DNA from: Paludibacteraceae bacterium
Lineage (GTDB): Bacteria; Bacteroidota; Bacteroidia; Bacteroidales; Paludibacteraceae
Length of the DNA: 64,000 nucleotides
Assembly: GCA_024399655.1 (NCBI GenBank)
Contig: JAKSNP010000003.1
Span: forward strand, 60,778 to 124,777
Direction of reading: 5' to 3'
The notes under the pieces are model-generated. The model was given only the letters and a program-made list of their open reading frames with translations, did not search any database and had not been told where the DNA came from. Shown here piece by piece: positions 1-64,000 of the stretch. The position numbers and the translations under genes are program-made. Each line of letters opens with the position of its first letter. Within the stretch, counting starts at the first letter, position 1.

Positions 1-180
1 ATCCAGATTCAGGGCATTGACGATATGTCCGCTGGCATATTCATCCCACGTTCTCACATCAATCACCACCGCCTCTTTTTGTGTTACTTCCTCCTGGAAT
101 TCATCAAGCGGAAGAGTTCTTATGGCAGGTCGGCAGGCCGCCAAAAACAGGCATAAGATTAACAAATAAGAATATTTCAT
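1..180 (-). CDS. Rhodanese-like lipoprotein (partial, runs off the window)
   Basis: Translating the complement from the ATG at 180 gives an N-terminal lipoprotein signal (MKYSYLLILCLFLAAC, lipobox LAAC with the lipidated Cys at residue 16). The start of a rhodanese fold follows (VVIDVRTWDEYASGHI, then the A-x-N-L segment). The active-site Cys loop would lie beyond the window edge, so catalytic competence cannot be judged. Such proteins are thought to handle sulfane sulfur at the cell envelope. The ATG overlaps the stop of the UmuD-like gene by one base (TAATG), so translation is probably coupled and the gene is the last visible one of the operon. Confidence 0.8.
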   Translation of the reverse strand, partial: MKYSYLLILCLFLAACRPAIRTLPLDEFQEEVTQKEAVVIDVRTWDEYASGHIVNALNLD

Positions 181-614
181 TATCTTCTGGTTTTATGTAT
201 ACTATGAGTCACCACCCCCCAAACAGAGAAATTGTTTTCGGCCGTCACGCATATTTTCTCGAAATCGGGATTATGCGGCACCAGCCATGCACATTGGTCT
301 CCGGGATGGTATTGAAATTCTTTCAAGGTGAATTCACCGTCAATAGCCGCCACTATAAAATCACCATTGTGCGGCTCTAGCGACTTGTCGATTACGATGA
401 TATCGCCGTCCAGCAACCCTGCATCACGCATGCTGTCCCCGCTCACCATCGCATAAAAAGTAGTGTCAGGATGACGGTTAAGTTCCTTCACTATATCTAT
501 CCGTTCACCCGCATGTTCGGCGGCTGGAGAAGGGAATCCGGCGTGTATAGCATCCGCAAATTCCAGTTCCAAGCCCCGTGCATCCGCTATCGTAAGCGAT
601 TCTATCTTACTCAT
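180..614 (-). CDS. umuD: UmuD-like self-cleaving subunit of an error-prone polymerase
   Basis: This 144-residue protein is a LexA/UmuD-type S24 peptidase. It has the Ala25-Gly26 cleavage site followed by FPSPAAEHAGERIDI, the nucleophile Ser61 in SGDSM, and the general-base Lys98 in TLKEF. UmuD is cleaved on RecA filaments and then pairs with UmuC to form translesion polymerase V. It has no helix-turn-helix, which argues against LexA itself. Most Bacteroidales umuD genes sit directly before umuC. Here the next gene downstream is a rhodanese lipoprotein, so UmuC is not adjacent. The gene lies 15 nt after the upstream lipoprotein gene with no visible promoter of its own. Confidence 0.88.
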   Translation of the reverse strand: MSKIESLTIADARGLELEFADAIHAGFPSPAAEHAGERIDIVKELNRHPDTTFYAMVSGDSMRDAGLLDGDIIVIDKSLEPHNGDFIVAAIDGEFTLKEFQYHPGDQCAWLVPHNPDFEKICVTAENNFSVWGVVTHSIHKTRR

Positions 615-629
615 TTACAATCAATTATA

Positions 630-1595
630 TCAATACACAACATCTTCTCCCAACAACCCTTTGAAGCTCTGCGGAGTGACATTATACTGCGAGGGTATCG
701 ACACATTTTCCACTATCGGTTCTGCGAATAAGGATTCCTTCGACACACGCAACTTATAGATATAGAATCTCGACGACATTCCTTCCCTACCGAACGCCAC
801 CAAATATTCGCCTACCCCATCACCTGTCACATCGCATAGCGACAATTGCACTATATTGTCAAGAGCAGACGGCTCGGCGGCTATCTCAGGGAAACGGGTC
901 AATCCGATGAAGCAATGGTTGTGTCGCAACCAGAGACAAAGATCATTATCACCTTCGCGTCTTAATATAAGAGCATCGGCACTTTCTCCCGACGAGTGTT
1001 CGTCACGCAAACGCAATTCATTGCCGTTCATCAGATTTTCTATCGTACATTCCACCGAACGCTGGCTTGGGGTAATAAATAGAGTTTCCGAGTATTGGCT
1101 TGGTTTCCTCGAATAATCGGCCAGCCATTGACGTTCGCCATTGTTCAGATAGAGGATATTGTCGATTTTGTATCCGTTAGTCTGATGCACCAACAGACAC
1201 ACCAGGTCGGTATGAAACCATTCGTGTTTTTGGTCATCTATAATCACTTCATACGCATTTTCGTATTCCGGGAAAAAGCGTATATTGATTTGGAATCGTT
1301 CGGGTACATCTTGAGCGCCTATAAATATATCCCAATCCGCGTCACACGAATAATCGGCCAGACGTTCGGTAATATAATCATTGGGATTCACATCCGGTTG
1401 ATTGGGGAAATTATGTCCCAGCCAATGGTCATAGAAATCGAACAGAAATTCAAAAGCTTCAGCTTCCTCGGGTGACATCACGGTGAAGGTACTGTCGGAA
1501 ACAGGCGTATTGCCGTCCGATTGGGCTGCATGTTTGCAGGAGAAACCTACCATCAATAACACACACAATGTGATAAAAAAGAAATAGCGTTTCAT
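630..1595 (-). CDS. Hypothetical lipoprotein
   Basis: The 321-residue protein begins with a clear lipoprotein signal (hydrophobic segment, then VGFSC, Cys20) and a Ser/Asp/Thr-rich linker. The rest is acidic and soluble. Near the C-terminus LCDVTGDGVGEYLVAFGREG resembles an FG-GAP/EF-hand-like loop (DxTGDGxxE) as found in integrin-like propeller repeats, but a single copy is not enough to call the fold. It lies 59 nt after the tocopherol-cyclase-like gene and 15 nt before umuD. I do not recognise a function; a surface or periplasmic location is inferred from the signal. Confidence 0.75.
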   Translation of the reverse strand: MKRYFFFITLCVLLMVGFSCKHAAQSDGNTPVSDSTFTVMSPEEAEAFEFLFDFYDHWLGHNFPNQPDVNPNDYITERLADYSCDADWDIFIGAQDVPERFQINIRFFPEYENAYEVIIDDQKHEWFHTDLVCLLVHQTNGYKIDNILYLNNGERQWLADYSRKPSQYSETLFITPSQRSVECTIENLMNGNELRLRDEHSSGESADALILRREGDNDLCLWLRHNHCFIGLTRFPEIAAEPSALDNIVQLSLCDVTGDGVGEYLVAFGREGMSSRFYIYKLRVSKESLFAEPIVENVSIPSQYNVTPQSFKGLLGEDVVY

Positions 1596-1654
1596 ATAAT
1601 GATTTATTCTCTTTTACGATTGTTTTCCTTTTCAACTACCTATTCTATATCCCT

Positions 1655-2806
1655 TCATCTGCTGCTTGCGCTATACGGTTCCGTCACATCATACTCCCCG
1701 TACTCACATCCCACATGTTCCGCCCTTACGCGGTCTATCAGTTTTTTACCGCAATAGAGTTCCACCGTACCTGTGCCATTACCGCCGTTCCACAGCCGTT
1801 TATGACGTTTTTCTCCGTTTGGAGCCTCGTAATTCACCCAAATCATATCCTCTTTCTTGCAGGTGATATCCGTTATCATACGGTATTTCCAAGTGGATTG
1901 CTCCACATGCCAGACGATATGCGTATCCGTTTCGTAGCAATTGAATTTGGTACGGCATCCTGTCCAAGGTTTCGAAAAATTGAACTCGTAGTCCCTGCCT
2001 TCATACCAGAAATCGGCCAACAACTTGCGATCCAGCACCAGCGGACCTATCTTCGGTTTGCCTCCACCTATATCGAACACGCTGTCGGTGAGTCTCCTGC
2101 CCGTTATTTCCGATACGAGGTCGCACGACGACAGCCAAACCCAGGGTGTGGTAAAACCCTTGCCCCAGTTCTTGTCAGCATAGCCGTAGCACGTGTCAGG
2201 CTCCACGATATAGCGCCGTCCGTTCCAGATGATTTCTCCCTGATAAGCGGTTTTCATCCCTTCGGCATGCCAGAACATCTCAAACCATTGCTTCCGGCGC
2301 ATGGGCGACGAAGCGCCGTAACCCACATTGAACGCCACCTGCTTGTTTATCTCCAGATTCCACGACATCTCACCCGCATCCGACATCCATTCCGGATGTT
2401 CCTCAGCTTGCCGTTCGCTCACCACGATATGCCCGTTGGTATGCGTTTCGGTCACATAGCAGTCGCCTGCCGTCAATTCGAACGGAGCACCTTTATAAAG
2501 ACGTATCTCGTGCCAACCGAAAAAGCGGTGAAGTTGGCCCTTGCCGTCGGCACCCCACGCGCCGGCTTTCACCATCACATACGATGGTTTGACGGGCGTA
2601 TCGGTAGTTCCAGGCAACTGGCCAAACACGGGTTTCTTGGAGCCCAAGTCGGGATTGCAGGTAAAAAATTCTATAAAAAACGCTTTTCCCTCACCCGTCT
2701 CGGCATCATGGGCGGTCAAACTGTGCCACCACCAATCATACCCCAATCGGGCTTGCTTGCCGAACAACTGGAATTCATCGCGTTGTATATCGTGTATATT
2801 AGCCAT
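1655..2806 (-). CDS. Tocopherol cyclase-like (lipocalin-type) protein
   Basis: The 383-residue protein has no signal peptide. It matches in character the bacterial branch of the tocopherol cyclase family: a Trp-rich N-terminal FGKQARLGYDWWW segment, then FFIEFFTCNP, a central WNLEINKQVAFNVGYG, and the typical ADKNWGKGFTTPWVWLSS block followed by FDIGGG. In plants and cyanobacteria the family closes the chromanol ring of vitamin E. In anaerobes without that pathway the substrate is unknown, and some other hydrophobic ligand is likely. It follows the SDR gene by 49 nt with no promoter visible, so it is probably co-transcribed with the SDR and HAD genes. Family assignment is from motifs only. 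Confidence 0.7.
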   Translation of the reverse strand: MANIHDIQRDEFQLFGKQARLGYDWWWHSLTAHDAETGEGKAFFIEFFTCNPDLGSKKPVFGQLPGTTDTPVKPSYVMVKAGAWGADGKGQLHRFFGWHEIRLYKGAPFELTAGDCYVTETHTNGHIVVSERQAEEHPEWMSDAGEMSWNLEINKQVAFNVGYGASSPMRRKQWFEMFWHAEGMKTAYQGEIIWNGRRYIVEPDTCYGYADKNWGKGFTTPWVWLSSCDLVSEITGRRLTDSVFDIGGGKPKIGPLVLDRKLLADFWYEGRDYEFNFSKPWTGCRTKFNCYETDTHIVWHVEQSTWKYRMITDITCKKEDMIWVNYEAPNGEKRHKRLWNGGNGTGTVELYCGKKLIDRVRAEHVGCEYGEYDVTEPYSASSR

Positions 2807-2855
2807 TTTCGTGTGGTAAATAGCAAATTCTCATTTTCGATTTCACAACGGCAGT

Positions 2856-3653
2856 TCACACCGGAATATCTTTAAATACCCCCTTCAACTGCCTCATCGC
2901 CGTACGGATCACCCAATCCGGCAGGTGGTTGATGATTGGCACGATGATATAGTTCCATCCACCAGGCATGCAACGTTTGCGTCGGCTCTTCATCAGCAGG
3001 TGTAAAGCGCGGTTCACCAACCGCTCCGGCGGCATCGTGATTCGCATTATCCTCAGAAATTTGGCGAAGCCTTCACCGAACGGCAGCAGTCCCGTATCCG
3101 TACTTCCCGGAGTTACGGCCAGCACATGCACTCCGAACGGTTGCATCTCGTGCCAAAGAGCGCGTGAGAACGACAGTACATAACCTTTGCTCGCATTATA
3201 GCATTGGATACCCGGCATGCACATCCAGGCTGTCATCGAACTCATGTTGAGGATATAACCTTTCTTCCGTGCCTGCATATCTTCGCCTATCAGACGACAG
3301 AGTTTGGTCATCGTTACCACATGCAACATCACCAGGGTCTCTATTTTGCCCATCGGCGTGCTGCAGAAGGGGTTGAAGATAAGGATACCCGCGTTATTCA
3401 CCAGCACCTCTATCTCCATCTTTTTTTCGGCGCAGAACGCATACACTCTTTCGGCGGCATCCTGTTCCGCCAGATTGATATAAAGTGTAGCCGTTTCCAC
3501 GGCGTAATCTTCACTTATCTGTTTGGCGGCTTCTTTCAGTTCGTTTTCCTGATTGCTCACCAGGCAGATATTATAATGATAATCGCGAGCCAAAGCGCGC
3601 GCATAACGCAAACCGATGCCGCTGCTGGCTCCTGTAATTAATGCCCAAGACAT
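2856..3653 (-). CDS. Short-chain dehydrogenase/reductase
   Basis: This is a 265-residue classical SDR. The cofactor motif TGASSGIG is at residues 7-14, NNAG is near residue 88, the catalytic Ser is in NMSSM, and the YxxxK pair is in YNASK. The hydrophobic C-terminal tail (IIVPIINHLPDWVIRTAM) resembles SDRs that work on lipids or steroids at the membrane, as in KR-type and 17-beta-HSD relatives. The substrate cannot be named. The start overlaps the end of the HAD gene by 16 nt, so the two are translationally linked; the tocopherol-cyclase-like gene follows. Confidence 0.9.
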   Translation of the reverse strand: MSWALITGASSGIGLRYARALARDYHYNICLVSNQENELKEAAKQISEDYAVETATLYINLAEQDAAERVYAFCAEKKMEIEVLVNNAGILIFNPFCSTPMGKIETLVMLHVVTMTKLCRLIGEDMQARKKGYILNMSSMTAWMCMPGIQCYNASKGYVLSFSRALWHEMQPFGVHVLAVTPGSTDTGLLPFGEGFAKFLRIMRITMPPERLVNRALHLLMKSRRKRCMPGGWNYIIVPIINHLPDWVIRTAMRQLKGVFKDIPV

Positions 3654-4300
3654 GTCAACGGATAGTTATTAGGGTTCATATTGGGGAGATCGCGCAATTG
3701 TTGGCGCCAACCTCTTCCCACCGCATGTATCGTTTGGAATCCGGCAGCTTTACCGGCTTCTATATTCGGCAGCAGGTCGTCCACATACAACGTCTCTTCA
3801 GGAAGTATGCCCGCATGCTCTATCACATATTGATAGCAACGCAGATCGGGTTTGGCCAAATGCATTTCATTGGAGAAGAAGCGTTGTTTGGCTTCGTCCA
3901 TGAAGGGGCAGTTTTCAAGCACCCATTCGGCATGCAGGTCGTTGATATTACTCAAAATATAGAGTGTATATCCTTTTTCCTGCAAGCGTTGCCATAATAT
4001 CTGAACTTCGCGTGACGAGCCAAGCAACATGGCATACCAAGCGGCTTTGATGGCATCAGAATTGGTGCCCGGCATGCATACCGACAATACCTGTCGCATA
4101 AAGTCCTCGGTACTTATCTCGCCGGTTTGATAGAGGTCGATCAAAGGCGAATCATGACCGCCGAGCAGTCCGTCGGCTGTTACCATATTATTTTGCTTCG
4201 CAAGTTGCGGATCGATGAAATGTTTCATGGCGGAAAGGGTGCGTTTCACCTCCAAATCAACCAGCACTCCGCCTATATCAAATAGTATATTTCGAATCAT
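3638..4300 (-). CDS. HAD-family phosphatase (YihX type)
   Basis: The sequence from MIRNILFDIGGVLVDLE gives a 220-residue haloacid dehalogenase-like hydrolase. Motif I is FDIGGVL (nucleophile Asp8), motif II is the Ser in YILSN, and motif IV is YVDDLLPNIEAGKAAGF. The layout is that of YihX/epoxide-hydrolase-type HADs, which dephosphorylate small metabolites. An ATG 15 nt further upstream would lie inside the promoter -7 box, so the start at 4300 is preferred. That places the start codon only 4 nt from TATCTTTG, implying a leaderless or near-leaderless transcript. It is the first gene of a minus-strand operon. Confidence 0.9.
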   Translation of the reverse strand: MIRNILFDIGGVLVDLEVKRTLSAMKHFIDPQLAKQNNMVTADGLLGGHDSPLIDLYQTGEISTEDFMRQVLSVCMPGTNSDAIKAAWYAMLLGSSREVQILWQRLQEKGYTLYILSNINDLHAEWVLENCPFMDEAKQRFFSNEMHLAKPDLRCYQYVIEHAGILPEETLYVDDLLPNIEAGKAAGFQTIHAVGRGWRQQLRDLPNMNPNNYPLTCLGH

Positions 4301-4304
4301 GCTG

Positions 4305-4336
4305 CAAAGATACAAGTTTTTTTTTGAATATGCAAG
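4305..4336 (-). promoter_or_regulatory. Promoter of the HAD-SDR operon
   Basis: On the minus strand CTTG (4333-4336), 20 nt with an A-tract, then TATCTTTG (4305-4312) match the Bacteroidota -33/-7 consensus. The start codon of the HAD gene begins 4 nt after the -7 box. Confidence 0.75.
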
Positions 4337-4402
4337 GAATGTTTACTTTCAATGGCAATTTTAATAAAAAAAAAGTGAAAACACATACTTGCCCGAATTA
4401 AA

Positions 4403-4530
4403 TTTCCAATCTCTGCATCACATCGTTTCTTTATTTCCCGACCATTTCCCGTTGCTATATTTGCTACATTTTTCCGTCCTGTATTTATCGAGAGCTAAAC
4501 GTAACATAAACGTAAGATAACCGTAACGTC
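4403..4530. repeat. Dispersed intergenic repeat, copy 1
   Basis: This stretch is clearly related to 32068-32185. Both contain GCATCACATCGTTT, a divergent T-rich centre, and then an almost identical block from TTTATCGAGAGCTAAACG through two or more ACATAAACGTAA units. No ORF or ORF remnant is evident in either copy. Its role is unknown; it could be a degenerate mobile or REP-like element. Confidence 0.65.
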
Positions 4531-4533
4531 ACC

Positions 4534-4565
4534 GAGCGGTTCGAGCGGTTCGAGCGGTTCGAGCG
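4534..4565. repeat. Three 9-bp direct repeats
   Basis: GAGCGGTTC occurs three times in perfect tandem (4534, 4543, 4552), followed by a partial fourth copy that continues as GAGCGAAGCGAAG. It directly follows the dispersed repeat. No gene overlaps it convincingly. Confidence 0.8.
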
Positions 4566-4704
4566 AAGCGAAGGAGAACCCCAAAGGAGAGAATCCCTCA
4601 CCACTCCCTTTCAGCGGATGATCAAGGAATAGAGAGTGAAACGAACGTTTTTTAGGACGGATAGCGTAATCTATAAGCTCGCTTAATAGAGTACGATAGA
4701 CGGA

Positions 4705-4739
4705 CAAAAAAGAAAAGGATGGAATATATTTCCATCCTT
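4705..4739 (-). terminator. Intrinsic terminator of tRNA-Ser
   Basis: On the minus strand AAGGATGGAA pairs with TTCCATCCTT (4715-4724 with 4730-4739), followed by a TTTTCTTTTTT run. It lies 20 nt downstream of the tRNA. Confidence 0.8.
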
Positions 4740-4758
4740 GTTCCTTATCATCCGTTTG

Positions 4759-4847
4759 CGGAAAGTGAGGGATTCGAACCCCCGGTACGACGTAATGCGT
4801 ACACCACATTTCGAGTGTGGCTCTTTCGACCACTCAGACAACTTTCC
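4759..4847 (-). tRNA. tRNA-Ser (anticodon CGA)
   Basis: The complement folds as a class II tRNA. The acceptor stem GGAAAGT/ACTTTCC has discriminator G, as required for serine tRNAs. There is a D arm with GAGTGGTCGAAAG, an anticodon stem CCACA/TGTGG around the loop CTCGAAA (anticodon CGA), a long variable arm, and a T arm with GTTCGAATC. The 3' CCA is not encoded. It decodes UCG. Confidence 0.95.
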
Positions 4848-4883
4848 GTATCGTTTCGGTCACAATCTTACGAATTGCGGCTG

Positions 4884-4915
4884 CAAAGGTACTGCTTTTT
4901 TTTGGATTGTGCAAA
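4884..4915 (-). promoter_or_regulatory. Promoter of tRNA-Ser
   Basis: TTTG (4912-4915), exactly 20 nt, then TACCTTTG (4884-4891) on the minus strand. The 28 bp at 4877-4904 are identical to 59297-59324 in the tRNA-Lys promoter. Confidence 0.85.
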
Positions 4916-5029
4916 CATTCAATTAAAAAAAATATTTTTTTCATTCATAAAAGCAATCCATACTGCCCTATACTGTTCTTCATGCGGCTCCGGCGCCCGT
5001 CTTTCGCCACATTGGCGAAGCGGCATCTG

Positions 5030-7255
5030 CTACTCCGCCGCTTGCCCTTGCAGAGTGTACACTTTGCCGTTGCGGCGGATATACAGCTGCCCGTTGCGGA
5101 TATACTTTACGGGGAGCGAGTCCGACCGTGTTTCGGCGGTCGAGGCCTCCACTTCTTTGAATACCGCCGTCAGCTCCACATCTTCCGTCAGCGTGAAACG
5201 GTAAGGATTGTCTTTCACGCCGTTCGACCATTCCACGAACTCGTAACCACCGTTCGCAATGGCGATAATGCTGACCTGGCTGCCTGCCTCATACGTGCCG
5301 TCGCCTACCACATAACCCATCAGCGAGTCGTTCGGTTCTGCCGTACAAGTATATATATACTGAGCCCATTCGGCTGTAAACATCGTGTCTTGCGTCACCG
5401 TCAGCACACGCGGATTGTCCGTATTCCCGTCGCTCCACGCCGTAAAATGATATCCGTAGTCGGGAATGACGATCAGCATGCACGTGTCCAGATAGGCGTA
5501 TGCTCCTACACCCATTATGGTTAGATGGCTTTCCGGAGAAGTTCCGACCGTGTAGATGTTTTTCGCGAAAATAGCGGTCAACGACGTGTCTTGCGTCAGC
5601 ATGAACCGGTAAGGATTCTCACTCACGCCGTCGCTCCATTCTACGAAATGATATCCGTAATGCGCGGTAGCGCTCATTTCCACCTCCGTCATATAGTCGT
5701 AGTCGTCGTTCTGCCCCGTCACATATCCCATCACGGTATCCCCCGACTCCACCGCGCACGAATAAACGTCTATCGCCACCTCCGCGGTCAGCGTTGAGTC
5801 TTGCGTCACCGTCAGCACGCGAGGATTGTCCGTATTCCCGTCGCTCCACTTTACGAAGTGATAACCCCGGTCGGGAACCACCGTCAGCGTGCACGTGTCC
5901 AGATAGGTGTATACGCCTGCCCCGTCAACCGACATGTTGGGGACCGTAGGAGCGGCCACCGTATAGCTGTTTTTCGCGAAATAGGCGGTCAAAGACGTGT
6001 CCTGAGCCAGCGGAAACATGTAAGGATTGTCGCTGCTGCCGTCGCTCCAGCCTGTGAAATGATATCCGTGATAGGCGATGGCGTTCAATTCCACGGCCGT
6101 CATATAGTCGCAACTGTCGATTCCCCCGCTCACGAGGCCCATCAGCGTGTCGTTCGCTTCTGCCTTACAGGTGTAAAAATACTGTTCCAGTTCGGCGGTC
6201 AGCAGCGTATCTTGCGTCACCGCCAATACGCGAGGATTGTCCGTGTTCCCGTCGTTCCACTTTACGAAACGGTATTTGTAATCCGGCACCACCGTCAATA
6301 CGCAACTGTCTTCCCAATAATAATCTCCCGTTCCGTATACGGTTCCGTGCTCCGGGCTGCCGCTTTCCACCGTCAGCGTCGGCAGGGTTGATATTCCTAC
6401 AATTCCGCCCCATACAGGGGCTCCCCTATAAGCCGAGAGGGATTCGTACCGCACATACACATCTAATGGATACAGACCCGCAAAACTCGACGTACCGCAT
6501 ACCGGCGGCTCGGGAGCATAGCAGTACAATGTGTTCACCTTGCCGTCCAAAAAGGCATTTTCACCTATCTCCACTACCGAACGCGGAATCGTGACCGTAT
6601 CTATAAACATACTGTTGGCGAACGCGTAATCGCTTATCTTTTTTATTCCCGAAGGGATGGTGTAAGCATGCAACCAATTATAAGCCCGCGGAAAGTACAC
6701 GAAATAGGTCGAATTATATACCGGCTCGTCAAATTCGCAACCGTAAAATGCCCATTCGCCTATCTCCGTCACCGAATTGGGCAGGTCGATCGATTTCAAA
6801 CTGCTGCAACCCAGGAAGGCTTTCGTTCCGATCATGGTCACCGAATTCGGGATTATCACTTCACTTAAACTGCTGCAACCGTTAAAGGCCATCAGTCCGA
6901 TCAGGGTCACCGAATCGGGAATGGCTATGCTCGTCAGGCTGCTGCAACCCGCAAAAGCGCACACCCCGATCGTTGTAATGGAATTGGGGAGTGTTATCGA
7001 AGTCAGATTCGTACAACCTTTGAATGCGTCTGTCCCCACCGAGGTGAGGTCATCGGAAAAAGTGATCAGACCGTGCTCGTTGGCAAAGGTGTGCGACTGG
7101 ATGCCGACGTCGAAGGCGCTGGTATGCAGTCCGGATTCATATGAGTCGCTCGCTGTGGGCAGGGGTTCCGAGGCGGTATACGAAATCGTATTCCCCGCAA
7201 GCACACCGGTCGAACAGCATATCACGGCCAAAAAGGAGAGAATTTTTTTCTTCAT
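5030..7255 (-). CDS. Secreted BspA-type LRR protein with six B-repeats
   Basis: The 741-residue product starts at MKKKILSFLAVICC (signal peptide to about residue 21); an upstream in-frame ATG lies beyond the promoter. Residues of about 60-270 are LRR_5/BspA repeats (FKGCTNLTSITLPNSIT, FAGCSSLTSIAIP and similar, with AFxGCSSL cores). Six InlB-type B-repeats of about 67 residues follow, each with GYxFxxWSDG and a final LTA. They alternate between two subtypes, one with DNPRVL and one with NPYxF. The C-terminus ends in KYIRNGQLYIRRNGKVYTLQG, a tail shared with other exported proteins here. A surface adhesin or host- or glycan-interaction protein is likely; LRR_5 proteins of Bacteroidales are usually surface-exposed. 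Confidence 0.9.
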   Translation of the reverse strand: MKKKILSFLAVICCSTGVLAGNTISYTASEPLPTASDSYESGLHTSAFDVGIQSHTFANEHGLITFSDDLTSVGTDAFKGCTNLTSITLPNSITTIGVCAFAGCSSLTSIAIPDSVTLIGLMAFNGCSSLSEVIIPNSVTMIGTKAFLGCSSLKSIDLPNSVTEIGEWAFYGCEFDEPVYNSTYFVYFPRAYNWLHAYTIPSGIKKISDYAFANSMFIDTVTIPRSVVEIGENAFLDGKVNTLYCYAPEPPVCGTSSFAGLYPLDVYVRYESLSAYRGAPVWGGIVGISTLPTLTVESGSPEHGTVYGTGDYYWEDSCVLTVVPDYKYRFVKWNDGNTDNPRVLAVTQDTLLTAELEQYFYTCKAEANDTLMGLVSGGIDSCDYMTAVELNAIAYHGYHFTGWSDGSSDNPYMFPLAQDTSLTAYFAKNSYTVAAPTVPNMSVDGAGVYTYLDTCTLTVVPDRGYHFVKWSDGNTDNPRVLTVTQDSTLTAEVAIDVYSCAVESGDTVMGYVTGQNDDYDYMTEVEMSATAHYGYHFVEWSDGVSENPYRFMLTQDTSLTAIFAKNIYTVGTSPESHLTIMGVGAYAYLDTCMLIVIPDYGYHFTAWSDGNTDNPRVLTVTQDTMFTAEWAQYIYTCTAEPNDSLMGYVVGDGTYEAGSQVSIIAIANGGYEFVEWSNGVKDNPYRFTLTEDVELTAVFKEVEASTAETRSDSLPVKYIRNGQLYIRRNGKVYTLQGQAAE

Positions 7256-7284
7256 ATATATAATGCTCAATTTCAAAAATCTTG

Positions 7285-7316
7285 CAAAGATACGAAGTTT
7301 TTTTTTATTACACAAA
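7285..7316 (-). promoter_or_regulatory. Promoter of the LRR/B-repeat gene
   Basis: TTTG (7313-7316), 20 nt including a run of A residues, then TATCTTTG (7285-7292) on the minus strand, about 30 nt before the chosen start. Confidence 0.8.
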
Positions 7317-7565
7317 TTTTTCCGTTTTTTCATCGTTCAATCTTCATCCTACGGTTGGCGTTTTCTTCGCTGAATGCAGTTTTTCCCTCCCGATACCCGT
7401 CCTGCGCACGCGTTTTGGCACACTTTTTGCTATTCTTTTTTCTGTTATTTTTTGCATACAGGAGCGCCCAAATCCATCCTTTTGCCAAAATAACAGCCCA
7501 TTTCATAACTACAACCATAAAATTTTTCAACCTAATAACAAAACAACAATAATCAAAAATCACTC

Positions 7566-9806
7566 ATGAAAAAGATTTTCACTTTTTTCTGCGCCGCTAT
7601 CCTGGCGCTCGGCGCTAATGCCGCTATCCCTACAGGCGACCGCGCTGTTCAGCTCAGCCGGCCTTCACTCGCCGCACAGCATGCTGACGCTTTCGGCCGA
7701 CAGGCCATGTCGCTTACCGCTAACGACGCCCGTAACCTCCGGCGCATGCCGATGGATGCTACCGACACCGTCCAAATCATCGTCGACCAGTCGCAATACA
7801 TCAAGCATCCCTCTTCCGATATCGGATCGTATGCCGACATCACCGTAGTGAACGCCGATCAGTCCTTCATGTTCGAAGTCTATGTCGCCACCGCCACTTT
7901 CAACGGCACCTACACCTACAACGATATTCTCGGCGTCTTGATTTACATCAACATGGAGCCGCTTTCTGTCACCGACTTCAGCTGCTCCATGACTGATGAC
8001 GGAACCGACTACTCCATCGATGTTTACGTCACCGCCTCCGACGGACATTGCTATCATTTCTATTTCGAGCACGTCACTCCGGCTGCCACCGACACCATCG
8101 AAGTCATGATTCTCGAACCCGAAATCACCACCTACTCGGATGCGTTTTCCATTGCCGGTCAGAACGAAACGCTTGGCATCGATGTCATGTTCACTATCTA
8201 CCCCGATACGCTTGACGGTGTCTACAACTACAGCGATCTCTACAACTATAGCTCCTACACTCACTTGACCGTCAACAACCAGAGCCTTTCTATTCTCGGT
8301 TTCAACGCCTTGATGCTTTATGTGGATGTTGATTTCACCTTCTCAGCCTACGCCCTGGCAAGCGACCTCCATTGCTACCATTTCACCATGATTCATGAGG
8401 TCCCCGATGCTGCCGACACCATCGTCATCTCCGTTCCCGATGCCGAAATCGGTACCTACGACAACGCCTTCACCGTTTATGGTGAAACGGCCGACCATTC
8501 TCTTGACGCTTCTATCACCATTCTCACCAGGCAGATCAATGGCTCCTACACCTACGACGACCTCTTTCTCGACAATGAAAACGAATACACCTACTTCGTC
8601 TACAACAGCCAGCAAATCAACATCGTCGATTTCAGCGCCACCATGGTGAAGAACGGTCCTGATTTCACCCTCGATGCCTATATACAGGGCGATGACCGGC
8701 ATTGCTACCACACCACCTTCTTCTATCAGGCTCCTGTCGCCGCCGATACCGTCGAAATTCAGTTCGAAGGCAACCAATCCATGTTCAAAGAAAACGAATT
8801 CGCCGTCTACGGTTGGAACGAACAGCTCGGTTACGAAATCGAACTCTACATCATGCACGCTCCCGAAGACGGCACCTACTCCTACGACGACCTCTACATG
8901 AGTGTCAGCGGCTACTCCTATATCTCCCACAACAACACTAGAATTCCGATTGTCGGTCTCAACTCCACCTTTACCCGCACGCCCTACACTTACACCCTCG
9001 ATGCCTATATCCTCGGCAGAGACGCTCATTGCTACCACGCCGTGTTCGCACAGCCGATCGACACCGTGGAAGTGCTTTCCGAAAACGCTATCTATTTCAA
9101 CCGTCACGACTTCTTCATGATTGCCGGCTCCGACCGCGATTCCGCTTTCATCGCCGAATTGATATTCAACGATCCTGCTGGCAACCGTACGCTCACCTTG
9201 GATGATGTCGACTTTGATGCCACTGGCGACTTCCCTCTCCTGGTCAACGGCAACGAATTGGGGATCATCGACATCAACGCCACCATGTCGTTAACCGAAT
9301 CCGACTACACCTTCGAGGCGTATATCTTCGCCCTCGACACCACTTGCTACCACTTCATCGCCAACCGCACTTTCTCGGTTCAGGAAGTGGAATTCGATAG
9401 CGTTCAGGTTGAAGAAGTGGCTCAATACGGAGTTTACGTCTACTCCGGCTACTCCGATTCATGCATACTGGGTGTCGCCGTTAAGTGCGACGAACTCGTC
9501 AGCCGTTCGTTCGACATCACCGATTTGGAAGAGGCTCTTCTCATGGTCAACGGCACGGATCTCCCCGTTTGCGACTTCAACGCCGTTCTCACTTACGACG
9601 GCGAGCATGATTGGTCGATGGATATCAATCTGATGGGAGCTGACATGGTTATTTACCATGCAGTCTTTGAGGACCGCACCCAACCTGCCGGTATCGACGT
9701 TATTCCGACAGAGCAACCCGTAGTGGAGAAATTCATCCGTGACGGTCAATTGATTATTCGTCGTCAGGGTAACGAATACTCCGTTCAAGGCCAGCAGCTC
9801 CGTTGA
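7566..9806 (+). CDS. Secreted protein of six CYH-motif repeats with a C-terminal tail
   Basis: This 746-residue exported protein (signal peptide MKKIFTFFCAAILALGANA) has a linker to about residue 65 and then six tandem units of 103-110 residues. Each unit starts with a DTIEV-like strand and passes through a YTYDDLY-like segment. Each ends in CYH, at residues 162, 270, 380, 489 and 594; in the sixth unit the Cys is replaced (IYH near 697). The units are rich in Asp, Tyr and beta-strand patterns and have few lysines. I do not recognise the domain. The last 25 residues (KFIRDGQLIIRRQG, then YSVQGQ) are the tail shared with the proteins at 5030, 10659 and 45280, suggesting common sorting. A surface or outer-membrane-associated location is inferred. 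Confidence 0.88.
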   Translation: MKKIFTFFCAAILALGANAAIPTGDRAVQLSRPSLAAQHADAFGRQAMSLTANDARNLRRMPMDATDTVQIIVDQSQYIKHPSSDIGSYADITVVNADQSFMFEVYVATATFNGTYTYNDILGVLIYINMEPLSVTDFSCSMTDDGTDYSIDVYVTASDGHCYHFYFEHVTPAATDTIEVMILEPEITTYSDAFSIAGQNETLGIDVMFTIYPDTLDGVYNYSDLYNYSSYTHLTVNNQSLSILGFNALMLYVDVDFTFSAYALASDLHCYHFTMIHEVPDAADTIVISVPDAEIGTYDNAFTVYGETADHSLDASITILTRQINGSYTYDDLFLDNENEYTYFVYNSQQINIVDFSATMVKNGPDFTLDAYIQGDDRHCYHTTFFYQAPVAADTVEIQFEGNQSMFKENEFAVYGWNEQLGYEIELYIMHAPEDGTYSYDDLYMSVSGYSYISHNNTRIPIVGLNSTFTRTPYTYTLDAYILGRDAHCYHAVFAQPIDTVEVLSENAIYFNRHDFFMIAGSDRDSAFIAELIFNDPAGNRTLTLDDVDFDATGDFPLLVNGNELGIIDINATMSLTESDYTFEAYIFALDTTCYHFIANRTFSVQEVEFDSVQVEEVAQYGVYVYSGYSDSCILGVAVKCDELVSRSFDITDLEEALLMVNGTDLPVCDFNAVLTYDGEHDWSMDINLMGADMVIYHAVFEDRTQPAGIDVIPTEQPVVEKFIRDGQLIIRRQGNEYSVQGQQLR

Positions 9807-9830
9807 TTGATTCGAGTTAATCAATAATAC

Positions 9831-9867
9831 AAAAAATGAGCCATTGCGAAATGGCTCATTTTTTTTA
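9831..9867 (+). terminator. Intrinsic terminator
   Basis: AATGAGCCATT (9835-9845) and AATGGCTCATT (9850-9860) form an 11-bp stem with a GCGA loop, followed by a T run. It lies 29 nt after the CYH-repeat gene. Confidence 0.92.
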
Positions 9868-9962
9868 TTGAGAGAAGTTAATTGAGTGGAGAATTGAGAG
9901 TGGAGTATTCGGGGAAAGGGAATGTATCAAATGCCTTGCAAAAATAGTTCAACCTTAAGATA

Positions 9963-10090
9963 GGAAAATATTCTATTTTTAAGATTGGAGAGAAAAGACG
10001 GGATTTTTTCATCCTTCTCTAATCCTTCTCTGACCCTTCTCTAAAAGCTCTCTAACCTATAGAGATAAAAAATATTCTATTTTTAAGATT
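9963..10090 (+). repeat. 128-bp dispersed element with direct-repeat ends, copy 1
   Basis: Both ends carry AATATTCTATTTTTAAGATT (9967-9986 and 10071-10090). The interior has GGAGA, GATTTTTT and CCTTCTCTAATCCTTCTC. The same parts in the same order and length occur at 45025-45153 in opposite orientation. It lies between convergent genes and carries no ORF. The rest of the 9868-10189 gap shows nothing else. Confidence 0.75.
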
Positions 10091-10189
10091 ACGCATTTCC
10101 GGCACAACCTCTTTGTTTGTCCTTTAGCCTAAGCCGGTATCCCTAAAAAGTCAAACAAAGTATTAAATTGGCAATTGAACGCAAACGAT

Positions 10190-10612
10190 TCAATATACCG
10201 GACCAGAACCATCCATCACGCGATAATCGCAGCCATATCCGGGTTCCGTCCAATATACCAACTTAGCCCAATCGTTGATTTTGAGGTTAACGCTTTCGCG
10301 GTCATTGGTGAAACCTCCGTATGCACCCGGAGCGTAAGCTTCCACATAGATATCAAGTTCTTTACGTGGCGCTTTGAAAGCGTAGAATTCTTTACCGCCG
10401 ATCGTCTGTATACCCAAACATTTGCCGTATACGTTGGTACCGTTGGATGCATTGTCACCCGGAGAGAGAAACTTGACACAATAAAGTGCATACTCGTCAA
10501 GGGATGATTTTTGAATAAAGAGATTGGCTCCGCCCGCATCCGGTTCATTTCCGCAAGAGGTAAAACAGAACATCAAGGCTGATGCTAAAACAAGGAAAAG
10601 ATGCTTTTTCAT
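10190..10612 (-). CDS. Small hypothetical lipoprotein
   Basis: The 140-residue product begins MKKHLFLVLASALMFCFTSC, a lipoprotein signal with Cys20. A single compact domain with several Tyr and Gly residues follows, and no recognised motif. It lies 46 nt after the small tail-bearing gene, in the same direction, within the exported-protein island. The function is unknown; a lipid-anchored envelope protein is inferred. Confidence 0.72.
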   Translation of the reverse strand: MKKHLFLVLASALMFCFTSCGNEPDAGGANLFIQKSSLDEYALYCVKFLSPGDNASNGTNVYGKCLGIQTIGGKEFYAFKAPRKELDIYVEAYAPGAYGGFTNDRESVNLKINDWAKLVYWTEPGYGCDYRVMDGSGPVY

Positions 10613-10658
10613 AACTATATTAAAAAAAAAGATGAGTTAATTCACAGAAGCAGAGAGA

Positions 10659-11015
10659 TTACTCCACTAAGATGCCTTGAGCATTGTAGGTGTTGTCACC
10701 TTGAAGAAGGAGTACCTGACCGTTACGAAGTACCTTGATCACATCCAAATCATCACCGACTTTTTCAACAGCCGTAGGCTCAGCCGGCGCTTTGCCGAAA
10801 GTGGTCACCACTTCGTCGGCCGAAAGATCTGACGTATTGCCGGCAATATTGATGGTTAAGCCTACGTTGACCGTTGGTTCGGATGCAAGCAGATACCCAT
10901 TGACCGTTTCGTTTTGCTCAAATTTGACAGTATCAATCGAATCCGTTGGTATTTCTTGTGCTAAAGCGCTTATGCCCATAAGACACACTATGCAAAATAT
11001 CAAAAGTTTTTTCAT
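10659..11015 (-). CDS. Small secreted protein with shared C-terminal tail
   Basis: Only 118 residues: a signal peptide (MKKLLIFCIVCLMGISALAQ), about 70 residues of Thr/Val/Asp-rich sequence without a known domain, and a C-terminal segment KVLRNGQVLLLQGDNTYNAQG. That segment matches the tail of the much larger proteins at 5030, 7566 and 45280. It is close to a minimal cargo carrying the tail, which makes it useful for defining the tail's limits. It is followed by a small lipoprotein gene. Its role is unknown. Confidence 0.72.
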   Translation of the reverse strand: MKKLLIFCIVCLMGISALAQEIPTDSIDTVKFEQNETVNGYLLASEPTVNVGLTINIAGNTSDLSADEVVTTFGKAPAEPTAVEKVGDDLDVIKVLRNGQVLLLQGDNTYNAQGILVE

Positions 11016-11059
11016 AATATTTAATAAGGGCCTTCGCCAGGAAGGAAAGGCAATGAATA

Positions 11060-11777
11060 TTATTCAACAGTAGTTTGTGTTCCTTCTTCTGGAAGTACGA
11101 GTTTGAAAGTCACATTATCCGGATTGTAGAGCGTCAGCGACTTATCGCCTTTGGTAATCACCACCGCAGGACCGGAAGTGCCTTCGGTAGGCAATTCATT
11201 GAGGATGGCTTCAGTCAGCTCAATCGCTGCCAGAACCTGCTAGACGAGGCTATTGATTTCATTTTCGCTTTTTGCATTGGTGATTGCCGCAATAGTATTA
11301 TCGGCCATAACCAAGATATGGGGATTGGTAATACTTTGTATTGATACTGTCAATTGCAGCGTTCCTTAAAATAGAAATGGAGGTGAGACTGGAGCAAGTG
11401 GCGAAAGCGCCCTGCCCTATAGTAGTATCAATTCCCATCGGCAAAGTGACGGACTGAAGGTCCATGCATTCGAGAAAGCAAGTGGTATTGAGGGTTTTCA
11501 ATGAATTGGGGAGAATAACGGTCGTGAGATTGGTGGAGTAAAAAGCACTCTGACCAATCCAAACAAGATCACCGTCAAAGGTAATAATGCCCTGACCGTT
11601 CTCGTAGGTATTGGATACTATATTGACATTGAATCTGGCCCCACCTCCAGAATTGGGTGACACTATCTGTCCGTCGGTAGAAGTGTACCATATCTGGTTA
11701 TTGGGTATGGAGTCTGTTGCCCATAAGATGGGTGCAGTTATAATTGCTACGAGTAGGATAAAAAATTTGGATTTCAT
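11060..11777 (-). pseudogene. Decayed secreted LRR (BspA-type) gene
   Basis: From MKSKFFILLVAIITAPILWA (signal peptide) the frame reads an LRR_5 segment (FYSTNLTTVILPNSLKTL, LQSVTLP, FATCSSLTSISI) and stops near 11298. In another frame the coding pattern continues across the same place (SITNPHILVMADNTIAAITN), meets an in-frame TAG near 11240, and then runs 61 more codons (QVLAAIELTEAILNELP to TQTTVE) to a TAA at 11060. One frameshift plus one nonsense codon therefore explain the whole stretch. The promoter TACCTTTG (11802-11809) is intact. A sequencing error at both sites is less likely but possible. Confidence 0.7.
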
Positions 11778-11885
11778 TAGCGGTTTGTTATAAAATCGCT
11801 GCAAAGGTACAAAGTTTTTTTTGAATATGCAAGCAAAAACAATATTCTTATGAGAATTGCCTTGCTGATCAGTAAAAAAACGAAA

Positions 11886-12380
11886 TTAGAAATGATAGGC
11901 CAAACCGAGGCCTTCGGGACCGGCATTGACACTCCAATAGGCTACCGATTGCTGCTGATAGGACAGCGCATTATACATGTCGGCACTATTATGCATCTTA
12001 GTATAACCTACAATCAAAGTAGGGATACAGGCAAGTTCACAACCCAGCCCCACTATCCCCATTGCACGACTGGCTGTGGTGTAGTTCAAATCACACAAAG
12101 CCCAAACATACGAACCGATATCCAAACCGGCACCTATACCGAGCAACACCCAACCGGCAACAGCCGTTTTGCGTCCCTGCTCCCATTGCACATAAGCTGC
12201 AGGGCACTTGCCTTGAAGAAAACGGGCGTAGTCGTTGTCGGCTTTTACACCGGGATGCATCACTTGATTTTCGATGATATATGTATTGCCGCTTCGAAGC
12301 AGCCATTGGGAATTGGCGGATTGGGCTCGGACAATGGCGCTGAGAGCAAGAAAGCACAAAAAGAAACAAAGTTTTTTCAT
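11886..12380 (-). CDS. Secreted or membrane hypothetical protein
   Basis: The product from MKKLCFFLCFLALSAIVRAQ is 164 residues with a signal peptide. A Gly-rich pair of hydrophobic segments follows (VAGWVLLGIGAGLDIGSY and MGIVGLGCELACIPTLIVG). It ends in AYHF, with the terminal aromatic typical of outer-membrane proteins. Bacteroidales have many small proteins with two such glycine-rich segments next to surface genes; their function is unknown. A longer reading from 12533 would overlap the preceding barrel gene and adds a low-complexity leader, so it was not chosen. The gap to that gene is 46 nt. Confidence 0.7.
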   Translation of the reverse strand: MKKLCFFLCFLALSAIVRAQSANSQWLLRSGNTYIIENQVMHPGVKADNDYARFLQGKCPAAYVQWEQGRKTAVAGWVLLGIGAGLDIGSYVWALCDLNYTTASRAMGIVGLGCELACIPTLIVGYTKMHNSADMYNALSYQQQSVAYWSVNAGPEGLGLAYHF

Positions 12381-12426
12381 ATTAAAGAAGAGAGCATTGA
12401 GAAGCGCTACAAAACGAAAACAAATA

Positions 12427-13314
12427 TTAACGGCGATAGCGATAACGACGGTAGGAAGAATAAGGAGAAGGAGTAAGAGAATAACGAAGACGAAGACCGA
12501 ATGTGAACGCCTTGAATTGCAAAGCCGAAACATCCGTGAGAAGATATGACTTGACTTCGGCAGGAGGATATGAAGGATCTACGATTTCACCTACATCGAT
12601 CAACCATTCGGAAGAAGCTGACTTAGGCTGATAATCATTCCATGGACTGATGTTCAAATACAAGCCCAAGCCCAATTGACTCAAATCGGACAAACTCCAA
12701 TCATAGCCCCATTCAAACGAACAGAAAAGATGATGATGCGGCATCAAACCCCTGCCGGATACGGCGTATCGGTCAGCATCCAATTGACCCGTGATCAGTT
12801 CGTTGCGGACATATACATCATACTCAGGATAATAAGCCACAATACTGAGGTCGGAAATCGACTGAGCATATCGGGAACGTATAAGATAACGGTAGGTGAG
12901 ACCCAAATCAAAATAGAAGCCATTAGCGCGGAGCGTGAAAAGCAACGGCACTTCCACCTGGAACTGGCTGACAGACATACGAACCTCATCAGACAGGACC
13001 TGATAATCCATCGGATGGCCGAGATAGTCGGTGTTGGAGAACGACTCAGCCACTTTGTCGCGGAAAGAGAGCCGCGTTGCCCCTACCCCAATTCCTGTGC
13101 GGAAGCCGAGTTCGGCATGTCCGCGAGTGGGGAAATAGCAAGCATATTGGATGTCGAACATCCCTTCAGGGCCCGGAACGCCCACAGCTTTGGGCGAAGA
13201 CAGATAGACATCGGCTCCGCCACGCACGGCAAAAGAGATGACGGAGGAAGATTGTGCTCCGGCCATCAGGCAACCGCCAAGGGCGATAAGGGAAAGAAGA
13301 AAGAGTCGACGCAT
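12427..13314 (-). CDS. Outer-membrane beta-barrel protein
   Basis: From MRRLFLLSLIALGGCLMAGAQ (signal peptide) the 295-residue product shows alternating amphipathic strands with aromatic girdles (FAVRGGADVYLS, AELGFRTGIGVGATRLSF, FYFDLGLTYRYL, QLGLGLYLNISP, FTFGLRLRYSL). This is the pattern of a porin-like barrel of roughly 10-12 strands. The last residues are Tyr/Arg-rich (SSYRRYRYRR) instead of the usual C-terminal Phe. It follows the split-B-repeat genes by 98 nt in the same direction. It could be the membrane anchor or exit pore for those surface proteins, but that rests on position only. Confidence 0.75.
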   Translation of the reverse strand: MRRLFLLSLIALGGCLMAGAQSSSVISFAVRGGADVYLSSPKAVGVPGPEGMFDIQYACYFPTRGHAELGFRTGIGVGATRLSFRDKVAESFSNTDYLGHPMDYQVLSDEVRMSVSQFQVEVPLLFTLRANGFYFDLGLTYRYLIRSRYAQSISDLSIVAYYPEYDVYVRNELITGQLDADRYAVSGRGLMPHHHLFCSFEWGYDWSLSDLSQLGLGLYLNISPWNDYQPKSASSEWLIDVGEIVDPSYPPAEVKSYLLTDVSALQFKAFTFGLRLRYSLTPSPYSSYRRYRYRR

Positions 13315-13350
13315 AACTTTTAGTAATTCACAATGCAGCAAAGCTGCAAC

Positions 13351-13382
13351 TGATTGAATGATTGACTGATTAACTGATTATT
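13351..13382. repeat. Four degenerate 8-bp tandem repeats
   Basis: TGATTGAA, TGATTGAC, TGATTAAC and TGATTATT are arranged head to tail, followed by CAATTGA twice. They lie between the T9SS-tail gene and the barrel gene. Confidence 0.75.
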
Positions 13383-13412
13383 ACAATTGACAATTGATTT
13401 GTTATTGATGAA

Positions 13413-14219
13413 TCAATCAAGGTGGACAATATAGCGAAGAGTTTCGCTGAATGAATCCGACTGAACGACCACGTTGTAGCATCCTGCTACAGGAGCAGCA
13501 GGCAGATAGAACACATCCGAACCATGCAGGATGTGCGACTGTATGAGTCGTCCGGCCATATCATACACACGGATGACAGTAGTTTCATCCGGTTTGAGAC
13601 CTACGATTTTGAGTTGCTCTCCGGGAAGAGCGGCCGTAGGCGTGAGTATAAGTCGCGGCGGGGAAGGAGCCCGTCCGGAATAAGAAACGATAACGGAACG
13701 CATGAGTCCGTCACAGAGCAAACCTGCCGGTGAAGCGGAAACATCCACTACAGCATAATAATCGCCAGTACCCTGAAGGTCACGAGCGAGCGTGAGATAA
13801 TAGCCATTGCATACGGCTTCATCGTCCTGCGGGAAGTTGTTGTGCATATCGTCGGCATCGTCACGAATACGATACCAAGTGACGTTGTGTTCGCCGAAAT
13901 AATAGCCGAGCGAGTCGTGAATATACTTGACGTCAAGCATCATAAGCCAGTCGTAAAGCGCCACGACAGGCAGGTTGGCGTACTCGGCACAATTGGAAGC
14001 GAAATATGCTATAAAGGCCGTATCTGAGTAGATTTCCACAGACCTTACGGCGTTTGTGTCGCCATCCGACCAATGGTCGAAATGGTAGAACTGGTTAGGA
14101 TAAGCCGACAAGTTGAGCCAAGTGCCGCAATTGACCTGCATAGAGGTACCGGACGTTCCCTGAGCGAGAACGCCGGTAGCCACCAGGCAGAGCAAATATA
14201 GACAGAAGCGTCTTGTCAT
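13413..14219 (-). CDS. T9SS-exported protein starting with a partial B-repeat
   Basis: From MTRRFCLYLLCLVATGVLAQ (signal peptide) the mature protein opens at once with the later part of an InlB-type B-repeat (CGTWLNLSAYPNQFYHFDHW, then AYFA). The first strand of the repeat is missing. A middle domain of about 100 residues follows, with no recognised motif. The C-terminus is a canonical T9SS type A sorting domain: VIRVYDMAGRLIQS, then GCYNVVVQ and a final basic/hydrophobic strand. T9SS would carry it across the outer membrane and anchor or release it there. It is third in a row of three genes with split repeats; the preceding protein ends with the missing first strand. An earlier ATG at 14303 would not give a signal peptide at the N-terminus. 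Confidence 0.85.
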   Translation of the reverse strand: MTRRFCLYLLCLVATGVLAQGTSGTSMQVNCGTWLNLSAYPNQFYHFDHWSDGDTNAVRSVEIYSDTAFIAYFASNCAEYANLPVVALYDWLMMLDVKYIHDSLGYYFGEHNVTWYRIRDDADDMHNNFPQDDEAVCNGYYLTLARDLQGTGDYYAVVDVSASPAGLLCDGLMRSVIVSYSGRAPSPPRLILTPTAALPGEQLKIVGLKPDETTVIRVYDMAGRLIQSHILHGSDVFYLPAAPVAGCYNVVVQSDSFSETLRYIVHLD

Positions 14220-14360
14220 TATGAATAAGTATTTTCTAAGGGCACACCACAGGAGGCAACGAAAACGAAACGTTAACGATCCTGCCAATCCCGGGATTAG
14301 CACAAAAACTATATATTTATTTAATCGCTTATACTAACTCGATGTTTATCGCAATACGGA

Positions 14361-15005
14361 TTAATTGTTAGTGGTTTTGACGACAGCATCAACTGAACCT
14401 TCGGTAGTAACGTTGCCAGCAGTATGAACATGAACAGTATATTTATTGATAGTGAAGTAAGCCACGAAACCTTGGTCACCGGTGACAGCAGCAGTAGCAG
14501 TTTTGTTAGTAGAAACAAGAGTGTTATCAGCATCAGTAGCACCGTCAGCCAATGTCCACCTGTCGAAATGATAGCAACTGCCATCATCTTCGGTAGCCAC
14601 AAGATTGATATTGTCAGCATTGCTGGCATCAGGATCAGCTGTTGCATTGACCATATATGTTACAAAATCAGCTGCATTAGTAAGAGTTACGTCATAAATA
14701 CCGTCAGCATCGGTATCCAACTTGATGGTAACTGTAATTTGGTTCAGTGCGAAGTTAGCAGTATAATTGAAATTCGCATGAATATCTTCAATCGTATAAG
14801 TGGTAGATGTGGAGATAACATTGTTGCTATTGTCATCATCAGTCCAGTTAACGAAGTGGTAACCGGCAGCAGGAGTAGCGGTAATTTCAACGGATTGGCC
14901 GCACAATACGTCAGAAACGGTAACGGTACCTTGAGGAGTGGTTTGAGCGTTAACGGTTGCGATGGCGCAAAGAGCCATCAGAGCGATAGAAAAAATCTTT
15001 TTCAT
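14361..15005 (-). CDS. Exported B-repeat linker protein with half-repeats at both ends
   Basis: The 214-residue product has a signal peptide (MKKIFSIALMALCAIATVNAQ). The mature part starts inside a B-repeat (QGTVTVSDVLCGQSVEITA, GYHFVNW, YTANFA), has one complete repeat (ITVTIKL to CYHFDRW to FVAYFTI), and ends with only the first strand of a third (KYTVHVHTAGNVTTEGSV). The next gene's product begins with the complementary remainder. The preceding protein likewise ends with the first strand that this one lacks. There is no separate sorting tail. The layout fits a middle subunit of a surface fibre; this is inference from domain boundaries. Confidence 0.8.
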   Translation of the reverse strand: MKKIFSIALMALCAIATVNAQTTPQGTVTVSDVLCGQSVEITATPAAGYHFVNWTDDDNSNNVISTSTTYTIEDIHANFNYTANFALNQITVTIKLDTDADGIYDVTLTNAADFVTYMVNATADPDASNADNINLVATEDDGSCYHFDRWTLADGATDADNTLVSTNKTATAAVTGDQGFVAYFTINKYTVHVHTAGNVTTEGSVDAVVKTTNN

Positions 15006-15048
15006 AATGTTTTGTTTTTAAATTGTTAGTATTAAAGTTAATTATTTG

Positions 15049-15894
15049 TTATTCGATTTTGGTTGCCGTCACGAAGCCCTGTGAAGCATCATTCACATGG
15101 AGGGTGACGGTGTAGGATTTGCGTTCAAAAATAGCGGTATAGGTCGGTCCTCCACATTCAACGGTAACGGTTCGTGTGGGGGAGGTTTCGCCATCCGACC
15201 AACGTACGAACTGATAGCAGGGATCGGTGGCGGTGGCGGAAAGGGTAACCTGTTCGCCTATGTGATAAAAATTCCGGTCGGGAGATTTGGAAACCTGCCC
15301 CACTCCTTCGGGTGAGACAGCAGTATTCAAAGGCTGCTTGGCGGTAATTACTACATCTTTAAAAATACCTGCATAATTTCCTAAGTAACGGAGCATAATA
15401 TACCGTGTATCGTCACGAAGAGCGATTTTTCTAACTCTATTGGCATCAGGATGTGAATCCCAAGTCTCATAAAATGTCCAATTATTAGGAGTTGGACTTT
15501 CACGCACTTCGTACAAAGTGCTTGACAAGTCTGATGTGTGAGCAATATTATTATTAGGAAAAATTTTATAATATATGGTATCAGGAACCATGTTGGGGTC
15601 TAAGGCAATGATGACATATTTTTCCTTAAAATAAGAAGCTGGCCACCATAGTTCTTCAGAACCGAGGCAAACACCACCTTGCGACCATCGAGGACCTAAA
15701 TCAACATCTACCCATTTTAATCCCTCCAAATGCTTATCAATATTTACACTTTTTGTCGTAGTATTGGGATTATTGAAATCCGCCTCGGTGTAAGTGGCCA
15801 CGCAATCCGAATATTGTAGTTGCGCCATAGCATGGAAGCTACAGAGCAAAGCGATTAATAATATGTAGAATTGCTTAAAGCGCATTTTCTTCAA
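15049..15894 (-). CDS. Exported protein with head domain and terminal half B-repeat
   Basis: The 281-residue product has a signal peptide (MKKMRFKQFYILLIALLCSFHAMAQ). A head region of about 155 residues resembles a jelly-roll or discoidin-like beta-sandwich (VDLGPRWSQGGVCLGSEELW, IALRDDTRYIMLRYLG, FKDVVITAK), although the family is not certain. One full B-repeat follows (GEQVTLSATA, CYQFVRWSDGE, YTAIFER), and then only the first strand of another (SYTVTLHVNDASQGFVTA) before the stop. It is first of three genes with 43 and 141 nt spacers. The head could bind a ligand at the tip of an assembly. Confidence 0.8.
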   Translation of the reverse strand: MKKMRFKQFYILLIALLCSFHAMAQLQYSDCVATYTEADFNNPNTTTKSVNIDKHLEGLKWVDVDLGPRWSQGGVCLGSEELWWPASYFKEKYVIIALDPNMVPDTIYYKIFPNNNIAHTSDLSSTLYEVRESPTPNNWTFYETWDSHPDANRVRKIALRDDTRYIMLRYLGNYAGIFKDVVITAKQPLNTAVSPEGVGQVSKSPDRNFYHIGEQVTLSATATDPCYQFVRWSDGETSPTRTVTVECGGPTYTAIFERKSYTVTLHVNDASQGFVTATKIE

Positions 15895-15898
15895 GGTG

Positions 15899-15906
15899 CA
15901 AAAGTA
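15899..15906 (-). promoter_or_regulatory. -7 element of the split-B-repeat gene row
   Basis: TACTTTTG on the minus strand, 4 nt before the start codon. No good TTTG lies 20 nt upstream, so the promoter is weaker than others here, or the transcript is near-leaderless. Confidence 0.5.
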
Positions 15907-15976
15907 CTACAAATTTCTCAAATTTAAAAATATTCTCTCAGCAAAATACACGCGATATTAAGAGAGTAATGCTCTT

Positions 15977-15998
15977 TCTTAAAAATCGATATATTTTT
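15977..15998. repeat. Solo copy of the 22-bp motif that ends the 128-bp element
   Basis: TCTTAAAAATCG followed by ATATATTTTT matches the terminal motif at 45025 and 45131 and, in reverse, those at 9965 and 10069. No second copy sits about 105 bp away. The rest of 15907-16216 shows no gene or other feature. Confidence 0.6.
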
Positions 15999-16216
15999 GC
16001 GCTAAACGACTACTAATTATTGCGTCATTTAGAAAAAAATGAACACTAAATTATCAATAGCAAATACGATGCATTTTAGGTTAATAAAAACGATACCTAT
16101 CACATCTAAAAAGTATTTTCCAACAACAAATTCCCACTATACGGACGTAATACGCACCCTATACGGATATACCCTATCAAATATAGAAAAAAATATTAGG
16201 CAATATAGCACATTTA

Positions 16217-16248
16217 TTTGCGTAATTAAAAAATTATTTGTACTTTTG
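16217..16248 (+). promoter_or_regulatory. Promoter of valS
   Basis: TTTG (16217-16220), exactly 20 nt, then TACTTTTG (16241-16248). The roughly 100-nt leader contains a small hairpin, TTCGCT/AGCGAA at 16298-16313. Confidence 0.8.
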
Positions 16249-16353
16249 CATGTTTTTTCGCAATCTTATTCATTACGATTCTCATCCATATGAAAGATTC
16301 GCTCTGGAGCGAAGCGAAAATCATCAATACCACGAATAAAATAATCCTAAGAT

Positions 16354-18990
16354 ATGGACAAAAATTATAACCCATCTGAAATTGAAGCCCGTTGGTACCA
16401 ATATTGGCTGGACAATCGGCTTTTTCATAGTGAGCCTGACGGCAGAGAACCCTTCACAATCGTGATTCCGCCACCAAATGTGACCGGCGTCCTGCATATG
16501 GGTCACGTACTGAACGAAACCATACAAGACGTATTGGTGCGCCGCGCACGCCTGGAAGGCAAAAACGCCTGCTGGGTTCCCGGTACTGACCACGCTTCCA
16601 TCGCAACAGAAGCCAAAGTGATCAAACGACTGAAAGAACAAGGCATTAACAAAAGCGATCTGACCCGCGAAGAATTCCTGCGCCACGCCTGGGACTGGAC
16701 CGACGAACACGGAGGCATCATTCTGAAACAACTGCGCAAATTAGGTTGCTCCTGCGATTGGGACCGCACCGCTTTCACGATGGACGAAAGCCGTTCAAAA
16801 GCCGTAATACACGTATTCTGCGACCTCTATAAAAAAGGCCTTATCTATCGCGGACTGCGTATGGTGAACTGGGACCCCGAACGCCAAACCGCTTTGAGCG
16901 ACGAGGAGGTGATTTACCACGACGAGCACAGCAAATTCTATTATCTAAGATACAAAGTGGCTGAGGAGCCCGGAAAATACGCTATAGTAGCCACTACCCG
17001 TCCAGAGACCATCTTCGGCGATATTGCCGTATGCATCAACCCCAAGGAGGAGAAAAACCAATGGCTGAAAGGCAAACATGTAATCGTGCCGGGCGTAGGA
17101 CGCGTCATTCCTATTATTGAGGACCGATACGTAGAAATTGGATTCGGTACGGGCTGCCTGAAAGTGACTCCCGCCCACGACGTGAACGACTATGCATTGG
17201 GACAGAAATACAACCTGAAGACTATCGATATCTTCACGGCTGACGCCCATCTGAATATGGACACCGTGGAAGAAGAGTTGCGGGAGAACGTGAAGAAATA
17301 TCACGGCATGGACCGCTTTGAATGCCGTAAACAAATCGTGGAAGACCTGAAAGCTCTCGACCTGGTAGAGAAAATAGAAGACTACGACAATAAAGTAGGT
17401 TACTCGGAGCGCACCAACGTGCCCATTGAACCGAGACTGTCGTTGCAATGGTTCATCCGCATGCAGCACTTTGCCGACATCGCCCTGCCGCCCGTAATGA
17501 ACGACGACATCGTATTCTACCCCACCAAATACAAAAACACCTACCGCAACTGGCTGGAGAACATCAAAGACTGGTGCATCAGCCGCCAACTCTGGTGGGG
17601 ACACCGCATCCCGGCATACTACGACAAAGACATACTGGAGCAAACCGGATTGGAGAACTATCCAAATGATAAGATCATCGTGAGCGAAAAGGCTCCCGAA
17701 GGCAACTACGTACAGGACGAAGGCGCATTGGACACCTGGTTCAGTTCGTGGCTGTGGCCGATCAGTCTCTTCAACGGCATCGAACAACCCGACAACGACG
17801 AGATAGCTTACTACTACCCCACAGCTGACCTGGTTACCGGACCGGACATCATCTTCTTCTGGGTGGCCCGCATGATTATGGCCGGCTACGAATACCAAGG
17901 GAAGATGCCTTTCCGCCATGTATATTTCACGGGTATCGTACGCGACAAATTGGGAAGAAAAATGTCGAAGTCGCTAGGTAACAGTCCCGACCCGCTGGAA
18001 CTGATTGAGAAATACGGCGCCGACGGCGTAAGGATGGGTATATTGCTTTCCGCACCTGCTGGCAACGACATACTTTATGACGACAGCCTATGTGAGCAAG
18101 GCAGAAATTTCTGCAACAAGATTTGGAACTGTTTCCGTATGATCAAAGGATTAACCGTGGCCGAACAGGATGCTCCAATGACCGACCGCGAAGCCGTGAC
18201 CTGGTTCACGCTGATGCTCAGCCGTACGGAAAAAGAAGTGGCCGACCTCTTCAGCAAATACCGTTTAAGCGAGGCTCTGATGGCCATCTACAAACTGTTT
18301 ACAGATGAATTCTCGGGCTGGTATCTGGAGATGATCAAACCCGTATACGGACAACCTATCAGCAAAAATACCTACACCAGTACGTTGGTATTCTTTGAGC
18401 GCATGCTGCGTCTGCTGCATCCGTTCATGCCGTTTATCACCGAAGAACTGTATCACGAGTTGGCAGAGCGCGAAGAAGGCGACACTATCATGCGCGAAGA
18501 CACGATGGACTGGGATAGCGACGAATTTCTGAGTCAAGACCACGACGGGCAATTCCTTCAACGCGTGGAGGAGATGAAACAAGTGATTACGGGTGTTCGT
18601 AACGTACGTGCCAGCAAAAATATTCCACCCAAAGAGTGCTTGAACTTGATTGCTCCGGAGAATCTGAGCGAACTGGTAGGCAAACTGGCAAACTGCGAAA
18701 TTATCATCGGCGGCGAAAAACCCGCAACGGCCGCATCGTTTATCGTAGGCACCACCGAATACAGCGTACCTCTTGACCAATTCATCAACAAAGATGAAGA
18801 GATAAAGAAATTGGAGGCCGATCTGCAACATCAGGAAGGATTCCTGCGCGGCGTATTGGCCAAACTAAACAACGAACGCTTCGTGCAGAACGCCAAGCCC
18901 GAAATCGTGGAACTGGAACGTAAGAAACAACACGATGCAGAACAGCGTATCGCCACCATCAAAGCTTCAATCGAAGCGCTGAAAGCATAA
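16354..18990 (+). CDS. valS: Valine--tRNA ligase
   Basis: This class I synthetase of 878 residues charges tRNA-Val. The HIGH motif is in [16 protein letters not shown] (about residues 45-58) and the KMSKS motif is in [14 protein letters not shown]. The CP1 editing domain (ARWYQY-type N-terminus, then [10 protein letters not shown]) hydrolyses mischarged threonine. The C-terminus has the anticodon-binding helical bundle and a coiled-coil arm ([14 protein letters not shown]). The length is normal for the family. It is monocistronic, with its own promoter and a terminator directly after it. Confidence 0.98.
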
Positions 18991-19013
18991 ACAGCAAAAG
19001 ATGCTGAAAAAAG

Positions 19014-19046
19014 AATCGCGTACCTCATTCGGGGTGCGCGATTTTT
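19014..19046 (+). terminator. Terminator after valS
   Basis: AATCGCG (19014-19020) pairs with CGCGATT (19037-19043), extended by ACC/GGT, followed by TTT. It lies 24 nt after the valS stop. Confidence 0.8.
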
Positions 19047-19073
19047 CTATAGCGGTAAAAAATGAAGAGACAA

Positions 19074-19895
19074 TCAATTTTGTTCGGAAGAAGCCACTTC
19101 AACAGATTCTTCCTCCAAAATGAAGCCTTCCGTCTCGGGCTCGTCGGCTTCGATTTCATCCTGCCACTCAGGTGCGTCAGGGATAAGGACAGGGGCTTTG
19201 GTGTCATCCGCCAATTGCTTAGCAATACGACGACGTGCAGCATGCAGCATGCATATGCAGAAGATCCAAAAAAGCAATAGGACAACCCAGGTCCAGAAAC
19301 GATTGATATTGACCATATAAAGCAGGGAATCATAGATTCCATGGAGCATGGTAGGAACCAATATCACCAATGCCATATTCCACAAATGGCGCTCCTTGAA
19401 ATAAGCACGCGAATAAAAAAAGCCCATTGCAATGGCAAAGAAGAAATGGCCGGGTACGGAGAACATGGCACGCGAAACGGCTACTGTCTGCCAATTAGCG
19501 CTATTGGCAAAAAGATAAATAACGTTTTCGGTGGCAGCAAATCCCAATCCGACGCATGTAGCATAGACAATACCATCAAAGCGCTCGTCGAAATACTTAT
19601 TTTTGCGCAAAAGCAGCCAGAGCATAAAGAATTTGCTCACTTCCTCCGGGAAAGCGGCCCCGACGAAAGCGGCTTGAACAGCATGAAAAAAAGTATTATG
19701 AGGCGGGACCCACCCCCACATGCGGACAGCAATTTCGATGGCTAAAGCCAAAACTACCGAAAGAACCCCGAAAAGGATACCTTTGAGCCAAAGAGAAAGG
19801 GGTTCGGGATGGTGACGATCCTTGATATAAATATACACCATCAAAATAAGTGCAGGAGCCAAACCTGCCAAAACCATCAGTTGTTCTTCATTCAT
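19074..19895 (-). CDS. PrsW-family intramembrane protease
   Basis: The 273-residue integral membrane protein has about seven to eight helices. The family signatures are PEEVSKF (paired Glu), ATENVIY, a PGHFFFAIAMGF motif and LHGIYDSLLY near the last helices. These conserved Glu, His and Asp residues define PrsW, which in Bacillus cuts the anti-sigma factor RsiW. In Bacteroidales the substrate is unknown. The cytoplasmic C-terminal tail is acidic (EWQDEIEADEPETEGFILEE). It is the last gene of a minus-strand group, 18 nt after the OmpA-like gene. Confidence 0.9.
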   Translation of the reverse strand: MNEEQLMVLAGLAPALILMVYIYIKDRHHPEPLSLWLKGILFGVLSVVLALAIEIAVRMWGWVPPHNTFFHAVQAAFVGAAFPEEVSKFFMLWLLLRKNKYFDERFDGIVYATCVGLGFAATENVIYLFANSANWQTVAVSRAMFSVPGHFFFAIAMGFFYSRAYFKERHLWNMALVILVPTMLHGIYDSLLYMVNINRFWTWVVLLLFWIFCICMLHAARRRIAKQLADDTKAPVLIPDAPEWQDEIEADEPETEGFILEEESVEVASSEQN

Positions 19896-19913
19896 ATAAG
19901 ATAAAACGGGAAT

Positions 19914-21323
19914 TTACTTGACGAAACGTACTTCCACCCTTCGGTTGATAGCCCTTCCCTGATCGGTATGATTATCGGCAATCGGACGGGATTCACCATA
20001 GCCGGTGGTAAGAATATTAGTTTCAATACATCCGTGTTGCACAAGATAGGCCTTGACCGACTCAGCACGATTGCGACTGAGAATCATGTTATCCGTCTCG
20101 CTACCTACATTGTCAGTATGTCCGGAAATCTCAATAACCGCTTCCGGGTGAAGAACGAGCCATTCGACCCAACGGTTGAGTTCGTCGCAAGATTCGGGCA
20201 GAAGATCGGCTTTTGCCGTAGCGAAATAGATATGCTCCATACGAACCACCTGTTCCGCAATACCAATAACGGGCTCGGGGCGCACCTCTTCCGGAAGTTG
20301 AATCCAATATAAATCGTGAATACGTCGGCTGTCGGCAGCAGCAAAATATGCCATCTGTCCATCTGCGGAAAAACGATACCAGCACTCGTTGTCGGGCGTA
20401 TTGATATTGAGTCCGAGGTTTTTTGGTTCCGACCAATTGGTGTAGGTATCATCCAGGCGCGTAGACATATACACATCAAGCGCACCAAGCGAGCCATGGG
20501 AAGAAGAGGAGAAATAGAGGGTTTTGCCATCTGCGTGCAAAACGGGTGAGCGCTCCAAGCCGGAAGTATTGATTGACGGACCCAATTCTACTGGGTGCGA
20601 CCAATGTCCATTGTCATCGAGCAAAGAGACATATATGTTAAGCGAAGATTTCTCTTCACGTTCGGTGCGCGTTTCGGCTGCAAAGAAGAAAGCCCGTCCG
20701 TCGGCGGAGAGAAAGCCATCCACCTGATAAGGACTGATTGTGAGATAATCGGGCAAAGCGGAAGGTCGCGACCAATAGCCGTTGACTATCTCGGAGGCAA
20801 ACATCCTACCCTGTTGGAAAAGTAGCAGACCCGTTCCGTCAATAGTAAGCGACATAGGTGCTTCGTTGAGACCAGTGGCCAAATCGGAAACCAATTTAGC
20901 TTTGGTCCATTGTCCGTCAATCCGACGGCTTACAAAGATATCTTCTGCTCCAAAATTATTGGAGCGATATTGCCCACAAAACATAAGCGTCTGTCCGTCC
21001 CCAGAAAGGACAGGACCGTATTCATCTCCGTCAGAATTGATAGCAGCGGGGAACGGGACTGCAACAAGTGTGGAATCGAAATCACCAGCCAAAGTGAGGA
21101 GCAGATGCTGATAATCGCTTAGATCGCCCAATTGCGTCTGATGACTTTGCGCAATAGCCAAAGCCTCGCCAAAATCATGGCGACGCAACGCTGGCGCTAT
21201 TTCCTGCTGCAAATCGGCATAAGTATAGGGTTTAGCAGGTTTACGTGCTGCATTTGCATTGGAAATGCCCAAGAAAGATGCCCAAAGCCATACAAACAAG
21301 AAAACATAATGATGATTCTTCAT
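19914..21323 (-). CDS. OmpA-family protein with PD40 repeats
   Basis: The 469-residue protein (signal peptide from MKNHHYVFLFVWLWASF) has a short helical N-terminus resembling a TPR remnant and a run of WD40-like PD40 strands (PVLSGDGQTLMFCGQYR, SLTIDGTGLLLFQQG, PVLHADGKTLYFSSSSHG). It ends in an OmpA peptidoglycan-binding domain (YFATAKADLLPESCDELNRW, ISGHTDNVGS, LSRNRAESVKAYL). This is close to PorE of the type IX secretion system and to related anchoring proteins, but without a clear carboxypeptidase-regulatory domain. An ATG at 21356 overlaps the bcp stop as ATGA and could be used by coupling; the start at 21323 gives the better signal peptide. Confidence 0.85.
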   Translation of the reverse strand: MKNHHYVFLFVWLWASFLGISNANAARKPAKPYTYADLQQEIAPALRRHDFGEALAIAQSHQTQLGDLSDYQHLLLTLAGDFDSTLVAVPFPAAINSDGDEYGPVLSGDGQTLMFCGQYRSNNFGAEDIFVSRRIDGQWTKAKLVSDLATGLNEAPMSLTIDGTGLLLFQQGRMFASEIVNGYWSRPSALPDYLTISPYQVDGFLSADGRAFFFAAETRTEREEKSSLNIYVSLLDDNGHWSHPVELGPSINTSGLERSPVLHADGKTLYFSSSSHGSLGALDVYMSTRLDDTYTNWSEPKNLGLNINTPDNECWYRFSADGQMAYFAAADSRRIHDLYWIQLPEEVRPEPVIGIAEQVVRMEHIYFATAKADLLPESCDELNRWVEWLVLHPEAVIEISGHTDNVGSETDNMILSRNRAESVKAYLVQHGCIETNILTTGYGESRPIADNHTDQGRAINRRVEVRFVK

Positions 21324-21352
21324 AAGCTGGAAAGAAACATTCAGATGGAAAA

Positions 21353-21805
21353 TCATAATTGAAGAATCTGCTCGGCGTGAATAGCAGTTTTTATTTCTTT
21401 TGGCCCCATTATGCGCTCAATAACGCCCTCTTCATTGACTATATAGGTAGTACGAATAGTGCCAATGGTTTTATGACCGCAAGCAACTTTCTCACCCCAG
21501 CAGCCCAGGGATTGAAGAAGTGTGGTTTCGGTGTCGGCGATCAATGGAAACTCAAGCCCGTTGTTCTGAGCAAATTTGAGTTGCATGGTCTGCGTATCCT
21601 TACTTACACCAATAATGGCATAACCTTTAGCCTCCAATTCGGCCTTGTGAGACTGGAGGGAGCAAGCTTCTGCTGTGCAGCCGCTGGTATTTGCCTTTGG
21701 ATAACTGTAAAGCACAATTTTACGGCCACGGAAATCACTACTCTTAATTTGATTACCAAATTGATCAATACCCAGTATTTCGGGAATTTTATCTCCAATA
21801 TTCAT
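21353..21805 (-). CDS. bcp: Thiol peroxidase (Bcp/PrxQ)
   Basis: From MNIGDKIPEILGIDQ the product is a 150-residue peroxiredoxin of the Bcp/PrxQ group. The peroxidatic Cys43 and resolving Cys48 are in TSGCTAEACSL, within the YSYPKANTSGC context, with the later SVTFR-like region as GTIRTTYIV. It reduces peroxides using thioredoxin and protects an anaerobe during oxygen exposure. An ORF start further upstream adds 60 residues without homology and overlaps the thioesterase gene, so it was rejected. The stop overlaps an ATG of the next gene (ATGA). Confidence 0.93.
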   Translation of the reverse strand: MNIGDKIPEILGIDQFGNQIKSSDFRGRKIVLYSYPKANTSGCTAEACSLQSHKAELEAKGYAIIGVSKDTQTMQLKFAQNNGLEFPLIADTETTLLQSLGCWGEKVACGHKTIGTIRTTYIVNEEGVIERIMGPKEIKTAIHAEQILQL

Positions 21806-21857
21806 AATTAATGTATAAACAGTTGTACAAATGATTCGATTGATGAACAGCAGTACC

Positions 21858-22274
21858 TTATTTAGGCAACTTAGTAGTACGAACGAACATGCCTTCCACT
21901 TCGGCAATAAGCATGCCTTCTGCGTCACGAATATCCACATGAAGACGCGGTTTGCGCCCACGCTCAAGATATGACGCCTCAGCAATAAGCATGATTCCAG
22001 GCAAACCCGGATGATGATAAGTGATATCAGTAGTCACAGAAAGGCCGACACCCAACGCTTCGTCTTCTGGAGAATTGACTCCATTGACTACTGCCGCCAT
22101 ACACAAATCGGCCAAAGTGAAAAGAGCGCCTCCCTGACAGACATCAGCACCGTTCAAATGACGGGACTCAACAGTCATCTCACAACGAGCATATCCTGCT
22201 TTCATCTCTACAATTTGTATGCCATTTGTATTGGCGAAACGGTCGTAGGTGTTCAAAAAAAATTGCGACATCAT
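21858..22274 (-). CDS. PaaI-type hotdog thioesterase
   Basis: From MMSQFFLNTYDRFA the product is about 139 residues with the PaaI hotdog pattern: RHLNGADVCQGGALFTLADLCMA (HxNG...G motif with the catalytic Asp), then VTTDITYHHPG and AEVEGMFVRT. Such enzymes hydrolyse acyl- or aryl-CoA thioesters, often as housekeeping of stuck CoA esters. Two adjacent ATGs (22274 and 22271) are equally possible. Its position before bcp and after the CPBP gene suggests one transcription unit from menA onward. Confidence 0.85.
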   Translation of the reverse strand: MMSQFFLNTYDRFANTNGIQIVEMKAGYARCEMTVESRHLNGADVCQGGALFTLADLCMAAVVNGVNSPEDEALGVGLSVTTDITYHHPGLPGIMLIAEASYLERGRKPRLHVDIRDAEGMLIAEVEGMFVRTTKLPK

Positions 22275-22353
22275 AATGAAACAAAATAAATATTTATGTG
22301 CGATGCAATCACTATTTATCAAACTTGACAAAACTTAGCCCAGACTAACCGCA

Positions 22354-23019
22354 TCAAATAGGAAACCAAACGAAGACAGCTGCATCCCACAAAGCATGGC
22401 TGATGATAAGCGCCGGCAAACGTTTGGGCATCAGATAATAGAGTCCTCCCCACACAATTCCGCAGACTAATGCAGCCATTATTAGCATGAAATTGAAGGA
22501 AAACAAATGCACCAATGTATACAAACCTACGGCCAAAAATGTGGGAGCCGACAGTCTGATAGCCTGAGAAACAGAATCGAACAAGGGCATATCGGTGTGA
22601 AGGAACTGCAAATATAGTGAACGTTGTATATAGCCACGCCAGAAAATCTCTTCGGCCGGACCGATGATAAAAAGCAACAAAAGGGAAATCAACCAGGGTT
22701 GGAATCCTTGCTTCATGCCGTAAATAGAATTGACTTGCTGACGCGCAAATGAAGGGAAAAGCCATTGGCTGACCTTATCACCCAGCCAAAAGACGCCCCA
22801 TAAAAGGACAGCAATCGCTATGCCCAATACCAGATCCGACCATCTGAAATGCAACTGACGCCACCATGGACCGCCCCAAAAGGAAGCTAAAGCGATAAGC
22901 GTCACGGCGGAAAATGTCATAGCGGGCCAAAAAGGAATAAAAGGGGCTGTCCATGGACTGAACATCAATGTCCACAAGACAAATGCCACGCCAAAAGAAA
23001 AACACAAACGCTTTACCAT
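22354..23019 (-). CDS. CPBP-family intramembrane metalloprotease
   Basis: The product is about 221 residues with several membrane helices. The Rce1/CPBP signature is EEIFWRGYIQ (EExxxR), followed by the His motifs LVHLFSFN and SHALWDAAVF. Family members are glutamate-dependent intramembrane proteases or immunity-type proteins; the substrate here is unknown. The start MVKRLCFSFG gives a 7-nt overlap with menA; a start 33 nt earlier would enlarge the overlap to 40 nt. Confidence 0.85.
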   Translation of the reverse strand: MVKRLCFSFGVAFVLWTLMFSPWTAPFIPFWPAMTFSAVTLIALASFWGGPWWRQLHFRWSDLVLGIAIAVLLWGVFWLGDKVSQWLFPSFARQQVNSIYGMKQGFQPWLISLLLLFIIGPAEEIFWRGYIQRSLYLQFLHTDMPLFDSVSQAIRLSAPTFLAVGLYTLVHLFSFNFMLIMAALVCGIVWGGLYYLMPKRLPALIISHALWDAAVFVWFPI

Positions 23020-23903
23020 AGCAGACTCAAAAGCATTCCCACTAAAAGACAAACCGTATTGATCAACTGGTGCTGAGCCGTGAATTGGTCCAAAGTATCT
23101 ATATTATCTCCGTGAGATGCACCTTTCATGACACGCGTATTGCGTAAAGCCAAGACAGCAGCAGGCACGACGAAGAGAATCATTGACCAATGCAAGTGAG
23201 CAGTAAGCACGCAAATAATCACCCAAAGCAATGGTAACCATTCTTCCACATAATACACCCATTGTGAAGCACGTAAGCCTATAAGCATGGCGAAAGTATG
23301 AATATGAGCATGACTGTCACGAACAGTATCACGCGTATTATTGGCATGCAAAACCGCCATAGTAATCGTAGCGAAAGTAGGGGTTATCCACAACGAAGTC
23401 CAATCGAGCCTGCCGGTAAGGACAAACGCAGTACCTAATGTAGGCAACACACCGAAGGTAAGCAAAATATCCAGATCGCCCAGAGCGTGGAATTTGAGCC
23501 AAGGATAAGCAACAACCAATGAAGCACCCAAAAGGCCGAAAATCAACAGAGGCCAACCTACGGCACACATCAAGCCAATGCCGCACACACAAGCCAATGC
23601 CAACATTATGCAGGCGAAAATCATTGTTTCACGGGCAGTGAGAAGTCCTCCGGTAATCGTGGCAGAACCAACAGCGGGATCAGTATCCACACCTTTACGA
23701 AAATCGAAATAATCAGAAAACAGATTGCCGGCAGCATGAAACAACACAATTCCCCAAAGAGTCCAAAGTGTCATTCCATATGAGATATCTATGCCCGATG
23801 CTTTGAGAAATGCGGCCGTAAGAACTACAGGGGCTACTGAAACTGGGAACGACCAAGGACGCATAGCCAGCCACAATTGCTTAATAGAATGTTTCATTAT
23901 CAT
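23013..23903 (-). CDS. menA: 1,4-dihydroxy-2-naphthoate polyprenyltransferase
   Basis: This 296-residue UbiA-superfamily membrane enzyme attaches the polyprenyl chain in menaquinone synthesis. The first Asp-rich motif is NLFSDYFDFRKGVDTD and the second is HANNTRDTVRDSHA; eight or nine hydrophobic helices surround them. The MenA subgroup is preferred over UbiA or chlorophyll relatives because of the NLFSDYFD context common in Bacteroidales. Two in-frame ATGs lie six bases apart. It is the first gene of the minus-strand run down to PrsW, with a clear promoter. Confidence 0.92.
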   Translation of the reverse strand: MIMKHSIKQLWLAMRPWSFPVSVAPVVLTAAFLKASGIDISYGMTLWTLWGIVLFHAAGNLFSDYFDFRKGVDTDPAVGSATITGGLLTARETMIFACIMLALACVCGIGLMCAVGWPLLIFGLLGASLVVAYPWLKFHALGDLDILLTFGVLPTLGTAFVLTGRLDWTSLWITPTFATITMAVLHANNTRDTVRDSHAHIHTFAMLIGLRASQWVYYVEEWLPLLWVIICVLTAHLHWSMILFVVPAAVLALRNTRVMKGASHGDNIDTLDQFTAQHQLINTVCLLVGMLLSLLW

Positions 23904-23934
23904 GAATAAAGTTGTCGAATTTTAAAATAATGTA

Positions 23935-23966
23935 CAAAGGTACAAAAATTAGGCGGAATAAGCAAA
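23935..23966 (-). promoter_or_regulatory. Promoter of menA
   Basis: TTTG (23963-23966), 20 nt, then TACCTTTG (23935-23942) on the minus strand, about 30 nt before menA. Confidence 0.82.
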
Positions 23967-24026
23967 TAAAAGAAGATATATTTTCAAAAAAGCCGATAAA
24001 AATGGACAAATCAATGAATAAAATGA

Positions 24027-24065
24027 CAAAAAAAGTGCGCTTCACGTACGGAAACGCACCTTTTT
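24027..24065 (-). terminator. Terminator of the lysine fermentation operon
   Basis: GTGCG (24035-24039) and CGCAC (24055-24059) form a stem, extended by flanking A and T runs, with a T run on the minus strand. It lies 45 nt after etfA. The flanking A/T runs mean it could also act on the plus strand. Confidence 0.7.
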
Positions 24066-24109
24066 CAGAAGGGATGAAGGGCAAAATGCCACATCCCCGA
24101 AAGCAAGAA

Positions 24110-25126
24110 TTATTTCTCCAATTCTTTCTTGATACGCTCAGTGAGCATAGGAACGATTTTGTGGAGATCTCCTACGATACCCAGGTCTGCAACAGAGAAG
24201 ATAGGAGCATATTTATCCTTGTTGATAGCAATGATGTAGCCGGATTCTTCCATACCAGCAAGGTGTTGGATAGCACCGGAGATACCGCATGCCATATAGA
24301 GGTTAGGACGAACGGTTTTACCGGTTTGACCAACCTGATAAGCATGATCCATAATGCCTGCATCAACCATAGCACGAGAGGAAGAAACCATACCGCCCAA
24401 TACATCAGCCAAGCCTTGCAATTTCTTGAAGCCTTCAGCATCATGCACGCCACGACCACCGGAAACCAGGATCTTAGCATTGGAGATATCAGCCACTTTC
24501 TTGTCATTCATCTTGGTTTCAACGATACGAACTTTGAAACGAGCTGCATCAAATTTGGGTTCAAAATTGGAAATGATGCCTTTGCGACCAACCTCGCGAG
24601 TGCGTTTTTGCATCACACCGGGACGAACGGTAGACATTTGCGGACGAGAAGTGGGGCAAATAATTGTAGCCATCAAGTTACCACCGAATGCGGGACGAGT
24701 GGAATGGAACTCAAGGTGTCCGTCTTTTTCATCCACTTCCATAGAGAGTTTTGTACAGTCAGCAACTAGACCGCTCTTCAATTTGCAAGCCAAACGGGGA
24801 GCGAGGTCACGACCGATAGTGGTAGCTCCGTAGAGAACGATTTGGGGGTGACGCTCCATAATGATTTGATAGATAGCTTGAGTGTATTGCTCGGTAAGAT
24901 AGTCCTTTAATTCGGGACGATCCACAACGATCACTTCGTCAGCACCCATTTCAACGAGATCCTGAGCTTTATCGCTGATACCGGAACCAAGCAGCATAGC
25001 AACCACTTTTTGCCCGAGGGAAGCAGCGAGATCGTTGGCCTTACCAAGGAGTTCATAAGCTACATTTTGAATAACGCCATTGCGTTGTTCTGCAAAAATA
25101 TAAACATTCTTATATTCGTTTTCCAT
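24110..25126 (-). CDS. etfA: Electron transfer flavoprotein, alpha subunit
   Basis: This 338-residue EtfA has the N-terminal domain (NVYIFAEQRNGVIQ) and the C-terminal FAD-binding domain (ILVSGGRGVHDAEGF, SRAMVDAG, HAYQVGQTGKTVRPNLYMACGISGAIQH, INKDKYAPIFSVADLGIVGD). With EtfB it transfers electrons to the butyryl-CoA dehydrogenase encoded upstream. In butyrate-forming anaerobes this complex often bifurcates electrons from NADH to ferredoxin and crotonyl-CoA. Bifurcation cannot be confirmed by eye. It is the last gene of the lysine operon, 12 nt after etfB. Confidence 0.96.
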   Translation of the reverse strand: MENEYKNVYIFAEQRNGVIQNVAYELLGKANDLAASLGQKVVAMLLGSGISDKAQDLVEMGADEVIVVDRPELKDYLTEQYTQAIYQIIMERHPQIVLYGATTIGRDLAPRLACKLKSGLVADCTKLSMEVDEKDGHLEFHSTRPAFGGNLMATIICPTSRPQMSTVRPGVMQKRTREVGRKGIISNFEPKFDAARFKVRIVETKMNDKKVADISNAKILVSGGRGVHDAEGFKKLQGLADVLGGMVSSSRAMVDAGIMDHAYQVGQTGKTVRPNLYMACGISGAIQHLAGMEESGYIIAINKDKYAPIFSVADLGIVGDLHKIVPMLTERIKKELEK

Positions 25127-25138
25127 AGTAAATCCTCC

Positions 25139-25921
25139 TTAGATAATATGTTTTTCTTTAAGACGAGCAACAATCAGTTCAACTGCTTCTTCTTCACTTA
25201 CCTCATGTACTTCACCGGGCTCTTTAAGGGCTTTGGGGAAGGATTTGAACACTTTGGTAGGAGAGCCTTTGAGACCGAGTTTGGTTTCATCCACATCAAT
25301 TTTGTCTGCGGTCCAAACTTCCACTTCTTTGGTAGCATAAGCCTCAATAATGCCCTCAACGGTCATATAGCGGGGTTTGAATGCTGAAGCGAGAACGGTG
25401 AGGACACATTTGCCATCCACTTCAAGGGTTTGAACGGAATCTTCGTTCTCTTTCTTGACGATGATTTTATCACCCTTTTTCTCGGCGTCGATTACATAAC
25501 TTACCTGAGGGAGATCAAGATGTTCAGCCATTTCGGGAGCTACTTGAGCGGTATCACCATCGATAGCCTGACGGCCGGCAATAATGATATCATAATCAAG
25601 CGTTTTGATGCAACCAGCAAGAGCATAGGACGTAGCCAGCGTATCAGCACCTGCGAAACGACGGTCGGACAGGAGGATAGCACGGTCTGCACCCATAGCC
25701 AAAGCTTCGCGCAGAATGAGGTCGGCTTGAGGAGGACCCATGGAAACAACGGTAACAGTAGCACCATGTTGTTCCTTCAGACGAAGAGCGAGTTCAAGAC
25801 CGCCTTTATCATCAGGATTCATAATAGACGGAACACCGTCACGGATAAGTGTACCTTTTACGGGATCGATTTTGATCTCAGTGGTATCGGGAACTTGTTT
25901 TGCACAAACGATAATATTCAT
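25139..25921 (-). CDS. etfB: Electron transfer flavoprotein, beta subunit
   Basis: This 260-residue EtfB begins MNIIVCAKQVPDTTEIKIDP, has NPDDKGGLELALRLKE, the adenine-nucleotide-binding SMGPPQADLILREALAMGADRA segment, and AGRQAIDGDTAQVAPEMAE. It pairs with EtfA as the redox partner of Bcd. It sits 12 nt from both neighbours (bcd upstream, etfA downstream), so the three are clearly one unit. The order bcd-etfB-etfA is the usual one in butyrate producers. Confidence 0.96.
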   Translation of the reverse strand: MNIIVCAKQVPDTTEIKIDPVKGTLIRDGVPSIMNPDDKGGLELALRLKEQHGATVTVVSMGPPQADLILREALAMGADRAILLSDRRFAGADTLATSYALAGCIKTLDYDIIIAGRQAIDGDTAQVAPEMAEHLDLPQVSYVIDAEKKGDKIIVKKENEDSVQTLEVDGKCVLTVLASAFKPRYMTVEGIIEAYATKEVEVWTADKIDVDETKLGLKGSPTKVFKSFPKALKEPGEVHEVSEEEAVELIVARLKEKHII

Positions 25922-25933
25922 ACTATGTCCTCC

Positions 25934-27076
25934 TTATTTCTTAAACAATTGACCTGCAATAACCATACGCTGAACCTCAGAGGTACCTTCGTAGATTTCA
26001 GTAATCTTAGCATCGCGCATCATACGCTCAACAGGATACTCACGGGTGTAGCCGTAACCACCGTGGAATTGAACTGCCTTAGTAGTAACTTCCATTGCAG
26101 TTTCTGCAGCATAGAGTTTAGCCATTGCTGCGTCAACGGAATAAGGCAGACCCATATCTTTTTTCCAAGCAGCAGAACGAACCAAAAGACGAGCTGCTTC
26201 TACGCGGGTCTTGAGGTCGGCCATTTGGAATTGGGTATTTTGGAATTGTGCAATTGCACGACCGAACTGTTTACGCTCTTTAGTATACTTAACGGTTTCA
26301 TCCATAGCGCCTTGAGCAATACCAAGTGCCTGAGATGCAATACCGATACGACCGCCATCAAGTGTTTTCATTGCCACTTTGAAGCCGTCTCCAAGATTGC
26401 CAAGAAGGTTCTCCTTGGGGACTTCGCAGTTTTCGAAAATAAGTTCGCAAGTAGCGGAACCACGAATACCCATCTTCAACTCTTTCTTACCTACGGAGAA
26501 GCCTTTGAAGCTGCGCTCAACGATGAAAGAGGAAATACCCTTAACACCTTTTGATTTATCCGTCATGGCCATGACTATGAATACATCGGCATTAGCGGCA
26601 TTGGTAATGAATATTTTCGTACCATTGAGAATCCATTTGTCGCCTGCATCAACAGCGGTAGTCTGTTGCATTGCAGCATCCGTACCTGCATTGGGTTCGG
26701 TAAGACCGAAAGCGCCCAACCATTCGCCGGAAGCGAGTTTGGGAAGATACTTCATTTTCTGCTCCTCGGTACCATGCTCCAAAATAGGTGACATGCAAAG
26801 AGAAGTGTGAGCGCTGAGAACTACACCGGTAGTAGCACATACGCGAGAAAGTTCTTCAACAGCCATGATATACATTTGCACCGTACCACCTGCACCACCA
26901 TACTGCTTGGGTACAGGAATTCCCATCAAACCAAGTTTACCCATTTTGCGAACGGTCTCTTCAGGAAACATTTCCTTTTCGTCCACTTCGGCTGCCAAAG
27001 GTTTGACTTCGTTCTCAGCAAATGAACGAATCATTTGAAGGAACAATTGTTCTGTCTTTGAATAGCTAAAATCCAT
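25934..27076 (-). CDS. bcd: Butyryl-CoA dehydrogenase
   Basis: This 380-residue acyl-CoA dehydrogenase reduces crotonyl-CoA to butyryl-CoA. The FAD-binding segments are GAFGLTEPNAGTDAA and FITNAANADVFIVMA. The catalytic Glu is in IYEGTSEVQRMVI near the C-terminus, the place used by short-chain dehydrogenases. The flanking HGGYGYTREYPVERMMRDAK block is fully conserved. With etfB and etfA immediately downstream it forms the Bcd-Etf complex that ends the lysine pathway and may support energy conservation. Confidence 0.96.
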   Translation of the reverse strand: MDFSYSKTEQLFLQMIRSFAENEVKPLAAEVDEKEMFPEETVRKMGKLGLMGIPVPKQYGGAGGTVQMYIMAVEELSRVCATTGVVLSAHTSLCMSPILEHGTEEQKMKYLPKLASGEWLGAFGLTEPNAGTDAAMQQTTAVDAGDKWILNGTKIFITNAANADVFIVMAMTDKSKGVKGISSFIVERSFKGFSVGKKELKMGIRGSATCELIFENCEVPKENLLGNLGDGFKVAMKTLDGGRIGIASQALGIAQGAMDETVKYTKERKQFGRAIAQFQNTQFQMADLKTRVEAARLLVRSAAWKKDMGLPYSVDAAMAKLYAAETAMEVTTKAVQFHGGYGYTREYPVERMMRDAKITEIYEGTSEVQRMVIAGQLFKK

Positions 27077-27133
27077 AATTTGTATAATTTTTAGTAGATT
27101 ATTTTCTTAGAAACAATTCTATTTCTTGAAAAA

Positions 27134-27970
27134 TTAATATTTGTAGAAACCTTCACCGGTTTTACGGCCAAGAAGACCGGCGCGAACCATCTTGCGAAGC
27201 AGCGGATGAGGACGATATTTGGGATCGCCGAATTCTTTGTAAAGCACTTCCATGATAGCGAGGTTGACATCATTTCCGATAAGATCTGCCAAAGCCAAGG
27301 GGCCCATTGGATGGTTGGCACCAAGCATCATGCATTTGTCGATATCTTCTGCAGAAGCGATTCCATCAGCCAAGATACCAACAGCTTCATTGATCATCGG
27401 AATAAGGATACGGTTAACTACAAAACCCGGAGCTTCCTTGACAGGAACGGGGGTTTTACCAATAGCCGAGCAGAGGTCGATAATTTGTTTGGTAACATCT
27501 TCGGAGGTCAATTGGCCATTGATTACTTCTACAAGAGCCATACGATCTGCAGGATTGAAGAAGTGACAACCGATAAACTGAGCAGGACGAGAAGTGGCTG
27601 CTGCAATTTCTGTGATAGAGAGAGAAGATGAATTGGTTGCGAAGATGGTTTCGGGTTTGCAGATAGTATCCAATTCACGGAAAACCACTTTCTTGAGTTC
27701 CATATCTTCTACCGCAGCTTCAATCACGAGATCTGCATCTGCAAAGGTAGCATAGTCGGTAGTAGTGGTAATATTGGCGAGGATGGCTTTTGCAGCATCT
27801 TCGGTCATTTTACCCTTCTCGACGAGTTTCATATACCCCTTCTCGATGGAAGCCATAGCTTTGTCCAAACTAGCCTGAGTACGGCTTTTCATAACAACAG
27901 GCATCTTTGCGGCAAAGGCCTTTACTATACCTTTTGCCATCGTACCTGTACCGATTACATAGATTTTCAT
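27134..27970 (-). CDS. hbd: 3-hydroxybutyryl-CoA dehydrogenase
   Basis: The 278-residue product opens with the Rossmann motif [11 protein letters not shown]. It carries the catalytic His in [17 protein letters not shown], the Asn/Glu context [10 protein letters not shown], and the C-terminal dimerisation domain ([30 protein letters not shown]). It interconverts acetoacetyl-CoA and 3-hydroxybutyryl-CoA with NAD(H). In the strict lysine pathway it is not required. Next to crt it allows acetyl units or acetoacetyl-CoA to be drawn into the crotonyl-CoA pool. The third Gly of the usual GxGxxG is replaced by Ala (GTGTMA). Confidence 0.95.
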
Positions 27971-28002
27971 ATTGCTAGTAAATTAGTTAGTAATTCTTTT
28001 AA

Positions 28003-28785
28003 TTATTTGCCTTGGAAAGTAGTCTTTTCCTTACGCAGGAAAGCAGCCATACCATTTTTTTGATCTTCGGTAGTGAAGCAACGGGCAAAGAGTTGGTTCT
28101 CCAAAGCGAGGCCCTCGGTGCGATCCATATCGTAGTTGCGATTGATGCATTCTTTTGCATAACTTACAGCCAGCGGAGCATTTTTGATAATTTGCTCGGC
28201 CAAAGCGATTACTGCAGGCATCAATTCTTCGGGCTCATATACGGCATTTACCAAACCGATACGCAATGCCTCATCTGCCCGAATCACCTTTGCTGAATAA
28301 ATCAGTTCTTTGGCCATACCCTGCCCTATGAGTTTGGGCAAACGATAAGTACCGCTGAAACCGGGGATAATTCCCAATCCTACTTCGGGTTGACCGAATT
28401 TGGCTTTGGAAGAAGCATAGCGGATATCGCAAGCCATTGCTATCTCGCAACCTCCACCGAGGCAGAAACCATTAACAGCTGCAATGGTAGGAATTGGAAG
28501 GTCTTCCAACTTACGGAAAGCTTCGGCTCCTTTCTGACCAAATGCAAGTCCTTCTGCCTCATTCTTGTTTGCCATCTCCGAGATATCGGCACCGGCCACG
28601 AATGATTTCTCACCATCTCCAGTGAGGATAAGCACACGATTGGCTGTTGTGTCTAGACGGCTGCAAAAGTCATCCAATTCACAAATGATGGTTGAATTGA
28701 GTGCATTGAGCGACTTGGGGGCGCTGATTGTAAGTATTCCTATACCGTTGTCGCGCAATTCGTATTTAAGATACTGATAATCCAT
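28003..28785 (-). CDS. crt: Enoyl-CoA hydratase (crotonase)
   Basis: This 260-residue crotonase-fold enzyme has the oxyanion-hole segment FVAGADISEMA, NGFCLGGGCEIAMACD with the first catalytic Glu, and FGQPEVGLGIIPGFSGT with the second. It hydrates crotonyl-CoA reversibly to 3-hydroxybutyryl-CoA and links Hbd to Bcd. It starts just one base after the atoA stop, so translation is coupled. Confidence 0.94.
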   Translation of the reverse strand: MDYQYLKYELRDNGIGILTISAPKSLNALNSTIICELDDFCSRLDTTANRVLILTGDGEKSFVAGADISEMANKNEAEGLAFGQKGAEAFRKLEDLPIPTIAAVNGFCLGGGCEIAMACDIRYASSKAKFGQPEVGLGIIPGFSGTYRLPKLIGQGMAKELIYSAKVIRADEALRIGLVNAVYEPEELMPAVIALAEQIIKNAPLAVSYAKECINRNYDMDRTEGLALENQLFARCFTTEDQKNGMAAFLRKEKTTFQGK

Positions 28786-28786
28786 A

Positions 28787-29446
28787 TTAGTCGAGCATCG
28801 ATTTGAGATTAGGACTGATAATCAGTTTTGCTTCAGTTGCAGCTTGGATTTCCTCAACGGTGAAATCTGGATGTTTCTCAACCAATTCGATACCTTCGGG
28901 AGTAACATTCATTACGCCCATTTCGGTAATGATCATATTCACCTGACCGGCAGCTGTAAGAGGCAGGGTGCACTCTTTCAGAATTTTGTGAGCACCTTTC
29001 TGAGTATGTTCCATGGCGATAATCACACGGCGAGCACCTACTACGAGGTCCATTGCGCCACCCATACCGGGAGCGATTTTGCCTGGAATAATCCAGTTGG
29101 CGAGGTTACCCTTTTCGTCCACCTGAAGAGCACCAAGAACAGATACGTCTACATGACCGCCACGAATGATAGCAAAAGAAGTAGCGCTATCAAAAGTGCT
29201 GGCACCGGGGATAAGGGTAATATATCCGCCACCTGCATTCTGCAAGTTAGGATCTTCTTTACCTGCTTCGGGAGTTGGACCGAGACCCATACCTCCGTTT
29301 TCAGTCTGCAAAGTAACTGTAATTCCTTCGGGCAAGAAATTAGGAATCATTGTGGGCAGACCGATACCCAAGTTGACAACGTCACCGTCGTGCAATTCGC
29401 GTGCTGCACGGCGAGCAATCACTTCTCTAATTTGTTCTTTTTCCAT
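28787..29446 (-). CDS. atoA: Butyrate-acetoacetate CoA-transferase, subunit B
   Basis: The 219-residue beta subunit of a family I CoA-transferase has the catalytic Glu in [11 protein letters not shown], the N-terminal [12 protein letters not shown] and the [20 protein letters not shown] block. With AtoD it moves CoA from butyryl-CoA to acetoacetate, releasing butyrate and giving acetoacetyl-CoA for thiolysis. Oddly, its partner atoD lies about 9 kb away at the other end of the operon, separated by nine genes. These subunits are normally adjacent. Confidence 0.93.
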
Positions 29447-29515
29447 AATTGTATATTTTTAGATGTTATTTCTTATAATCTGATAGCCATTGCTTTTTAT
29501 CCGGCAACAACCGTT

Positions 29516-30304
29516 TTATTTCATTCCGCGTTTATCCATTTCCTGTACGATGTAGGAAGCCACATCATCAGCATAGGTATTCATGCCGAATCCTGCATCA
29601 AAACCGAGTTCCTGAGCCAGTTCGTGGGTGATACGAGCGCCGCCGCAAACACATATCATCTTGTTTCGCAAGCCCTCTGCCTCCATCAATTCGATGAAAT
29701 TGGTCAGGTTCTTGATATGAACATCTTTCTGGGTAACGGTTTGAGAGATAATCAAGGCATCTGCATGCAATTCAAGACCTTTGGCGATGAATTCCTCGTT
29801 GGGCACCTGCGAACCGAGATTGTATGCCTCTATCATATCATAACGTTCCAAACCATAGTGACCGGCGTAACCTTTCATATTCATGATAGCGTCAATACCT
29901 ACTGTATGAGCATCCGTTCCGGTTGAAGCACCTACCACAACGATTTTACGGCCGATATGCTCGCGGATATACTGATCGGTATCGGGCATCGACATCACAT
30001 TGGATTCCACTTTGGGAACGTATATCGAACTATAATTAACCGTATGCGTGCAACTGCCGTAGCAATTGAAGAATGTGAATCCTGGAGTCAATTCCTTATA
30101 ATATACTACAGAGGGATTCTCCAGACCCATTTGTTTAAGGAGTTGTTTTGCTGCTTCCACAGCTTCTGCGCCACAGGGAACGGGCAAGGTGAAAGAAAGT
30201 TGAACCTTACCGTCGTTCATCGTATCTCCATAAGGCTTGATTTTGGTGAGATCCAAGGTCTTGTCAAAATCCTTGGCTTCCATGCTATATAATCCTTCGC
30301 TCAT
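29516..30304 (-). CDS. kamE: Lysine 5,6-aminomutase, beta subunit
   Basis: The 262-residue adenosylcobalamin-binding subunit has the DxHxxG motif at residues 131-136 (DAHTVG). His133 is the lower ligand to cobalt, and Lys144 in NMKGYAG forms the pyridoxal phosphate aldimine. These are the same positions as in the studied clostridial enzyme. The rest is a Rossmann-like B12 fold (ADALIISQTVTQKDVHIKNL). It moves the terminal amino group of L-beta-lysine (or D-lysine) to carbon 5. kamD lies 37 nt upstream. Confidence 0.96.
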   Translation of the reverse strand: MSEGLYSMEAKDFDKTLDLTKIKPYGDTMNDGKVQLSFTLPVPCGAEAVEAAKQLLKQMGLENPSVVYYKELTPGFTFFNCYGSCTHTVNYSSIYVPKVESNVMSMPDTDQYIREHIGRKIVVVGASTGTDAHTVGIDAIMNMKGYAGHYGLERYDMIEAYNLGSQVPNEEFIAKGLELHADALIISQTVTQKDVHIKNLTNFIELMEAEGLRNKMICVCGGARITHELAQELGFDAGFGMNTYADDVASYIVQEMDKRGMK

Positions 30305-30341
30305 AATTCAATGATTCAATTTTTGATTTGTTAATTAGCGA

Positions 30342-31895
30342 TTATCGTTTGCCCTTCATCAACTCGACAAACGGATTGAGGTAGTTTTCGCCCTTCATGG
30401 TAACACCGGCAAGACCCTTACCGCCGTTCTTCGGACGCTTAACATCACCGAAGATTCCCTTCTCAAGAGCGGTAAAGAGACCTTCTTTAGTGATATCTTC
30501 CAGCAGACGGATCGTGTTGTCTACCACTTCTGCGGCACGACGACGGCAGATACCGCCCTCACGGAATTGCATCTCCTCACCGATAGAGCGCATGTTGTTG
30601 AAAATATACTTCGCATTCTCAATACTGAGATAACGATCGCTCATGAAAGGAGTGTGGATGGCTTCGGTCGGCATACCAAGAAGTTGAATACCTTGATTCG
30701 TCCAGATTCCGATCATATTGAAGAGTGCGTCTTGGATATGCCCGCGGAAAATATTGCCCGTCATAAATTTGGTAGGTGGCATATATTTGAGCGTTGCTTT
30801 CGGGAATATCTCGCGGGTCATCTGTGCTTGAGCCAGTTCAAGCAGGAATCCGTTTTCAAGCATCGGATCCATCTCGAATGCGTGACCCAGACCCATCTGT
30901 TCTTCTTTCAAACCGGCCATAAGGGCGAGCTGTTCGTTAATCAGGTCGGATGCCAAAACGGTGTGAGCGGCTTCTACGGCATCAGCGGTAGTAAGATAGT
31001 TGTCCTCACCGGTATTAATGATAACTCCGGCAAAACCGTTGATGATACGCGACATATATTGGTCGATCAGAGTACGCTGCATATTGATATCACGGAAGAG
31101 GATACCATACAGAGCGTCGTTCAACATGACATCCAATCCCTCAAATGCACCCATGATGGCAATTTCGGGCATACAAAGACCGGAGCAGTAGTTGCACAAA
31201 CGGATGTAACGACCTTGTTCCTCGCCCACTTCATCCAATGCCTTACGCATAATGCGGAAATTCTCCTGAGTGGCGAATGTGCCGCCGAATCCTTCGGTGG
31301 TAGCTCCGTAAGGTACATAGTCAAGCAAAGATTGGCCTGTGGTACGGATTACTGCGATTACATCAGCACCTTGACGCGCACCTGCTTGAGCTTGCACCAC
31401 GTCTTCATAAATATTACCGGTGGCTACAATGATATAAAGATAGGGTTTCGGGCCTTCACCAATAGTATCCAGATAATGCTCACGGCGTTGACGACGGGTG
31501 CGGATACGCTCGATACTGCTATCTATCACAGGCTGCAAAGCTTCCATGATTTTCTTGCGATCGCGGGTAACTACTTTGGTAATGTCAAGTTCGTGCTTGG
31601 CTACATGTTCGGCTATCTCCTGCGGGCACATTCCGGTCTCTATCATTGCATTGGCAATGAAGAACAGAGCTCCTTCACCCAAGACATTGGCATCTTTAAG
31701 CGTATCTACAATAACATTGGGGAGGGGCACACCGTTGGCATCCACTCCATCAATTCCCATAAGGCGGCAGAGTGTTCGTTCTACAGCTACTGTTGTGTAC
31801 TGCTCAACAAACGACTGCACATCAGTGGCAATATTTTTAGCCAGACCTCTGGCATATTCCACTTTTTTGAAGTCTAATCCTAACTTACTTTCCAT
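30342..31895 (-). CDS. kamD: Lysine 5,6-aminomutase, alpha subunit
   Basis: This 517-residue TIM-barrel subunit holds substrate and pyridoxal phosphate for the aminomutase. It contains VIAVIRTTGQSLLDYVPYGATTEGFGGTFATQENF, a highly conserved KamD block, and the GMPTEAIHTPFMSDRYL segment. Length and motifs match the family. It is preceded by a 419-nt gap containing a dispersed repeat, unlike the tight spacing elsewhere in the operon, so a second promoter there is possible although none was found. Confidence 0.96.
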   Translation of the reverse strand: MESKLGLDFKKVEYARGLAKNIATDVQSFVEQYTTVAVERTLCRLMGIDGVDANGVPLPNVIVDTLKDANVLGEGALFFIANAMIETGMCPQEIAEHVAKHELDITKVVTRDRKKIMEALQPVIDSSIERIRTRRQRREHYLDTIGEGPKPYLYIIVATGNIYEDVVQAQAGARQGADVIAVIRTTGQSLLDYVPYGATTEGFGGTFATQENFRIMRKALDEVGEEQGRYIRLCNYCSGLCMPEIAIMGAFEGLDVMLNDALYGILFRDINMQRTLIDQYMSRIINGFAGVIINTGEDNYLTTADAVEAAHTVLASDLINEQLALMAGLKEEQMGLGHAFEMDPMLENGFLLELAQAQMTREIFPKATLKYMPPTKFMTGNIFRGHIQDALFNMIGIWTNQGIQLLGMPTEAIHTPFMSDRYLSIENAKYIFNNMRSIGEEMQFREGGICRRRAAEVVDNTIRLLEDITKEGLFTALEKGIFGDVKRPKNGGKGLAGVTMKGENYLNPFVELMKGKR

Positions 31896-32314
31896 GTGTA
31901 TATATTATTTAAATTAATTATTTCTGCTTGGTCTGATTCTCCGTCGTTTCTGACAGATATTTGCGATAAGGGGCTAAGGTTTGGTTCTTTTTCCTCGTTT
32001 TATTTCTTTGGGGCAAATTTTAATAGTTTGATCTATTTTGGGGGGTTGACATGTCTGTCGGAGATATATTTTCAATCTGCGCATCACATCGTTTTTTCAT
32101 CTCCCCACCTTTTAGTAATATCACTTTTTTCAGTCCTATCTTTATCGAGAGCTAAACGTAACATAAACGTAACATAAACGATACATTTATGACTTTTGCG
32201 TCTCTTACTTTTGGGCTTCTCTCGTTCAATATACGACGCTCGCTATATTCAACCTACTATAATCATTTTTTCCTGCCTACATATATATGTCCCAGTTTTA
32301 TCTTACGTGGCAGC
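31896..32314. other. Non-coding gap inside the kam gene run
   Basis: Between kamC and kamD there is no credible gene. The stretch is T-rich on the plus strand, includes the dispersed repeat at 32068-32185, and shows no B12 riboswitch signature (no B12-box-like AGCCACTG) that I could find. No TAnnTTTG box with a 20-nt spacer was seen for kamD. Confidence 0.6.
32068..32185. repeat. Dispersed intergenic repeat, copy 2
   Basis: It shares GCATCACATCGTTT and the block TTTATCGAGAGCTAAACG plus ACATAAACGTAA units with 4403-4530. It sits inside the lysine operon between kamC and kamD. Confidence 0.65.
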
Positions 32315-33640
32315 TTATCGCTGCGTCAATTCGTGTGCTAGAGCAATCCATTGCGTATCCACGCCCAATTGTTCTGCTATATGCAAAGCTTCGTGAGGTA
32401 CTTCACCTTCAAGGGCCGGCACCAGTTCGTAATTCATTCGGCCGTTTTCCATTCCTCTCACGCGCAGGCACGGACATGCGTGCGCGTTTATAGTATAATG
32501 TGTCACCAGCAGCATACTGATGGAGGTTTGCTTGAGCACCTCTATCAATGCCGATACCAAAGCGGTTCCTTCTATCGGATTGGTTGTGCGGGCAGGCTCG
32601 TCTATTAGAGCGAGGATGTTTCTGTTTGCGCGAGCAGCAGCTATTATACTGTCAATCCGTCGCATCTCTGCCGCAAACGAACTGAGACCCTCCTGCACCG
32701 ATTGCCCATCGGCCATACTTACATATACGGCATCTTTTACTGCCACTTCGGCTTGTTCTGCCGGAACAGCAAAACCGAATTGAGTAAGCAGTTGACACAA
32801 AGCCACCGTTCGAAGCACAACTGTCTTGCCGCCCATATTGGAACCTGTCAGGATTGTTGGATGAGAGGCGAACGAAATGGAATTGCGCTGATACGAACCG
32901 CCCTTCATTCGGATTGCTTCCTCCACTTCGGGATTCCACATTCCAACTAATGAAGTGGTGCGGCCTGTTGTAGGAATGCACAACGAAAGCGCACGCATCT
33001 GAAGCGCTTTTGCCAACAATATATCCATTTGCGCCAACTGATATAACGCATCGGCAAGTTGCTCAACATAACGGATGAGCTCTGCACTTAGGCTGACACG
33101 TATCCGATTTTCTTCATCCTGAATACGGATAAATAGTTTTTCATCCGTAGGATGCAGTTCTAATTCTGAACGCATTTGTTTGAGACCGGGGCAATATGCA
33201 TCATAGATATAGAAGGTTGCTATATGCAGGCCTTCCGGATCAAGAGCGGATACCACCGACGACAGATCAGGCAAGTGAGCCGACATATCCATCTTTTCGG
33301 TCAGTTGGGCTATTTCAGCTGTCAACATGGCCAAATGTTTGATTTCAAACAACTCGATATCGTCCAACATTCGTCCGCTACGGAGATTGTCAAGCGTCGT
33401 CCGTAAGTCTTTGAGTCCTTGCAAGCGGAACTGCAATGTGCGGACAGATAAAGCGTTGTTTTCATTGAGCACCACGGCTGACATTCGCGAGAGATGCTCA
33501 AGACCGGATTCCACCTCCTGAGGCAGAACGGCCATATCTTGCTCAAGCAACATACGACGCGCTACACCTGACTGTATGTCAAGCGAATCCACCATATAGC
33601 GGAGACCGCACGGAATTGATATTGCTTCTTTCAGTTTCAT
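32315..33640 (-). CDS. kamC: MutS-like ATPase, probable reactivase subunit of lysine 5,6-aminomutase
   Basis: The 441-residue protein carries the MutS-type ATPase domain: Walker A TGSNMGGKT, then YVSMADGQSVQEGLSSFAAEM, Walker B ILALIDEPARTTNP and the switch segment LLVTHYT. The mismatch-recognition domain of true MutS is absent. Genes of this type sit beside kamDE in lysine fermenters. They are thought to work with KamB to release damaged cobalamin from the aminomutase, as diol-dehydratase reactivases do. The start overlaps the kamB stop by 4 nt (ATGA). The role is inferred from context and family naming. Confidence 0.85.
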   Translation of the reverse strand: MKLKEAISIPCGLRYMVDSLDIQSGVARRMLLEQDMAVLPQEVESGLEHLSRMSAVVLNENNALSVRTLQFRLQGLKDLRTTLDNLRSGRMLDDIELFEIKHLAMLTAEIAQLTEKMDMSAHLPDLSSVVSALDPEGLHIATFYIYDAYCPGLKQMRSELELHPTDEKLFIRIQDEENRIRVSLSAELIRYVEQLADALYQLAQMDILLAKALQMRALSLCIPTTGRTTSLVGMWNPEVEEAIRMKGGSYQRNSISFASHPTILTGSNMGGKTVVLRTVALCQLLTQFGFAVPAEQAEVAVKDAVYVSMADGQSVQEGLSSFAAEMRRIDSIIAAARANRNILALIDEPARTTNPIEGTALVSALIEVLKQTSISMLLVTHYTINAHACPCLRVRGMENGRMNYELVPALEGEVPHEALHIAEQLGVDTQWIALAHELTQR

Positions 33641-34518
33641 TCTTTCATCAAATCATAGACGGGGAGGCTTATCGCCTCGCTCATCTTAGCACATAACACC
33701 TCCGAATTGAGCGTCATTCCATTTGGCGCTGTCGGATTCACTGTTACTGCCAGCAGATGACTCCGTTGTCGAGCATAAACAGGAATATGTTGTATAAATC
33801 GATGCCACACCATCTGGTCGGCAAATACTTTGGTAAAATCCTGAATCACCAATCGTTTTCCCTTATTTTCCTTATCATTCAGGATATTCTCCAACAAGCG
33901 GTCTGTAACCGCGCCTTTCACTTCTATAACCGCCTCATCATTTACGACAGGGCAATATAGCGGCAGGTTGATCAGTTCCACCACATAGGCGGTTTTGCGG
34001 ACGAGCGTATCTATATTGGCCGAATAAGCAGCACCGGTAGCTAATACCATCGCTTGGCTTACGGCAGGAGAAGCTAGACTCATACGACTCAGCGCACCGT
34101 CCACCAACGTGAGATCGGCAATCGAAGCGACACTACGCATCCATTGTTTCATCAGTTCGGTAGCTCCGGGGCCGGAAAGCATCACTTTGCCCTCGTGCAG
34201 CACTCGTGCTGTAACAAGACGTCCTAATGCAGTTGGTATTTCACTTACATCCAGCAGTTCGGAAGTCAGATGACGCTGACGATAATGTTTCTCACTAGTG
34301 GCAAAAATCATTCCTTTACGCAGGAAGATTTCAGGTTTTTTTGTTCCTGTCACCTGGTCCTGTGATTCGCCGTCCAAACCTATCGAGGTAACTGCTACGC
34401 GCGTGCCTGCGGGCAAGTGCGACAATATATAATTGAGACATACGGTTTTACCCGTATTTTTTTCTAGCCCAACTACAGAGCAACTCTTTACACGCAGCAG
34501 TTCCTCAATCAGGTTCAT
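33637..34518 (-). CDS. kamB: P-loop protein, probable reactivase subunit of lysine 5,6-aminomutase
   Basis: The 293-residue soluble protein has an N-terminal P-loop (GLEKNTGKT) and SIGLDGESQDQVTG downstream, in the style of nucleotide-binding chaperones. The middle (LTLVDGALSRMSLASPAVS) is conserved among KamB proteins. It is encoded between kamA (5 nt away) and kamC (4-nt overlap), so stoichiometric synthesis with KamC is likely. The proposed role is to help KamC exchange inactivated cobalamin on KamDE. Confidence 0.82.
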   Translation of the reverse strand: MNLIEELLRVKSCSVVGLEKNTGKTVCLNYILSHLPAGTRVAVTSIGLDGESQDQVTGTKKPEIFLRKGMIFATSEKHYRQRHLTSELLDVSEIPTALGRLVTARVLHEGKVMLSGPGATELMKQWMRSVASIADLTLVDGALSRMSLASPAVSQAMVLATGAAYSANIDTLVRKTAYVVELINLPLYCPVVNDEAVIEVKGAVTDRLLENILNDKENKGKRLVIQDFTKVFADQMVWHRFIQHIPVYARQRSHLLAVTVNPTAPNGMTLNSEVLCAKMSEAISLPVYDLMKE

Positions 34519-34523
34519 TGTTC

Positions 34524-35801
34524 TTATTTCTTGCGGTTCTCGTTACGCTCGTGACGTTTGAGATGAGCCGGTTCGATATTCATTCGTTCACCATGCAACA
34601 GAGAAATTACGCCGTCAACTGCTTTGTCGTCAGCCACTTTCTTGTTGCGTTCTGCCTCACACTTGGGGCAATGGCACTCGTTCTTGTAATCCAGAGGTTC
34701 GGTATACGTAGTAATCACGCCTTCAAAGTTACGCAATACTACACGGCCGGGAGCCTGAGAAATGATATATTGAGGCATAACAGGTGTTTTACCGCCGCCA
34801 CCGGGAGCATCAACCACGAAGGTAGGAATGCAATAGCCGGAAGTATGTCCGCGAAGGCCTTCGATAATTTCGATACCTTTGCTGACCGGGGTACGGAAGT
34901 GCTCCAAACCGCGGCTCAAGTCGCATTGATACAGATAGTAGGGACGAACACGCATTTTAACGAGTTCGTGTACCAGATCCATTTGTATATTCACACAGTC
35001 GTTCACGCCACGGAGCAGTACGCTTTGGTTACCCAACGGAATACCTGCATCTGCCAACATAGCGCATGCACGACGGCTTTCTTCGGTCACCTCATTGGGG
35101 TGATTGAAATGGGTATTGAGCCATACGGGATGATATTTCTTGAGCATATTGCACAACTCGGGAGTTATACGCTGCGGGCATACCACGGGAACACGACTTC
35201 CGATACGGACGATTTCCACATGCTTGATTTTGCGGAGACGGGAAATGATATACTCCAATTTAACATCAGAGCACATAAGAGCATCACCGCCGCTCAAAAG
35301 CACGTCACGAACACATTCGGTTTTCTCGATATATTCAAGACACTTTTCTATACGCTCTGCCGGACTTTCGTCATCTTTCTGTCCTGCAAAACGGCGACGG
35401 GTGCAATGACGGCAATACATCGAGCACATATCGGTGATGAGGAAGAGCACGCGATCGGGATAACGATGAGTCAAGCCGGGTGCAGGCGAATCCTCGTCTT
35501 CGTGAAGCGGGTCAAGCAAATCAGCCTCTGCCAAATGAGTTTCTGCACCTGTAGGAATACATTGACGACGGATTGGATCGTACGGATCATCGGGGTTGAT
35601 AAGGCTGAGATAATAAGGAGTGATTGCCATACGAAGAGTGCTGAGGACGCTACGAACACCTTCCTGCTCCTCTTCTGTAAGAGCCACATATTTCTTCAGT
35701 TCTTCCAATGTCTCGATACGATGAGCCACTTGCCAGTGCCAATCGTTCCACTCTTGATCCGTCACATTGGGGAAGAGTTGTTTTCTTCTACTTTCGTTCA
35801 T
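34524..35801 (-). CDS. kamA: L-lysine 2,3-aminomutase
   Basis: This 425-residue radical SAM enzyme moves the alpha-amino group of L-lysine to carbon 3, giving L-beta-lysine. The iron-sulfur cysteines are C126, C130 and C133 in CSMYCRHC. The pyridoxal phosphate lysine is Lys338 in PGGGGK. The C-terminal CHCPKCEAERN segment may bind zinc. The length matches catabolic KamA rather than the shorter EF-P-modifying EpmB, and the neighbouring genes agree. It is the first committed enzyme of the pathway. Confidence 0.97.
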   Translation of the reverse strand: MNESRRKQLFPNVTDQEWNDWHWQVAHRIETLEELKKYVALTEEEQEGVRSVLSTLRMAITPYYLSLINPDDPYDPIRRQCIPTGAETHLAEADLLDPLHEDEDSPAPGLTHRYPDRVLFLITDMCSMYCRHCTRRRFAGQKDDESPAERIEKCLEYIEKTECVRDVLLSGGDALMCSDVKLEYIISRLRKIKHVEIVRIGSRVPVVCPQRITPELCNMLKKYHPVWLNTHFNHPNEVTEESRRACAMLADAGIPLGNQSVLLRGVNDCVNIQMDLVHELVKMRVRPYYLYQCDLSRGLEHFRTPVSKGIEIIEGLRGHTSGYCIPTFVVDAPGGGGKTPVMPQYIISQAPGRVVLRNFEGVITTYTEPLDYKNECHCPKCEAERNKKVADDKAVDGVISLLHGERMNIEPAHLKRHERNENRKK

Positions 35802-35861
35802 AAATTTTAGATTTTGAAGGGGTGTATCGCACCCTCGGCACGATACACCGTTATTAATGGA

Positions 35862-36935
35862 TTAAGCGTAGAGTTCTTCGAAAATCTTACGAAGTTTCGG
35901 GCACTCGCGCAGCTCTTGCAGGGTAAATTCGGCGTGACCTTTGGTGTAGCCGTTACCCATAATCATGTTGACATCAGCACCGATACCTTCTGCACCGAGA
36001 GATGCTTTGGTGAAGCTGGTGGCCATCGAGAAGAAGTAAACGATACCGTCATCTTTGGTGCAGAGAATTGCGGTCATTTCCTGATCGGGCACATTGACGC
36101 AGTTGATCGTTACATCTGCCATATGACCGTTGGTAAGTTCACTAACCATTTCGTTAACTTGAACGGGAGTCATACCTGCTGCACTTACAACGATATCGCA
36201 GAAACCGAGTTCCTCAATACGCTTGGTGGATTTGGGGCTATTGGCGATACCGATCACCTTACCGGTTACACCTACGCGTTTTTTAGCCTCGTAGCAGCAA
36301 AGCATACCGCTCTTACCACCGGCACCGAGGATAACAACGGTTTGGCCGTATTGGCAGAGTTTGGCAGTTTGGGCAGGAGCACCGGCTACATCAAGTGCGC
36401 TCAAAGCCAGTTTCTCGGGCATATCGCTTGGAATCTTAGCATAGATACCGCTTTCGAACAGAATAGCCTTACCTTTGATATCCACTTGGTCTACATCAGC
36501 ACGGATAGCCAGAATCTCGTCGATACGGAGAGGAGTAAGAGAAAGAGATACGAGGGTTGCGATACGGTCACCTTCCTGAAGATCGATTTTACCTTTGAGG
36601 GTGTCACCGATTTTCTCAACCTTACCGAGCAGCATACCGCCGGAACCGGTACGACGGTTACGGTGTTTACCTTGCAATTCTACATTAAGGAGCATTTCTT
36701 TCTTGATTTCCTCTTCAATTTGGGCTTGGCTTGCGCCTTCACCGGCTTGCTGACGAGCGTAGTTGCAGATATCAGTAAAGCTGGCGGAGTCGATATTGAG
36801 AGTCTGAACGTCGATCAGGATTTCGTTGTCATAGATCTCGTTCATATTGTTATCAATCTTGTTTGCTGGCTGGGGAAGAACACCCAGAGGTTCGATTACG
36901 CGGTGTACACCGTACTTGTTACCATGTTTTTGCAT
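35862..36935 (-). CDS. kdd: L-erythro-3,5-diaminohexanoate dehydrogenase
   Basis: The 357-residue NAD-dependent oxidoreductase has the Rossmann motif VVILGAGGKSG, followed by CCYEAKKRVG. It has the N-terminal HRVIEPLGVLPQ segment typical of Kdd. It oxidatively deaminates 3,5-diaminohexanoate to 5-amino-3-oxohexanoate, releasing ammonium and NADH. It lies between kce (33 nt upstream) and kamA (60 nt downstream), the same order as in clostridia and Porphyromonas. Confidence 0.95.
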   Translation of the reverse strand: MQKHGNKYGVHRVIEPLGVLPQPANKIDNNMNEIYDNEILIDVQTLNIDSASFTDICNYARQQAGEGASQAQIEEEIKKEMLLNVELQGKHRNRRTGSGGMLLGKVEKIGDTLKGKIDLQEGDRIATLVSLSLTPLRIDEILAIRADVDQVDIKGKAILFESGIYAKIPSDMPEKLALSALDVAGAPAQTAKLCQYGQTVVILGAGGKSGMLCCYEAKKRVGVTGKVIGIANSPKSTKRIEELGFCDIVVSAAGMTPVQVNEMVSELTNGHMADVTINCVNVPDQEMTAILCTKDDGIVYFFSMATSFTKASLGAEGIGADVNMIMGNGYTKGHAEFTLQELRECPKLRKIFEELYA

Positions 36936-36968
36936 AATTGTAATTGTGTTTTAATATTGTTTTTTTTA

Positions 36969-37799
36969 TTATTTTTTCTTAAGTCCGAGAATTTCGCGAG
37001 CTTCGTCACTGGTAGCGATTTCGCGACCCAGTTCTTTTGCCAGACGAACGACTTTCTCTACCAATTCGGCATTGCTCTTGGCCAAAACACCTTTGCTCAA
37101 ATAAAGGTTGTCTTCAAAACCGACACGAACGTTACCGCCCATCGCGATACCGGCAGCTGCCATCGGGAAGGCGTTGCGACCTACACCGGTAACGGTCCAA
37201 GTGCTGCCTGCAGGGATTTTGTTAACCAACCAGCAGAGGTTGTCAACTGTAGCGGGCGTGCAACCGGGTACGCCAAGCACGAAGTTGAACTGCATAGGAG
37301 CACCGGGAACCTGACCCTTCTTGGCCATATTGAGAATAGTGTCCAGATGACCCATCTCAAAGCACTCGTATTCGGGTTTGATTCCACGTTCCAACATACG
37401 TTTTCCGAAGGCGCGCATCGTAGGCATCGTATTGTCGAAAATCTCATCACCGAAATTGCAAGTACCGCAATCCAAAGTAGCCATCTCAGGAACAGGATTG
37501 GTGTCCGTGGATTGAAGACGCTCGTCAGGCGACATGCCGACTGCACCGCCGGTACTCGGGATAAGGATTACATCGGGACACTCTTTGAGGATGGCCTCGG
37601 TGCATTCCTGGAAACGCTCACGGCTTTGGGTCGGAGTTCCGTCATCAAAACGTACATGAAGATGAACAATCGCAGCACCTGCCTCATGAGCCATTTTGGC
37701 TTCGCGTACGATTTCCTCTACGGTATAGGGAACATTAGGATTCTGCTCCTTGGTAACTTCAGCACCGCAAATCGCGGCTGTGATAATCAGCTTTTCCAT
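36969..37799 (-). CDS. kce: 3-keto-5-aminohexanoate cleavage enzyme
   Basis: This 276-residue BKACE-family enzyme has the zinc-binding HLHVR near residue 46, the IPSTGG substrate-binding segment, and the conserved VGFEDNLYLSKGVLAKSNAELV C-terminal block. It condenses 5-amino-3-oxohexanoate with acetyl-CoA to give 3-aminobutyryl-CoA and acetoacetate. It begins one base after the kal stop, so the two are translationally coupled. Confidence 0.96.
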   Translation of the reverse strand: MEKLIITAAICGAEVTKEQNPNVPYTVEEIVREAKMAHEAGAAIVHLHVRFDDGTPTQSRERFQECTEAILKECPDVILIPSTGGAVGMSPDERLQSTDTNPVPEMATLDCGTCNFGDEIFDNTMPTMRAFGKRMLERGIKPEYECFEMGHLDTILNMAKKGQVPGAPMQFNFVLGVPGCTPATVDNLCWLVNKIPAGSTWTVTGVGRNAFPMAAAGIAMGGNVRVGFEDNLYLSKGVLAKSNAELVEKVVRLAKELGREIATSDEAREILGLKKK

Positions 37800-37800
37800 A

Positions 37801-38190
37801 TTATTTGTTGCGCTGGCAGTCCTTAGGAGTTACACAAGTACCGCTGGCACGGCATACCACGATAGGCTCAGCCAACTCGTCAGCTGCAGAAGCCGAGATG
37901 TCAGGACGGGCGATAGCCACTTTGCGAGCCTCAAAAAGCATATGACGGCTGGTATTACCCTCCTTGTCAATCCAACCTTCTGCTTCAATGAAGTCACCTG
38001 CATAAACAGGAGCCAGGAAGTCGATTTTATCGTATGCACGGAAAAGACCCTCGTCACCGTCACGCATAATTAACAACTCGGTAGCCACGTCACCGAAAAG
38101 GTGTACCATATGAGCACCATCTACCAGATTTCCACCATAATGAGCGTCTTTCGCACTCATTCTCAGTCTAATTTTAGTTCTGTATTCCAT
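37801..38190 (-). CDS. kal: 3-aminobutyryl-CoA ammonia lyase
   Basis: From [20 protein letters not shown] the product is a 129-residue hotdog-fold protein with the Kal-specific [20 protein letters not shown] and [18 protein letters not shown] segments. It removes ammonia from 3-aminobutyryl-CoA to form crotonyl-CoA. An in-frame ATG 30 nt earlier (38220) is possible, but the shorter form matches the usual length. atoD lies 42 nt upstream. Confidence 0.93.
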
Positions 38191-38232
38191 AAGTATGTCT
38201 TTATTGTTCAAAAAATCCACAACTTTGATTAT

Positions 38233-38883
38233 TTATTTCTCCACATAGATAGCATCCACATAGATACCGCTGGCATGCACCTGTTCAGGAGCGATCTCGC
38301 CGCGTTTCACAAGCTTCTCAGCCTCCACTATCACATAATCGGCAGCAGTAGCCATCAAGGGGTTGAAGTTCTGAGTCGTACCCAAGAACACCATATTACC
38401 GTCTTCGTCAACGATATTGGCTCTAAGGATGGCGATATCAGCACCCAGAGGCTTCTCCAACAAGAAGTCCTGACCGTCCACTTTCACAACTTCCTTGCCG
38501 TCAGCCATAATGGTACCCAAACCGGTAGGAGTCAACACTCCGCCGAGACCTGCACCCTTAGCACGAATACGCTCTGCCAAAGTACCTTGAGGTACATAAT
38601 CCACAATCAGAGTACCTTCATTCTTCTGAATGGCAGTCTGTTTGTTGGTACCGGTGTGCGAAACGATAGCGCGTTTCACCTGATGGTTTGCCACCAATTT
38701 ACCGTGAGCAATGTTGTCAAACGCTGTGTCGTTAGCAATAATAGTCAGGTCTTTTACACCCTTCTCTACCAATGCATCGGTGATCTGGACAGGAGAGCCG
38801 CAGCCCAGGAATCCACCGAACATTACAGTTGCGCCGTCATTTACTTTTGCAACGGCTTGTTCCAATGTAATCAGCTTATTCAT
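38233..38883 (-). CDS. atoD: Butyrate-acetoacetate CoA-transferase, subunit A
   Basis: The 216-residue alpha subunit has the glycine-rich VMFGGFLGCGSPVQI, GVLTPTGLGT and RANIVDEDGNMVF segments of family I CoA-transferases. It is the first gene of the lysine operon, directly behind the main promoter. Its partner subunit AtoA is encoded about 9 kb downstream. Splitting the two subunits over the length of the operon is unusual. Confidence 0.94.
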   Translation of the reverse strand: MNKLITLEQAVAKVNDGATVMFGGFLGCGSPVQITDALVEKGVKDLTIIANDTAFDNIAHGKLVANHQVKRAIVSHTGTNKQTAIQKNEGTLIVDYVPQGTLAERIRAKGAGLGGVLTPTGLGTIMADGKEVVKVDGQDFLLEKPLGADIAILRANIVDEDGNMVFLGTTQNFNPLMATAADYVIVEAEKLVKRGEIAPEQVHASGIYVDAIYVEK

Positions 38884-38927
38884 AACGCTATATTTTTAGT
38901 TAAAAAAGATTATTCCATTTCAGCCTG

Positions 38928-38959
38928 CAAAATTACAAAAAAAAATTGAATTACACAAG
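38928..38959 (-). promoter_or_regulatory. Main promoter of the lysine fermentation operon
   Basis: CTTG (38956-38959), 20 nt, then TAATTTTG (38928-38935) on the minus strand, about 45 nt before atoD. Confidence 0.78.
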
Positions 38960-39342
38960 TTTTTGGACAATTATTTTAATAAAATAATCACTCTTCCTTA
39001 TAAATGCCTCCTATTCACGCTTCAGAATACTTATTTACAAAGTAAATAGAGCATACATTTTCTAAGGAACACTTATAATACCGACAACGCGAGCAAAGAA
39101 CAACAAAGATAGCTAATGCAAAATCATCACTTGACTATGTTTTTTTAGCAAAAGGGAAAATCCCCATCACTTTCACAAGTCACAATCTTGATAATAACAT
39201 GGCGAAGAATCCATATATGATTACCGAAACGTCAGTATAGGGTGAGCGAAGGATGAGATTCACTACATTATTATACATAAACGCACTTTTGTTCTTTTAG
39301 CAAAACGAGAACAAAAGCACGAATATTACAAACTGACATAAC
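38960..39342. other. Intergenic stretch with no gene found
   Basis: AT-rich sequence between the lysine operon promoter and the terminator of the barrel gene. TTTTAGCAAAA-type stretches appear twice, near 39145 and 39295. No ORF, tRNA or clear RNA fold was recognised. Confidence 0.5.
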
Positions 39343-39372
39343 AAAAAAGCAGGCCACCCGAAAGTGACCTGC
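39343..39372 (-). terminator. Terminator of the small barrel gene
   Basis: GCAGGCCAC (39349-39357) pairs with GTGACCTGC (39364-39372) with one mismatch or wobble. A TTTTTT run follows on the minus strand. Confidence 0.85.
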
Positions 39373-39420
39373 CCGATTATAAAAGTTCTACTACATCAGT
39401 CAATAACTGACATATAGGAA

Positions 39421-39984
39421 TTAGAATTTGTAGCGAACTGACAATGCGATACCGCCAACCCAAATGGAGAGAGGATCTCCATATGCGCCATGGAAATATA
39501 CATCGGTGTGATTGTCATGTACGCCTTCTGCATTGGTATAATAGTGGTCAAAGCCGGGACCGAATACAGGACGATAATCAAGCGAGAGTTGAAGGGGGAA
39601 CCAGAAATCGTATTCAATACCTACACGACCTGCAACACCTACATAGAAATAATCGTTACCTGCACGTACGCCTGCTGCATGAGCATGATCCCAGAAGGAA
39701 ACACCTGCACCTGCACCTACGCCAAGATACCAGTGCCATTCGCCACGCTCGTTCCAAGGAACATCTGCACCGAAAGGATCGATCCAATCATAAGTAACAG
39801 CTGCCTGAACACCGTGGAAATTATGGAAAGCACCGGCTTCAATGCTCAGCATATTATTGCCGAGCCCGTGTTCATACGAAAACTGAGGATCCCAACCGAG
39901 ACGAGCACCGATTGCACGGGGCTGAGCGGCTACAAAAGCTACGCTGGTAAGAGCCAGCAAAGCAACAAGTAAAATCTTTTTCAT
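39421..39984 (-). CDS. Small outer-membrane beta-barrel protein
   Basis: The 187-residue product has a signal peptide (MKKILLVALLALTSVAFVAAQ). Amphipathic strands with aromatic residues follow (AIGARLGWDPQFSYEHGLG, VQAAVTYDWIDPFG, WYLGVGAGAGVSFWDH, YFYVGVAGRVGIEYDFWFP). The C-terminus is VRYKF, ending in the Phe typical of BAM-inserted barrels. About eight strands are expected, as in OmpW- or OmpX-type proteins. It is His-rich in its loops (HDNHTDVYFHG, DHAHAAG). The function is unknown. It is monocistronic, with a strong promoter of the same form as the rplU and tRNA promoters. Confidence 0.82.
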   Translation of the reverse strand: MKKILLVALLALTSVAFVAAQPRAIGARLGWDPQFSYEHGLGNNMLSIEAGAFHNFHGVQAAVTYDWIDPFGADVPWNERGEWHWYLGVGAGAGVSFWDHAHAAGVRAGNDYFYVGVAGRVGIEYDFWFPLQLSLDYRPVFGPGFDHYYTNAEGVHDNHTDVYFHGAYGDPLSIWVGGIALSVRYKF

Positions 39985-40041
39985 ACCTGAATTAATTTAA
40001 AATTATTATTAATGCGATTAGTTTATTTCCGATAAATCATG

Positions 40042-40073
40042 CAAAATTACTGCTTTTTTCTCACACAGCCAAA
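40042..40073 (-). promoter_or_regulatory. Promoter of the small barrel gene
   Basis: TTTG (40070-40073), 20 nt ending in AAAAAAGCAG, then TAATTTTG (40042-40049) on the minus strand. The spacer end is shared with the tRNA and rplU promoters. Confidence 0.85.
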
Positions 40074-40220
40074 CAATTCGAAAAAAATGTATATCTTTTA
40101 ACAAAAACAGGCGGATTTCCAGAGTAATATCGCCATCCGAACGGTCTGCCGAATGAATTATGCGAATCGGCAACTATTCAAACACGATTCGCTACCGGGA
40201 ATACACGAAGCGATTGCACG

Positions 40221-43200
40221 TCAAACCTGCAAAGTAAGATATCCTTCTTCTTCCTGCCCTTCCAACCAATGATAGAGATCATGATCCACCTTGACGCCCT
40301 GCTTGCGCACAAGGAAGGAGACCGCATAACGGGTCGATTCGTCGTAAATCTGGATTTTGAGCGGTATTTTACCCGTATGCTCCTCCAATTTGGAGCATAG
40401 AGCGTCACAATAACCATGCGATAGAACATCGAGCGGAATCTTGATGGACAGTTGCTCCAAATGCTTTTCCTGAGCCTCACCGAGCAGGTCAACCTGCTGG
40501 ATTACAAGTTCATAAGTAGCCTCGCTTACCGGTTTGGGTTTGAAATAACTTCTAGTCTTGCCGTATTGTTGGATCGTGCCTGATATATAGACATACAGAT
40601 TCTGCTTCATCATCGGAGCGAACTGTCTGTAAGTCTCACCGAACAGAGCAAGTTTGTAGTTTCCCGCATAATCTTCGATAGTATATTTGCCATAGGGATT
40701 TCCTTTTTGCGAGATAGCTTCTTCGGCCAAGGTGATTAGTCCACCGAAATGTAGCGGTTGTCCTTCGTATTTGGTAAAGAATTCTGCAGGCGTCATCTGC
40801 TTTGCGATATCCTCCGTTTCTTCCTCATCGCCCTCGTGATTGGAGGACGAATTGAGCGTTGCGGAATTGCGTTGGTCCGGCTTACGCCAATTCTCGAATA
40901 TATTGAGTTCCTTGGTCGTGAAATTGGTGAGTCGTTTGAGTTCGAATTCATACTCGTCAAGCGGGTGAGCGCTGAGATAGATGCCTATCAAATTTTTCTC
41001 TATATTGAGTCGCTCGATAGTATTCATGCGCGGTGGCGACGGAAGTTCGGGATGCTGGGCTTGCACCTCTCCTCCCAAATCTCCGAAGAGGGTGTTCATT
41101 TGGCTCAGTTTGTCCTCACGGAACTTGTTGCCGTAACGGATAAGCACATCGAGAGCGCATTCGCCTTTCTCAGTAAAACCGAGCAATTGTTCGCGGTATG
41201 TATCACGGAAACTGTCGAAGGCGCCGCTCTGCGCTAGACTTTCCAAAGTCTTGCGATTGCAGGCTTGTAGGTTAACGCGTTCCACGAAGTCGAATATATC
41301 GCGATACTTGCCGTTTTTGCGTTCGTTGACTATCGCCTCCACGGCTCCCTCACCCACTCCTTTGATACCGCCGAGACCGAAGCGGATATCGCCATTGCTA
41401 TTGACGGTAAAATTGAGTTCGCTCTCGTTGACATCGGGTTCGAGCACGCTGATATGCATGTTTTTGCATTCGTCCATGAATTTTGTCACCTCCTTGATAT
41501 CGTCTTTGGAGACTGTAAGGTTGGCGGCCATAAATTCGGCAGGATAATGCGCTTTGAGATAGGCTGTCTGATAAGCCACCCACGAATAGCACGCGGCGTG
41601 CGACTTGTTGAAAGCATAGGAGGCGAAGGCTTCCCAGTCTTTCCATATCTTGTCGAGCACCTTCTCCGAGTGACCATTGGCTTTTCCGCCTTCCATAAAT
41701 TTGCCTTTCAGTTCCTGCAGGATAGCCATCTGTTTCTTACCCATTGCCTTACGAAGTTTGTCACTTTCACCACGGGTAAAATTGGCCAGCAGGCGGCTAA
41801 GCAGCATCACTTGCTCTTGATAGACGGTGACACCGTATGTATCCTTGAGGTATTTCTCCATACAAGGAATATCGTAGGTCACTTCCTCAAGGCCCTGTTT
41901 GCGACGGATGAACTGCGGGATATACTGCATCGGTCCGGGTCGATAGAGCGCATTCATGGCTATCAGATCTCCCATCACGCTGGGTTTAAGTTCCTTCATG
42001 TATTTCTGCATGCCGGGACTTTCAAATTGGAACACGGCTATCGTACGGCCTTCCTGGAAAAGTCGGTAGGTCTCCGGGTCGGATTTGGAAATATGGTCGA
42101 TATCCACATCCTCTCCTCTGGCTTTTTTGATATTGTTGAGACACTCACGGATGATAGTCAGCGTCTTTAGTCCGAGGAAGTCCATTTTGATAAGCCCGAC
42201 GCTTTCAATTACATGTCCGTCGTATTCAGTCACGAGTACGCGTTTTCCGGTTTCTTTATCTTCCACAGAACTGAGCGGAGCGAATTTGGTGAGATCGTCA
42301 GCACCGATAATCACACCACAAGCGTGTACACCTACCTGACGTACGGTGTTTTCCAACTGCTGCGCATAGTGGAGCATTTCCTGAATCTCGGGATTGTCGC
42401 CGTTGACCAGGTCTTTCAGTTCGTTCACGTATTTGTAGCAGTTCTTGAGGTTGACTTTTGGAGATTTTCCGTTTTCGTCCTTCACATTGTCGGGAAAGGC
42501 CTTATCGGGAATATAGCTTTTGATCTGGTTGACCACGGAAAGAGGCACACGCTGCACTCGTCCCACATCGGCAATAGCGGATTTTGGAGCCATCGCGCCA
42601 TAGGTGATGATATGCGCCACATGGGTTCGTCCGTATTTTTCGCTCACCCACTCCAATACTTTCTGTCGTCCTGCATCATCGAAGTCGGTATCGATATCGG
42701 GCAGAGATATACGATCCGGGTTGAGGAAACGCTCGAACAGGAGGTCGTATTCCAGCGGGTCGAGGTCGGTGATATGCAGGCAATAGGCCACTACGCTACC
42801 GGCGGCACTGCCACGGCCCGGACCTACGCTGACGCCCAATTCTTCACGAGCACCTCGGATAAAATCCATCACAATGAGGAAATACCCCGGGAAACCCATG
42901 GATTTCATGGTGTGAAGTTCGAAATTGATACGCTCTTTGAGCACTTCGTCATTTTCAAGCCGCTCAGCGCCATAGCGTTTTAGAGCACCTTGCATGGTGA
43001 GGTGCTTGAGGTAGTCCGCTTCCAGTTTGATACGATAAAGGCGTTCGTAGCCTCCAAGTTTCTTGATTTTCTTTTCAGCATCCTCTTGCGAGAGAACCAC
43101 TTCACCTTTGTCGTTGCGTGTGAATTCGTCAAAGAGTTGCTGCTCGGAAAAAAGCTGATGATACGACTCTTCGGTGCCGAAATCCTCGGGAATAGGGAAT

Positions 43201-44159
43201 TTGGGCATAATCGGGTCGGAATCGATATCATACACTTCCACTTTATCCACTATTTCCTGGGTGTTTTCAAGCGCCTCCGGAATATCGGAAAATATCTCGG
43301 CCATCTCTTCCGGCGTTTTGAGCCACTCCTGTTTGGTGTAGTGCATTCTATCAACGTCGTCGACAAAATGGTTGGTACTCAGGCAGATGAGTCGGTCGTG
43401 AGCTTCTGCGTGCTCTTCCTCCACAAAATGGACATCGTTGGTGCAAATCACTTTCACACCGTTCTCACGAGCAAGTTGGATAAGGACGGGGTTGACACGT
43501 TTCTGCTGCTCATATGTGGTAGGGTCGCCACCGGGTTTCTGTGTTTCGTGTCGTTGGATTTCGATATAGTAGTCGCTCCCGAACAAATCATGAAACCATT
43601 TGACGGCCTGACGGGCGCCTTCGATGTCGCCGTGTATGATTTTTTGTGATATTTCACCACCGAGACAGGCGGACGAGCAGATTATTCCGTCGTGATATTG
43701 CTCCAGCAACTCTTTATCAATACGGGGCGTACGGTAAAAACTGTCTTCAAAGAAGCTGAAACTGACCAGTCTGCAGAGATTGTGATAGCCGACGGAATTT
43801 TTGGCAAGAAGGATGAGGTGCCATCCGGAAGCATCCACAACCATCTGTTTCCCGTCACGGCCGATTTCCTTGTAATCCTTGTCGTGAGAGAGCCGCCCGC
43901 GCCTCGCACAATATGCTTCCACACCCACAATCGGCTTGAACGGGATATATTCGTTGCCATCGGCTGCTTTTTCCTTGAGCGACTTATTTACTTTTTTGCA
44001 ATAATCGAGCAGTTCTTTGATGCCGTACATATTTCCGTGGTCGGTGAGCGCAATGCTATGCATTCCCGTTTTGATGGCTTTATCCACCAAATCAGGAACT
44101 TTGCTCATTCCGTCTAGTACGGAATAATGTGAATGGACATGTAAGTGCGTAAAATTCAT
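40221..44159 (-). CDS. dnaE: DNA polymerase III, alpha subunit
   Basis: From MNFTHLHVHSHYSVLDGMS the product is 1312 residues. It has the N-terminal PHP domain (HLHVHSHYS, ALTDHGNMYG), the polymerase domain with VGPGRGSAAGS and catalytic carboxylates in PDIDTDFDD, fingers (FNKSHAACYSWVAYQTAYLKAHYP), helix-hairpin-helix (FGLGGIKGVGEGAVEAI) and a C-terminal OB fold (PLHFGGLITLAEEAI). It is the replicative DNA polymerase. The ORF extends 51 codons further upstream, but that part spans the promoter, so the start at 44159 was chosen. Confidence 0.97.
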   Translation of the reverse strand: MNFTHLHVHSHYSVLDGMSKVPDLVDKAIKTGMHSIALTDHGNMYGIKELLDYCKKVNKSLKEKAADGNEYIPFKPIVGVEAYCARRGRLSHDKDYKEIGRDGKQMVVDASGWHLILLAKNSVGYHNLCRLVSFSFFEDSFYRTPRIDKELLEQYHDGIICSSACLGGEISQKIIHGDIEGARQAVKWFHDLFGSDYYIEIQRHETQKPGGDPTTYEQQKRVNPVLIQLARENGVKVICTNDVHFVEEEHAEAHDRLICLSTNHFVDDVDRMHYTKQEWLKTPEEMAEIFSDIPEALENTQEIVDKVEVYDIDSDPIMPKFPIPEDFGTEESYHQLFSEQQLFDEFTRNDKGEVVLSQEDAEKKIKKLGGYERLYRIKLEADYLKHLTMQGALKRYGAERLENDEVLKERINFELHTMKSMGFPGYFLIVMDFIRGAREELGVSVGPGRGSAAGSVVAYCLHITDLDPLEYDLLFERFLNPDRISLPDIDTDFDDAGRQKVLEWVSEKYGRTHVAHIITYGAMAPKSAIADVGRVQRVPLSVVNQIKSYIPDKAFPDNVKDENGKSPKVNLKNCYKYVNELKDLVNGDNPEIQEMLHYAQQLENTVRQVGVHACGVIIGADDLTKFAPLSSVEDKETGKRVLVTEYDGHVIESVGLIKMDFLGLKTLTIIRECLNNIKKARGEDVDIDHISKSDPETYRLFQEGRTIAVFQFESPGMQKYMKELKPSVMGDLIAMNALYRPGPMQYIPQFIRRKQGLEEVTYDIPCMEKYLKDTYGVTVYQEQVMLLSRLLANFTRGESDKLRKAMGKKQMAILQELKGKFMEGGKANGHSEKVLDKIWKDWEAFASYAFNKSHAACYSWVAYQTAYLKAHYPAEFMAANLTVSKDDIKEVTKFMDECKNMHISVLEPDVNESELNFTVNSNGDIRFGLGGIKGVGEGAVEAIVNERKNGKYRDIFDFVERVNLQACNRKTLESLAQSGAFDSFRDTYREQLLGFTEKGECALDVLIRYGNKFREDKLSQMNTLFGDLGGEVQAQHPELPSPPRMNTIERLNIEKNLIGIYLSAHPLDEYEFELKRLTNFTTKELNIFENWRKPDQRNSATLNSSSNHEGDEEETEDIAKQMTPAEFFTKYEGQPLHFGGLITLAEEAISQKGNPYGKYTIEDYAGNYKLALFGETYRQFAPMMKQNLYVYISGTIQQYGKTRSYFKPKPVSEATYELVIQQVDLLGEAQEKHLEQLSIKIPLDVLSHGYCDALCSKLEEHTGKIPLKIQIYDESTRYAVSFLVRKQGVKVDHDLYHWLEGQEEEGYLTLQV

Positions 44160-44203
44160 AAAGTTTTGTGATTTTGGTATTAGGTTTTTCTGCAAATCGG
44201 CTG

Positions 44204-44235
44204 CAAAGATACGATTTTTTTCCGGCTTATCCAAA
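44204..44235 (-). promoter_or_regulatory. Promoter of dnaE
   Basis: TTTG (44232-44235), exactly 20 nt, then TATCTTTG (44204-44211) on the minus strand, 44 nt before dnaE. Confidence 0.85.
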
Positions 44236-44244
44236 TTTTCCTTT

Positions 44245-44277
44245 AAAAAAAAGATAGACGGCCGCCGGGCAGCCGTC
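44245..44277 (-). terminator. Terminator of marR
   Basis: GACGGC (44257-44262) pairs with GCCGTC (44272-44277), with further GC pairs inside, followed on the minus strand by TATC and a run of eight T. Confidence 0.85.
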
Positions 44278-44330
44278 ATAATTGGTATTTCAAAAAAATG
44301 GTATAAATCCAAGACTGAAATAACTGCCGG

Positions 44331-44768
44331 TCAGTCTTTCTTGACTACCATATTTTCGGTCATTTTATTGAGCGTGGCCAGGAATTGCCTCAATTCTTCT
44401 TCACTGATACCGTCAAGAATATGGTCGAGCGTAGAAATTCCTTTTTCTTTGGCGTGAACTTTCAGTTCCTGCGCTTTTTCGGTGAGCCGGATTAGGTTGC
44501 TCCGGCGGTCGATATGTCCGCGTAAGCGCTCCACCATGTTTTTCCGTTCGAGTGAATCGATAAATTTTGTGACGGAATTCTTGTCCTTATGCATGGCATC
44601 CGCAATCTGCTGTTGAGTCATCGGACCTTCGTTCCAAAGCAGATCCACCAACAGGAATTGTTCCGGAGTCAGATTCACCCCGTTAGCTTTGAGCATTTGA
44701 GCAGAGAACTGTTTGAATTTACAAACGGCCAGGTCCATACAAACGGCCACTTCTTTGGATAACAACAT
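44331..44768 (-). CDS. MarR-family transcriptional regulator
   Basis: The 145-residue winged-helix protein has the MarR pattern: LTPEQFLLVDLLWNEGPMTQQQIADAMHKDKNSVTKFIDSLERKNMVER for the HTH and LRGHIDRRSNLIRLTEKAQEL for the wing. Flanking helices serve dimerisation (GISEEELRQFLATLNKM). Ligand and targets are unknown. It stands alone between dnaE and the FISUMP gene with its own promoter and terminator, so it is not an obvious local regulator. Confidence 0.92.
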   Translation of the reverse strand: MLLSKEVAVCMDLAVCKFKQFSAQMLKANGVNLTPEQFLLVDLLWNEGPMTQQQIADAMHKDKNSVTKFIDSLERKNMVERLRGHIDRRSNLIRLTEKAQELKVHAKEKGISTLDHILDGISEEELRQFLATLNKMTENMVVKKD

Positions 44769-44858
44769 AAGTCAGATTGGATTTCGAATAATTAAAAAGA
44801 TGATATCGTTATGAGGAAACAATCGGAAGGAAATGAATCCTCATTTTTGAAATCGGTG

Positions 44859-44890
44859 CAAAGATACAACATTTTTTTGTTTTTGCCAAA
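44859..44890 (-). promoter_or_regulatory. Promoter of marR
   Basis: TTTG (44887-44890), exactly 20 nt, then TATCTTTG (44859-44866) on the minus strand, leaving a leader of about 85 nt. Confidence 0.82.
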
Positions 44891-45024
44891 TTATTTATCA
44901 AAAAACGCACTAAAAGGACTGTTTTTTCACAAAAATCAATCGATGAATGCCTACTCAAAAGTTATATTTTCTCCTTCACACGCTCCATTGAATCGCGTTT
45001 TGCATCTGCCCACATACTTTCCCG

Positions 45025-45153
45025 AATCTTAAAAATCGAATATTTTTATACCCCCTGACGTCAGGCTACTTTCAGGGAAGGATTAGAGAAGGATTAGAGA
45101 AGAATCAAAAAATCACGATACTCCTTCTCCTATCTTAAAAATCGTACATTTTT
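45025..45153 (-). repeat. 128-bp dispersed element with direct-repeat ends, copy 2
   Basis: Terminal motifs with TCTTAAAAATCG and a following ATTTTT lie at 45025-45047 and 45131-45153. Between them GGATTAGAGAAGGATTAGAG and AATCAAAAAATCAC correspond in reverse to the interior of 9963-10090. It carries no ORF and lies between the marR promoter and the end of the FISUMP gene. Confidence 0.75.
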
Positions 45154-45216
45154 CCTGCCGTCTATCTGTCGGGGTATTGAATCATTTCCTGCATATATCC
45201 CTCAAAACAAACGGAA

Positions 45217-45252
45217 CAAAAAAATGCGTGGCGGACCACGCATTTTTTATTT
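45217..45252. terminator. Symmetrical intrinsic terminator
   Basis: AAAATGCGTGG (45221-45231) and CCACGCATTTT (45236-45246) form an 11-bp stem with A and T runs outside. It ends the FISUMP gene on the minus strand and could act in both directions. Confidence 0.9.
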
Positions 45253-45279
45253 AATAATATATTTTTAAGGTCGGATGGA

Positions 45280-47106
45280 TTATTCAACCAATTGGCCTTG
45301 CAAAGTAAAGAGTCGGCCGTTTGACTCAATCAGGATCTGGCCGTCGCGCATCAGTTTACGCACCTCACGCTCAGCCGACAAGGTATCCAATGCCGTAGCC
45401 GAAACTATCTCGATATCACCCGATTCGTTAAGTACAGCCTTCATGGTAGACGGGCCTTCATAAGTAAAGATAGAAGTGAAGTCAGCGGTATGATAGTCGG
45501 CATAATACTTGGCAAATACACGGCACATGGGCAGGTCGGTATCACCGTTGGCAGCTCCGAAGAAAATAGAGGAACCGGTGAGGTCACCTGCAATAAAGAC
45601 CGGATCATATGTCCAGAAATTCTTAAGTTCCTTATATTCGGGATTGGTGCAGAAATTATCGCGACAGATTATCTTACCGGAAAGGCTGATGTTTCCGTTA
45701 CCCGTAACGCCGCCTTCGGCTCCTGTAGCGGTATTGCCGGTAATTACGATAGAATCCCCTGCAGCTGCAAAGAGGTCAAGCGTGACAAGATTGAATGCAG
45801 TGGAGGCGCATACGAAAATACCGCCGCCATAAAGACCGGTATTGTTAACGATCTTGCCACCATGAATCGTCGTTCCGCCTTCCACACGGATCGCGCCGCC
45901 GCGTCCGTCGGAAATATTGGAATCTATCGAACCGCCATTCATCGTGAAATGACCGATAGCCGCGATACCCGAACCGCCGGCGAGGTCTGTGTAGTTGCCG
46001 GATATACGACCGCCGTTCATCGTAAGCGTAGCGTCTATATCAAGGTAGATGCCACCGCCGCCCCAATGGAATCCGTCGGTTGCGCTATCTCCGATTTTGC
46101 CGCTGTTGAACACCATTTGTCCGCGAGCGATATAGATGGCTCCACCGAAAGAAGAGAAACCATTGACGATACCACCGGTCTGCGCTGCACTGTTATCCTC
46201 AATCACGATGGTGTCGTTGATATTGTCAAGCGAGATGAAGAGGCAACGGACGAACTTGCTTCCGCTGATAGTATGGCCGTTGAGGTCAAGAGTGAGCGCC
46301 TTGTTGATGAATACACCGTCGGGGGTCTGGCCTCCGAGGACATAGTCTTCGGCGAGTACGATAGTGGATCCGGCTGCAGCATTATCGATAATTTCTTGCA
46401 GGTCAAGACCGTTTTCCGCGGTCACGTTCTTGACTACGGATACGGCACGAACGGGACGGCCGCAACTGCGGTAGAGGTTATCTCGGCGATAGTCGCAGTA
46501 ACTCCCCTCTTTGAAGAATTCCATCAGCCAGGCATTGGAGGGAGACACGTCATCAAGTGTGGATGCCCAATAATAGCCGTCGGTAGTCAAACCGTCGCAC
46601 TTGCTTTGGAAAATGAAACCCGTTGTGGGCAGGAAAATGGAATTGCCGTTGACGGGACTGGATACGATATACCCGGGCACATTGGTCGAATTATAGTTGT
46701 CCGTCCAAGTCCAGGTGCAGCATCTCATCAATTCAGTCCACTCGAGCAAAGTAGGCATACGCCAATCTTCACCCCAATTGACAGTAGCGGCATCGTCCTC
46801 GGGAAGGAGAGTATAAAGGTTGTCGGTAAAACCGTCAAGACCCAATTCGGGATTGTTGCAATACTTGGTCAACTGAGAAGCATCGGTACCATATTGGTAA
46901 GATGACCAATCGTAAAAAGCTTTTTCCTGCGTTTCGCCCCAAGCATAATAGGAGCCGGGCTGTTCCGGTGCAGTTGCACCGATATTGCAGGATGCCCAAT
47001 TGACGCTCAAACCGAGGTCTACCATCTGAACATCTACAGGTGCTTCAGCATGCACGTTGACGACGGCAGCGGCGAAGACGATAAGCGAACATAAGATTTT
47101 TTTCAT
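45280..47106 (-). CDS. Secreted FISUMP / beta-helix protein with C-terminal tail
   Basis: The 608-residue product has a signal peptide (MKKILCSLIVFAAAVVNVHA). A FISUMP (Fibrobacter major paralogous) domain follows to about residue 240: VDLGLSVNWASCNIGA, YYAWGET, WRMPTLLEW, YYWAST and RPVRAV. A region of parallel beta-helix repeats is next (GGAIYIARGQMVFNSGKI, GGGGIYLDIDATLTMNGG, GGSGIAAIGHFTMNGGSI), as in pectate-lyase-like surface proteins. It ends with KLMRDGQILIESNGRLFTLQG, the tail shared with three other exported proteins here. A cell-surface adhesin or carbohydrate-binding protein is likely. The start was chosen for the signal peptide and because the promoter lies just upstream. Confidence 0.88.
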   Translation of the reverse strand: MKKILCSLIVFAAAVVNVHAEAPVDVQMVDLGLSVNWASCNIGATAPEQPGSYYAWGETQEKAFYDWSSYQYGTDASQLTKYCNNPELGLDGFTDNLYTLLPEDDAATVNWGEDWRMPTLLEWTELMRCCTWTWTDNYNSTNVPGYIVSSPVNGNSIFLPTTGFIFQSKCDGLTTDGYYWASTLDDVSPSNAWLMEFFKEGSYCDYRRDNLYRSCGRPVRAVSVVKNVTAENGLDLQEIIDNAAAGSTIVLAEDYVLGGQTPDGVFINKALTLDLNGHTISGSKFVRCLFISLDNINDTIVIEDNSAAQTGGIVNGFSSFGGAIYIARGQMVFNSGKIGDSATDGFHWGGGGIYLDIDATLTMNGGRISGNYTDLAGGSGIAAIGHFTMNGGSIDSNISDGRGGAIRVEGGTTIHGGKIVNNTGLYGGGIFVCASTAFNLVTLDLFAAAGDSIVITGNTATGAEGGVTGNGNISLSGKIICRDNFCTNPEYKELKNFWTYDPVFIAGDLTGSSIFFGAANGDTDLPMCRVFAKYYADYHTADFTSIFTYEGPSTMKAVLNESGDIEIVSATALDTLSAEREVRKLMRDGQILIESNGRLFTLQGQLVE

Positions 47107-47148
47107 GATAAAATTATTTTGGTTTGTTGATAAATTCAAAAAAACGTG

Positions 47149-47180
47149 CAAAGTTACGAAGTTTTTTTGGAACCACCAAT
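47149..47180 (-). promoter_or_regulatory. Promoter of the FISUMP gene
   Basis: ATTG (47177-47180), 20 nt with an A-tract, then TAACTTTG (47149-47156) on the minus strand. Confidence 0.75.
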
Positions 47181-47299
47181 TTTTTTTACAACATTTTCTT
47201 TTTTGGTTCCCGTTATTATAAATATCGTACGATTATGCTAAAAAAAAAAATACTGAGCAACTGAAATTTGACGAAAAACGCTCTTTCAAATACATTTGA

Positions 47300-47331
47300 T
47301 TTGCGTATTCCAAAAATTATTCGTACCTTTG
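47300..47331 (+). promoter_or_regulatory. Promoter of prfB
   Basis: TTTG (47300-47303), exactly 20 nt, then TACCTTTG (47324-47331). A leader of about 95 nt follows. Confidence 0.82.
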
Positions 47332-47430
47332 CGCCAAATTTGCGGAAAGCGGACCGGAATTTTTGTTTTATTTCTATATGCATCGGTCTGCCTCACCCTA
47401 TTCAATCACCGACGAAAACACAACGCCAAT

Positions 47431-48537
47431 ATGATTACTGTCGAACAACTGAAAGATGTACAATTACGCGCAGATAAACTGAAACAATACCTGCAAATCG
47501 ACGAAAAACGCATCCAATTGGAAGAAGAGGAATTGCACACGCAAGCACCCGGATTCTGGGATGACGCCAAAGCTGCAGAAGCGCAAATGCGCAAAGTAAA
47601 AGGCATCAAACGCTGGATAGAAGGCTATGAAGGCGTACGCGCCGCCACCGACGAACTCGTCCTCGCGTTCGATTTCCTCAAGGACGAACTGATTACCGAG
47701 GACGAACTGGACGCCGCCTACGCCAAAGCATTGAAAGAAGTGGAAGACCTGGAAATGAAAAACATGCTGTCGCATGAAGAAGACCAGATGCCTGCCGTTC
47801 TGAAAATAGTGAGCGGCGCAGGAGGTACGGAAGCACAGGACTGGGCCGAACAACTGATGCGCATGTATCAACGCTATTGCGAGAAGCACGACTATAAAGT
47901 GACCGTCAGCAACTTCCAGGAAGGTGACGAAGCCGGTATTAAAACCGTAACGTTCAATATCGAAGGCGACATGGCTTACGGCTACCTCAAATCGGAAAAC
48001 GGCGTGCACCGTCTCGTTAGAGTGAGCCCCTACAACGCTCAGGGTAAACGAATGACATCGTTCGCCAGCGTATTTGTGGTACCTCTGATTGACGACAGCA
48101 TCGAAATCGAAGTCAATCCGGCCGGCATCAGTTGGGATACCTTCCGCAGTTCGGGCGCGGGCGGACAAAACGTGAACAAAGTGGAATCGGGCGTGCGACT
48201 CCACTACAAATTCATCAACTGCCTGACCGGACAACCCGACGAAATCGTGATTGAAAACACCGAAACGCGCGACCAGCCCAAAAACCGCGAAAACGCCTTG
48301 CGTCACCTCCGCAGCCAGTTGTATGAACTGGAACTTGAAAAACGCCGTCAGGCAGCTGCCAAAGTGGAAGCCGGAAAGAAAAAAATCGAATGGGGAAGCC
48401 AGATCCGTTCGTATGTATTCGACGACCGCCGCGTGAAAGACCACCGTACCAACTACGAGACGCATAACGTCAACGCGGTCATGGACGGCGATATCGACGC
48501 CTTCATTAAAGCATATTTAATGGAATTTCCCGATTAA
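47431..48537 (+). CDS. prfB: Peptide chain release factor 2
   Basis: From MITVEQLKDVQLRADKLKQY the product is 368 residues and recognises UGA/UAA stop codons. The catalytic GGQ is in SSGAGGQNVNKVES. The stop-codon-reading tripeptide appears as SPY in LVRVSPYNAQG, where the E. coli protein has SPF. There is no internal UGA and no frameshift near codon 25, so the common autoregulatory frameshift is absent. The ORF is open 45 codons further upstream, through the promoter region, so that extension was rejected. Confidence 0.95.
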   Translation: MITVEQLKDVQLRADKLKQYLQIDEKRIQLEEEELHTQAPGFWDDAKAAEAQMRKVKGIKRWIEGYEGVRAATDELVLAFDFLKDELITEDELDAAYAKALKEVEDLEMKNMLSHEEDQMPAVLKIVSGAGGTEAQDWAEQLMRMYQRYCEKHDYKVTVSNFQEGDEAGIKTVTFNIEGDMAYGYLKSENGVHRLVRVSPYNAQGKRMTSFASVFVVPLIDDSIEIEVNPAGISWDTFRSSGAGGQNVNKVESGVRLHYKFINCLTGQPDEIVIENTETRDQPKNRENALRHLRSQLYELELEKRRQAAAKVEAGKKKIEWGSQIRSYVFDDRRVKDHRTNYETHNVNAVMDGDIDAFIKAYLMEFPD

Positions 48538-48706
48538 CGCCATATTTGACAAAAGGAAAAATTCAGTTTTCTCCTTCTCTCATGACTGAAACGAAGGATT
48601 ACCAAACGGTCCGTATACTGTTACCGAAGGATGACTCCACTCGCTAACCATTAACAAAAAAGGCAATCCCGACAATCAAGCAGATTTATTTAACAACTTA
48701 CAGAAT

Positions 48707-49909
48707 ATGAAAAAGATGATGATTTTAGCCTTGGCAGCCTTCACACTGCCGATTATGGCGCAAGAAGAAAACAAAACCGACTCCGTGGAGGAGGGTTTCC
48801 GATTCACCACCGTGGATAGTGTCGCTATCACTCCTGTAAAAGACCAACACCGCAGCAGTACATGCTGGTGCTTCTCCACAAACGGATTCCTGGAGAGCGA
48901 AATCCTGAGAGAAAGCGGCAAAACAGTCGACTTCTCCGAAATGTTCGTAGTAAGTCACACTATGCTGGACCGCGCCGAATATTGCATGCGCATGTATATG
49001 GATATGACGTTCGCCCCCGGCGGCAGCGCCTACGATGTACTCTACTGCCTTAAGAACTATGGAATGGTACCGCAAGAAGTAATGCCCGGTATCCGTTACG
49101 GTTGGACCGAAGGCGACACCCTGCCCGTACACTCCGAACTCGACGCCGTGGCAGGATCCTATCTGAAAGCGCTGAAAGGCATGAAAAAGCTCTCGCCCGT
49201 ATGGAAAGAAGGTCTGCAAGCCATCTACAACACTTATTTGGGCGAATGCCCCGAGGAATTTGAATACGAAGGCAAAAAATACACTCCGCTTTCCTGGGCT
49301 CAGAGTCTGGGTCTCAATCCGGACGACTATGTAAGTCTTACCAGCTACACTCACCACCCCTTCTGGACCCAGTTCGCACTGGAAGTGCCCGACAACTGGC
49401 GTATGGACCAGATGTACAACATCCCTATCGAAGACCTTATGCGCGTTGTGGACAACGCGATCGCCAACGGTTATACGATGGCTTGGGGAGCCGATGTGAG
49501 CGAAACCGGTTTCACCCGCAAAGGTATCGGCGTCATGCCGGATGCTGCCAAAGGAGCCGACCTCACCGGTAGCGACATGGCTCATTGGCTCGGCATGAGC
49601 GAAACCGACAAACGTGAAGAACTGACCAAACGTCCCCTGCCCGAAGTGGAAGTGACTCAGGAAATGCGTCAACAGGCCTTCGACAACTGGGAGACCACCG
49701 ACGATCACGGCATGCAGATTTTCGGTACCGCAAAAGACCAGAACGGCAAGCTCTACTACATGGTAAAGAACTCGTGGGGAACGCAACGCAGCACCTACAA
49801 CGGTATATGGTATATTTCGCGCGCGTTCCTTATGTATAAAACCAATGACATCCTGGTGCACAAGGATGCCATCCCCAAGGACATCAAGAAAAAATTGGGT
49901 ATAAAATAA
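48707..49909 (+). CDS. Exported C1-family cysteine peptidase (bleomycin hydrolase-like)
   Basis: The 400-residue protein has a signal peptide (MKKMMILALAAFTLPIMAQ). The papain-fold active site follows the PepC/bleomycin hydrolase style: oxyanion Gln47 and catalytic Cys53 in KDQHRSSTCWCFST, the His in DDHGMQIFG, and the Asn in VKNSWG. Cytoplasmic PepC enzymes are aminopeptidases; this one is exported and probably trims peptides in the periplasm or outside, which would suit an amino-acid fermenter. It stands alone; no promoter box was found in the 169-nt gap after prfB. Confidence 0.92.
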   Translation: MKKMMILALAAFTLPIMAQEENKTDSVEEGFRFTTVDSVAITPVKDQHRSSTCWCFSTNGFLESEILRESGKTVDFSEMFVVSHTMLDRAEYCMRMYMDMTFAPGGSAYDVLYCLKNYGMVPQEVMPGIRYGWTEGDTLPVHSELDAVAGSYLKALKGMKKLSPVWKEGLQAIYNTYLGECPEEFEYEGKKYTPLSWAQSLGLNPDDYVSLTSYTHHPFWTQFALEVPDNWRMDQMYNIPIEDLMRVVDNAIANGYTMAWGADVSETGFTRKGIGVMPDAAKGADLTGSDMAHWLGMSETDKREELTKRPLPEVEVTQEMRQQAFDNWETTDDHGMQIFGTAKDQNGKLYYMVKNSWGTQRSTYNGIWYISRAFLMYKTNDILVHKDAIPKDIKKKLGIK

Positions 49910-49978
49910 CACCCTGCTGCATCATATATCGAGAAAAATGACCAAATAAGAAAAAAAATCACTTTTTCCGCAGAAAAA

Positions 49979-50010
49979 TTTGGTCAACTCAAAAAAAAGC
50001 AGTAATTTTG
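49979..50010 (+). promoter_or_regulatory. Promoter of rplU-rpmA
   Basis: TTTG (49979-49982), 20 nt ending in AAAAAAAAGCAG, then TAATTTTG (50003-50010). A leader of about 115 nt with a small GAGG/CCTC hairpin precedes rplU. Confidence 0.85.
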
Positions 50011-50131
50011 CACGCTTTTTTCGCGGAATAGGCTGAATAAGTGCCCGAAGCAGCGTATGAGTACCGGCAAAACGGACAGCAGCGCACAGACTTGAGGCCG
50101 CCTCACCGCTTAACATAAAAACATTGTGAAA

Positions 50132-50452
50132 ATGTACGCAATTGTAGACATGCTTGGTCAGCAAATGAAAGCTGAAGCCGGCAAAAAACTCTTCATCAAC
50201 CGTATGGAAGGCCTTGAGAAAGGTGCAGAGGTTGTATTCGACAAAGTGCTCTTTGTAGACAACGAGGGCAAAATGACAGTAGGTGCTCCCTACGTTAACG
50301 GTGTAAAAGTGGTTTGCGAAGTACTTGACAACGAGTGCCGCGCAGAGAAAATTCTCGTTTTCCACAAAAAACGCCGCAAAGGTTACAAAAAATTGAACGG
50401 TCACCGTCAGGATCTGACCAACGTTCTGGTAAAAGAAATCGTTATTGCTTAA
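50132..50452 (+). CDS. rplU: 50S ribosomal protein L21
   Basis: From [20 protein letters not shown] the product is 106 residues with the L21 signature [21 protein letters not shown] near the C-terminus, which binds 23S rRNA. An ATG six bases earlier (50126) is possible, but the family starts at MYA. It is followed 19 nt later by rpmA, the universal pairing. Confidence 0.96.
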
Positions 50453-50471
50453 AAAAGAAAGGATTTAGATT

Positions 50472-50735
50472 ATGGCACATAAGAAAGGTGTCGGTAGTTC
50501 TAAGAACGGCCGTGAATCAGAAAGCAAGCGTCTTGGTGTGAAAGTTTGGGGCGGTCAATTCGCCAAAGCAGGTAATATTATCGTACGCCAACGTGGTACG
50601 GTACACAACCCCGGTCAAAACATGGGCATGGGAAAAGATCATACTCTCTATGCTCTTACCGACGGTATCGTTACCTTCGTACGCAAACGCAACAACAAAT
50701 CGTACGTATCAATCCAACCCGTAGCTGAAGCTTAA
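50472..50735 (+). CDS. rpmA: 50S ribosomal protein L27
   Basis: This 87-residue protein starts [16 protein letters not shown] and contains [20 protein letters not shown] and [21 protein letters not shown], as expected. The N-terminus reaches the peptidyl transferase centre. It lacks the cleaved N-terminal extension found in Firmicutes. Confidence 0.97.
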
Positions 50736-50762
50736 GTCTGCAGTTGGACGACAAGACATATT

Positions 50763-50784
50763 CCTCCGCCGAAAGGCGGGGGAT
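50763..50784 (+). terminator. Hairpin after rpmA (weak terminator)
   Basis: CCTCCGCC and GGCGGGGG form a stable stem with a GAAA tetraloop about 28 nt after the rpmA stop. It is followed by ATTGTTGT instead of a clean T run. Confidence 0.55.
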
Positions 50785-50969
50785 TGTTGTATGCATTTAA
50801 CGCGCGCGCATACATACGCGTATAAAGCGTGCACAGAAGCCAAAAGTATAGAGCGAGCGTAAAAAAGCAAAACAAGAACAAGTACCGACGCTTATTCAAG
50901 TACAATCACAGACCGGAACCTTGACGGAAGAAACGACAAAACCGATAATAATCAAAAACTCGAACATAT

Positions 50970-52352
50970 ATGTTGACCCTCAAACAAATCTACGACGATA
51001 AGGAAGCTATCATCGTCGCCTTGGAGAAAAAACACTTCACCGGTGCTCGCGAAGCCATCGAACGCGTAATCACCCTCGATCAGGAACGCAAAGCCGCCCA
51101 ACAGAAAAAAGACGCTGCCAGCCAGCAGATGAATCAAATAGCCAAATCCATCGGACAACTGATGGCAAAAGGAGAAAAAGCCCAAGCGGAAGCCGCCAAA
51201 GCAGAAACCGCCGCCATCAAAGAGCAAATCCGCACCTACGAGCAAGAAATGGCTGCAGCCGAAGAGCAACAGACACAAGCCCTGCTGCAAATACCCAACG
51301 TACCCTACTCCATCGTTCCCGAAGGCAAAAGCGCTGAAAACAACCTGGCCGTGAAAGTGGGAGGTTGGGCCATCCGTCCCGAATCCGCCCTGCACGTTCT
51401 GGAACAGGAATCCGACAAAGCCTTCAACGCTGACGGAAATGCGATCGCCCTCAACAACTGGCCTGCCAACGATGATCCACAACCCGCTTATGCAAAACTG
51501 CCGCACTGGGAACTGGCAAAAAAATACAACCTGATCGACTTTGACCTGGGTGTGAAAATAAGCGGAGCCGGCTTCCCCGTATATATCGGTCAAGGCGCCC
51601 GTCTGCAACGCGCCCTGATCAATTTCTTCCTGGCCGAAGCCGCCAAAAGCGGTTACACGGAGATTATGCCGCCTACGGTAGTGAACCAGGCCAGCGGTTA
51701 CGGCACGGGGCAACTGCCCGACAAAGAGGGACAGATGTATCACTGTGAAGTGGACGACCTCTATCTTATCCCTACAGCTGAAGTACCGGTGACCAACATC
51801 TATCGCGATGTAATCCTCGACGAAGCACAACTGCCCGTCAAGAACTGCGCCTACACCCAATGTTTCCGTCGTGAAGCCGGTTCGTACGGCAAAGATGTAC
51901 GCGGATTGAACCGTCTGCACGAATTCTCGAAAATTGAAATCGTACGAATCGACACCCCCGAACATTCGGATGCCAGCCATCGTGAGATGCTGCAACACGT
52001 AGAAGGTCTGCTCCGCAAATTGGAACTGCCCTACCGTATACTACGTCTCTGCGGCGGTGATATGAGTTTTACGGCCGCCCTCTGCTACGACTTTGAAGTA
52101 TATTCAGAAGCACAACATCGTTGGTTGGAAGTGAGCAGCACCAGCAATTTCGACACCTATCAGGCCAATCGTCTGCATTGCCGCTACCGCCGCGCTGAGG
52201 ACAAGAAAGTGCAAATAGCCCACACCCTGAACGGTTCGGCTCTCGCTCTGCCCCGTATCGTGGCAGCCTTGCTCGAAAACAACCAGACAGAAGAAGGCAT
52301 CCGCATTCCGGCAGCCCTGCAACCGTATTTCGGTGACGATATGATTCGATAA
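50970..52352 (+). CDS. serS: Serine--tRNA ligase
   Basis: This 460-residue class II synthetase has an N-terminal coiled-coil arm (about residues 30-110, KKDAASQQMNQIAKSIGQLM and AETAAIKEQIRTYEQEMAAA) that grips the long variable arm of tRNA-Ser. The catalytic core has motif 2 (CFRREAGSYGKDVRGLNRLHEF) and motif 3 (LNGSALALPRIVAALLEN). The ATG at 50970 is the only start consistent with family length. Confidence 0.97.
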   Translation: MLTLKQIYDDKEAIIVALEKKHFTGAREAIERVITLDQERKAAQQKKDAASQQMNQIAKSIGQLMAKGEKAQAEAAKAETAAIKEQIRTYEQEMAAAEEQQTQALLQIPNVPYSIVPEGKSAENNLAVKVGGWAIRPESALHVLEQESDKAFNADGNAIALNNWPANDDPQPAYAKLPHWELAKKYNLIDFDLGVKISGAGFPVYIGQGARLQRALINFFLAEAAKSGYTEIMPPTVVNQASGYGTGQLPDKEGQMYHCEVDDLYLIPTAEVPVTNIYRDVILDEAQLPVKNCAYTQCFRREAGSYGKDVRGLNRLHEFSKIEIVRIDTPEHSDASHREMLQHVEGLLRKLELPYRILRLCGGDMSFTAALCYDFEVYSEAQHRWLEVSSTSNFDTYQANRLHCRYRRAEDKKVQIAHTLNGSALALPRIVAALLENNQTEEGIRIPAALQPYFGDDMIR

Positions 52353-52434
52353 ACAGGAACAAGTCACCAATTCCCCTTGTCGGGGGAAAGACGGCAGAAA
52401 GAAAAGAATATTCATCTCAAGCGATTTAGAAATT

Positions 52435-52950
52435 ATGTTTCTTGAAATTTGCAAATACACAATCCCGTCATTGATCATCGTATTGTGCGTATGGATCGTG
52501 ATGCACCATTTTTACAAAAACGAGCATCAGAAACGGATGTGGGAACTGCAACGTCAATCCCAAAAAGAAATTTCGCCCATTCGCTTGCGCGCCTACGAGC
52601 GCCTGGCGTTGGTGATCGAGCGCACCCAACCCGACCATCTTTTGATGGAAGTGAACATATCTGAGATGACGGTGCTGCAACTGCAACAACACCTGCTTCG
52701 CCAAATACGGTTGGAATTCGACCACAACATGTCGCAACAGATCTATATGAGCGCCGAATTGTGGGACAAGTTGATTTTCGCCCGCGACGAGATGGCAGCG
52801 TTTGTCAATCAGATGGCCGTGCGTCTTCCGGAAGGAAGCACCTCGATGGACTATGCCAAAGTGTTGCTGACGGCCTATCACGCCAACGGTGAGACGCCCC
52901 ATGAAAAAGCGATGGCGATGTTGAAAGCCGAAGTGGGCAAACTGATCTGA
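52435..52950 (+). CDS. Conserved single-pass membrane protein of Bacteroidota
   Basis: The 171-residue product has one N-terminal transmembrane helix (IPSLIIVLCVWIVMHHFY), followed by a basic stretch and a helical cytoplasmic domain (LRLRAYERLALVIERTQPDHL, VLQLQQHLLRQIRLEFDHN, YMSAELWDKLIFARDEM). Proteins with this layout are widespread in Bacteroidota (I believe DUF7935), and their function is unknown. It is 82 nt after serS and 47 nt before the next gene. Confidence 0.78.
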   Translation: MFLEICKYTIPSLIIVLCVWIVMHHFYKNEHQKRMWELQRQSQKEISPIRLRAYERLALVIERTQPDHLLMEVNISEMTVLQLQQHLLRQIRLEFDHNMSQQIYMSAELWDKLIFARDEMAAFVNQMAVRLPEGSTSMDYAKVLLTAYHANGETPHEKAMAMLKAEVGKLI

Positions 52951-52997
52951 ACGGTACGGTCCGGCGATAAAGAAGACCTAAGAAAAAAGACAAAAAA

Positions 52998-53477
52998 GTG
53001 AGAAAAGCACCATACATATTACTTCTGGCGGCATTGACGGCAATGGCCTGCACGCCCGAAACCACCTGTCACGTATCCACCGAAAGCAGGATGCGTGTGG
53101 GGATTGTAGGCGACACGCTCGACTTGGAAGGGAAGATAGTGAACTATGCCTTGGACAGCCTCACAATCGTCGGTGTGGGACAGGACAGTATCCTTTTTGA
53201 CAACATCAAGCTCACCAAATCCTACAATATGCCGCTCCGCCCCGATCAAGAAGAAGCGGCATTCGCCATCTGTTATCATAATTATTGGGATACGTTGAAG
53301 GTAACCTATACCAATCATCGCCGCTTCATCAGTCTGGCTTGCGGTGAATCCACCGCCTACACGCTGAAGACGGCAGATGTCACTCCTCACGGTTGGGTGG
53401 ACAGCGTCTGCATCGTATCCACCGACATCGATATCACCCCAAAAGAGAATATCGTACTTTATATTCACGGTTATTAA
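52998..53477 (+). CDS. DUF6452-type lipoprotein
   Basis: The 159-residue lipoprotein (MRKAPYILLLAALTAMAC, Cys18) is of the Bacteroidales DUF6452 type. It has TTCHVSTESRMRVGI, a SLTIVGVGQDSILFDN strand, MPLRPDQEEAAFAI, a central YWDTLKVTY, SLACG, and a final DSVCIVSTDIDI followed by NIVLYI. The role is unknown. It is followed 15 nt later by a DUF6048-type barrel gene; the two families are commonly paired, so they probably act together in the outer membrane. Confidence 0.75.
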   Translation: MRKAPYILLLAALTAMACTPETTCHVSTESRMRVGIVGDTLDLEGKIVNYALDSLTIVGVGQDSILFDNIKLTKSYNMPLRPDQEEAAFAICYHNYWDTLKVTYTNHRRFISLACGESTAYTLKTADVTPHGWVDSVCIVSTDIDITPKENIVLYIHGY

Positions 53478-53492
53478 TCCGATAGTTTCGCC

Positions 53493-54164
53493 ATGCGCAA
53501 ATATCTTCTATTCATAGTCTGCCTCTCAGCCGTAGCCCTCAGCGCCACGGCTCAGACCTACGAGGAAGAGAAAAAGCAACAGAAAGACAGCGCCATCTAT
53601 CAAGGCACCTATCTGAAGTTGGACCTTTTCAACCCCGTATTCGAGGCCGCTCGCTCCAAAGGCGGCATACAAGACTATGAGTTGTGTATCAATGTACGTC
53701 TGAAGCAGCGATTCTATCCTACCCTTGAATTGGGATACGCTCAAGCCCAAGACAGCGCCGACGGCGGACACTACGACGGTCGGGGCGGCTTCTTGCGCGC
53801 GGGCTTGGATTTCAACGGTCTGCGCAAACACCCCGAAAGTCCGCACGCATTATTGGTGGGTTTACGCATAGGCACCTCCTATCAGGGCTACAACCTGACC
53901 GGCGTTATCCAGAATTCCTCCTATTGGGAGATGCCTCCGGTGGACTACACCCATCTGCGTCATGCCGACGCCTGGGGTGAAGTGGTGATCGGATGCCAGG
54001 TGCAGATAGCCAAAGGATTCCACATGGGTTGGGACGCACGATTCAAACTGCTCTTCACCAGAAACGACAAGAACGGCGGACCTTTACCTTATTATATACC
54101 CGGCTACGGATACCGGAGCGACACCAACTGGGGGTTCCACTACTACATCGGATGGAAATTCTAA
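53493..54164 (+). CDS. DUF6048-type outer-membrane protein
   Basis: The 223-residue product has a signal peptide (MRKYLLFIVCLSAVALSATAQ). Barrel-like strands follow (YLKLDLFNPVFEAARSKG, LCINVRLKQRFYPTLELGYA, FLRAGLDFNGLRK, LLVGLRIGTSYQGYNL, WGEVVIGCQVQIAKGFHMGW), ending in YIGWKF with a terminal Phe. It matches the DUF6048 family that accompanies DUF6452 lipoproteins. Its function is unknown. Confidence 0.78.
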   Translation: MRKYLLFIVCLSAVALSATAQTYEEEKKQQKDSAIYQGTYLKLDLFNPVFEAARSKGGIQDYELCINVRLKQRFYPTLELGYAQAQDSADGGHYDGRGGFLRAGLDFNGLRKHPESPHALLVGLRIGTSYQGYNLTGVIQNSSYWEMPPVDYTHLRHADAWGEVVIGCQVQIAKGFHMGWDARFKLLFTRNDKNGGPLPYYIPGYGYRSDTNWGFHYYIGWKF

Positions 54165-54167
54165 GGA

Positions 54168-54204
54168 CCTTGACCTTAACCTTGTCCTTATACCTTGGCC
54201 TTAA
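54168..54204. repeat. Six CCTT-based hexamer repeats
   Basis: CCTTGA, CCTTAA, CCTTGT, CCTTAT, CCTTGG and CCTTAA follow one another with a single extra base. They lie directly after the DUF6048 stop codon. Confidence 0.8.
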
Positions 54205-54208
54205 CTGC

Positions 54209-54232
54209 ATCAATCAATCAATCAATCAATCA
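54209..54232. repeat. Perfect (ATCA)6 microsatellite before tkt
   Basis: Six perfect ATCA units end 31 bp before the tkt start codon. Slipped-strand changes in unit number could alter the leader or promoter spacing. Confidence 0.92.
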
Positions 54233-54263
54233 ACTGAAGATTATCAATAAAAAAACATATACA

Positions 54264-56288
54264 ATGAACACTACAAAATTAATGAATCGAGCAGCAGACA
54301 ACATTCGTATTCTGGCAGCTGCGATGGTTGAAAAAGCAAAAAGCGGTCACCCCGGCGGAGCAATGGGTGGCGCAGACTTCATCAATGTACTTTATTCGGA
54401 ATTTCTCCGTTATGATCCTGACAATGCAGGATGGGAAGCACGTGACCGTTTCTTCCTTGACCCCGGTCATATGGCCCCGATGCTTTACGCTCAATTGGCA
54501 TTAGCGGGACGTTTCACGTTGGATGATCTGCAGCATCTACGTCAATGGCAATCCGTCACTCCCGGTCATCCCGAGCGCGACGTGGCCCACGGAATCGAAA
54601 ACACGAGCGGTCCTCTGGGTCAAGGTCACACCTTTGCCGTAGGAGCAGCCATTGCAGCCAAGTGGATGAACGCCCGCTTCGGCGAGATACACAATCCTAC
54701 CATCTACGCTTTCATATCGGACGGCGGCATACAGGAGGAAATCAGTCAAGGTGCAGGTCGTATGGCCGGTCACCTGGGGTTGAGCAACCTGATCATGTTT
54801 TACGACAGCAACCGTGTACAACTCTCCACCAACTGCGAAGAAGTGGATACCGAAGATGTACGCATGAAATACGAAGCGTGGGGTTGGATGGTACAGGAAG
54901 TGCCGGGAAACGATCCCGACGCCATCCGCGACGCCCTGCTGAAAGCCAAAGAGGAGAAAAACCGTCCGAGTCTGATCATTGGCCATACGTCAATGGGTAA
55001 AGGTTGCGTAACCGAAGAAGGCAAAAGCTGGGAAGGCAAATGTTCCACCCACGGGCAGCCTATCAGCAAGGCCGGCGCTTCGTTCGCGAAGACGGTGGAG
55101 AACCTGGGCGGCAGCCCCGAAGATCCCTTCACCATATTCCCCGAAGTGAAAGAGATGTACGACCAACGCGCAGCCGAATTGCGTGCGCAAGCCAATCTGG
55201 CATACGAGCGTTATTATAAATGGGGCGAGAAGAACCCGACTCTGAAACAGGAATACGAGTCCTACATGTCAGGATCCGTTCCCTGCATCGATTGGAGCCT
55301 GCTGGAGCAAAAGCCGAATATCGCCACCCGCACCGCTTCGGCAGCCGTGCTCGGTTTCCTGGCAGAAAATGTGGGCAATATGATAGTAAGTTCGGCCGAC
55401 CTGAGCAATTCGGACAAGACGGACGGATTCCTGAAGAAGACTCATGCCATCACCCGCAACGATTTCAGCGGTCAATTCCTGCAAGCCGGTGTAAGCGAAC
55501 TCACTATGGCCTGTGTGATGATCGGTATGTCGCTTCACGGAGGTATCATTCCTGCCTGCGGCACCTTCTTCGTATTCTCCGACTACATGAAACCCGCCGT
55601 ACGTATGGCAGCCCTGATGGAACTGCCCGTCATCTTCATTTGGAGCCACGACGCCTTCCGTGTAGGTGAAGACGGTCCGACCCACGAACCCGTAGAACAC
55701 GAAGCACAAATCCGTCTGATGGAGAAGCTGCACAATCATAGCGGTCGTCCCTCGATGTTGGTAATGCGTCCGGCTGATTCCGACGAAACCACGTTGGCAT
55801 GGCGCGCTGCTATCGAGAACACCCACACTCCTACCGCCCTTATTCTCTCCCGTCAGGATATCACATCGGTTCACGCCGGTGATATCAACGCATGGGCAGA
55901 AGGTTTCCGCAAAGGAGCGTATATCGTATCCAAAGACGAAAATCCGGAAGTGGTATTGTTGGCTTCCGGAAGCGAAGTGACCACCCTGTCAGCCGGTGCC
56001 GAACTGCTGAGGAAGGACGGCATACGTCTGCAGATAGTAAGCGTGCCGAGCGAAGGCGTATTCCGTCAGCAAGACCAAGCCTATCAGGAGTCCGTTCTGC
56101 CCCAAGGAGTAAAACGCTTCGGTATGACGGCCGGTCTGCCCTGCACACTCGAGAGCCTGGTGGGTGAAAACGGACGCATCTGGGGATTGGAATCCTTCGG
56201 TTTCTCCGCACCCTATAAAGTGCTGGACGAGAAATTGGGCTTTACCGCCGAAAACGTGTACAACCAGGTAAAAGAAATGTTGAAATAA
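54264..56288 (+). CDS. tkt: Transketolase
   Basis: From MNTTKLMNRAADNIRILAAA the product is 674 residues. The thiamine diphosphate-binding motif is GDG-like SDGGIQEEISQGAGRMAGHLGLSNLIMFYDSN, with SGHPGGAMGGAD at the N-terminus and the pyrimidine domain VGVSELTMACVMIGMSLHG. The C-terminal domain carries the substrate-binding DAFRVGEDGPTHEPVEH. It links pentose and hexose phosphates. The upstream in-frame ATG at 54195 would translate the microsatellite and was rejected. Confidence 0.96.
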   Translation: MNTTKLMNRAADNIRILAAAMVEKAKSGHPGGAMGGADFINVLYSEFLRYDPDNAGWEARDRFFLDPGHMAPMLYAQLALAGRFTLDDLQHLRQWQSVTPGHPERDVAHGIENTSGPLGQGHTFAVGAAIAAKWMNARFGEIHNPTIYAFISDGGIQEEISQGAGRMAGHLGLSNLIMFYDSNRVQLSTNCEEVDTEDVRMKYEAWGWMVQEVPGNDPDAIRDALLKAKEEKNRPSLIIGHTSMGKGCVTEEGKSWEGKCSTHGQPISKAGASFAKTVENLGGSPEDPFTIFPEVKEMYDQRAAELRAQANLAYERYYKWGEKNPTLKQEYESYMSGSVPCIDWSLLEQKPNIATRTASAAVLGFLAENVGNMIVSSADLSNSDKTDGFLKKTHAITRNDFSGQFLQAGVSELTMACVMIGMSLHGGIIPACGTFFVFSDYMKPAVRMAALMELPVIFIWSHDAFRVGEDGPTHEPVEHEAQIRLMEKLHNHSGRPSMLVMRPADSDETTLAWRAAIENTHTPTALILSRQDITSVHAGDINAWAEGFRKGAYIVSKDENPEVVLLASGSEVTTLSAGAELLRKDGIRLQIVSVPSEGVFRQQDQAYQESVLPQGVKRFGMTAGLPCTLESLVGENGRIWGLESFGFSAPYKVLDEKLGFTAENVYNQVKEMLK

Positions 56289-56315
56289 CATCTATCGACT
56301 CAATCCTATCAATAT

Positions 56316-59120
56316 ATGGACTATAATTTTCAGGAAATAGAACAACAATGGCAAGCAGAGTGGGAAAAGGCCGAAGTCTATAAAGTGGACAATCATAGCG
56401 ACCGTGAGCCCTTCTATGTACTTGACATGTTCCCCTATCCGTCCGGAGCAGGTCTGCATGTAGGACATCCTCTGGGCTATATCGCATCCGATATCTACAG
56501 CCGCTACAAACGTCTTCAGGGATTCAACGTACTTCATCCCATGGGATTTGACGCCTACGGACTGCCTGCAGAGCAATATGCCATCCAGACGGGTCAGCAT
56601 CCGGAGAAGACCACCAACGAGAATATCGCGCGTTATATCTCGCAACTCAAGAAAATCGGTTTTTGCTATGATTGGGACCGTCAAGTACGTACTTGCGACC
56701 CTCAATTCTACCATTGGACCCAATACGCCTTCATCCGGATGTTCGATTCGTATTATGATGCCGACCAGCAGAAAGCCCGTCCGATCAGCGAACTCGTAGC
56801 CCGATTTGAAGCAGAGGATCCCGCCTGGAAGACCATGAGCGAAAAAGAGCAGCAACAACGGCTGATGCAATACCGTATAGCCTATCTGGCCGACACGAAA
56901 GTGAACTGGTGTCCCAAATTGGGAACCGTTCTCGCCAACGACGAGGTGAGCGAAGGTCTCTCCGTACGCGGCGGTTATCCTGTAGAGCAACGCGTGATGC
57001 GTCAATGGTGCCTGCGCGTATCGGCATACGCCGGACGTCTGTTGGAGGGTCTCGACCGAATTGATTGGACCGAATCGTTGAAAGAGACTCAGAAGAACTG
57101 GATAGGCCGCTCCGAAGGTGCGGAAATGCGCTTCAACATCAAAGGTCAGGACGAGCCATTCACCATCTTCACCACCCGTGCCGATACGGTGTACGGTGTC
57201 ACCTTTATGGTACTGGCTCCCGAAAGCGAATACGTGAAACGCGTAGTGACTGCCGAGCAGAAAGAAGAAGTGGAATCCTACCTGGACCGTTGCCGTCATC
57301 GTACGGAACGCGAACGCATAGCCGACCGTAAAGTGACGGGTGTATTCACCGGTTCGTACGCCATCAATCCCCTCACCCAAGGCGAGATACCCATTTATAT
57401 CTCCGACTATGTATTGGCCGGTTACGGAACGGGAGCAATTATGGCCGTGCCCGCACACGACAGCCGTGACTACGCCTTTGCCAAACACTTCAACCTGCCG
57501 ATAATCCCCCTGATTGAAGGAGCGGACGTAAGCGAGCAGTCGTTTGACGCCAAAGAAGGAAAGATGATCAACTCGGGAATCCTGAACGGATTGGAAGTGA
57601 AAGACGCCATCCGCCGGATGAAAGAATATATCACCGAAACCGGAATCGGTCGCGTCAAAGTGAACTATCGTCTCCGCGACGCCATCTTCTCGCGCCAGCG
57701 CTATTGGGGCGAGCCGTTCCCTATATATTATAAGGACGGAATGCCCTATACGTTGCCTGAAGAATGTCTGCCGTTGCAATTGCCGGAAGTGGACAAATTC
57801 CTTCCCACCGAGAGCGGTGAGCCTCCACTCGGCAACGCGACCGTATGGGCTTGGGACGAAGAGCACCGCCAAGTGGTGGAAAAAAGCAAGATCAATCACA
57901 CCACCATTTTCCCGTTGGAGCTCTGCACGATGCCGGGCTTTGCAGGCAGCAGCGCCTATTATCTGCGCTATATGGACAATCACAACAGCAGCACGCTGGT
58001 GGATAAGGACGTAAACGCCTATTGGCGTCAGGTGAATCTCTATATCGGCGGAACCGAACATGCCACGGGTCACCTTATCTACAGCCGTTTCTGGAACAAG
58101 TTCCTCTACGACCTGGGCTTGGTATGCGAGGACGAACCGTTCAAAAAACTGATCAACCAAGGCATGATCCAGGGACGTAGCAACTTCGTATACCGCTATA
58201 TAGGAGAAGGCGCCACGGGTAACCTGTATGTAAGTTACAATCTGATCGATACCCCCGAATACAAGGATAAAGTGCAACCCATTCATGTAAACGTGAATAT
58301 CGTGCACAACGATATCCTTGATATAGAAGCGTTCAGGAATTGGATGCCCGAATTCAAAGACGCCCGTTTCATCTACAGCGACGGCAGCAGCGACTTCGAC
58401 AATCCTTATTCCCAGATATTCGCAGAAAAACAATATATATGCGGTTGGGCGATCGAGAAGATGTCGAAATCGATGTTCAACGTAGTGAATCCTGACGATG
58501 TGGTGAAGAACTTCGGTGCCGACACGTTGCGCCTCTACGAAATGTTTCTCGGTCCGCTTGAGATGAGCAAGCCTTGGGACACCAACGGTATTGACGGCGT
58601 ACATCGATTCCTGCGCAAGATATGGAACATGTATGAAACCGTATCGGATGACGAACCCACCCGTGACGAACTGCGTAGCCTGCACAAACTGATCAAGAAG
58701 ATCACCTGGGATGTGGAGAACTTCTCGTTCAACACGTCGATTCCGGCCTTTATGATCGCCCAGAACGAGTTGAACGGGCTGAAGTGCAACAAACGCGCCG
58801 TATTGGAGACGGTGGCCATCCTTTTGGCCCCGTACGCACCCCATATAGCGGAAGCGATGTGGCACCGCTGCGGTCACACCACCTTCGTAGTGGACGCCCA
58901 ATGGCCCGAAGTGAACGAAGAATACCTGCAGGAGGACGGCGTGAAATATCCCGTCCAATTCAACGGAAAAGTTCGTTTCACCCTTACCTTGCCGAAAGAC
59001 ATGAGCAAGGAAGACGTAGAAAAAGCCGTGATGCAAAACGAAGAAACGGCCAAATATCTGACCGGCACGCCCAAGCGCGTGATTGTAGTTCCCGGCAAGA
59101 TAGTGAATATCGTGCTATAA
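56316..59120 (+). CDS. leuS: Leucine--tRNA ligase
   Basis: This 934-residue class I synthetase has the HIGH motif in [17 protein letters not shown]. The large CP1 editing domain carries [19 protein letters not shown] and [14 protein letters not shown], and the KMSKS motif is in [17 protein letters not shown]. The C-terminal anticodon domain is complete. It starts 28 nt after tkt and is probably co-transcribed with it. A 914-codon antisense ORF lies opposite and is a codon-bias artefact. Confidence 0.97.
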
Positions 59121-59133
59121 CAGAAAAAGGAAT

Positions 59134-59174
59134 CATGTTCCGTCCCACTCCGAAAAGGAGGGCGACGGGACATG
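59134..59174. other. Long imperfect hairpin after leuS
   Basis: CATGTTCCGTCCC at the left pairs with GGGCGACGGGACATG at the right, extended inward by CTCC/GGAG around a GAAA-type loop. There is no T run on the plus strand. It may end leuS transcription or stabilise its 3' end. Confidence 0.5.
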
Positions 59175-59176
59175 AT

Positions 59177-59201
59177 AAAAAAAAAGAGGCGTTGCAGCCT
59201 C
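59177..59201 (-). terminator. Terminator of tRNA-Lys
   Basis: On the minus strand GAGGC and GCCTC (59197-59201 with 59186-59190) form a short stem followed by nine T. It lies 5 nt after the tRNA. Confidence 0.78.
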
Positions 59202-59206
59202 TTGTG

Positions 59207-59279
59207 TGAACCAGCTGGGGCTCGAACCCAGGACCCCATCCTTAAAAGGGATGTGCTCTACCTGCTGAGCTACTGATTC
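59207..59279 (-). tRNA. tRNA-Lys (anticodon UUU)
   Basis: The complement folds as a standard 73-nt tRNA. The acceptor stem is GAATCAG/CTGGTTC with discriminator A, the D arm is GCTCAGCAGGTAGAGC, the anticodon stem is CATCC/GGATG with loop CTTTTAA (anticodon TTT), and the T arm is GGGTTCGAGCCC. CCA is not encoded. Confidence 0.96.
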
Positions 59280-59303
59280 ATTGCTCTTTCTCAAAAGCGG
59301 CTG

Positions 59304-59335
59304 CAAAGGTACTGCTTTTTTTTGATATGACCAAA
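59304..59335 (-). promoter_or_regulatory. Promoter of tRNA-Lys
   Basis: TTTG (59332-59335), exactly 20 nt, then TACCTTTG (59304-59311) on the minus strand. The 28-bp core 59297-59324 is identical to that of tRNA-Ser. It overlaps the ispG upstream region. Confidence 0.85.
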
Positions 59336-59351
59336 TTTTTTCGCAAAAAAA

Positions 59352-60704
59352 ATGAATATTTCTTTCAAAAAACAACGAAGGAAGACAAATAATGCCAAAA
59401 TCGGGCCGATTTATGTAGGATCCGACTATCCCATCCGCATTCAGACGATGGCCAACACGTCGACCGATGACATAGATGGAAGTGTGGCCCAAGCCGTCAG
59501 ATGCGCGCAATCAGGAGCGGACCTATTCCGTTATACAACCCAAGGATTACGTGAGGTGGAATCGGTAAAGGAAATCAACCGTCGTCTGAAGGCACAAGGA
59601 ATAAGGATGCCTTTGGTGGCCGATATACATTTCCGTTCGGATGTAGCTGACGCAGCCGCAGCGGTTGTGGAAAAAGTAAGAATCAATCCGGGCAACTACG
59701 CGAACGATCCCAGTACGATCCATCAACGTTTCAGCCACTTGCTCTCACTTTGCAAGCAACACGGCACGGCTCTCCGAATCGGCGTGAATCACGGATCGCT
59801 GTCGAAACGCATCATGGAACAATACGGTGACACGCCCGAAGGAATGACCCAAAGCTGTATGGAGTATCTGCGGATAGCAGTAGCTGAGGGTTTTGAAAAT
59901 ATCGTATTGAGCATCAAGGCGTCGAACACCCGCATCATGGTAGAGACAGTCCGTCTGCTGGTGAAAACGATGGATAAGGAGGACATGCATTTCCCCTTGC
60001 ACCTGGGTGTGACTGAAGCCGGAGAAGGCGAAGACGGTCGCATCAAATCGGCGGTAGGAATCGGAGCGTTGCTGGCCGACGGAATCGGCGACACCGTACG
60101 CGTGAGCCTGAGCGAAGAGCCGGAAGCGGAACTTCCCGTGGCACGAGATTTGGTGGATTATTTCATGAATCCCGCCAGTCCCCGATATAACGGGAACACG
60201 GCGTGCGTGGAGAACGGCTGTGTGACCTATACCGGAACGGAAAGCGATGCGGGGCAGTTCGCCCTGCATGCAGCAGCCGAATGCGGGCATCTATTGTGGG
60301 ACAACGATTGCAACGAGTTGCAGATCCGGTCGTCAGCAGGTCTCCAGTTGCCCGATTTGGAGAACGATATCCTGCAAGCGACGGGAATCAAGCGCTATAA
60401 GACCGAATTCGTATCATGTCCGGGTTGCGGACGTACGATGTTCGATCTGCAGAGCACGGTAGCGGCCGTAAAAGAGGCGTTACGGAATCACCCTGATAAG
60501 GGCGACCTGCAGGGATTGAAGATCGCCATCATGGGTTGCATTGTGAACGGTCCCGGCGAAATGGCGGATGCCGACTACGGTTATGTAGGTGCCGGCAGAG
60601 ACCGCATATCATTATACAGAGGCAAGGAATGCGTATTGAAAAATATTCCTCAGGCCGAAGCAGTCAATCAATTGATACATTTAATACAACAAGATAAAAA
60701 ATGA
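59352..60704 (+). CDS. ispG: 4-hydroxy-3-methylbut-2-enyl diphosphate synthase
   Basis: This 450-residue GcpE/IspG makes HMBPP in the methylerythritol phosphate pathway of isoprenoid synthesis. Iron-sulfur ligands are C356, C359 and C396 plus Glu403 ([11 protein letters not shown] and GCIVNGPGE). The N-terminal TIM barrel has [20 protein letters not shown] and [11 protein letters not shown]. Bacteroidota and plant enzymes usually carry a large inserted domain giving more than 600 residues. Here only about 80 residues separate the barrel ([17 protein letters not shown]) from the cluster domain, so most of the insert is missing although both flanks look normal. The stop overlaps the pfp start (ATGA). 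Confidence 0.94.
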
Positions 60705-62371
60705 TTATTTCAAAGAAATCGCCGCTTCAGATTGCACGGCAGTCGTATCTGCCCAAATTGCCGCTGGCCCTTCAGGGGCATGTATGCCTTCAAGCGGGTC
60801 AACCGACAGAATCGGTAGCGAACAACAAGGAAATACGCCAATTGTTTCCGAACACATACGGTCTTCCCGTCATCAGTCTCCGTCAAGCCAAAGAAGGTGA
60901 CTATGTACTTCATACCGACCATCCGCTGAATGTGGGTGTCATCCTCTCCGGCGGTCAAGCTCCCGGGGGTCACAACGTGATCAGCGGCCTATACGACGGA
61001 TTGAAACGCCAGAACGAGAAAAGCCAGTTATACGGTTTTTTGGGCGGTCCGAGCGGATTGATAGAGCACAAGTACGTACTGTTGACCGACCAGATGATAG
61101 ACGACTGCCGCAATACGGGGGGCTTTGACATCATCGGCAGCGGCAGAACCAAGTTGGAAACGCCCGAGCAGTTTGACCAGGCCATAGACGTATGCCAGGA
61201 ACTGAGTATAACGGCGCTGGTGATCGTAGGCGGAGACGACAGCAACACCAATTCCTGCATATTGGCAGAATATTTCCAGCAGAAAGGCTGCGGTATTCAG
61301 GTAATCGGCATACCCAAAACGATTGACGGTGACCTGAAGAACGGGGAGATTGAGACCAGTTTCGGTTTTGATACCGCCACCAAGGTATACAGCGAACTGA
61401 TCGGCAATATCCAACGTGATGCCAACTCCTCGAAGAAATATTGGCATTTTATCCGTCTGATGGGGAGGAACGCGAGTCACGTGACGTTGGAATGCGCATT
61501 GCAGTCGCAGCCCAACATCACCTTGATATCGGAAGAGGTGAAAGCTCGTAACATGACGTTGAATGACGTGGTGGATTATATAGTAAGCGTGATCGTTGAG
61601 CGTGCGAAAGCCGACCTCAATTTCGGTACAGTATTGGTTCCGGAAGGTTTGATAGAATTCATCCCTGCGATCGGCGTGCTGATCAACGAGCTCAACGATA
61701 TTCTGGCGGACAACAGCGAGTTCAACACACTGAATGACGATGACGAGCGATGCGAATACATCAAGGGAATGCTCACTCCCGCTAGCTCGGACCTGTACAG
61801 CAGTCTCCCCCGCAGCATCCAACGGCAATTGCTGTTGGACCGCGATCCTCACGGCAATGTGATGGTAAGCCGTATCGAAACGGAAAAGCTGCTTATAGAG
61901 ATGGTATCGAAACGTCTGGCCAAATTGAAAGGAGAAGGCAAATACAAAGGCAAATTTTCAGCCTTGAGCCACTTCTTCGGGTATGAAGGCCGTTGTGCGA
62001 TTCCGAGCAACTTTGATGCTGACTACTGTTACAGCCTGGGACTCACCTCGGTGCATCTGATAGCAGCCGGCAAGACGGGCTACATGGCCGTGGTTCGCAA
62101 CCTGATCGAACCGGCGAGCGAATGGATACCCGGCGGCGTCCCCTTGACCATGTTGATGAATCTGGAGCACCGCAACGGGAAGATGAAGCCCGTGATTCAA
62201 AAAGCGTTAGTGGATTTGAACGGTGCGCCGTTCCATTATCTGGCCGCCCACCGCAACGAGTGGGCGGGCGAACGCACGACATACGTATATCCGGGTCCTA
62301 TCCAATATTACGGTCCTGTAGAGGTGTGTGACCAACCCACCCGCACCTTGAAACTGGAGCATATCAAATAA
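60701..62371 (+). CDS. pfp: Diphosphate--fructose-6-phosphate 1-phosphotransferase
   Basis: This 556-residue PPi-dependent phosphofructokinase is of the long (plant/Bacteroidota beta-like) type. It has [17 protein letters not shown], the GGDDSNTNS motif in which the second Asp blocks ATP and selects pyrophosphate, the catalytic segment [12 protein letters not shown], and [16 protein letters not shown]. It phosphorylates fructose 6-phosphate reversibly, saving ATP in an anaerobe. It is translationally coupled to ispG by a 4-nt overlap. Confidence 0.95.
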
Positions 62372-62396
62372 ATTGCGTCAAAAAAAAAGAACGATC

Positions 62397-63116
62397 ATGA
62401 AACGACTTTTTGCATTCATCACCCTGGTGCTTGCCTCGATGAGCATGGCGGGCGCCGAATATAGCGACAAGCAGCTGTATGAAGGTTATCTGACCAACGA
62501 TTTCAGCCTTTGGACTGCATATATCAACAATACGGATTGGAGCACGCTGAATACGGAGGAACGTATGCGCTACATCAACTACGAATACGGGTATGTCCCC
62601 TTTATGGCGGATCAGAAGAATCCGAATGCGCGCCGTTATCTGGACCAATACAAGGCCCACCTGGAGGAAGAGAAATGCCACATGACTGAAGCTCAATACA
62701 CGGCATATCTCTGTGCGGCCAACGCGTACGAATACCTGTTGGATAAGAAAAAACTGTTTTCAGCGGGTTTGCAGTCGTTCAAGTTAGCGAAGAAGGCCGT
62801 AGAATTGGACGATAACAATCCCATAGGTTTGTTATTGAAGGCCAACGTCAATTTTCACGCTCCGAAAGGTTTTGGAGGTAACAAGGAAGAAGCCCTGCGT
62901 CTGTTTCTGAAGGCGGAAAAGATCATGCGTCAGGAAGGGACATGGCGCTATCTATGGAACTACCCCGCCCTTCAGCTATGCATAGCTCAATGTTATGAAG
63001 AATTGGGTGAGAAGGAGAAAGCGATATCAAAATGCGAATCCATCCTGCAAGAGCATCCCAAATTCAATTATGTCCGCAACACCTATCTACCGGCATTGAG
63101 AGCCAAAAAGAAATAA
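62397..63116 (+). CDS. Exported TPR-like protein
   Basis: From MKRLFAFITLVLASMSMAGA the product is 239 residues with a signal peptide. A helical repeat domain follows (YDKKLYEGYL-like N-terminus SDKQLYEGYLTNDFSLW, FKLAKKAVELDDNNPIGLLLKAN, EEALRLFLKAEKIMR, CIAQCYEELGEKEKAISKCESIL). The last two helices are clear tetratricopeptide repeats. It is probably a periplasmic scaffold protein of unknown role. It begins 25 nt after pfp and is likely co-transcribed with it. Confidence 0.8.
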   Translation: MKRLFAFITLVLASMSMAGAEYSDKQLYEGYLTNDFSLWTAYINNTDWSTLNTEERMRYINYEYGYVPFMADQKNPNARRYLDQYKAHLEEEKCHMTEAQYTAYLCAANAYEYLLDKKKLFSAGLQSFKLAKKAVELDDNNPIGLLLKANVNFHAPKGFGGNKEEALRLFLKAEKIMRQEGTWRYLWNYPALQLCIAQCYEELGEKEKAISKCESILQEHPKFNYVRNTYLPALRAKKK

Positions 63117-63228
63117 GCAAAAAGACACCTTATCTATGGGCAATAAAACAAAAAGTACATTAGGAAAATTGGTAAATGTATGAGTGTTAGTTAGTTGTGG
63201 AAAATTGAGTGGAAAACGAATTGTGCAT

Positions 63229-63489
63229 TTATTTGGCATTGGTTGGCATTTGCTTGGCACGGATGTGTGATTGAAGGGGAGAAAGTTGTGCATTGCGGAG
63301 AATTTTCATGAGGGTTGACTCAATGTGAACGTGGGAATCAACGAACCCCGGCATTATATAAGGAGCAGTCTCAGGCACATCGCACTCTTCAACATTGGTT
63401 ATCAATCCGTTATCAATAGTCAAAATACCCCCGAAAATCCTCCGGTTTCTCACATCTACAATCTGTCCGACTTTCTTTTCCATAAACAA
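63229..63489 (-). pseudogene. ade: Truncated adenine deaminase remnant
   Basis: The 86-codon frame starts KKVGQIVDVRNRRIFGGILTI and reaches MPGFVDSHVHIESTLM, the conserved N-terminal part of adenine deaminase with the metal-binding HVHIES motif. After ESTLM the similarity stops, and the next 26 codons (KILRNAQLSPLQSHIRAKQM) are unrelated. A full enzyme has well over 500 residues, and nothing between 63117 and 63228 continues it. A -7 box TATCTTTG remains at 63514-63521. The gene has lost roughly 85-90 percent of its length through a deletion. Confidence 0.78.
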
Positions 63490-63513
63490 GATCTCGAAAA
63501 ATTAAAATTTTTG

Positions 63514-63521
63514 CAAAGATA
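63514..63521 (-). promoter_or_regulatory. Retained -7 element before the ade remnant
   Basis: TATCTTTG on the minus strand, about 25 nt before the remnant's ATG. No TTTG is found 20 nt further upstream. Confidence 0.5.
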
Positions 63522-63542
63522 CAACATTTTTCCGACTTTTTT

Positions 63543-63574
63543 CTTGTTCATCCGAATTTTTTTTCATACCTTTG
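63543..63574 (+). promoter_or_regulatory. Promoter of the repeat-protein gene
   Basis: CTTG (63543-63546), 20 nt, then TACCTTTG (63567-63574), 21 nt before the start at 63596. Confidence 0.78.
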
Positions 63575-63595
63575 CACTGTGATTCAAAAACTATT

Positions 63596-64000
63596 ATGAA
63601 AAGAAAGATTCTATTCTCCGTGCTATTTCTATTAAGCACATTGGCTGTAAATGCCACACTGAATGCACCAGTACTCAAATCACCTGCTGATGAAGAAGTC
63701 TTCACAAGCACAATCGGCGCGAATTGCAGTTGGAACACTGTCTCAGGAGCAAGCAAGTACATCATTGAGTGGGATACCACATCAACATTCACATCGTCAC
63801 TTAAAGGCTCGCAGTCAACAACATACACTTCTTACAGCATAACCACTCTCCGTTTCAATACTAAATACTACTGGCGTGTATGTGCAATCAACACAGCCAG
63901 TCAGGACACCTCCTCATGGTCGGAGGTCCGCAACTTCACAACCTGCTCTACTGTAACGCTCAAATCACCTGCTGATGAAGAAGTCTTCACAAGCACAATC
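63596..64000 (+). CDS. Secreted tandem fibronectin-III-like repeat protein (partial)
   Basis: Translation from the ATG at 63596 stays open to the window end (135 codons). It has a signal peptide (MKRKILFSVLFLLSTLAVNA) and then a fibronectin type III-like domain: LKSPADEEVFTSTIGANCSW, YIIEWDTTSTFT, FNTKYYWRVCAIN, WSEVRNFTT. At the end the same LKSPADEEVFTSTI begins again, so the protein consists of repeats of 95 residues. A large cell-surface protein is expected. The real length and any sorting tail lie outside the window. Confidence 0.82.
   Translation, partial: MKRKILFSVLFLLSTLAVNATLNAPVLKSPADEEVFTSTIGANCSWNTVSGASKYIIEWDTTSTFTSSLKGSQSTTYTSYSITTLRFNTKYYWRVCAINTASQDTSSWSEVRNFTTCSTVTLKSPADEEVFTSTI
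63674..63715. repeat. 42-bp exact direct repeat (second copy 63959-64000)
   Basis: The 42 bases here recur exactly at 63959-64000, 285 bp (95 codons) later, and the second copy runs to the window edge. Such identity at DNA level points to recent tandem duplication of the domain. Confidence 0.93.

Follow-up and report, generated by a model that had tools for sequence, protein, structure and literature searches.

A probable tip–linker–anchor chain in Paludibacteraceae with B-repeat domains split between neighbouring proteins

Three adjacent genes of the window, by which we mean the whole 64,000-nucleotide stretch of Paludibacteraceae DNA analysed here, probably encode a tip–linker–anchor chain whose joints combine strand complementation with a disulfide bond and whose anchor alone bears a T9SS signal. 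This reading derives from the sequences: the end of one protein and the start of the next resemble parts of one domain, so that the two probably plug together. The features concerned are as follows.

15049–15894, minus strand: ORF1, putative tip and donor, with a signal peptide, an N-terminal domain without Pfam match, one complete B-repeat and a C-terminal tail
15052–15117, minus strand: tail of ORF1, SYTVTLHVNDASQGFVTATKIE, residues 260–281, the proposed donated first strand and turn
15217–15219, minus strand: Cys226 of ORF1 (DPCYQF, repeat position 34), proposed partner of ORF2 Cys35
14361–15005, minus strand: ORF2, putative linker, with a signal peptide, an acceptor head, a second repeat-like domain and a C-terminal tail
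14901–14903, minus strand: Cys35 of ORF2 (VLCGQ, repeat position 21), invariant head cysteine
14574–14576, minus strand: Cys144 of ORF2 (GSCYHF, repeat position 34), proposed partner of ORF3 Cys31
14364–14444, minus strand: tail of ORF2, KYTVHVHTAGNVTTEGSVDAVVKTTNN, residues 188–214
13413–14219, minus strand: ORF3, putative anchor, with a signal peptide, an acceptor head, a conserved middle domain and a T9SS type A C-terminal domain
14127–14129, minus strand: Cys31 of ORF3 (VNCGTW), invariant head cysteine
12427–13341, minus strand: ORF4, a probable outer-membrane beta-barrel adjoining ORF3 (PF13568, 25.3 bits, below the cut-off of 27)

A first-pass annotation had described three exported proteins with split B-repeats here; their positions, strand and architecture are confirmed, as is a signal peptide on each of the three, judged by eye. 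ORF1 ends in KSYTVTLHVNDASQGFVTATKIE and ORF2 in KYTVHVHTAGNVTTEGSVDAVVKTTNN, the stop coming in both cases about 22–27 residues into a new B-repeat, and the mature N-termini of ORF2 and ORF3 enter the repeat at about position 20, after the signal peptide. The split holds insofar as complementary ends and starts are present; the boundary is not exact to the residue, tail and head overlapping slightly around a G-x-V turn, which implies that the tail comprises the first strand plus its turn. A Pfam scan of ORF1–ORF3 and the two ORFs downstream of ORF3 placed ORF2 (58.5 bits) and ORF1 (30.1 bits) in PF18998, ORF3 alone (22.4 bits) falling just under the gathering cut-off of 23.6. The match of ORF3 begins at profile position 10; that of ORF2 begins at profile position 2 by reaching back to residue 17, within the signal peptide, and the truncation is therefore invisible to Pfam alone. 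Mature ORF2 has two cysteines. Matches of ORF2 to two NCBIfam models of Shiga toxin B (E 0.17 and 0.53, well short of the cut-off) were dismissed as chance, and its profile found nothing meaningful among the sequences of known structures (best E 0.65). An ORF4-like ORF, identified by eye, follows ORF3 in relatives L080–L087, as a fragment in L087.

When tail and head are joined, the missing part of the repeat is restored. Scored with an HMM built from 95 intact repeats, the heads of a first set of loci (set 1) reached 53.9 bits alone and 65.6 bits with their tails, as compared with 54.3 for control C-termini and 54.4 for shuffled tails; the median match start moved from 21 to 1, and 37 of 39 joints gained more than 2 bits, versus 1 of 39 controls. 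Set 2, made up of 32 loci of 31 further genomes, with heads chosen by the set 1 rule and the cysteine not used, gave 52.8 bits for heads, 63.0 joined and 53.2 for controls, the start moving from 20 to 2 and the gain exceeding 2 bits at 64 of 66 joints (controls 2/66); the L170 and L171 joints showed zero gain with 22 tail residues. In the window, the ORF1 tail plus the ORF2 head reach 68 bits with a match starting at model position 1, as compared with 52 bits from position 21 for the head by itself, and the ORF2–ORF3 joint, with the last 22 tail residues only, passes from 51 to 52 bits and from start 20 to start 3. In sequence, the joints thus show an incomplete acceptor domain and a complementary donor segment, two features of strand-complementation assemblies. 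The earlier proposal that a donated beta-strand completes the neighbour is supported by these tests on sequence, and the two parts would presumably bind physically. Alternatively, each might fold by itself, the tail forming a hairpin packed against the last repeat of its own chain and the head being a stable shortened domain, with joining by the disulfide only or not at all. The slight overlap around the turn would suit this, as would the lack of pairing specificity and the two or three heads, listed below, that have no donor next to them; we nevertheless think it unlikely, given that the heads have a median model start of 20–21, that tails restore what is missing, and that tails stand directly before heads and were found nowhere else among the ORFs examined.

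Stand-alone ORF3 is present in at least 49 of 358 genomes of the family, in three genera; the hosts are uncultured gut Bacteroidales. A genome search for adjacent complementary half-repeats, as the first-pass annotation had advised, found them to be recurrent. In set 1, 39 of 42 heads lie directly after a tail-bearing gene (by eye), the window's ORF2 and L092_3706 having been added to this count by hand. Among the 67 set 2 heads, 66 have a gene directly upstream, the remaining one being at a contig edge, and all 66 of these genes bear a tail, recognised in 58 with the set 1 HMM and in the other 8 by eye; the pattern holds at 31 of 32 loci. Three N-terminal repeats with their own first strand (L163_2402, L165_3428 and L173_1670) were excluded from the set 2 heads by match start; the first two are without Cys 21. 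Also left out were L145, L147, L150 and L158, which were judged from their matching sequence to duplicate L081, L082, L083 and L080, and one ORF whose last 200 residues are identical to its neighbour's. An earlier set 2 list of 54 heads underlies the dN/dS, the tail–head pairing, and the small-anchor and short-motif cysteine counts below. On the C-termini of 835 non-overlapping set 1 ORFs (four duplicate loci included), a tail HMM found 36 tails after removal of duplicates, all in operons of this kind and 33 with a head directly downstream; since it was built from those same tails, it tests specificity, not sensitivity. Half-repeat tails at these genes are not due to chance. The heads without an adjacent donor, two or three in number, are an L148 gene of 385 aa, an L090 gene of 511 aa and the L090 anchor of 141 aa, whose 511-aa neighbour has an internal tail only.

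Tips differ among loci (LRR, an Endonuclease I domain, domains without Pfam match), and the connector is kept. Some loci have two tips or four subunits, and L142 has two successive, distinct linker-type proteins. The window's own genome contains 19 PF18998 matches, lying, beyond the three genes, at 5030–7333 of the window and in L096, L097 and L098; the PF18998 ORFs of L096–L098 have a short motif at the C-terminus instead of a half-repeat. In 295 genomes of the order, the ORF2 profile at E 1e-15, which is not a wide search, matched 8 and gave no case of the split system beyond the family; nearly all matches are in ORFs of more than 1000 aa and thus represent general B-repeat proteins. Besides the window's gene, one short ORF was matched (387 aa, G070, same family, profile positions 64–190). 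For the named relatives, the genomes are metagenome-assembled or come from uncultured organisms, which might suggest an assembly or annotation artefact of metagenome bins; recurrence refutes this, and we consider it next to impossible, as the same layout is found in dozens of separate genomes with proteins 23–51% identical to the window's ORF3 and 27–37% to its ORF2.

Cysteines mark both sides of the joint. Position 21 is Cys in 40 of 40 set 1 heads versus 21 of 142 other repeats, a census in which the window's ORF2 and L092_3706, whose matches extend into the signal peptide, count as 'other' although they are heads with Cys; in set 2 it is Cys in 67 of 67. A Cys at 34/35 is found in 27 of 28 set 1 repeats preceding a tail versus 16 of 148, the sole exception (L142, 1133 aa) having a Cys inside the tail, and in all 42 set 2 donors ending in a B-repeat. 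Within residues −75 to −18, a Cys occurs in 66/66 set 2 donors, as against 4/32 B-repeat proteins with the short C-terminal motif. In single chains, CxxFxxW or [VI]PC stands in the preceding 80 residues of 22 of 27 repeats with Cys 21 (5 being without either motif) but of only 4 of 183 without it, and in three of these four contrary cases inspection by eye shows a Cys close to position 21, displaced by an indel; any Cys in that interval is found for 27/27 and 80/183. The P-values ignore the relatedness of the genomes. In small anchors (116, 121 and 141 aa) the head Cys is the single one of the mature protein. The invariant head Cys and the donor Cys, at positions that covary between adjacent domains in single chains, lead us to predict a disulfide across the joint. 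Neither DSBA nor VKOR was matched in the window's own genome (75% complete) or in 11 genomes more than 90% complete, so that the disulfide would need another oxidant.

Over 67 linker pairs, dN/dS was 0.123 for the tail, 0.140 for the head, 0.166 for the rest and 0.255 for the signal peptide; the tail is the most constrained region of the linker and is under strong purifying selection. It has to be considered whether the half-repeats are functionless remnants, left when one ancestral protein was broken up by the gain of internal stops and signal peptides. In nine single-ORF relatives the repeat at this junction is complete and lacks Cys at 21 (by eye), and many of the listed family genomes have the same domain inside a longer ORF. 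However, the tail has the lowest dN/dS of the four regions, stand-alone ORF3 is spread over three genera, and Cys 21 is present in all split heads of both sets and at none of the nine fused junctions, which makes this origin very improbable. Relatives with a single ORF, which the first-pass annotation had set as a counter-indication if the breaks were recent, thus exist, yet the breaks are not recent, as the number of genomes with stand-alone ORF3 and the selection on the tails indicate; together with tail–head adjacency, these rule out a recent break of one gene.

The order of pairing is not reflected in specificity. Over 38 triplets, the ORF1 tail scored 0.60 with the ORF2 head and 0.61 with the ORF3 head, and the ORF2 tail 0.61 with the ORF3 head and 0.57 with the ORF2 head; neither specificity nor coevolution was detected. 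Since the linker bears both head and tail, it could conceivably close on itself or polymerise with its own copies into fibres of many linkers. The absent specificity would allow this, and so would the 511-aa protein of L090, which has a head and an internal tail and stands beside a minimal anchor with no other adjacent donor. The two distinct linkers of L142 argue against it, and tails are more alike to same-position tails of other loci (0.159 and 0.166) than to those of the other position (0.102), although within one locus the two tails resemble each other (0.222). We therefore regard it as rather unlikely, if the least so of the alternatives.

The preferred reading is an ordered surface chain with ORF1 as the tip, ORF2 as the linker and ORF3 as the anchor, each joint being one B-repeat domain built from two chains. 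The C-terminal tail of the donor would give the first strand and turn and the N-terminus of the acceptor the remainder, which alone should be unable to form a complete domain. The available part of PMC8900821 likens the InlB B-repeat to a beta-grasp domain whose edges are formed by strands 2 and 3, so that the first strand would be central; by analogy, the tail may be the central first strand of a beta-grasp-like repeat. A disulfide from the donor's last complete domain to acceptor position 21 would lock the joint, the donor Cys being that at repeat position 34, the VPC cysteine of LRR tips or one just before the tail. Counting against the reading are the lack of a DSBA or VKOR match, the missing tail–head specificity, the heads that have no neighbouring donor, the joints with little or no gain and the five single-chain repeats with neither partner motif. 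ORF3 is a T9SS type A substrate by its sorting domain (TIGR04183, 25.8 bits, cut-off 23, residues 203–265), as had been annotated, and by the translocon in its genome (SprA, 2628 bits), and the NCBIfam scan found no such domain in ORF1 or ORF2. All subunits would reach the periplasm by Sec and, with the signal on the anchor only, would most likely assemble there before export or retention at the outer membrane via the anchor; joining outside the cell, as originally written, is not supported in that form and is at best equally likely. A broader and more tentative possibility is a general plug-and-socket system, in which interchangeable tips sharing one C-terminal plug would be joined to an anchor through one or several linkers by completion of B-repeats in trans in the periplasm, each joint being sealed by a disulfide and the folded chain exported on the one T9SS signal of the anchor.

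If this is correct, Bacteroidales would possess multi-subunit surface structures in which the incomplete domain is encoded by the gene and not made by a protease. For T9SS, it would predict that signal-less proteins can leave in complex with a signal-bearing one. The split domain with its cysteine pair might serve as a two-part protein coupler, and proteins starting or ending in partial repeats are best read together with their neighbours.

The literature searched yielded no description of such a system, or of a B-repeat shared by two chains. Among the closest parallels are the type V pili of Bacteroidales (FimA/Mfa of Porphyromonas gingivalis). The available passages on these propose that exported subunits are joined by a donated strand, in one proposal by C-terminal strands of the shaft protein after removal of the acceptor's N-terminal first strand; the first strand of the Mfa2 anchor is held by a disulfide, and pilins, whose fold is two beta-sandwich domains, lose an encoded first strand to gingipains acting on lipoprotein precursors (PMC5789003, PMC4789730). 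Shaft, anchor and tip proteins come from one operon. The likeness would lie in joining by a donated strand, subunits from one operon and a disulfide near the strand; in contrast, the gene here does not encode the first strand, a B-repeat is used as the domain and a T9SS signal is found on the anchor. No fimbrillin family domain was found in ORF1–ORF3 by Pfam, whose matches were to B-repeat families apart from two weak ones well below the cut-off. There is no encoded N-terminal strand for a protease to remove, the heads beginning at about model position 20 shortly after the signal peptide, and no lipobox is visible by eye before the likely cleavage sites.

In chaperone–usher subunits the missing strand is the last one. 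According to the available part of PMC4789730, their incomplete domain, of Ig-like fold, is completed by the neighbour's N-terminal donor strand with the help of a chaperone and an usher. Completion by a neighbour's strand would be common to both, whereas here a C-terminal donor would fill the missing first strand of a B-repeat; the domain is PF18998 without its first strand and not an Ig-like fold without its last. B-repeat proteins (PF18998/PF09479), among them InlB of Listeria, belong to the same domain family; in InlB, as far as the available part of PMC8900821 goes, a single chain contains the entire repeat domain, whereas here it appears split over two. With T9SS type A substrates the system shares the sorting domain of ORF3 and a genome with SprA; ORF1 and ORF2 differ from them in having no sorting domain and would travel, or be held, with ORF3.

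The three genes lie on the minus strand in the order ORF1, ORF2, ORF3, with the proposed roles of tip (donor), linker and anchor:

15049-15894, minus strand: ORF1, signal peptide by eye; opening strand of a B-repeat, with its turn, at the C-terminal end
14361-15005, minus strand: ORF2, signal peptide by eye; B-repeat remainder at the start, first strand and turn at the end
13413-14219, minus strand: ORF3, signal peptide by eye; B-repeat remainder at the start; T9SS type A sorting domain

The first-pass annotation proposed that these adjacent exported proteins share split B-repeats, and the sequence pattern is borne out: ORF1 and ORF2 end in a partial repeat (tail), while ORF2 and ORF3 begin with the remainder (head). 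Pfam matched the B-repeat family PF18998 in all three, with ORF3 slightly below the cut-off. The T9SS type A tail ascribed to the last protein was likewise recovered (25.8 bits, cut-off 23); the same search found none in ORF1 or ORF2. SprA is present in the genome (2628 bits; genome 75% complete), and ORF4, downstream of ORF3, is a probable beta-barrel gene with a match below the cut-off. Elsewhere in the window, the genes at 25139-38883 look by eye like a cluster for lysine fermentation and butyrate, with apparent aminomutases, an acyl-CoA dehydrogenase, Etf and a CoA transferase.

Relatives were sought with ORF1 and ORF3 in 61 genomes, by a scan of named genomes, and with a profile of ORF3 in 358 genomes of the family; the split layout is widespread across them. 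The named-genome scan gave 19 loci from Paludibacteraceae, Candidatus Colicola or uncultured Bacteroidales, with caecum, omasum and horse faeces among the sources; RUG in genome names presumably denotes rumen. The ORF3 profile matched 156 of the 358 family genomes. Among the matches listed, ORF3 stands alone (an open frame of 210-359 aa, match beginning at profile position 1-11) in at least 49 genomes of three genera, and its domain lies within longer ORFs, up to 3068 aa, in many others.

A tip, a linker and an anchor make up most loci examined. Four subunits are encoded at L142 and two tips each at L081 and L092; L093 has an anchor plus a donor cut off by the contig end. In nine tips scanned, Pfam matched BspA-type LRR, Endonuclease I with Flg_new repeats, or only B-repeats. 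Since a donor in L092 (4892-7603) carries an Endonuclease I domain (PF04231) in its N-terminal part, tips may be enzymes besides adhesins. A 511-aa protein (L090:4952-6487), adjoining a 141-aa minimal anchor, combines an acceptor head and a Cys34-bearing repeat with an internal tail and one more domain at the C terminus, and would be a side-domain version of the linker. In each of two loci (L170 in G145, L171 in G144), some 4 kb separates two anchor-type genes, as in tandem operon duplication, and the second donors bear longer tails containing glycine. In the window's own genome, two adjoining long B-repeat ORFs (L096:625-4329 and 4378-8634) are identical over their last 200 residues, resembling a recent duplication or conversion.

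Neighbouring genes with complementary B-repeat ends, the search proposed at first pass, were counted. In set 1 (L080-L158 and the window), a B-repeat HMM located 216 domains, classed as heads (40), repeats preceding a tail (28) or others (148); two further heads had been classed among the others. A tail-bearing gene, judged by eye, lies directly upstream of 39 of these 42 heads. Conversely, a tail HMM run on the C-termini of 835 ORFs found 36 tails (duplicate loci excluded), 33 of them with a head directly downstream; the other three belong to extra tips preceding another tip (L081, L092) and to L087, whose anchor gene seems broken or truncated (3915-4333 in G009, matching the C-terminal part only). 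Set 2, 32 loci from 31 further genomes, was obtained once the models were fixed, with the head rule unchanged. Of its 67 heads, 66 have a directly adjacent upstream gene and one (L180) lies at a contig edge; all 66 genes bear a tail (58 by the set 1 HMM, eight by eye), and 31 of the 32 loci have at least one HMM-supported joint.

Complementarity was assessed by placing the neighbour's last 22 residues before the head and scoring the product with an HMM built from 95 intact repeats, which themselves average 71.4 bits. In set 1, the mean rose from 53.9 to 65.6 bits (controls 54.3 and 54.4), the median match start moved from position 21 to 1, and 37 of 39 joints gained more than 2 bits. Set 2 behaved similarly: 52.8 to 63.0 bits (control 53.2), start from 20 to 2, at position 3 or earlier in 56/66, and gains above 2 bits in 64/66 (controls 2/66). 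The window's ORF1-ORF2 joint rose from 52 to 68 bits, and ORF2-ORF3, with the longer ORF2 tail trimmed to 22 residues, from 51 to 52 only.

Over 67 linker pairs (62-97% identity, pooled and non-independent), dN/dS was lowest in the tail (0.123), followed by the head (0.140), the rest of the protein (0.166) and the signal peptide (0.255). Split and single-ORF states both occur among relatives. By eye, the ORF3 domain of nine single-ORF relatives (L154-L157, L192-L196) is preceded by a repeat whose match begins at model position 1-5, about 50 residues away from the domain match in L157, and none has Cys at position 21 of this repeat; L156 has Cys at 34 and L155 a Cys in the preceding domain. Other long-ORF relatives (L088, L089, L099, L197-L199) have no such repeat directly before the ORF3 domain.

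Cysteines mark both sides of the joint, on counts whose P-values are uncorrected for genome relatedness. Position 21 is Cys in 40/40 set 1 and 67/67 set 2 heads, as against 21/142 other repeats of set 1, and position 34 or 35 in 27/28 set 1 and 42/42 set 2 repeats before a tail, as against 16/148 others of set 1. Donors with another final domain have a Cys a little upstream of the tail instead; residues -75 to -18 include one in 66/66 set 2 donors, as against 4/32 B-repeat proteins with a short C-terminal motif. Many B-repeat proteins of the family, for example L092:3327-3677, terminate in this motif of about 25 residues (like RKMLINDKLYILLDDKLYDATGKRVK); it has no NCBIfam name in the proteins scanned and is possibly a short sorting signal. 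Exactly two mature Cys occur in 36 of 63 head-bearing proteins without a C-terminal signal by pattern (mostly linkers, plus some anchors that the pattern missed), and one in each of three small anchors (116, 121, 141 aa). In single-chain proteins, 27/210 intact internal repeats have Cys at 21; CxxFxxW or [VI]PC occurs in the preceding 80 residues of 22 of these 27, as against 4/183 without it. From these paired positions and the conservation in heads and donors, we infer that the position 21 Cys would pair with the domain before it, within one chain (in cis) in single-chain proteins and between chains in split ones. It counts against a disulfide that neither DSBA nor VKOR was found in 12 genomes (the window's own and eleven more than 90% complete).

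PMC8900821 describes the InlB B-repeat as similar to a beta-grasp domain in which strands 2 and 3 form the edges. The tail, if it corresponds to strand 1, would lie in the middle of the sheet, which the head could not make by itself. One subunit's tail would enter the next subunit's head, the predicted disulfide would then fix it, and the ORF3 sorting signal would bring the chain to the surface or hold it there; binding, oxidation, assembly site and the export of ORF1 and ORF2 are predicted parts of this sequence-derived model. The linker might also join copies of itself: tails and heads showed no pairing specificity.

We found no description of split B-repeats in the literature searched, mainly open papers without bioRxiv preprints. 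The chains would work like donor-strand assembly. They are not chaperone-usher systems, which use a different fold and a different strand, nor type V pili, which have a fimbrillin domain and an encoded first strand to remove, both lacking here. The nearest principle is nevertheless the C-terminal donation proposed for type V pili (PMC5789003).
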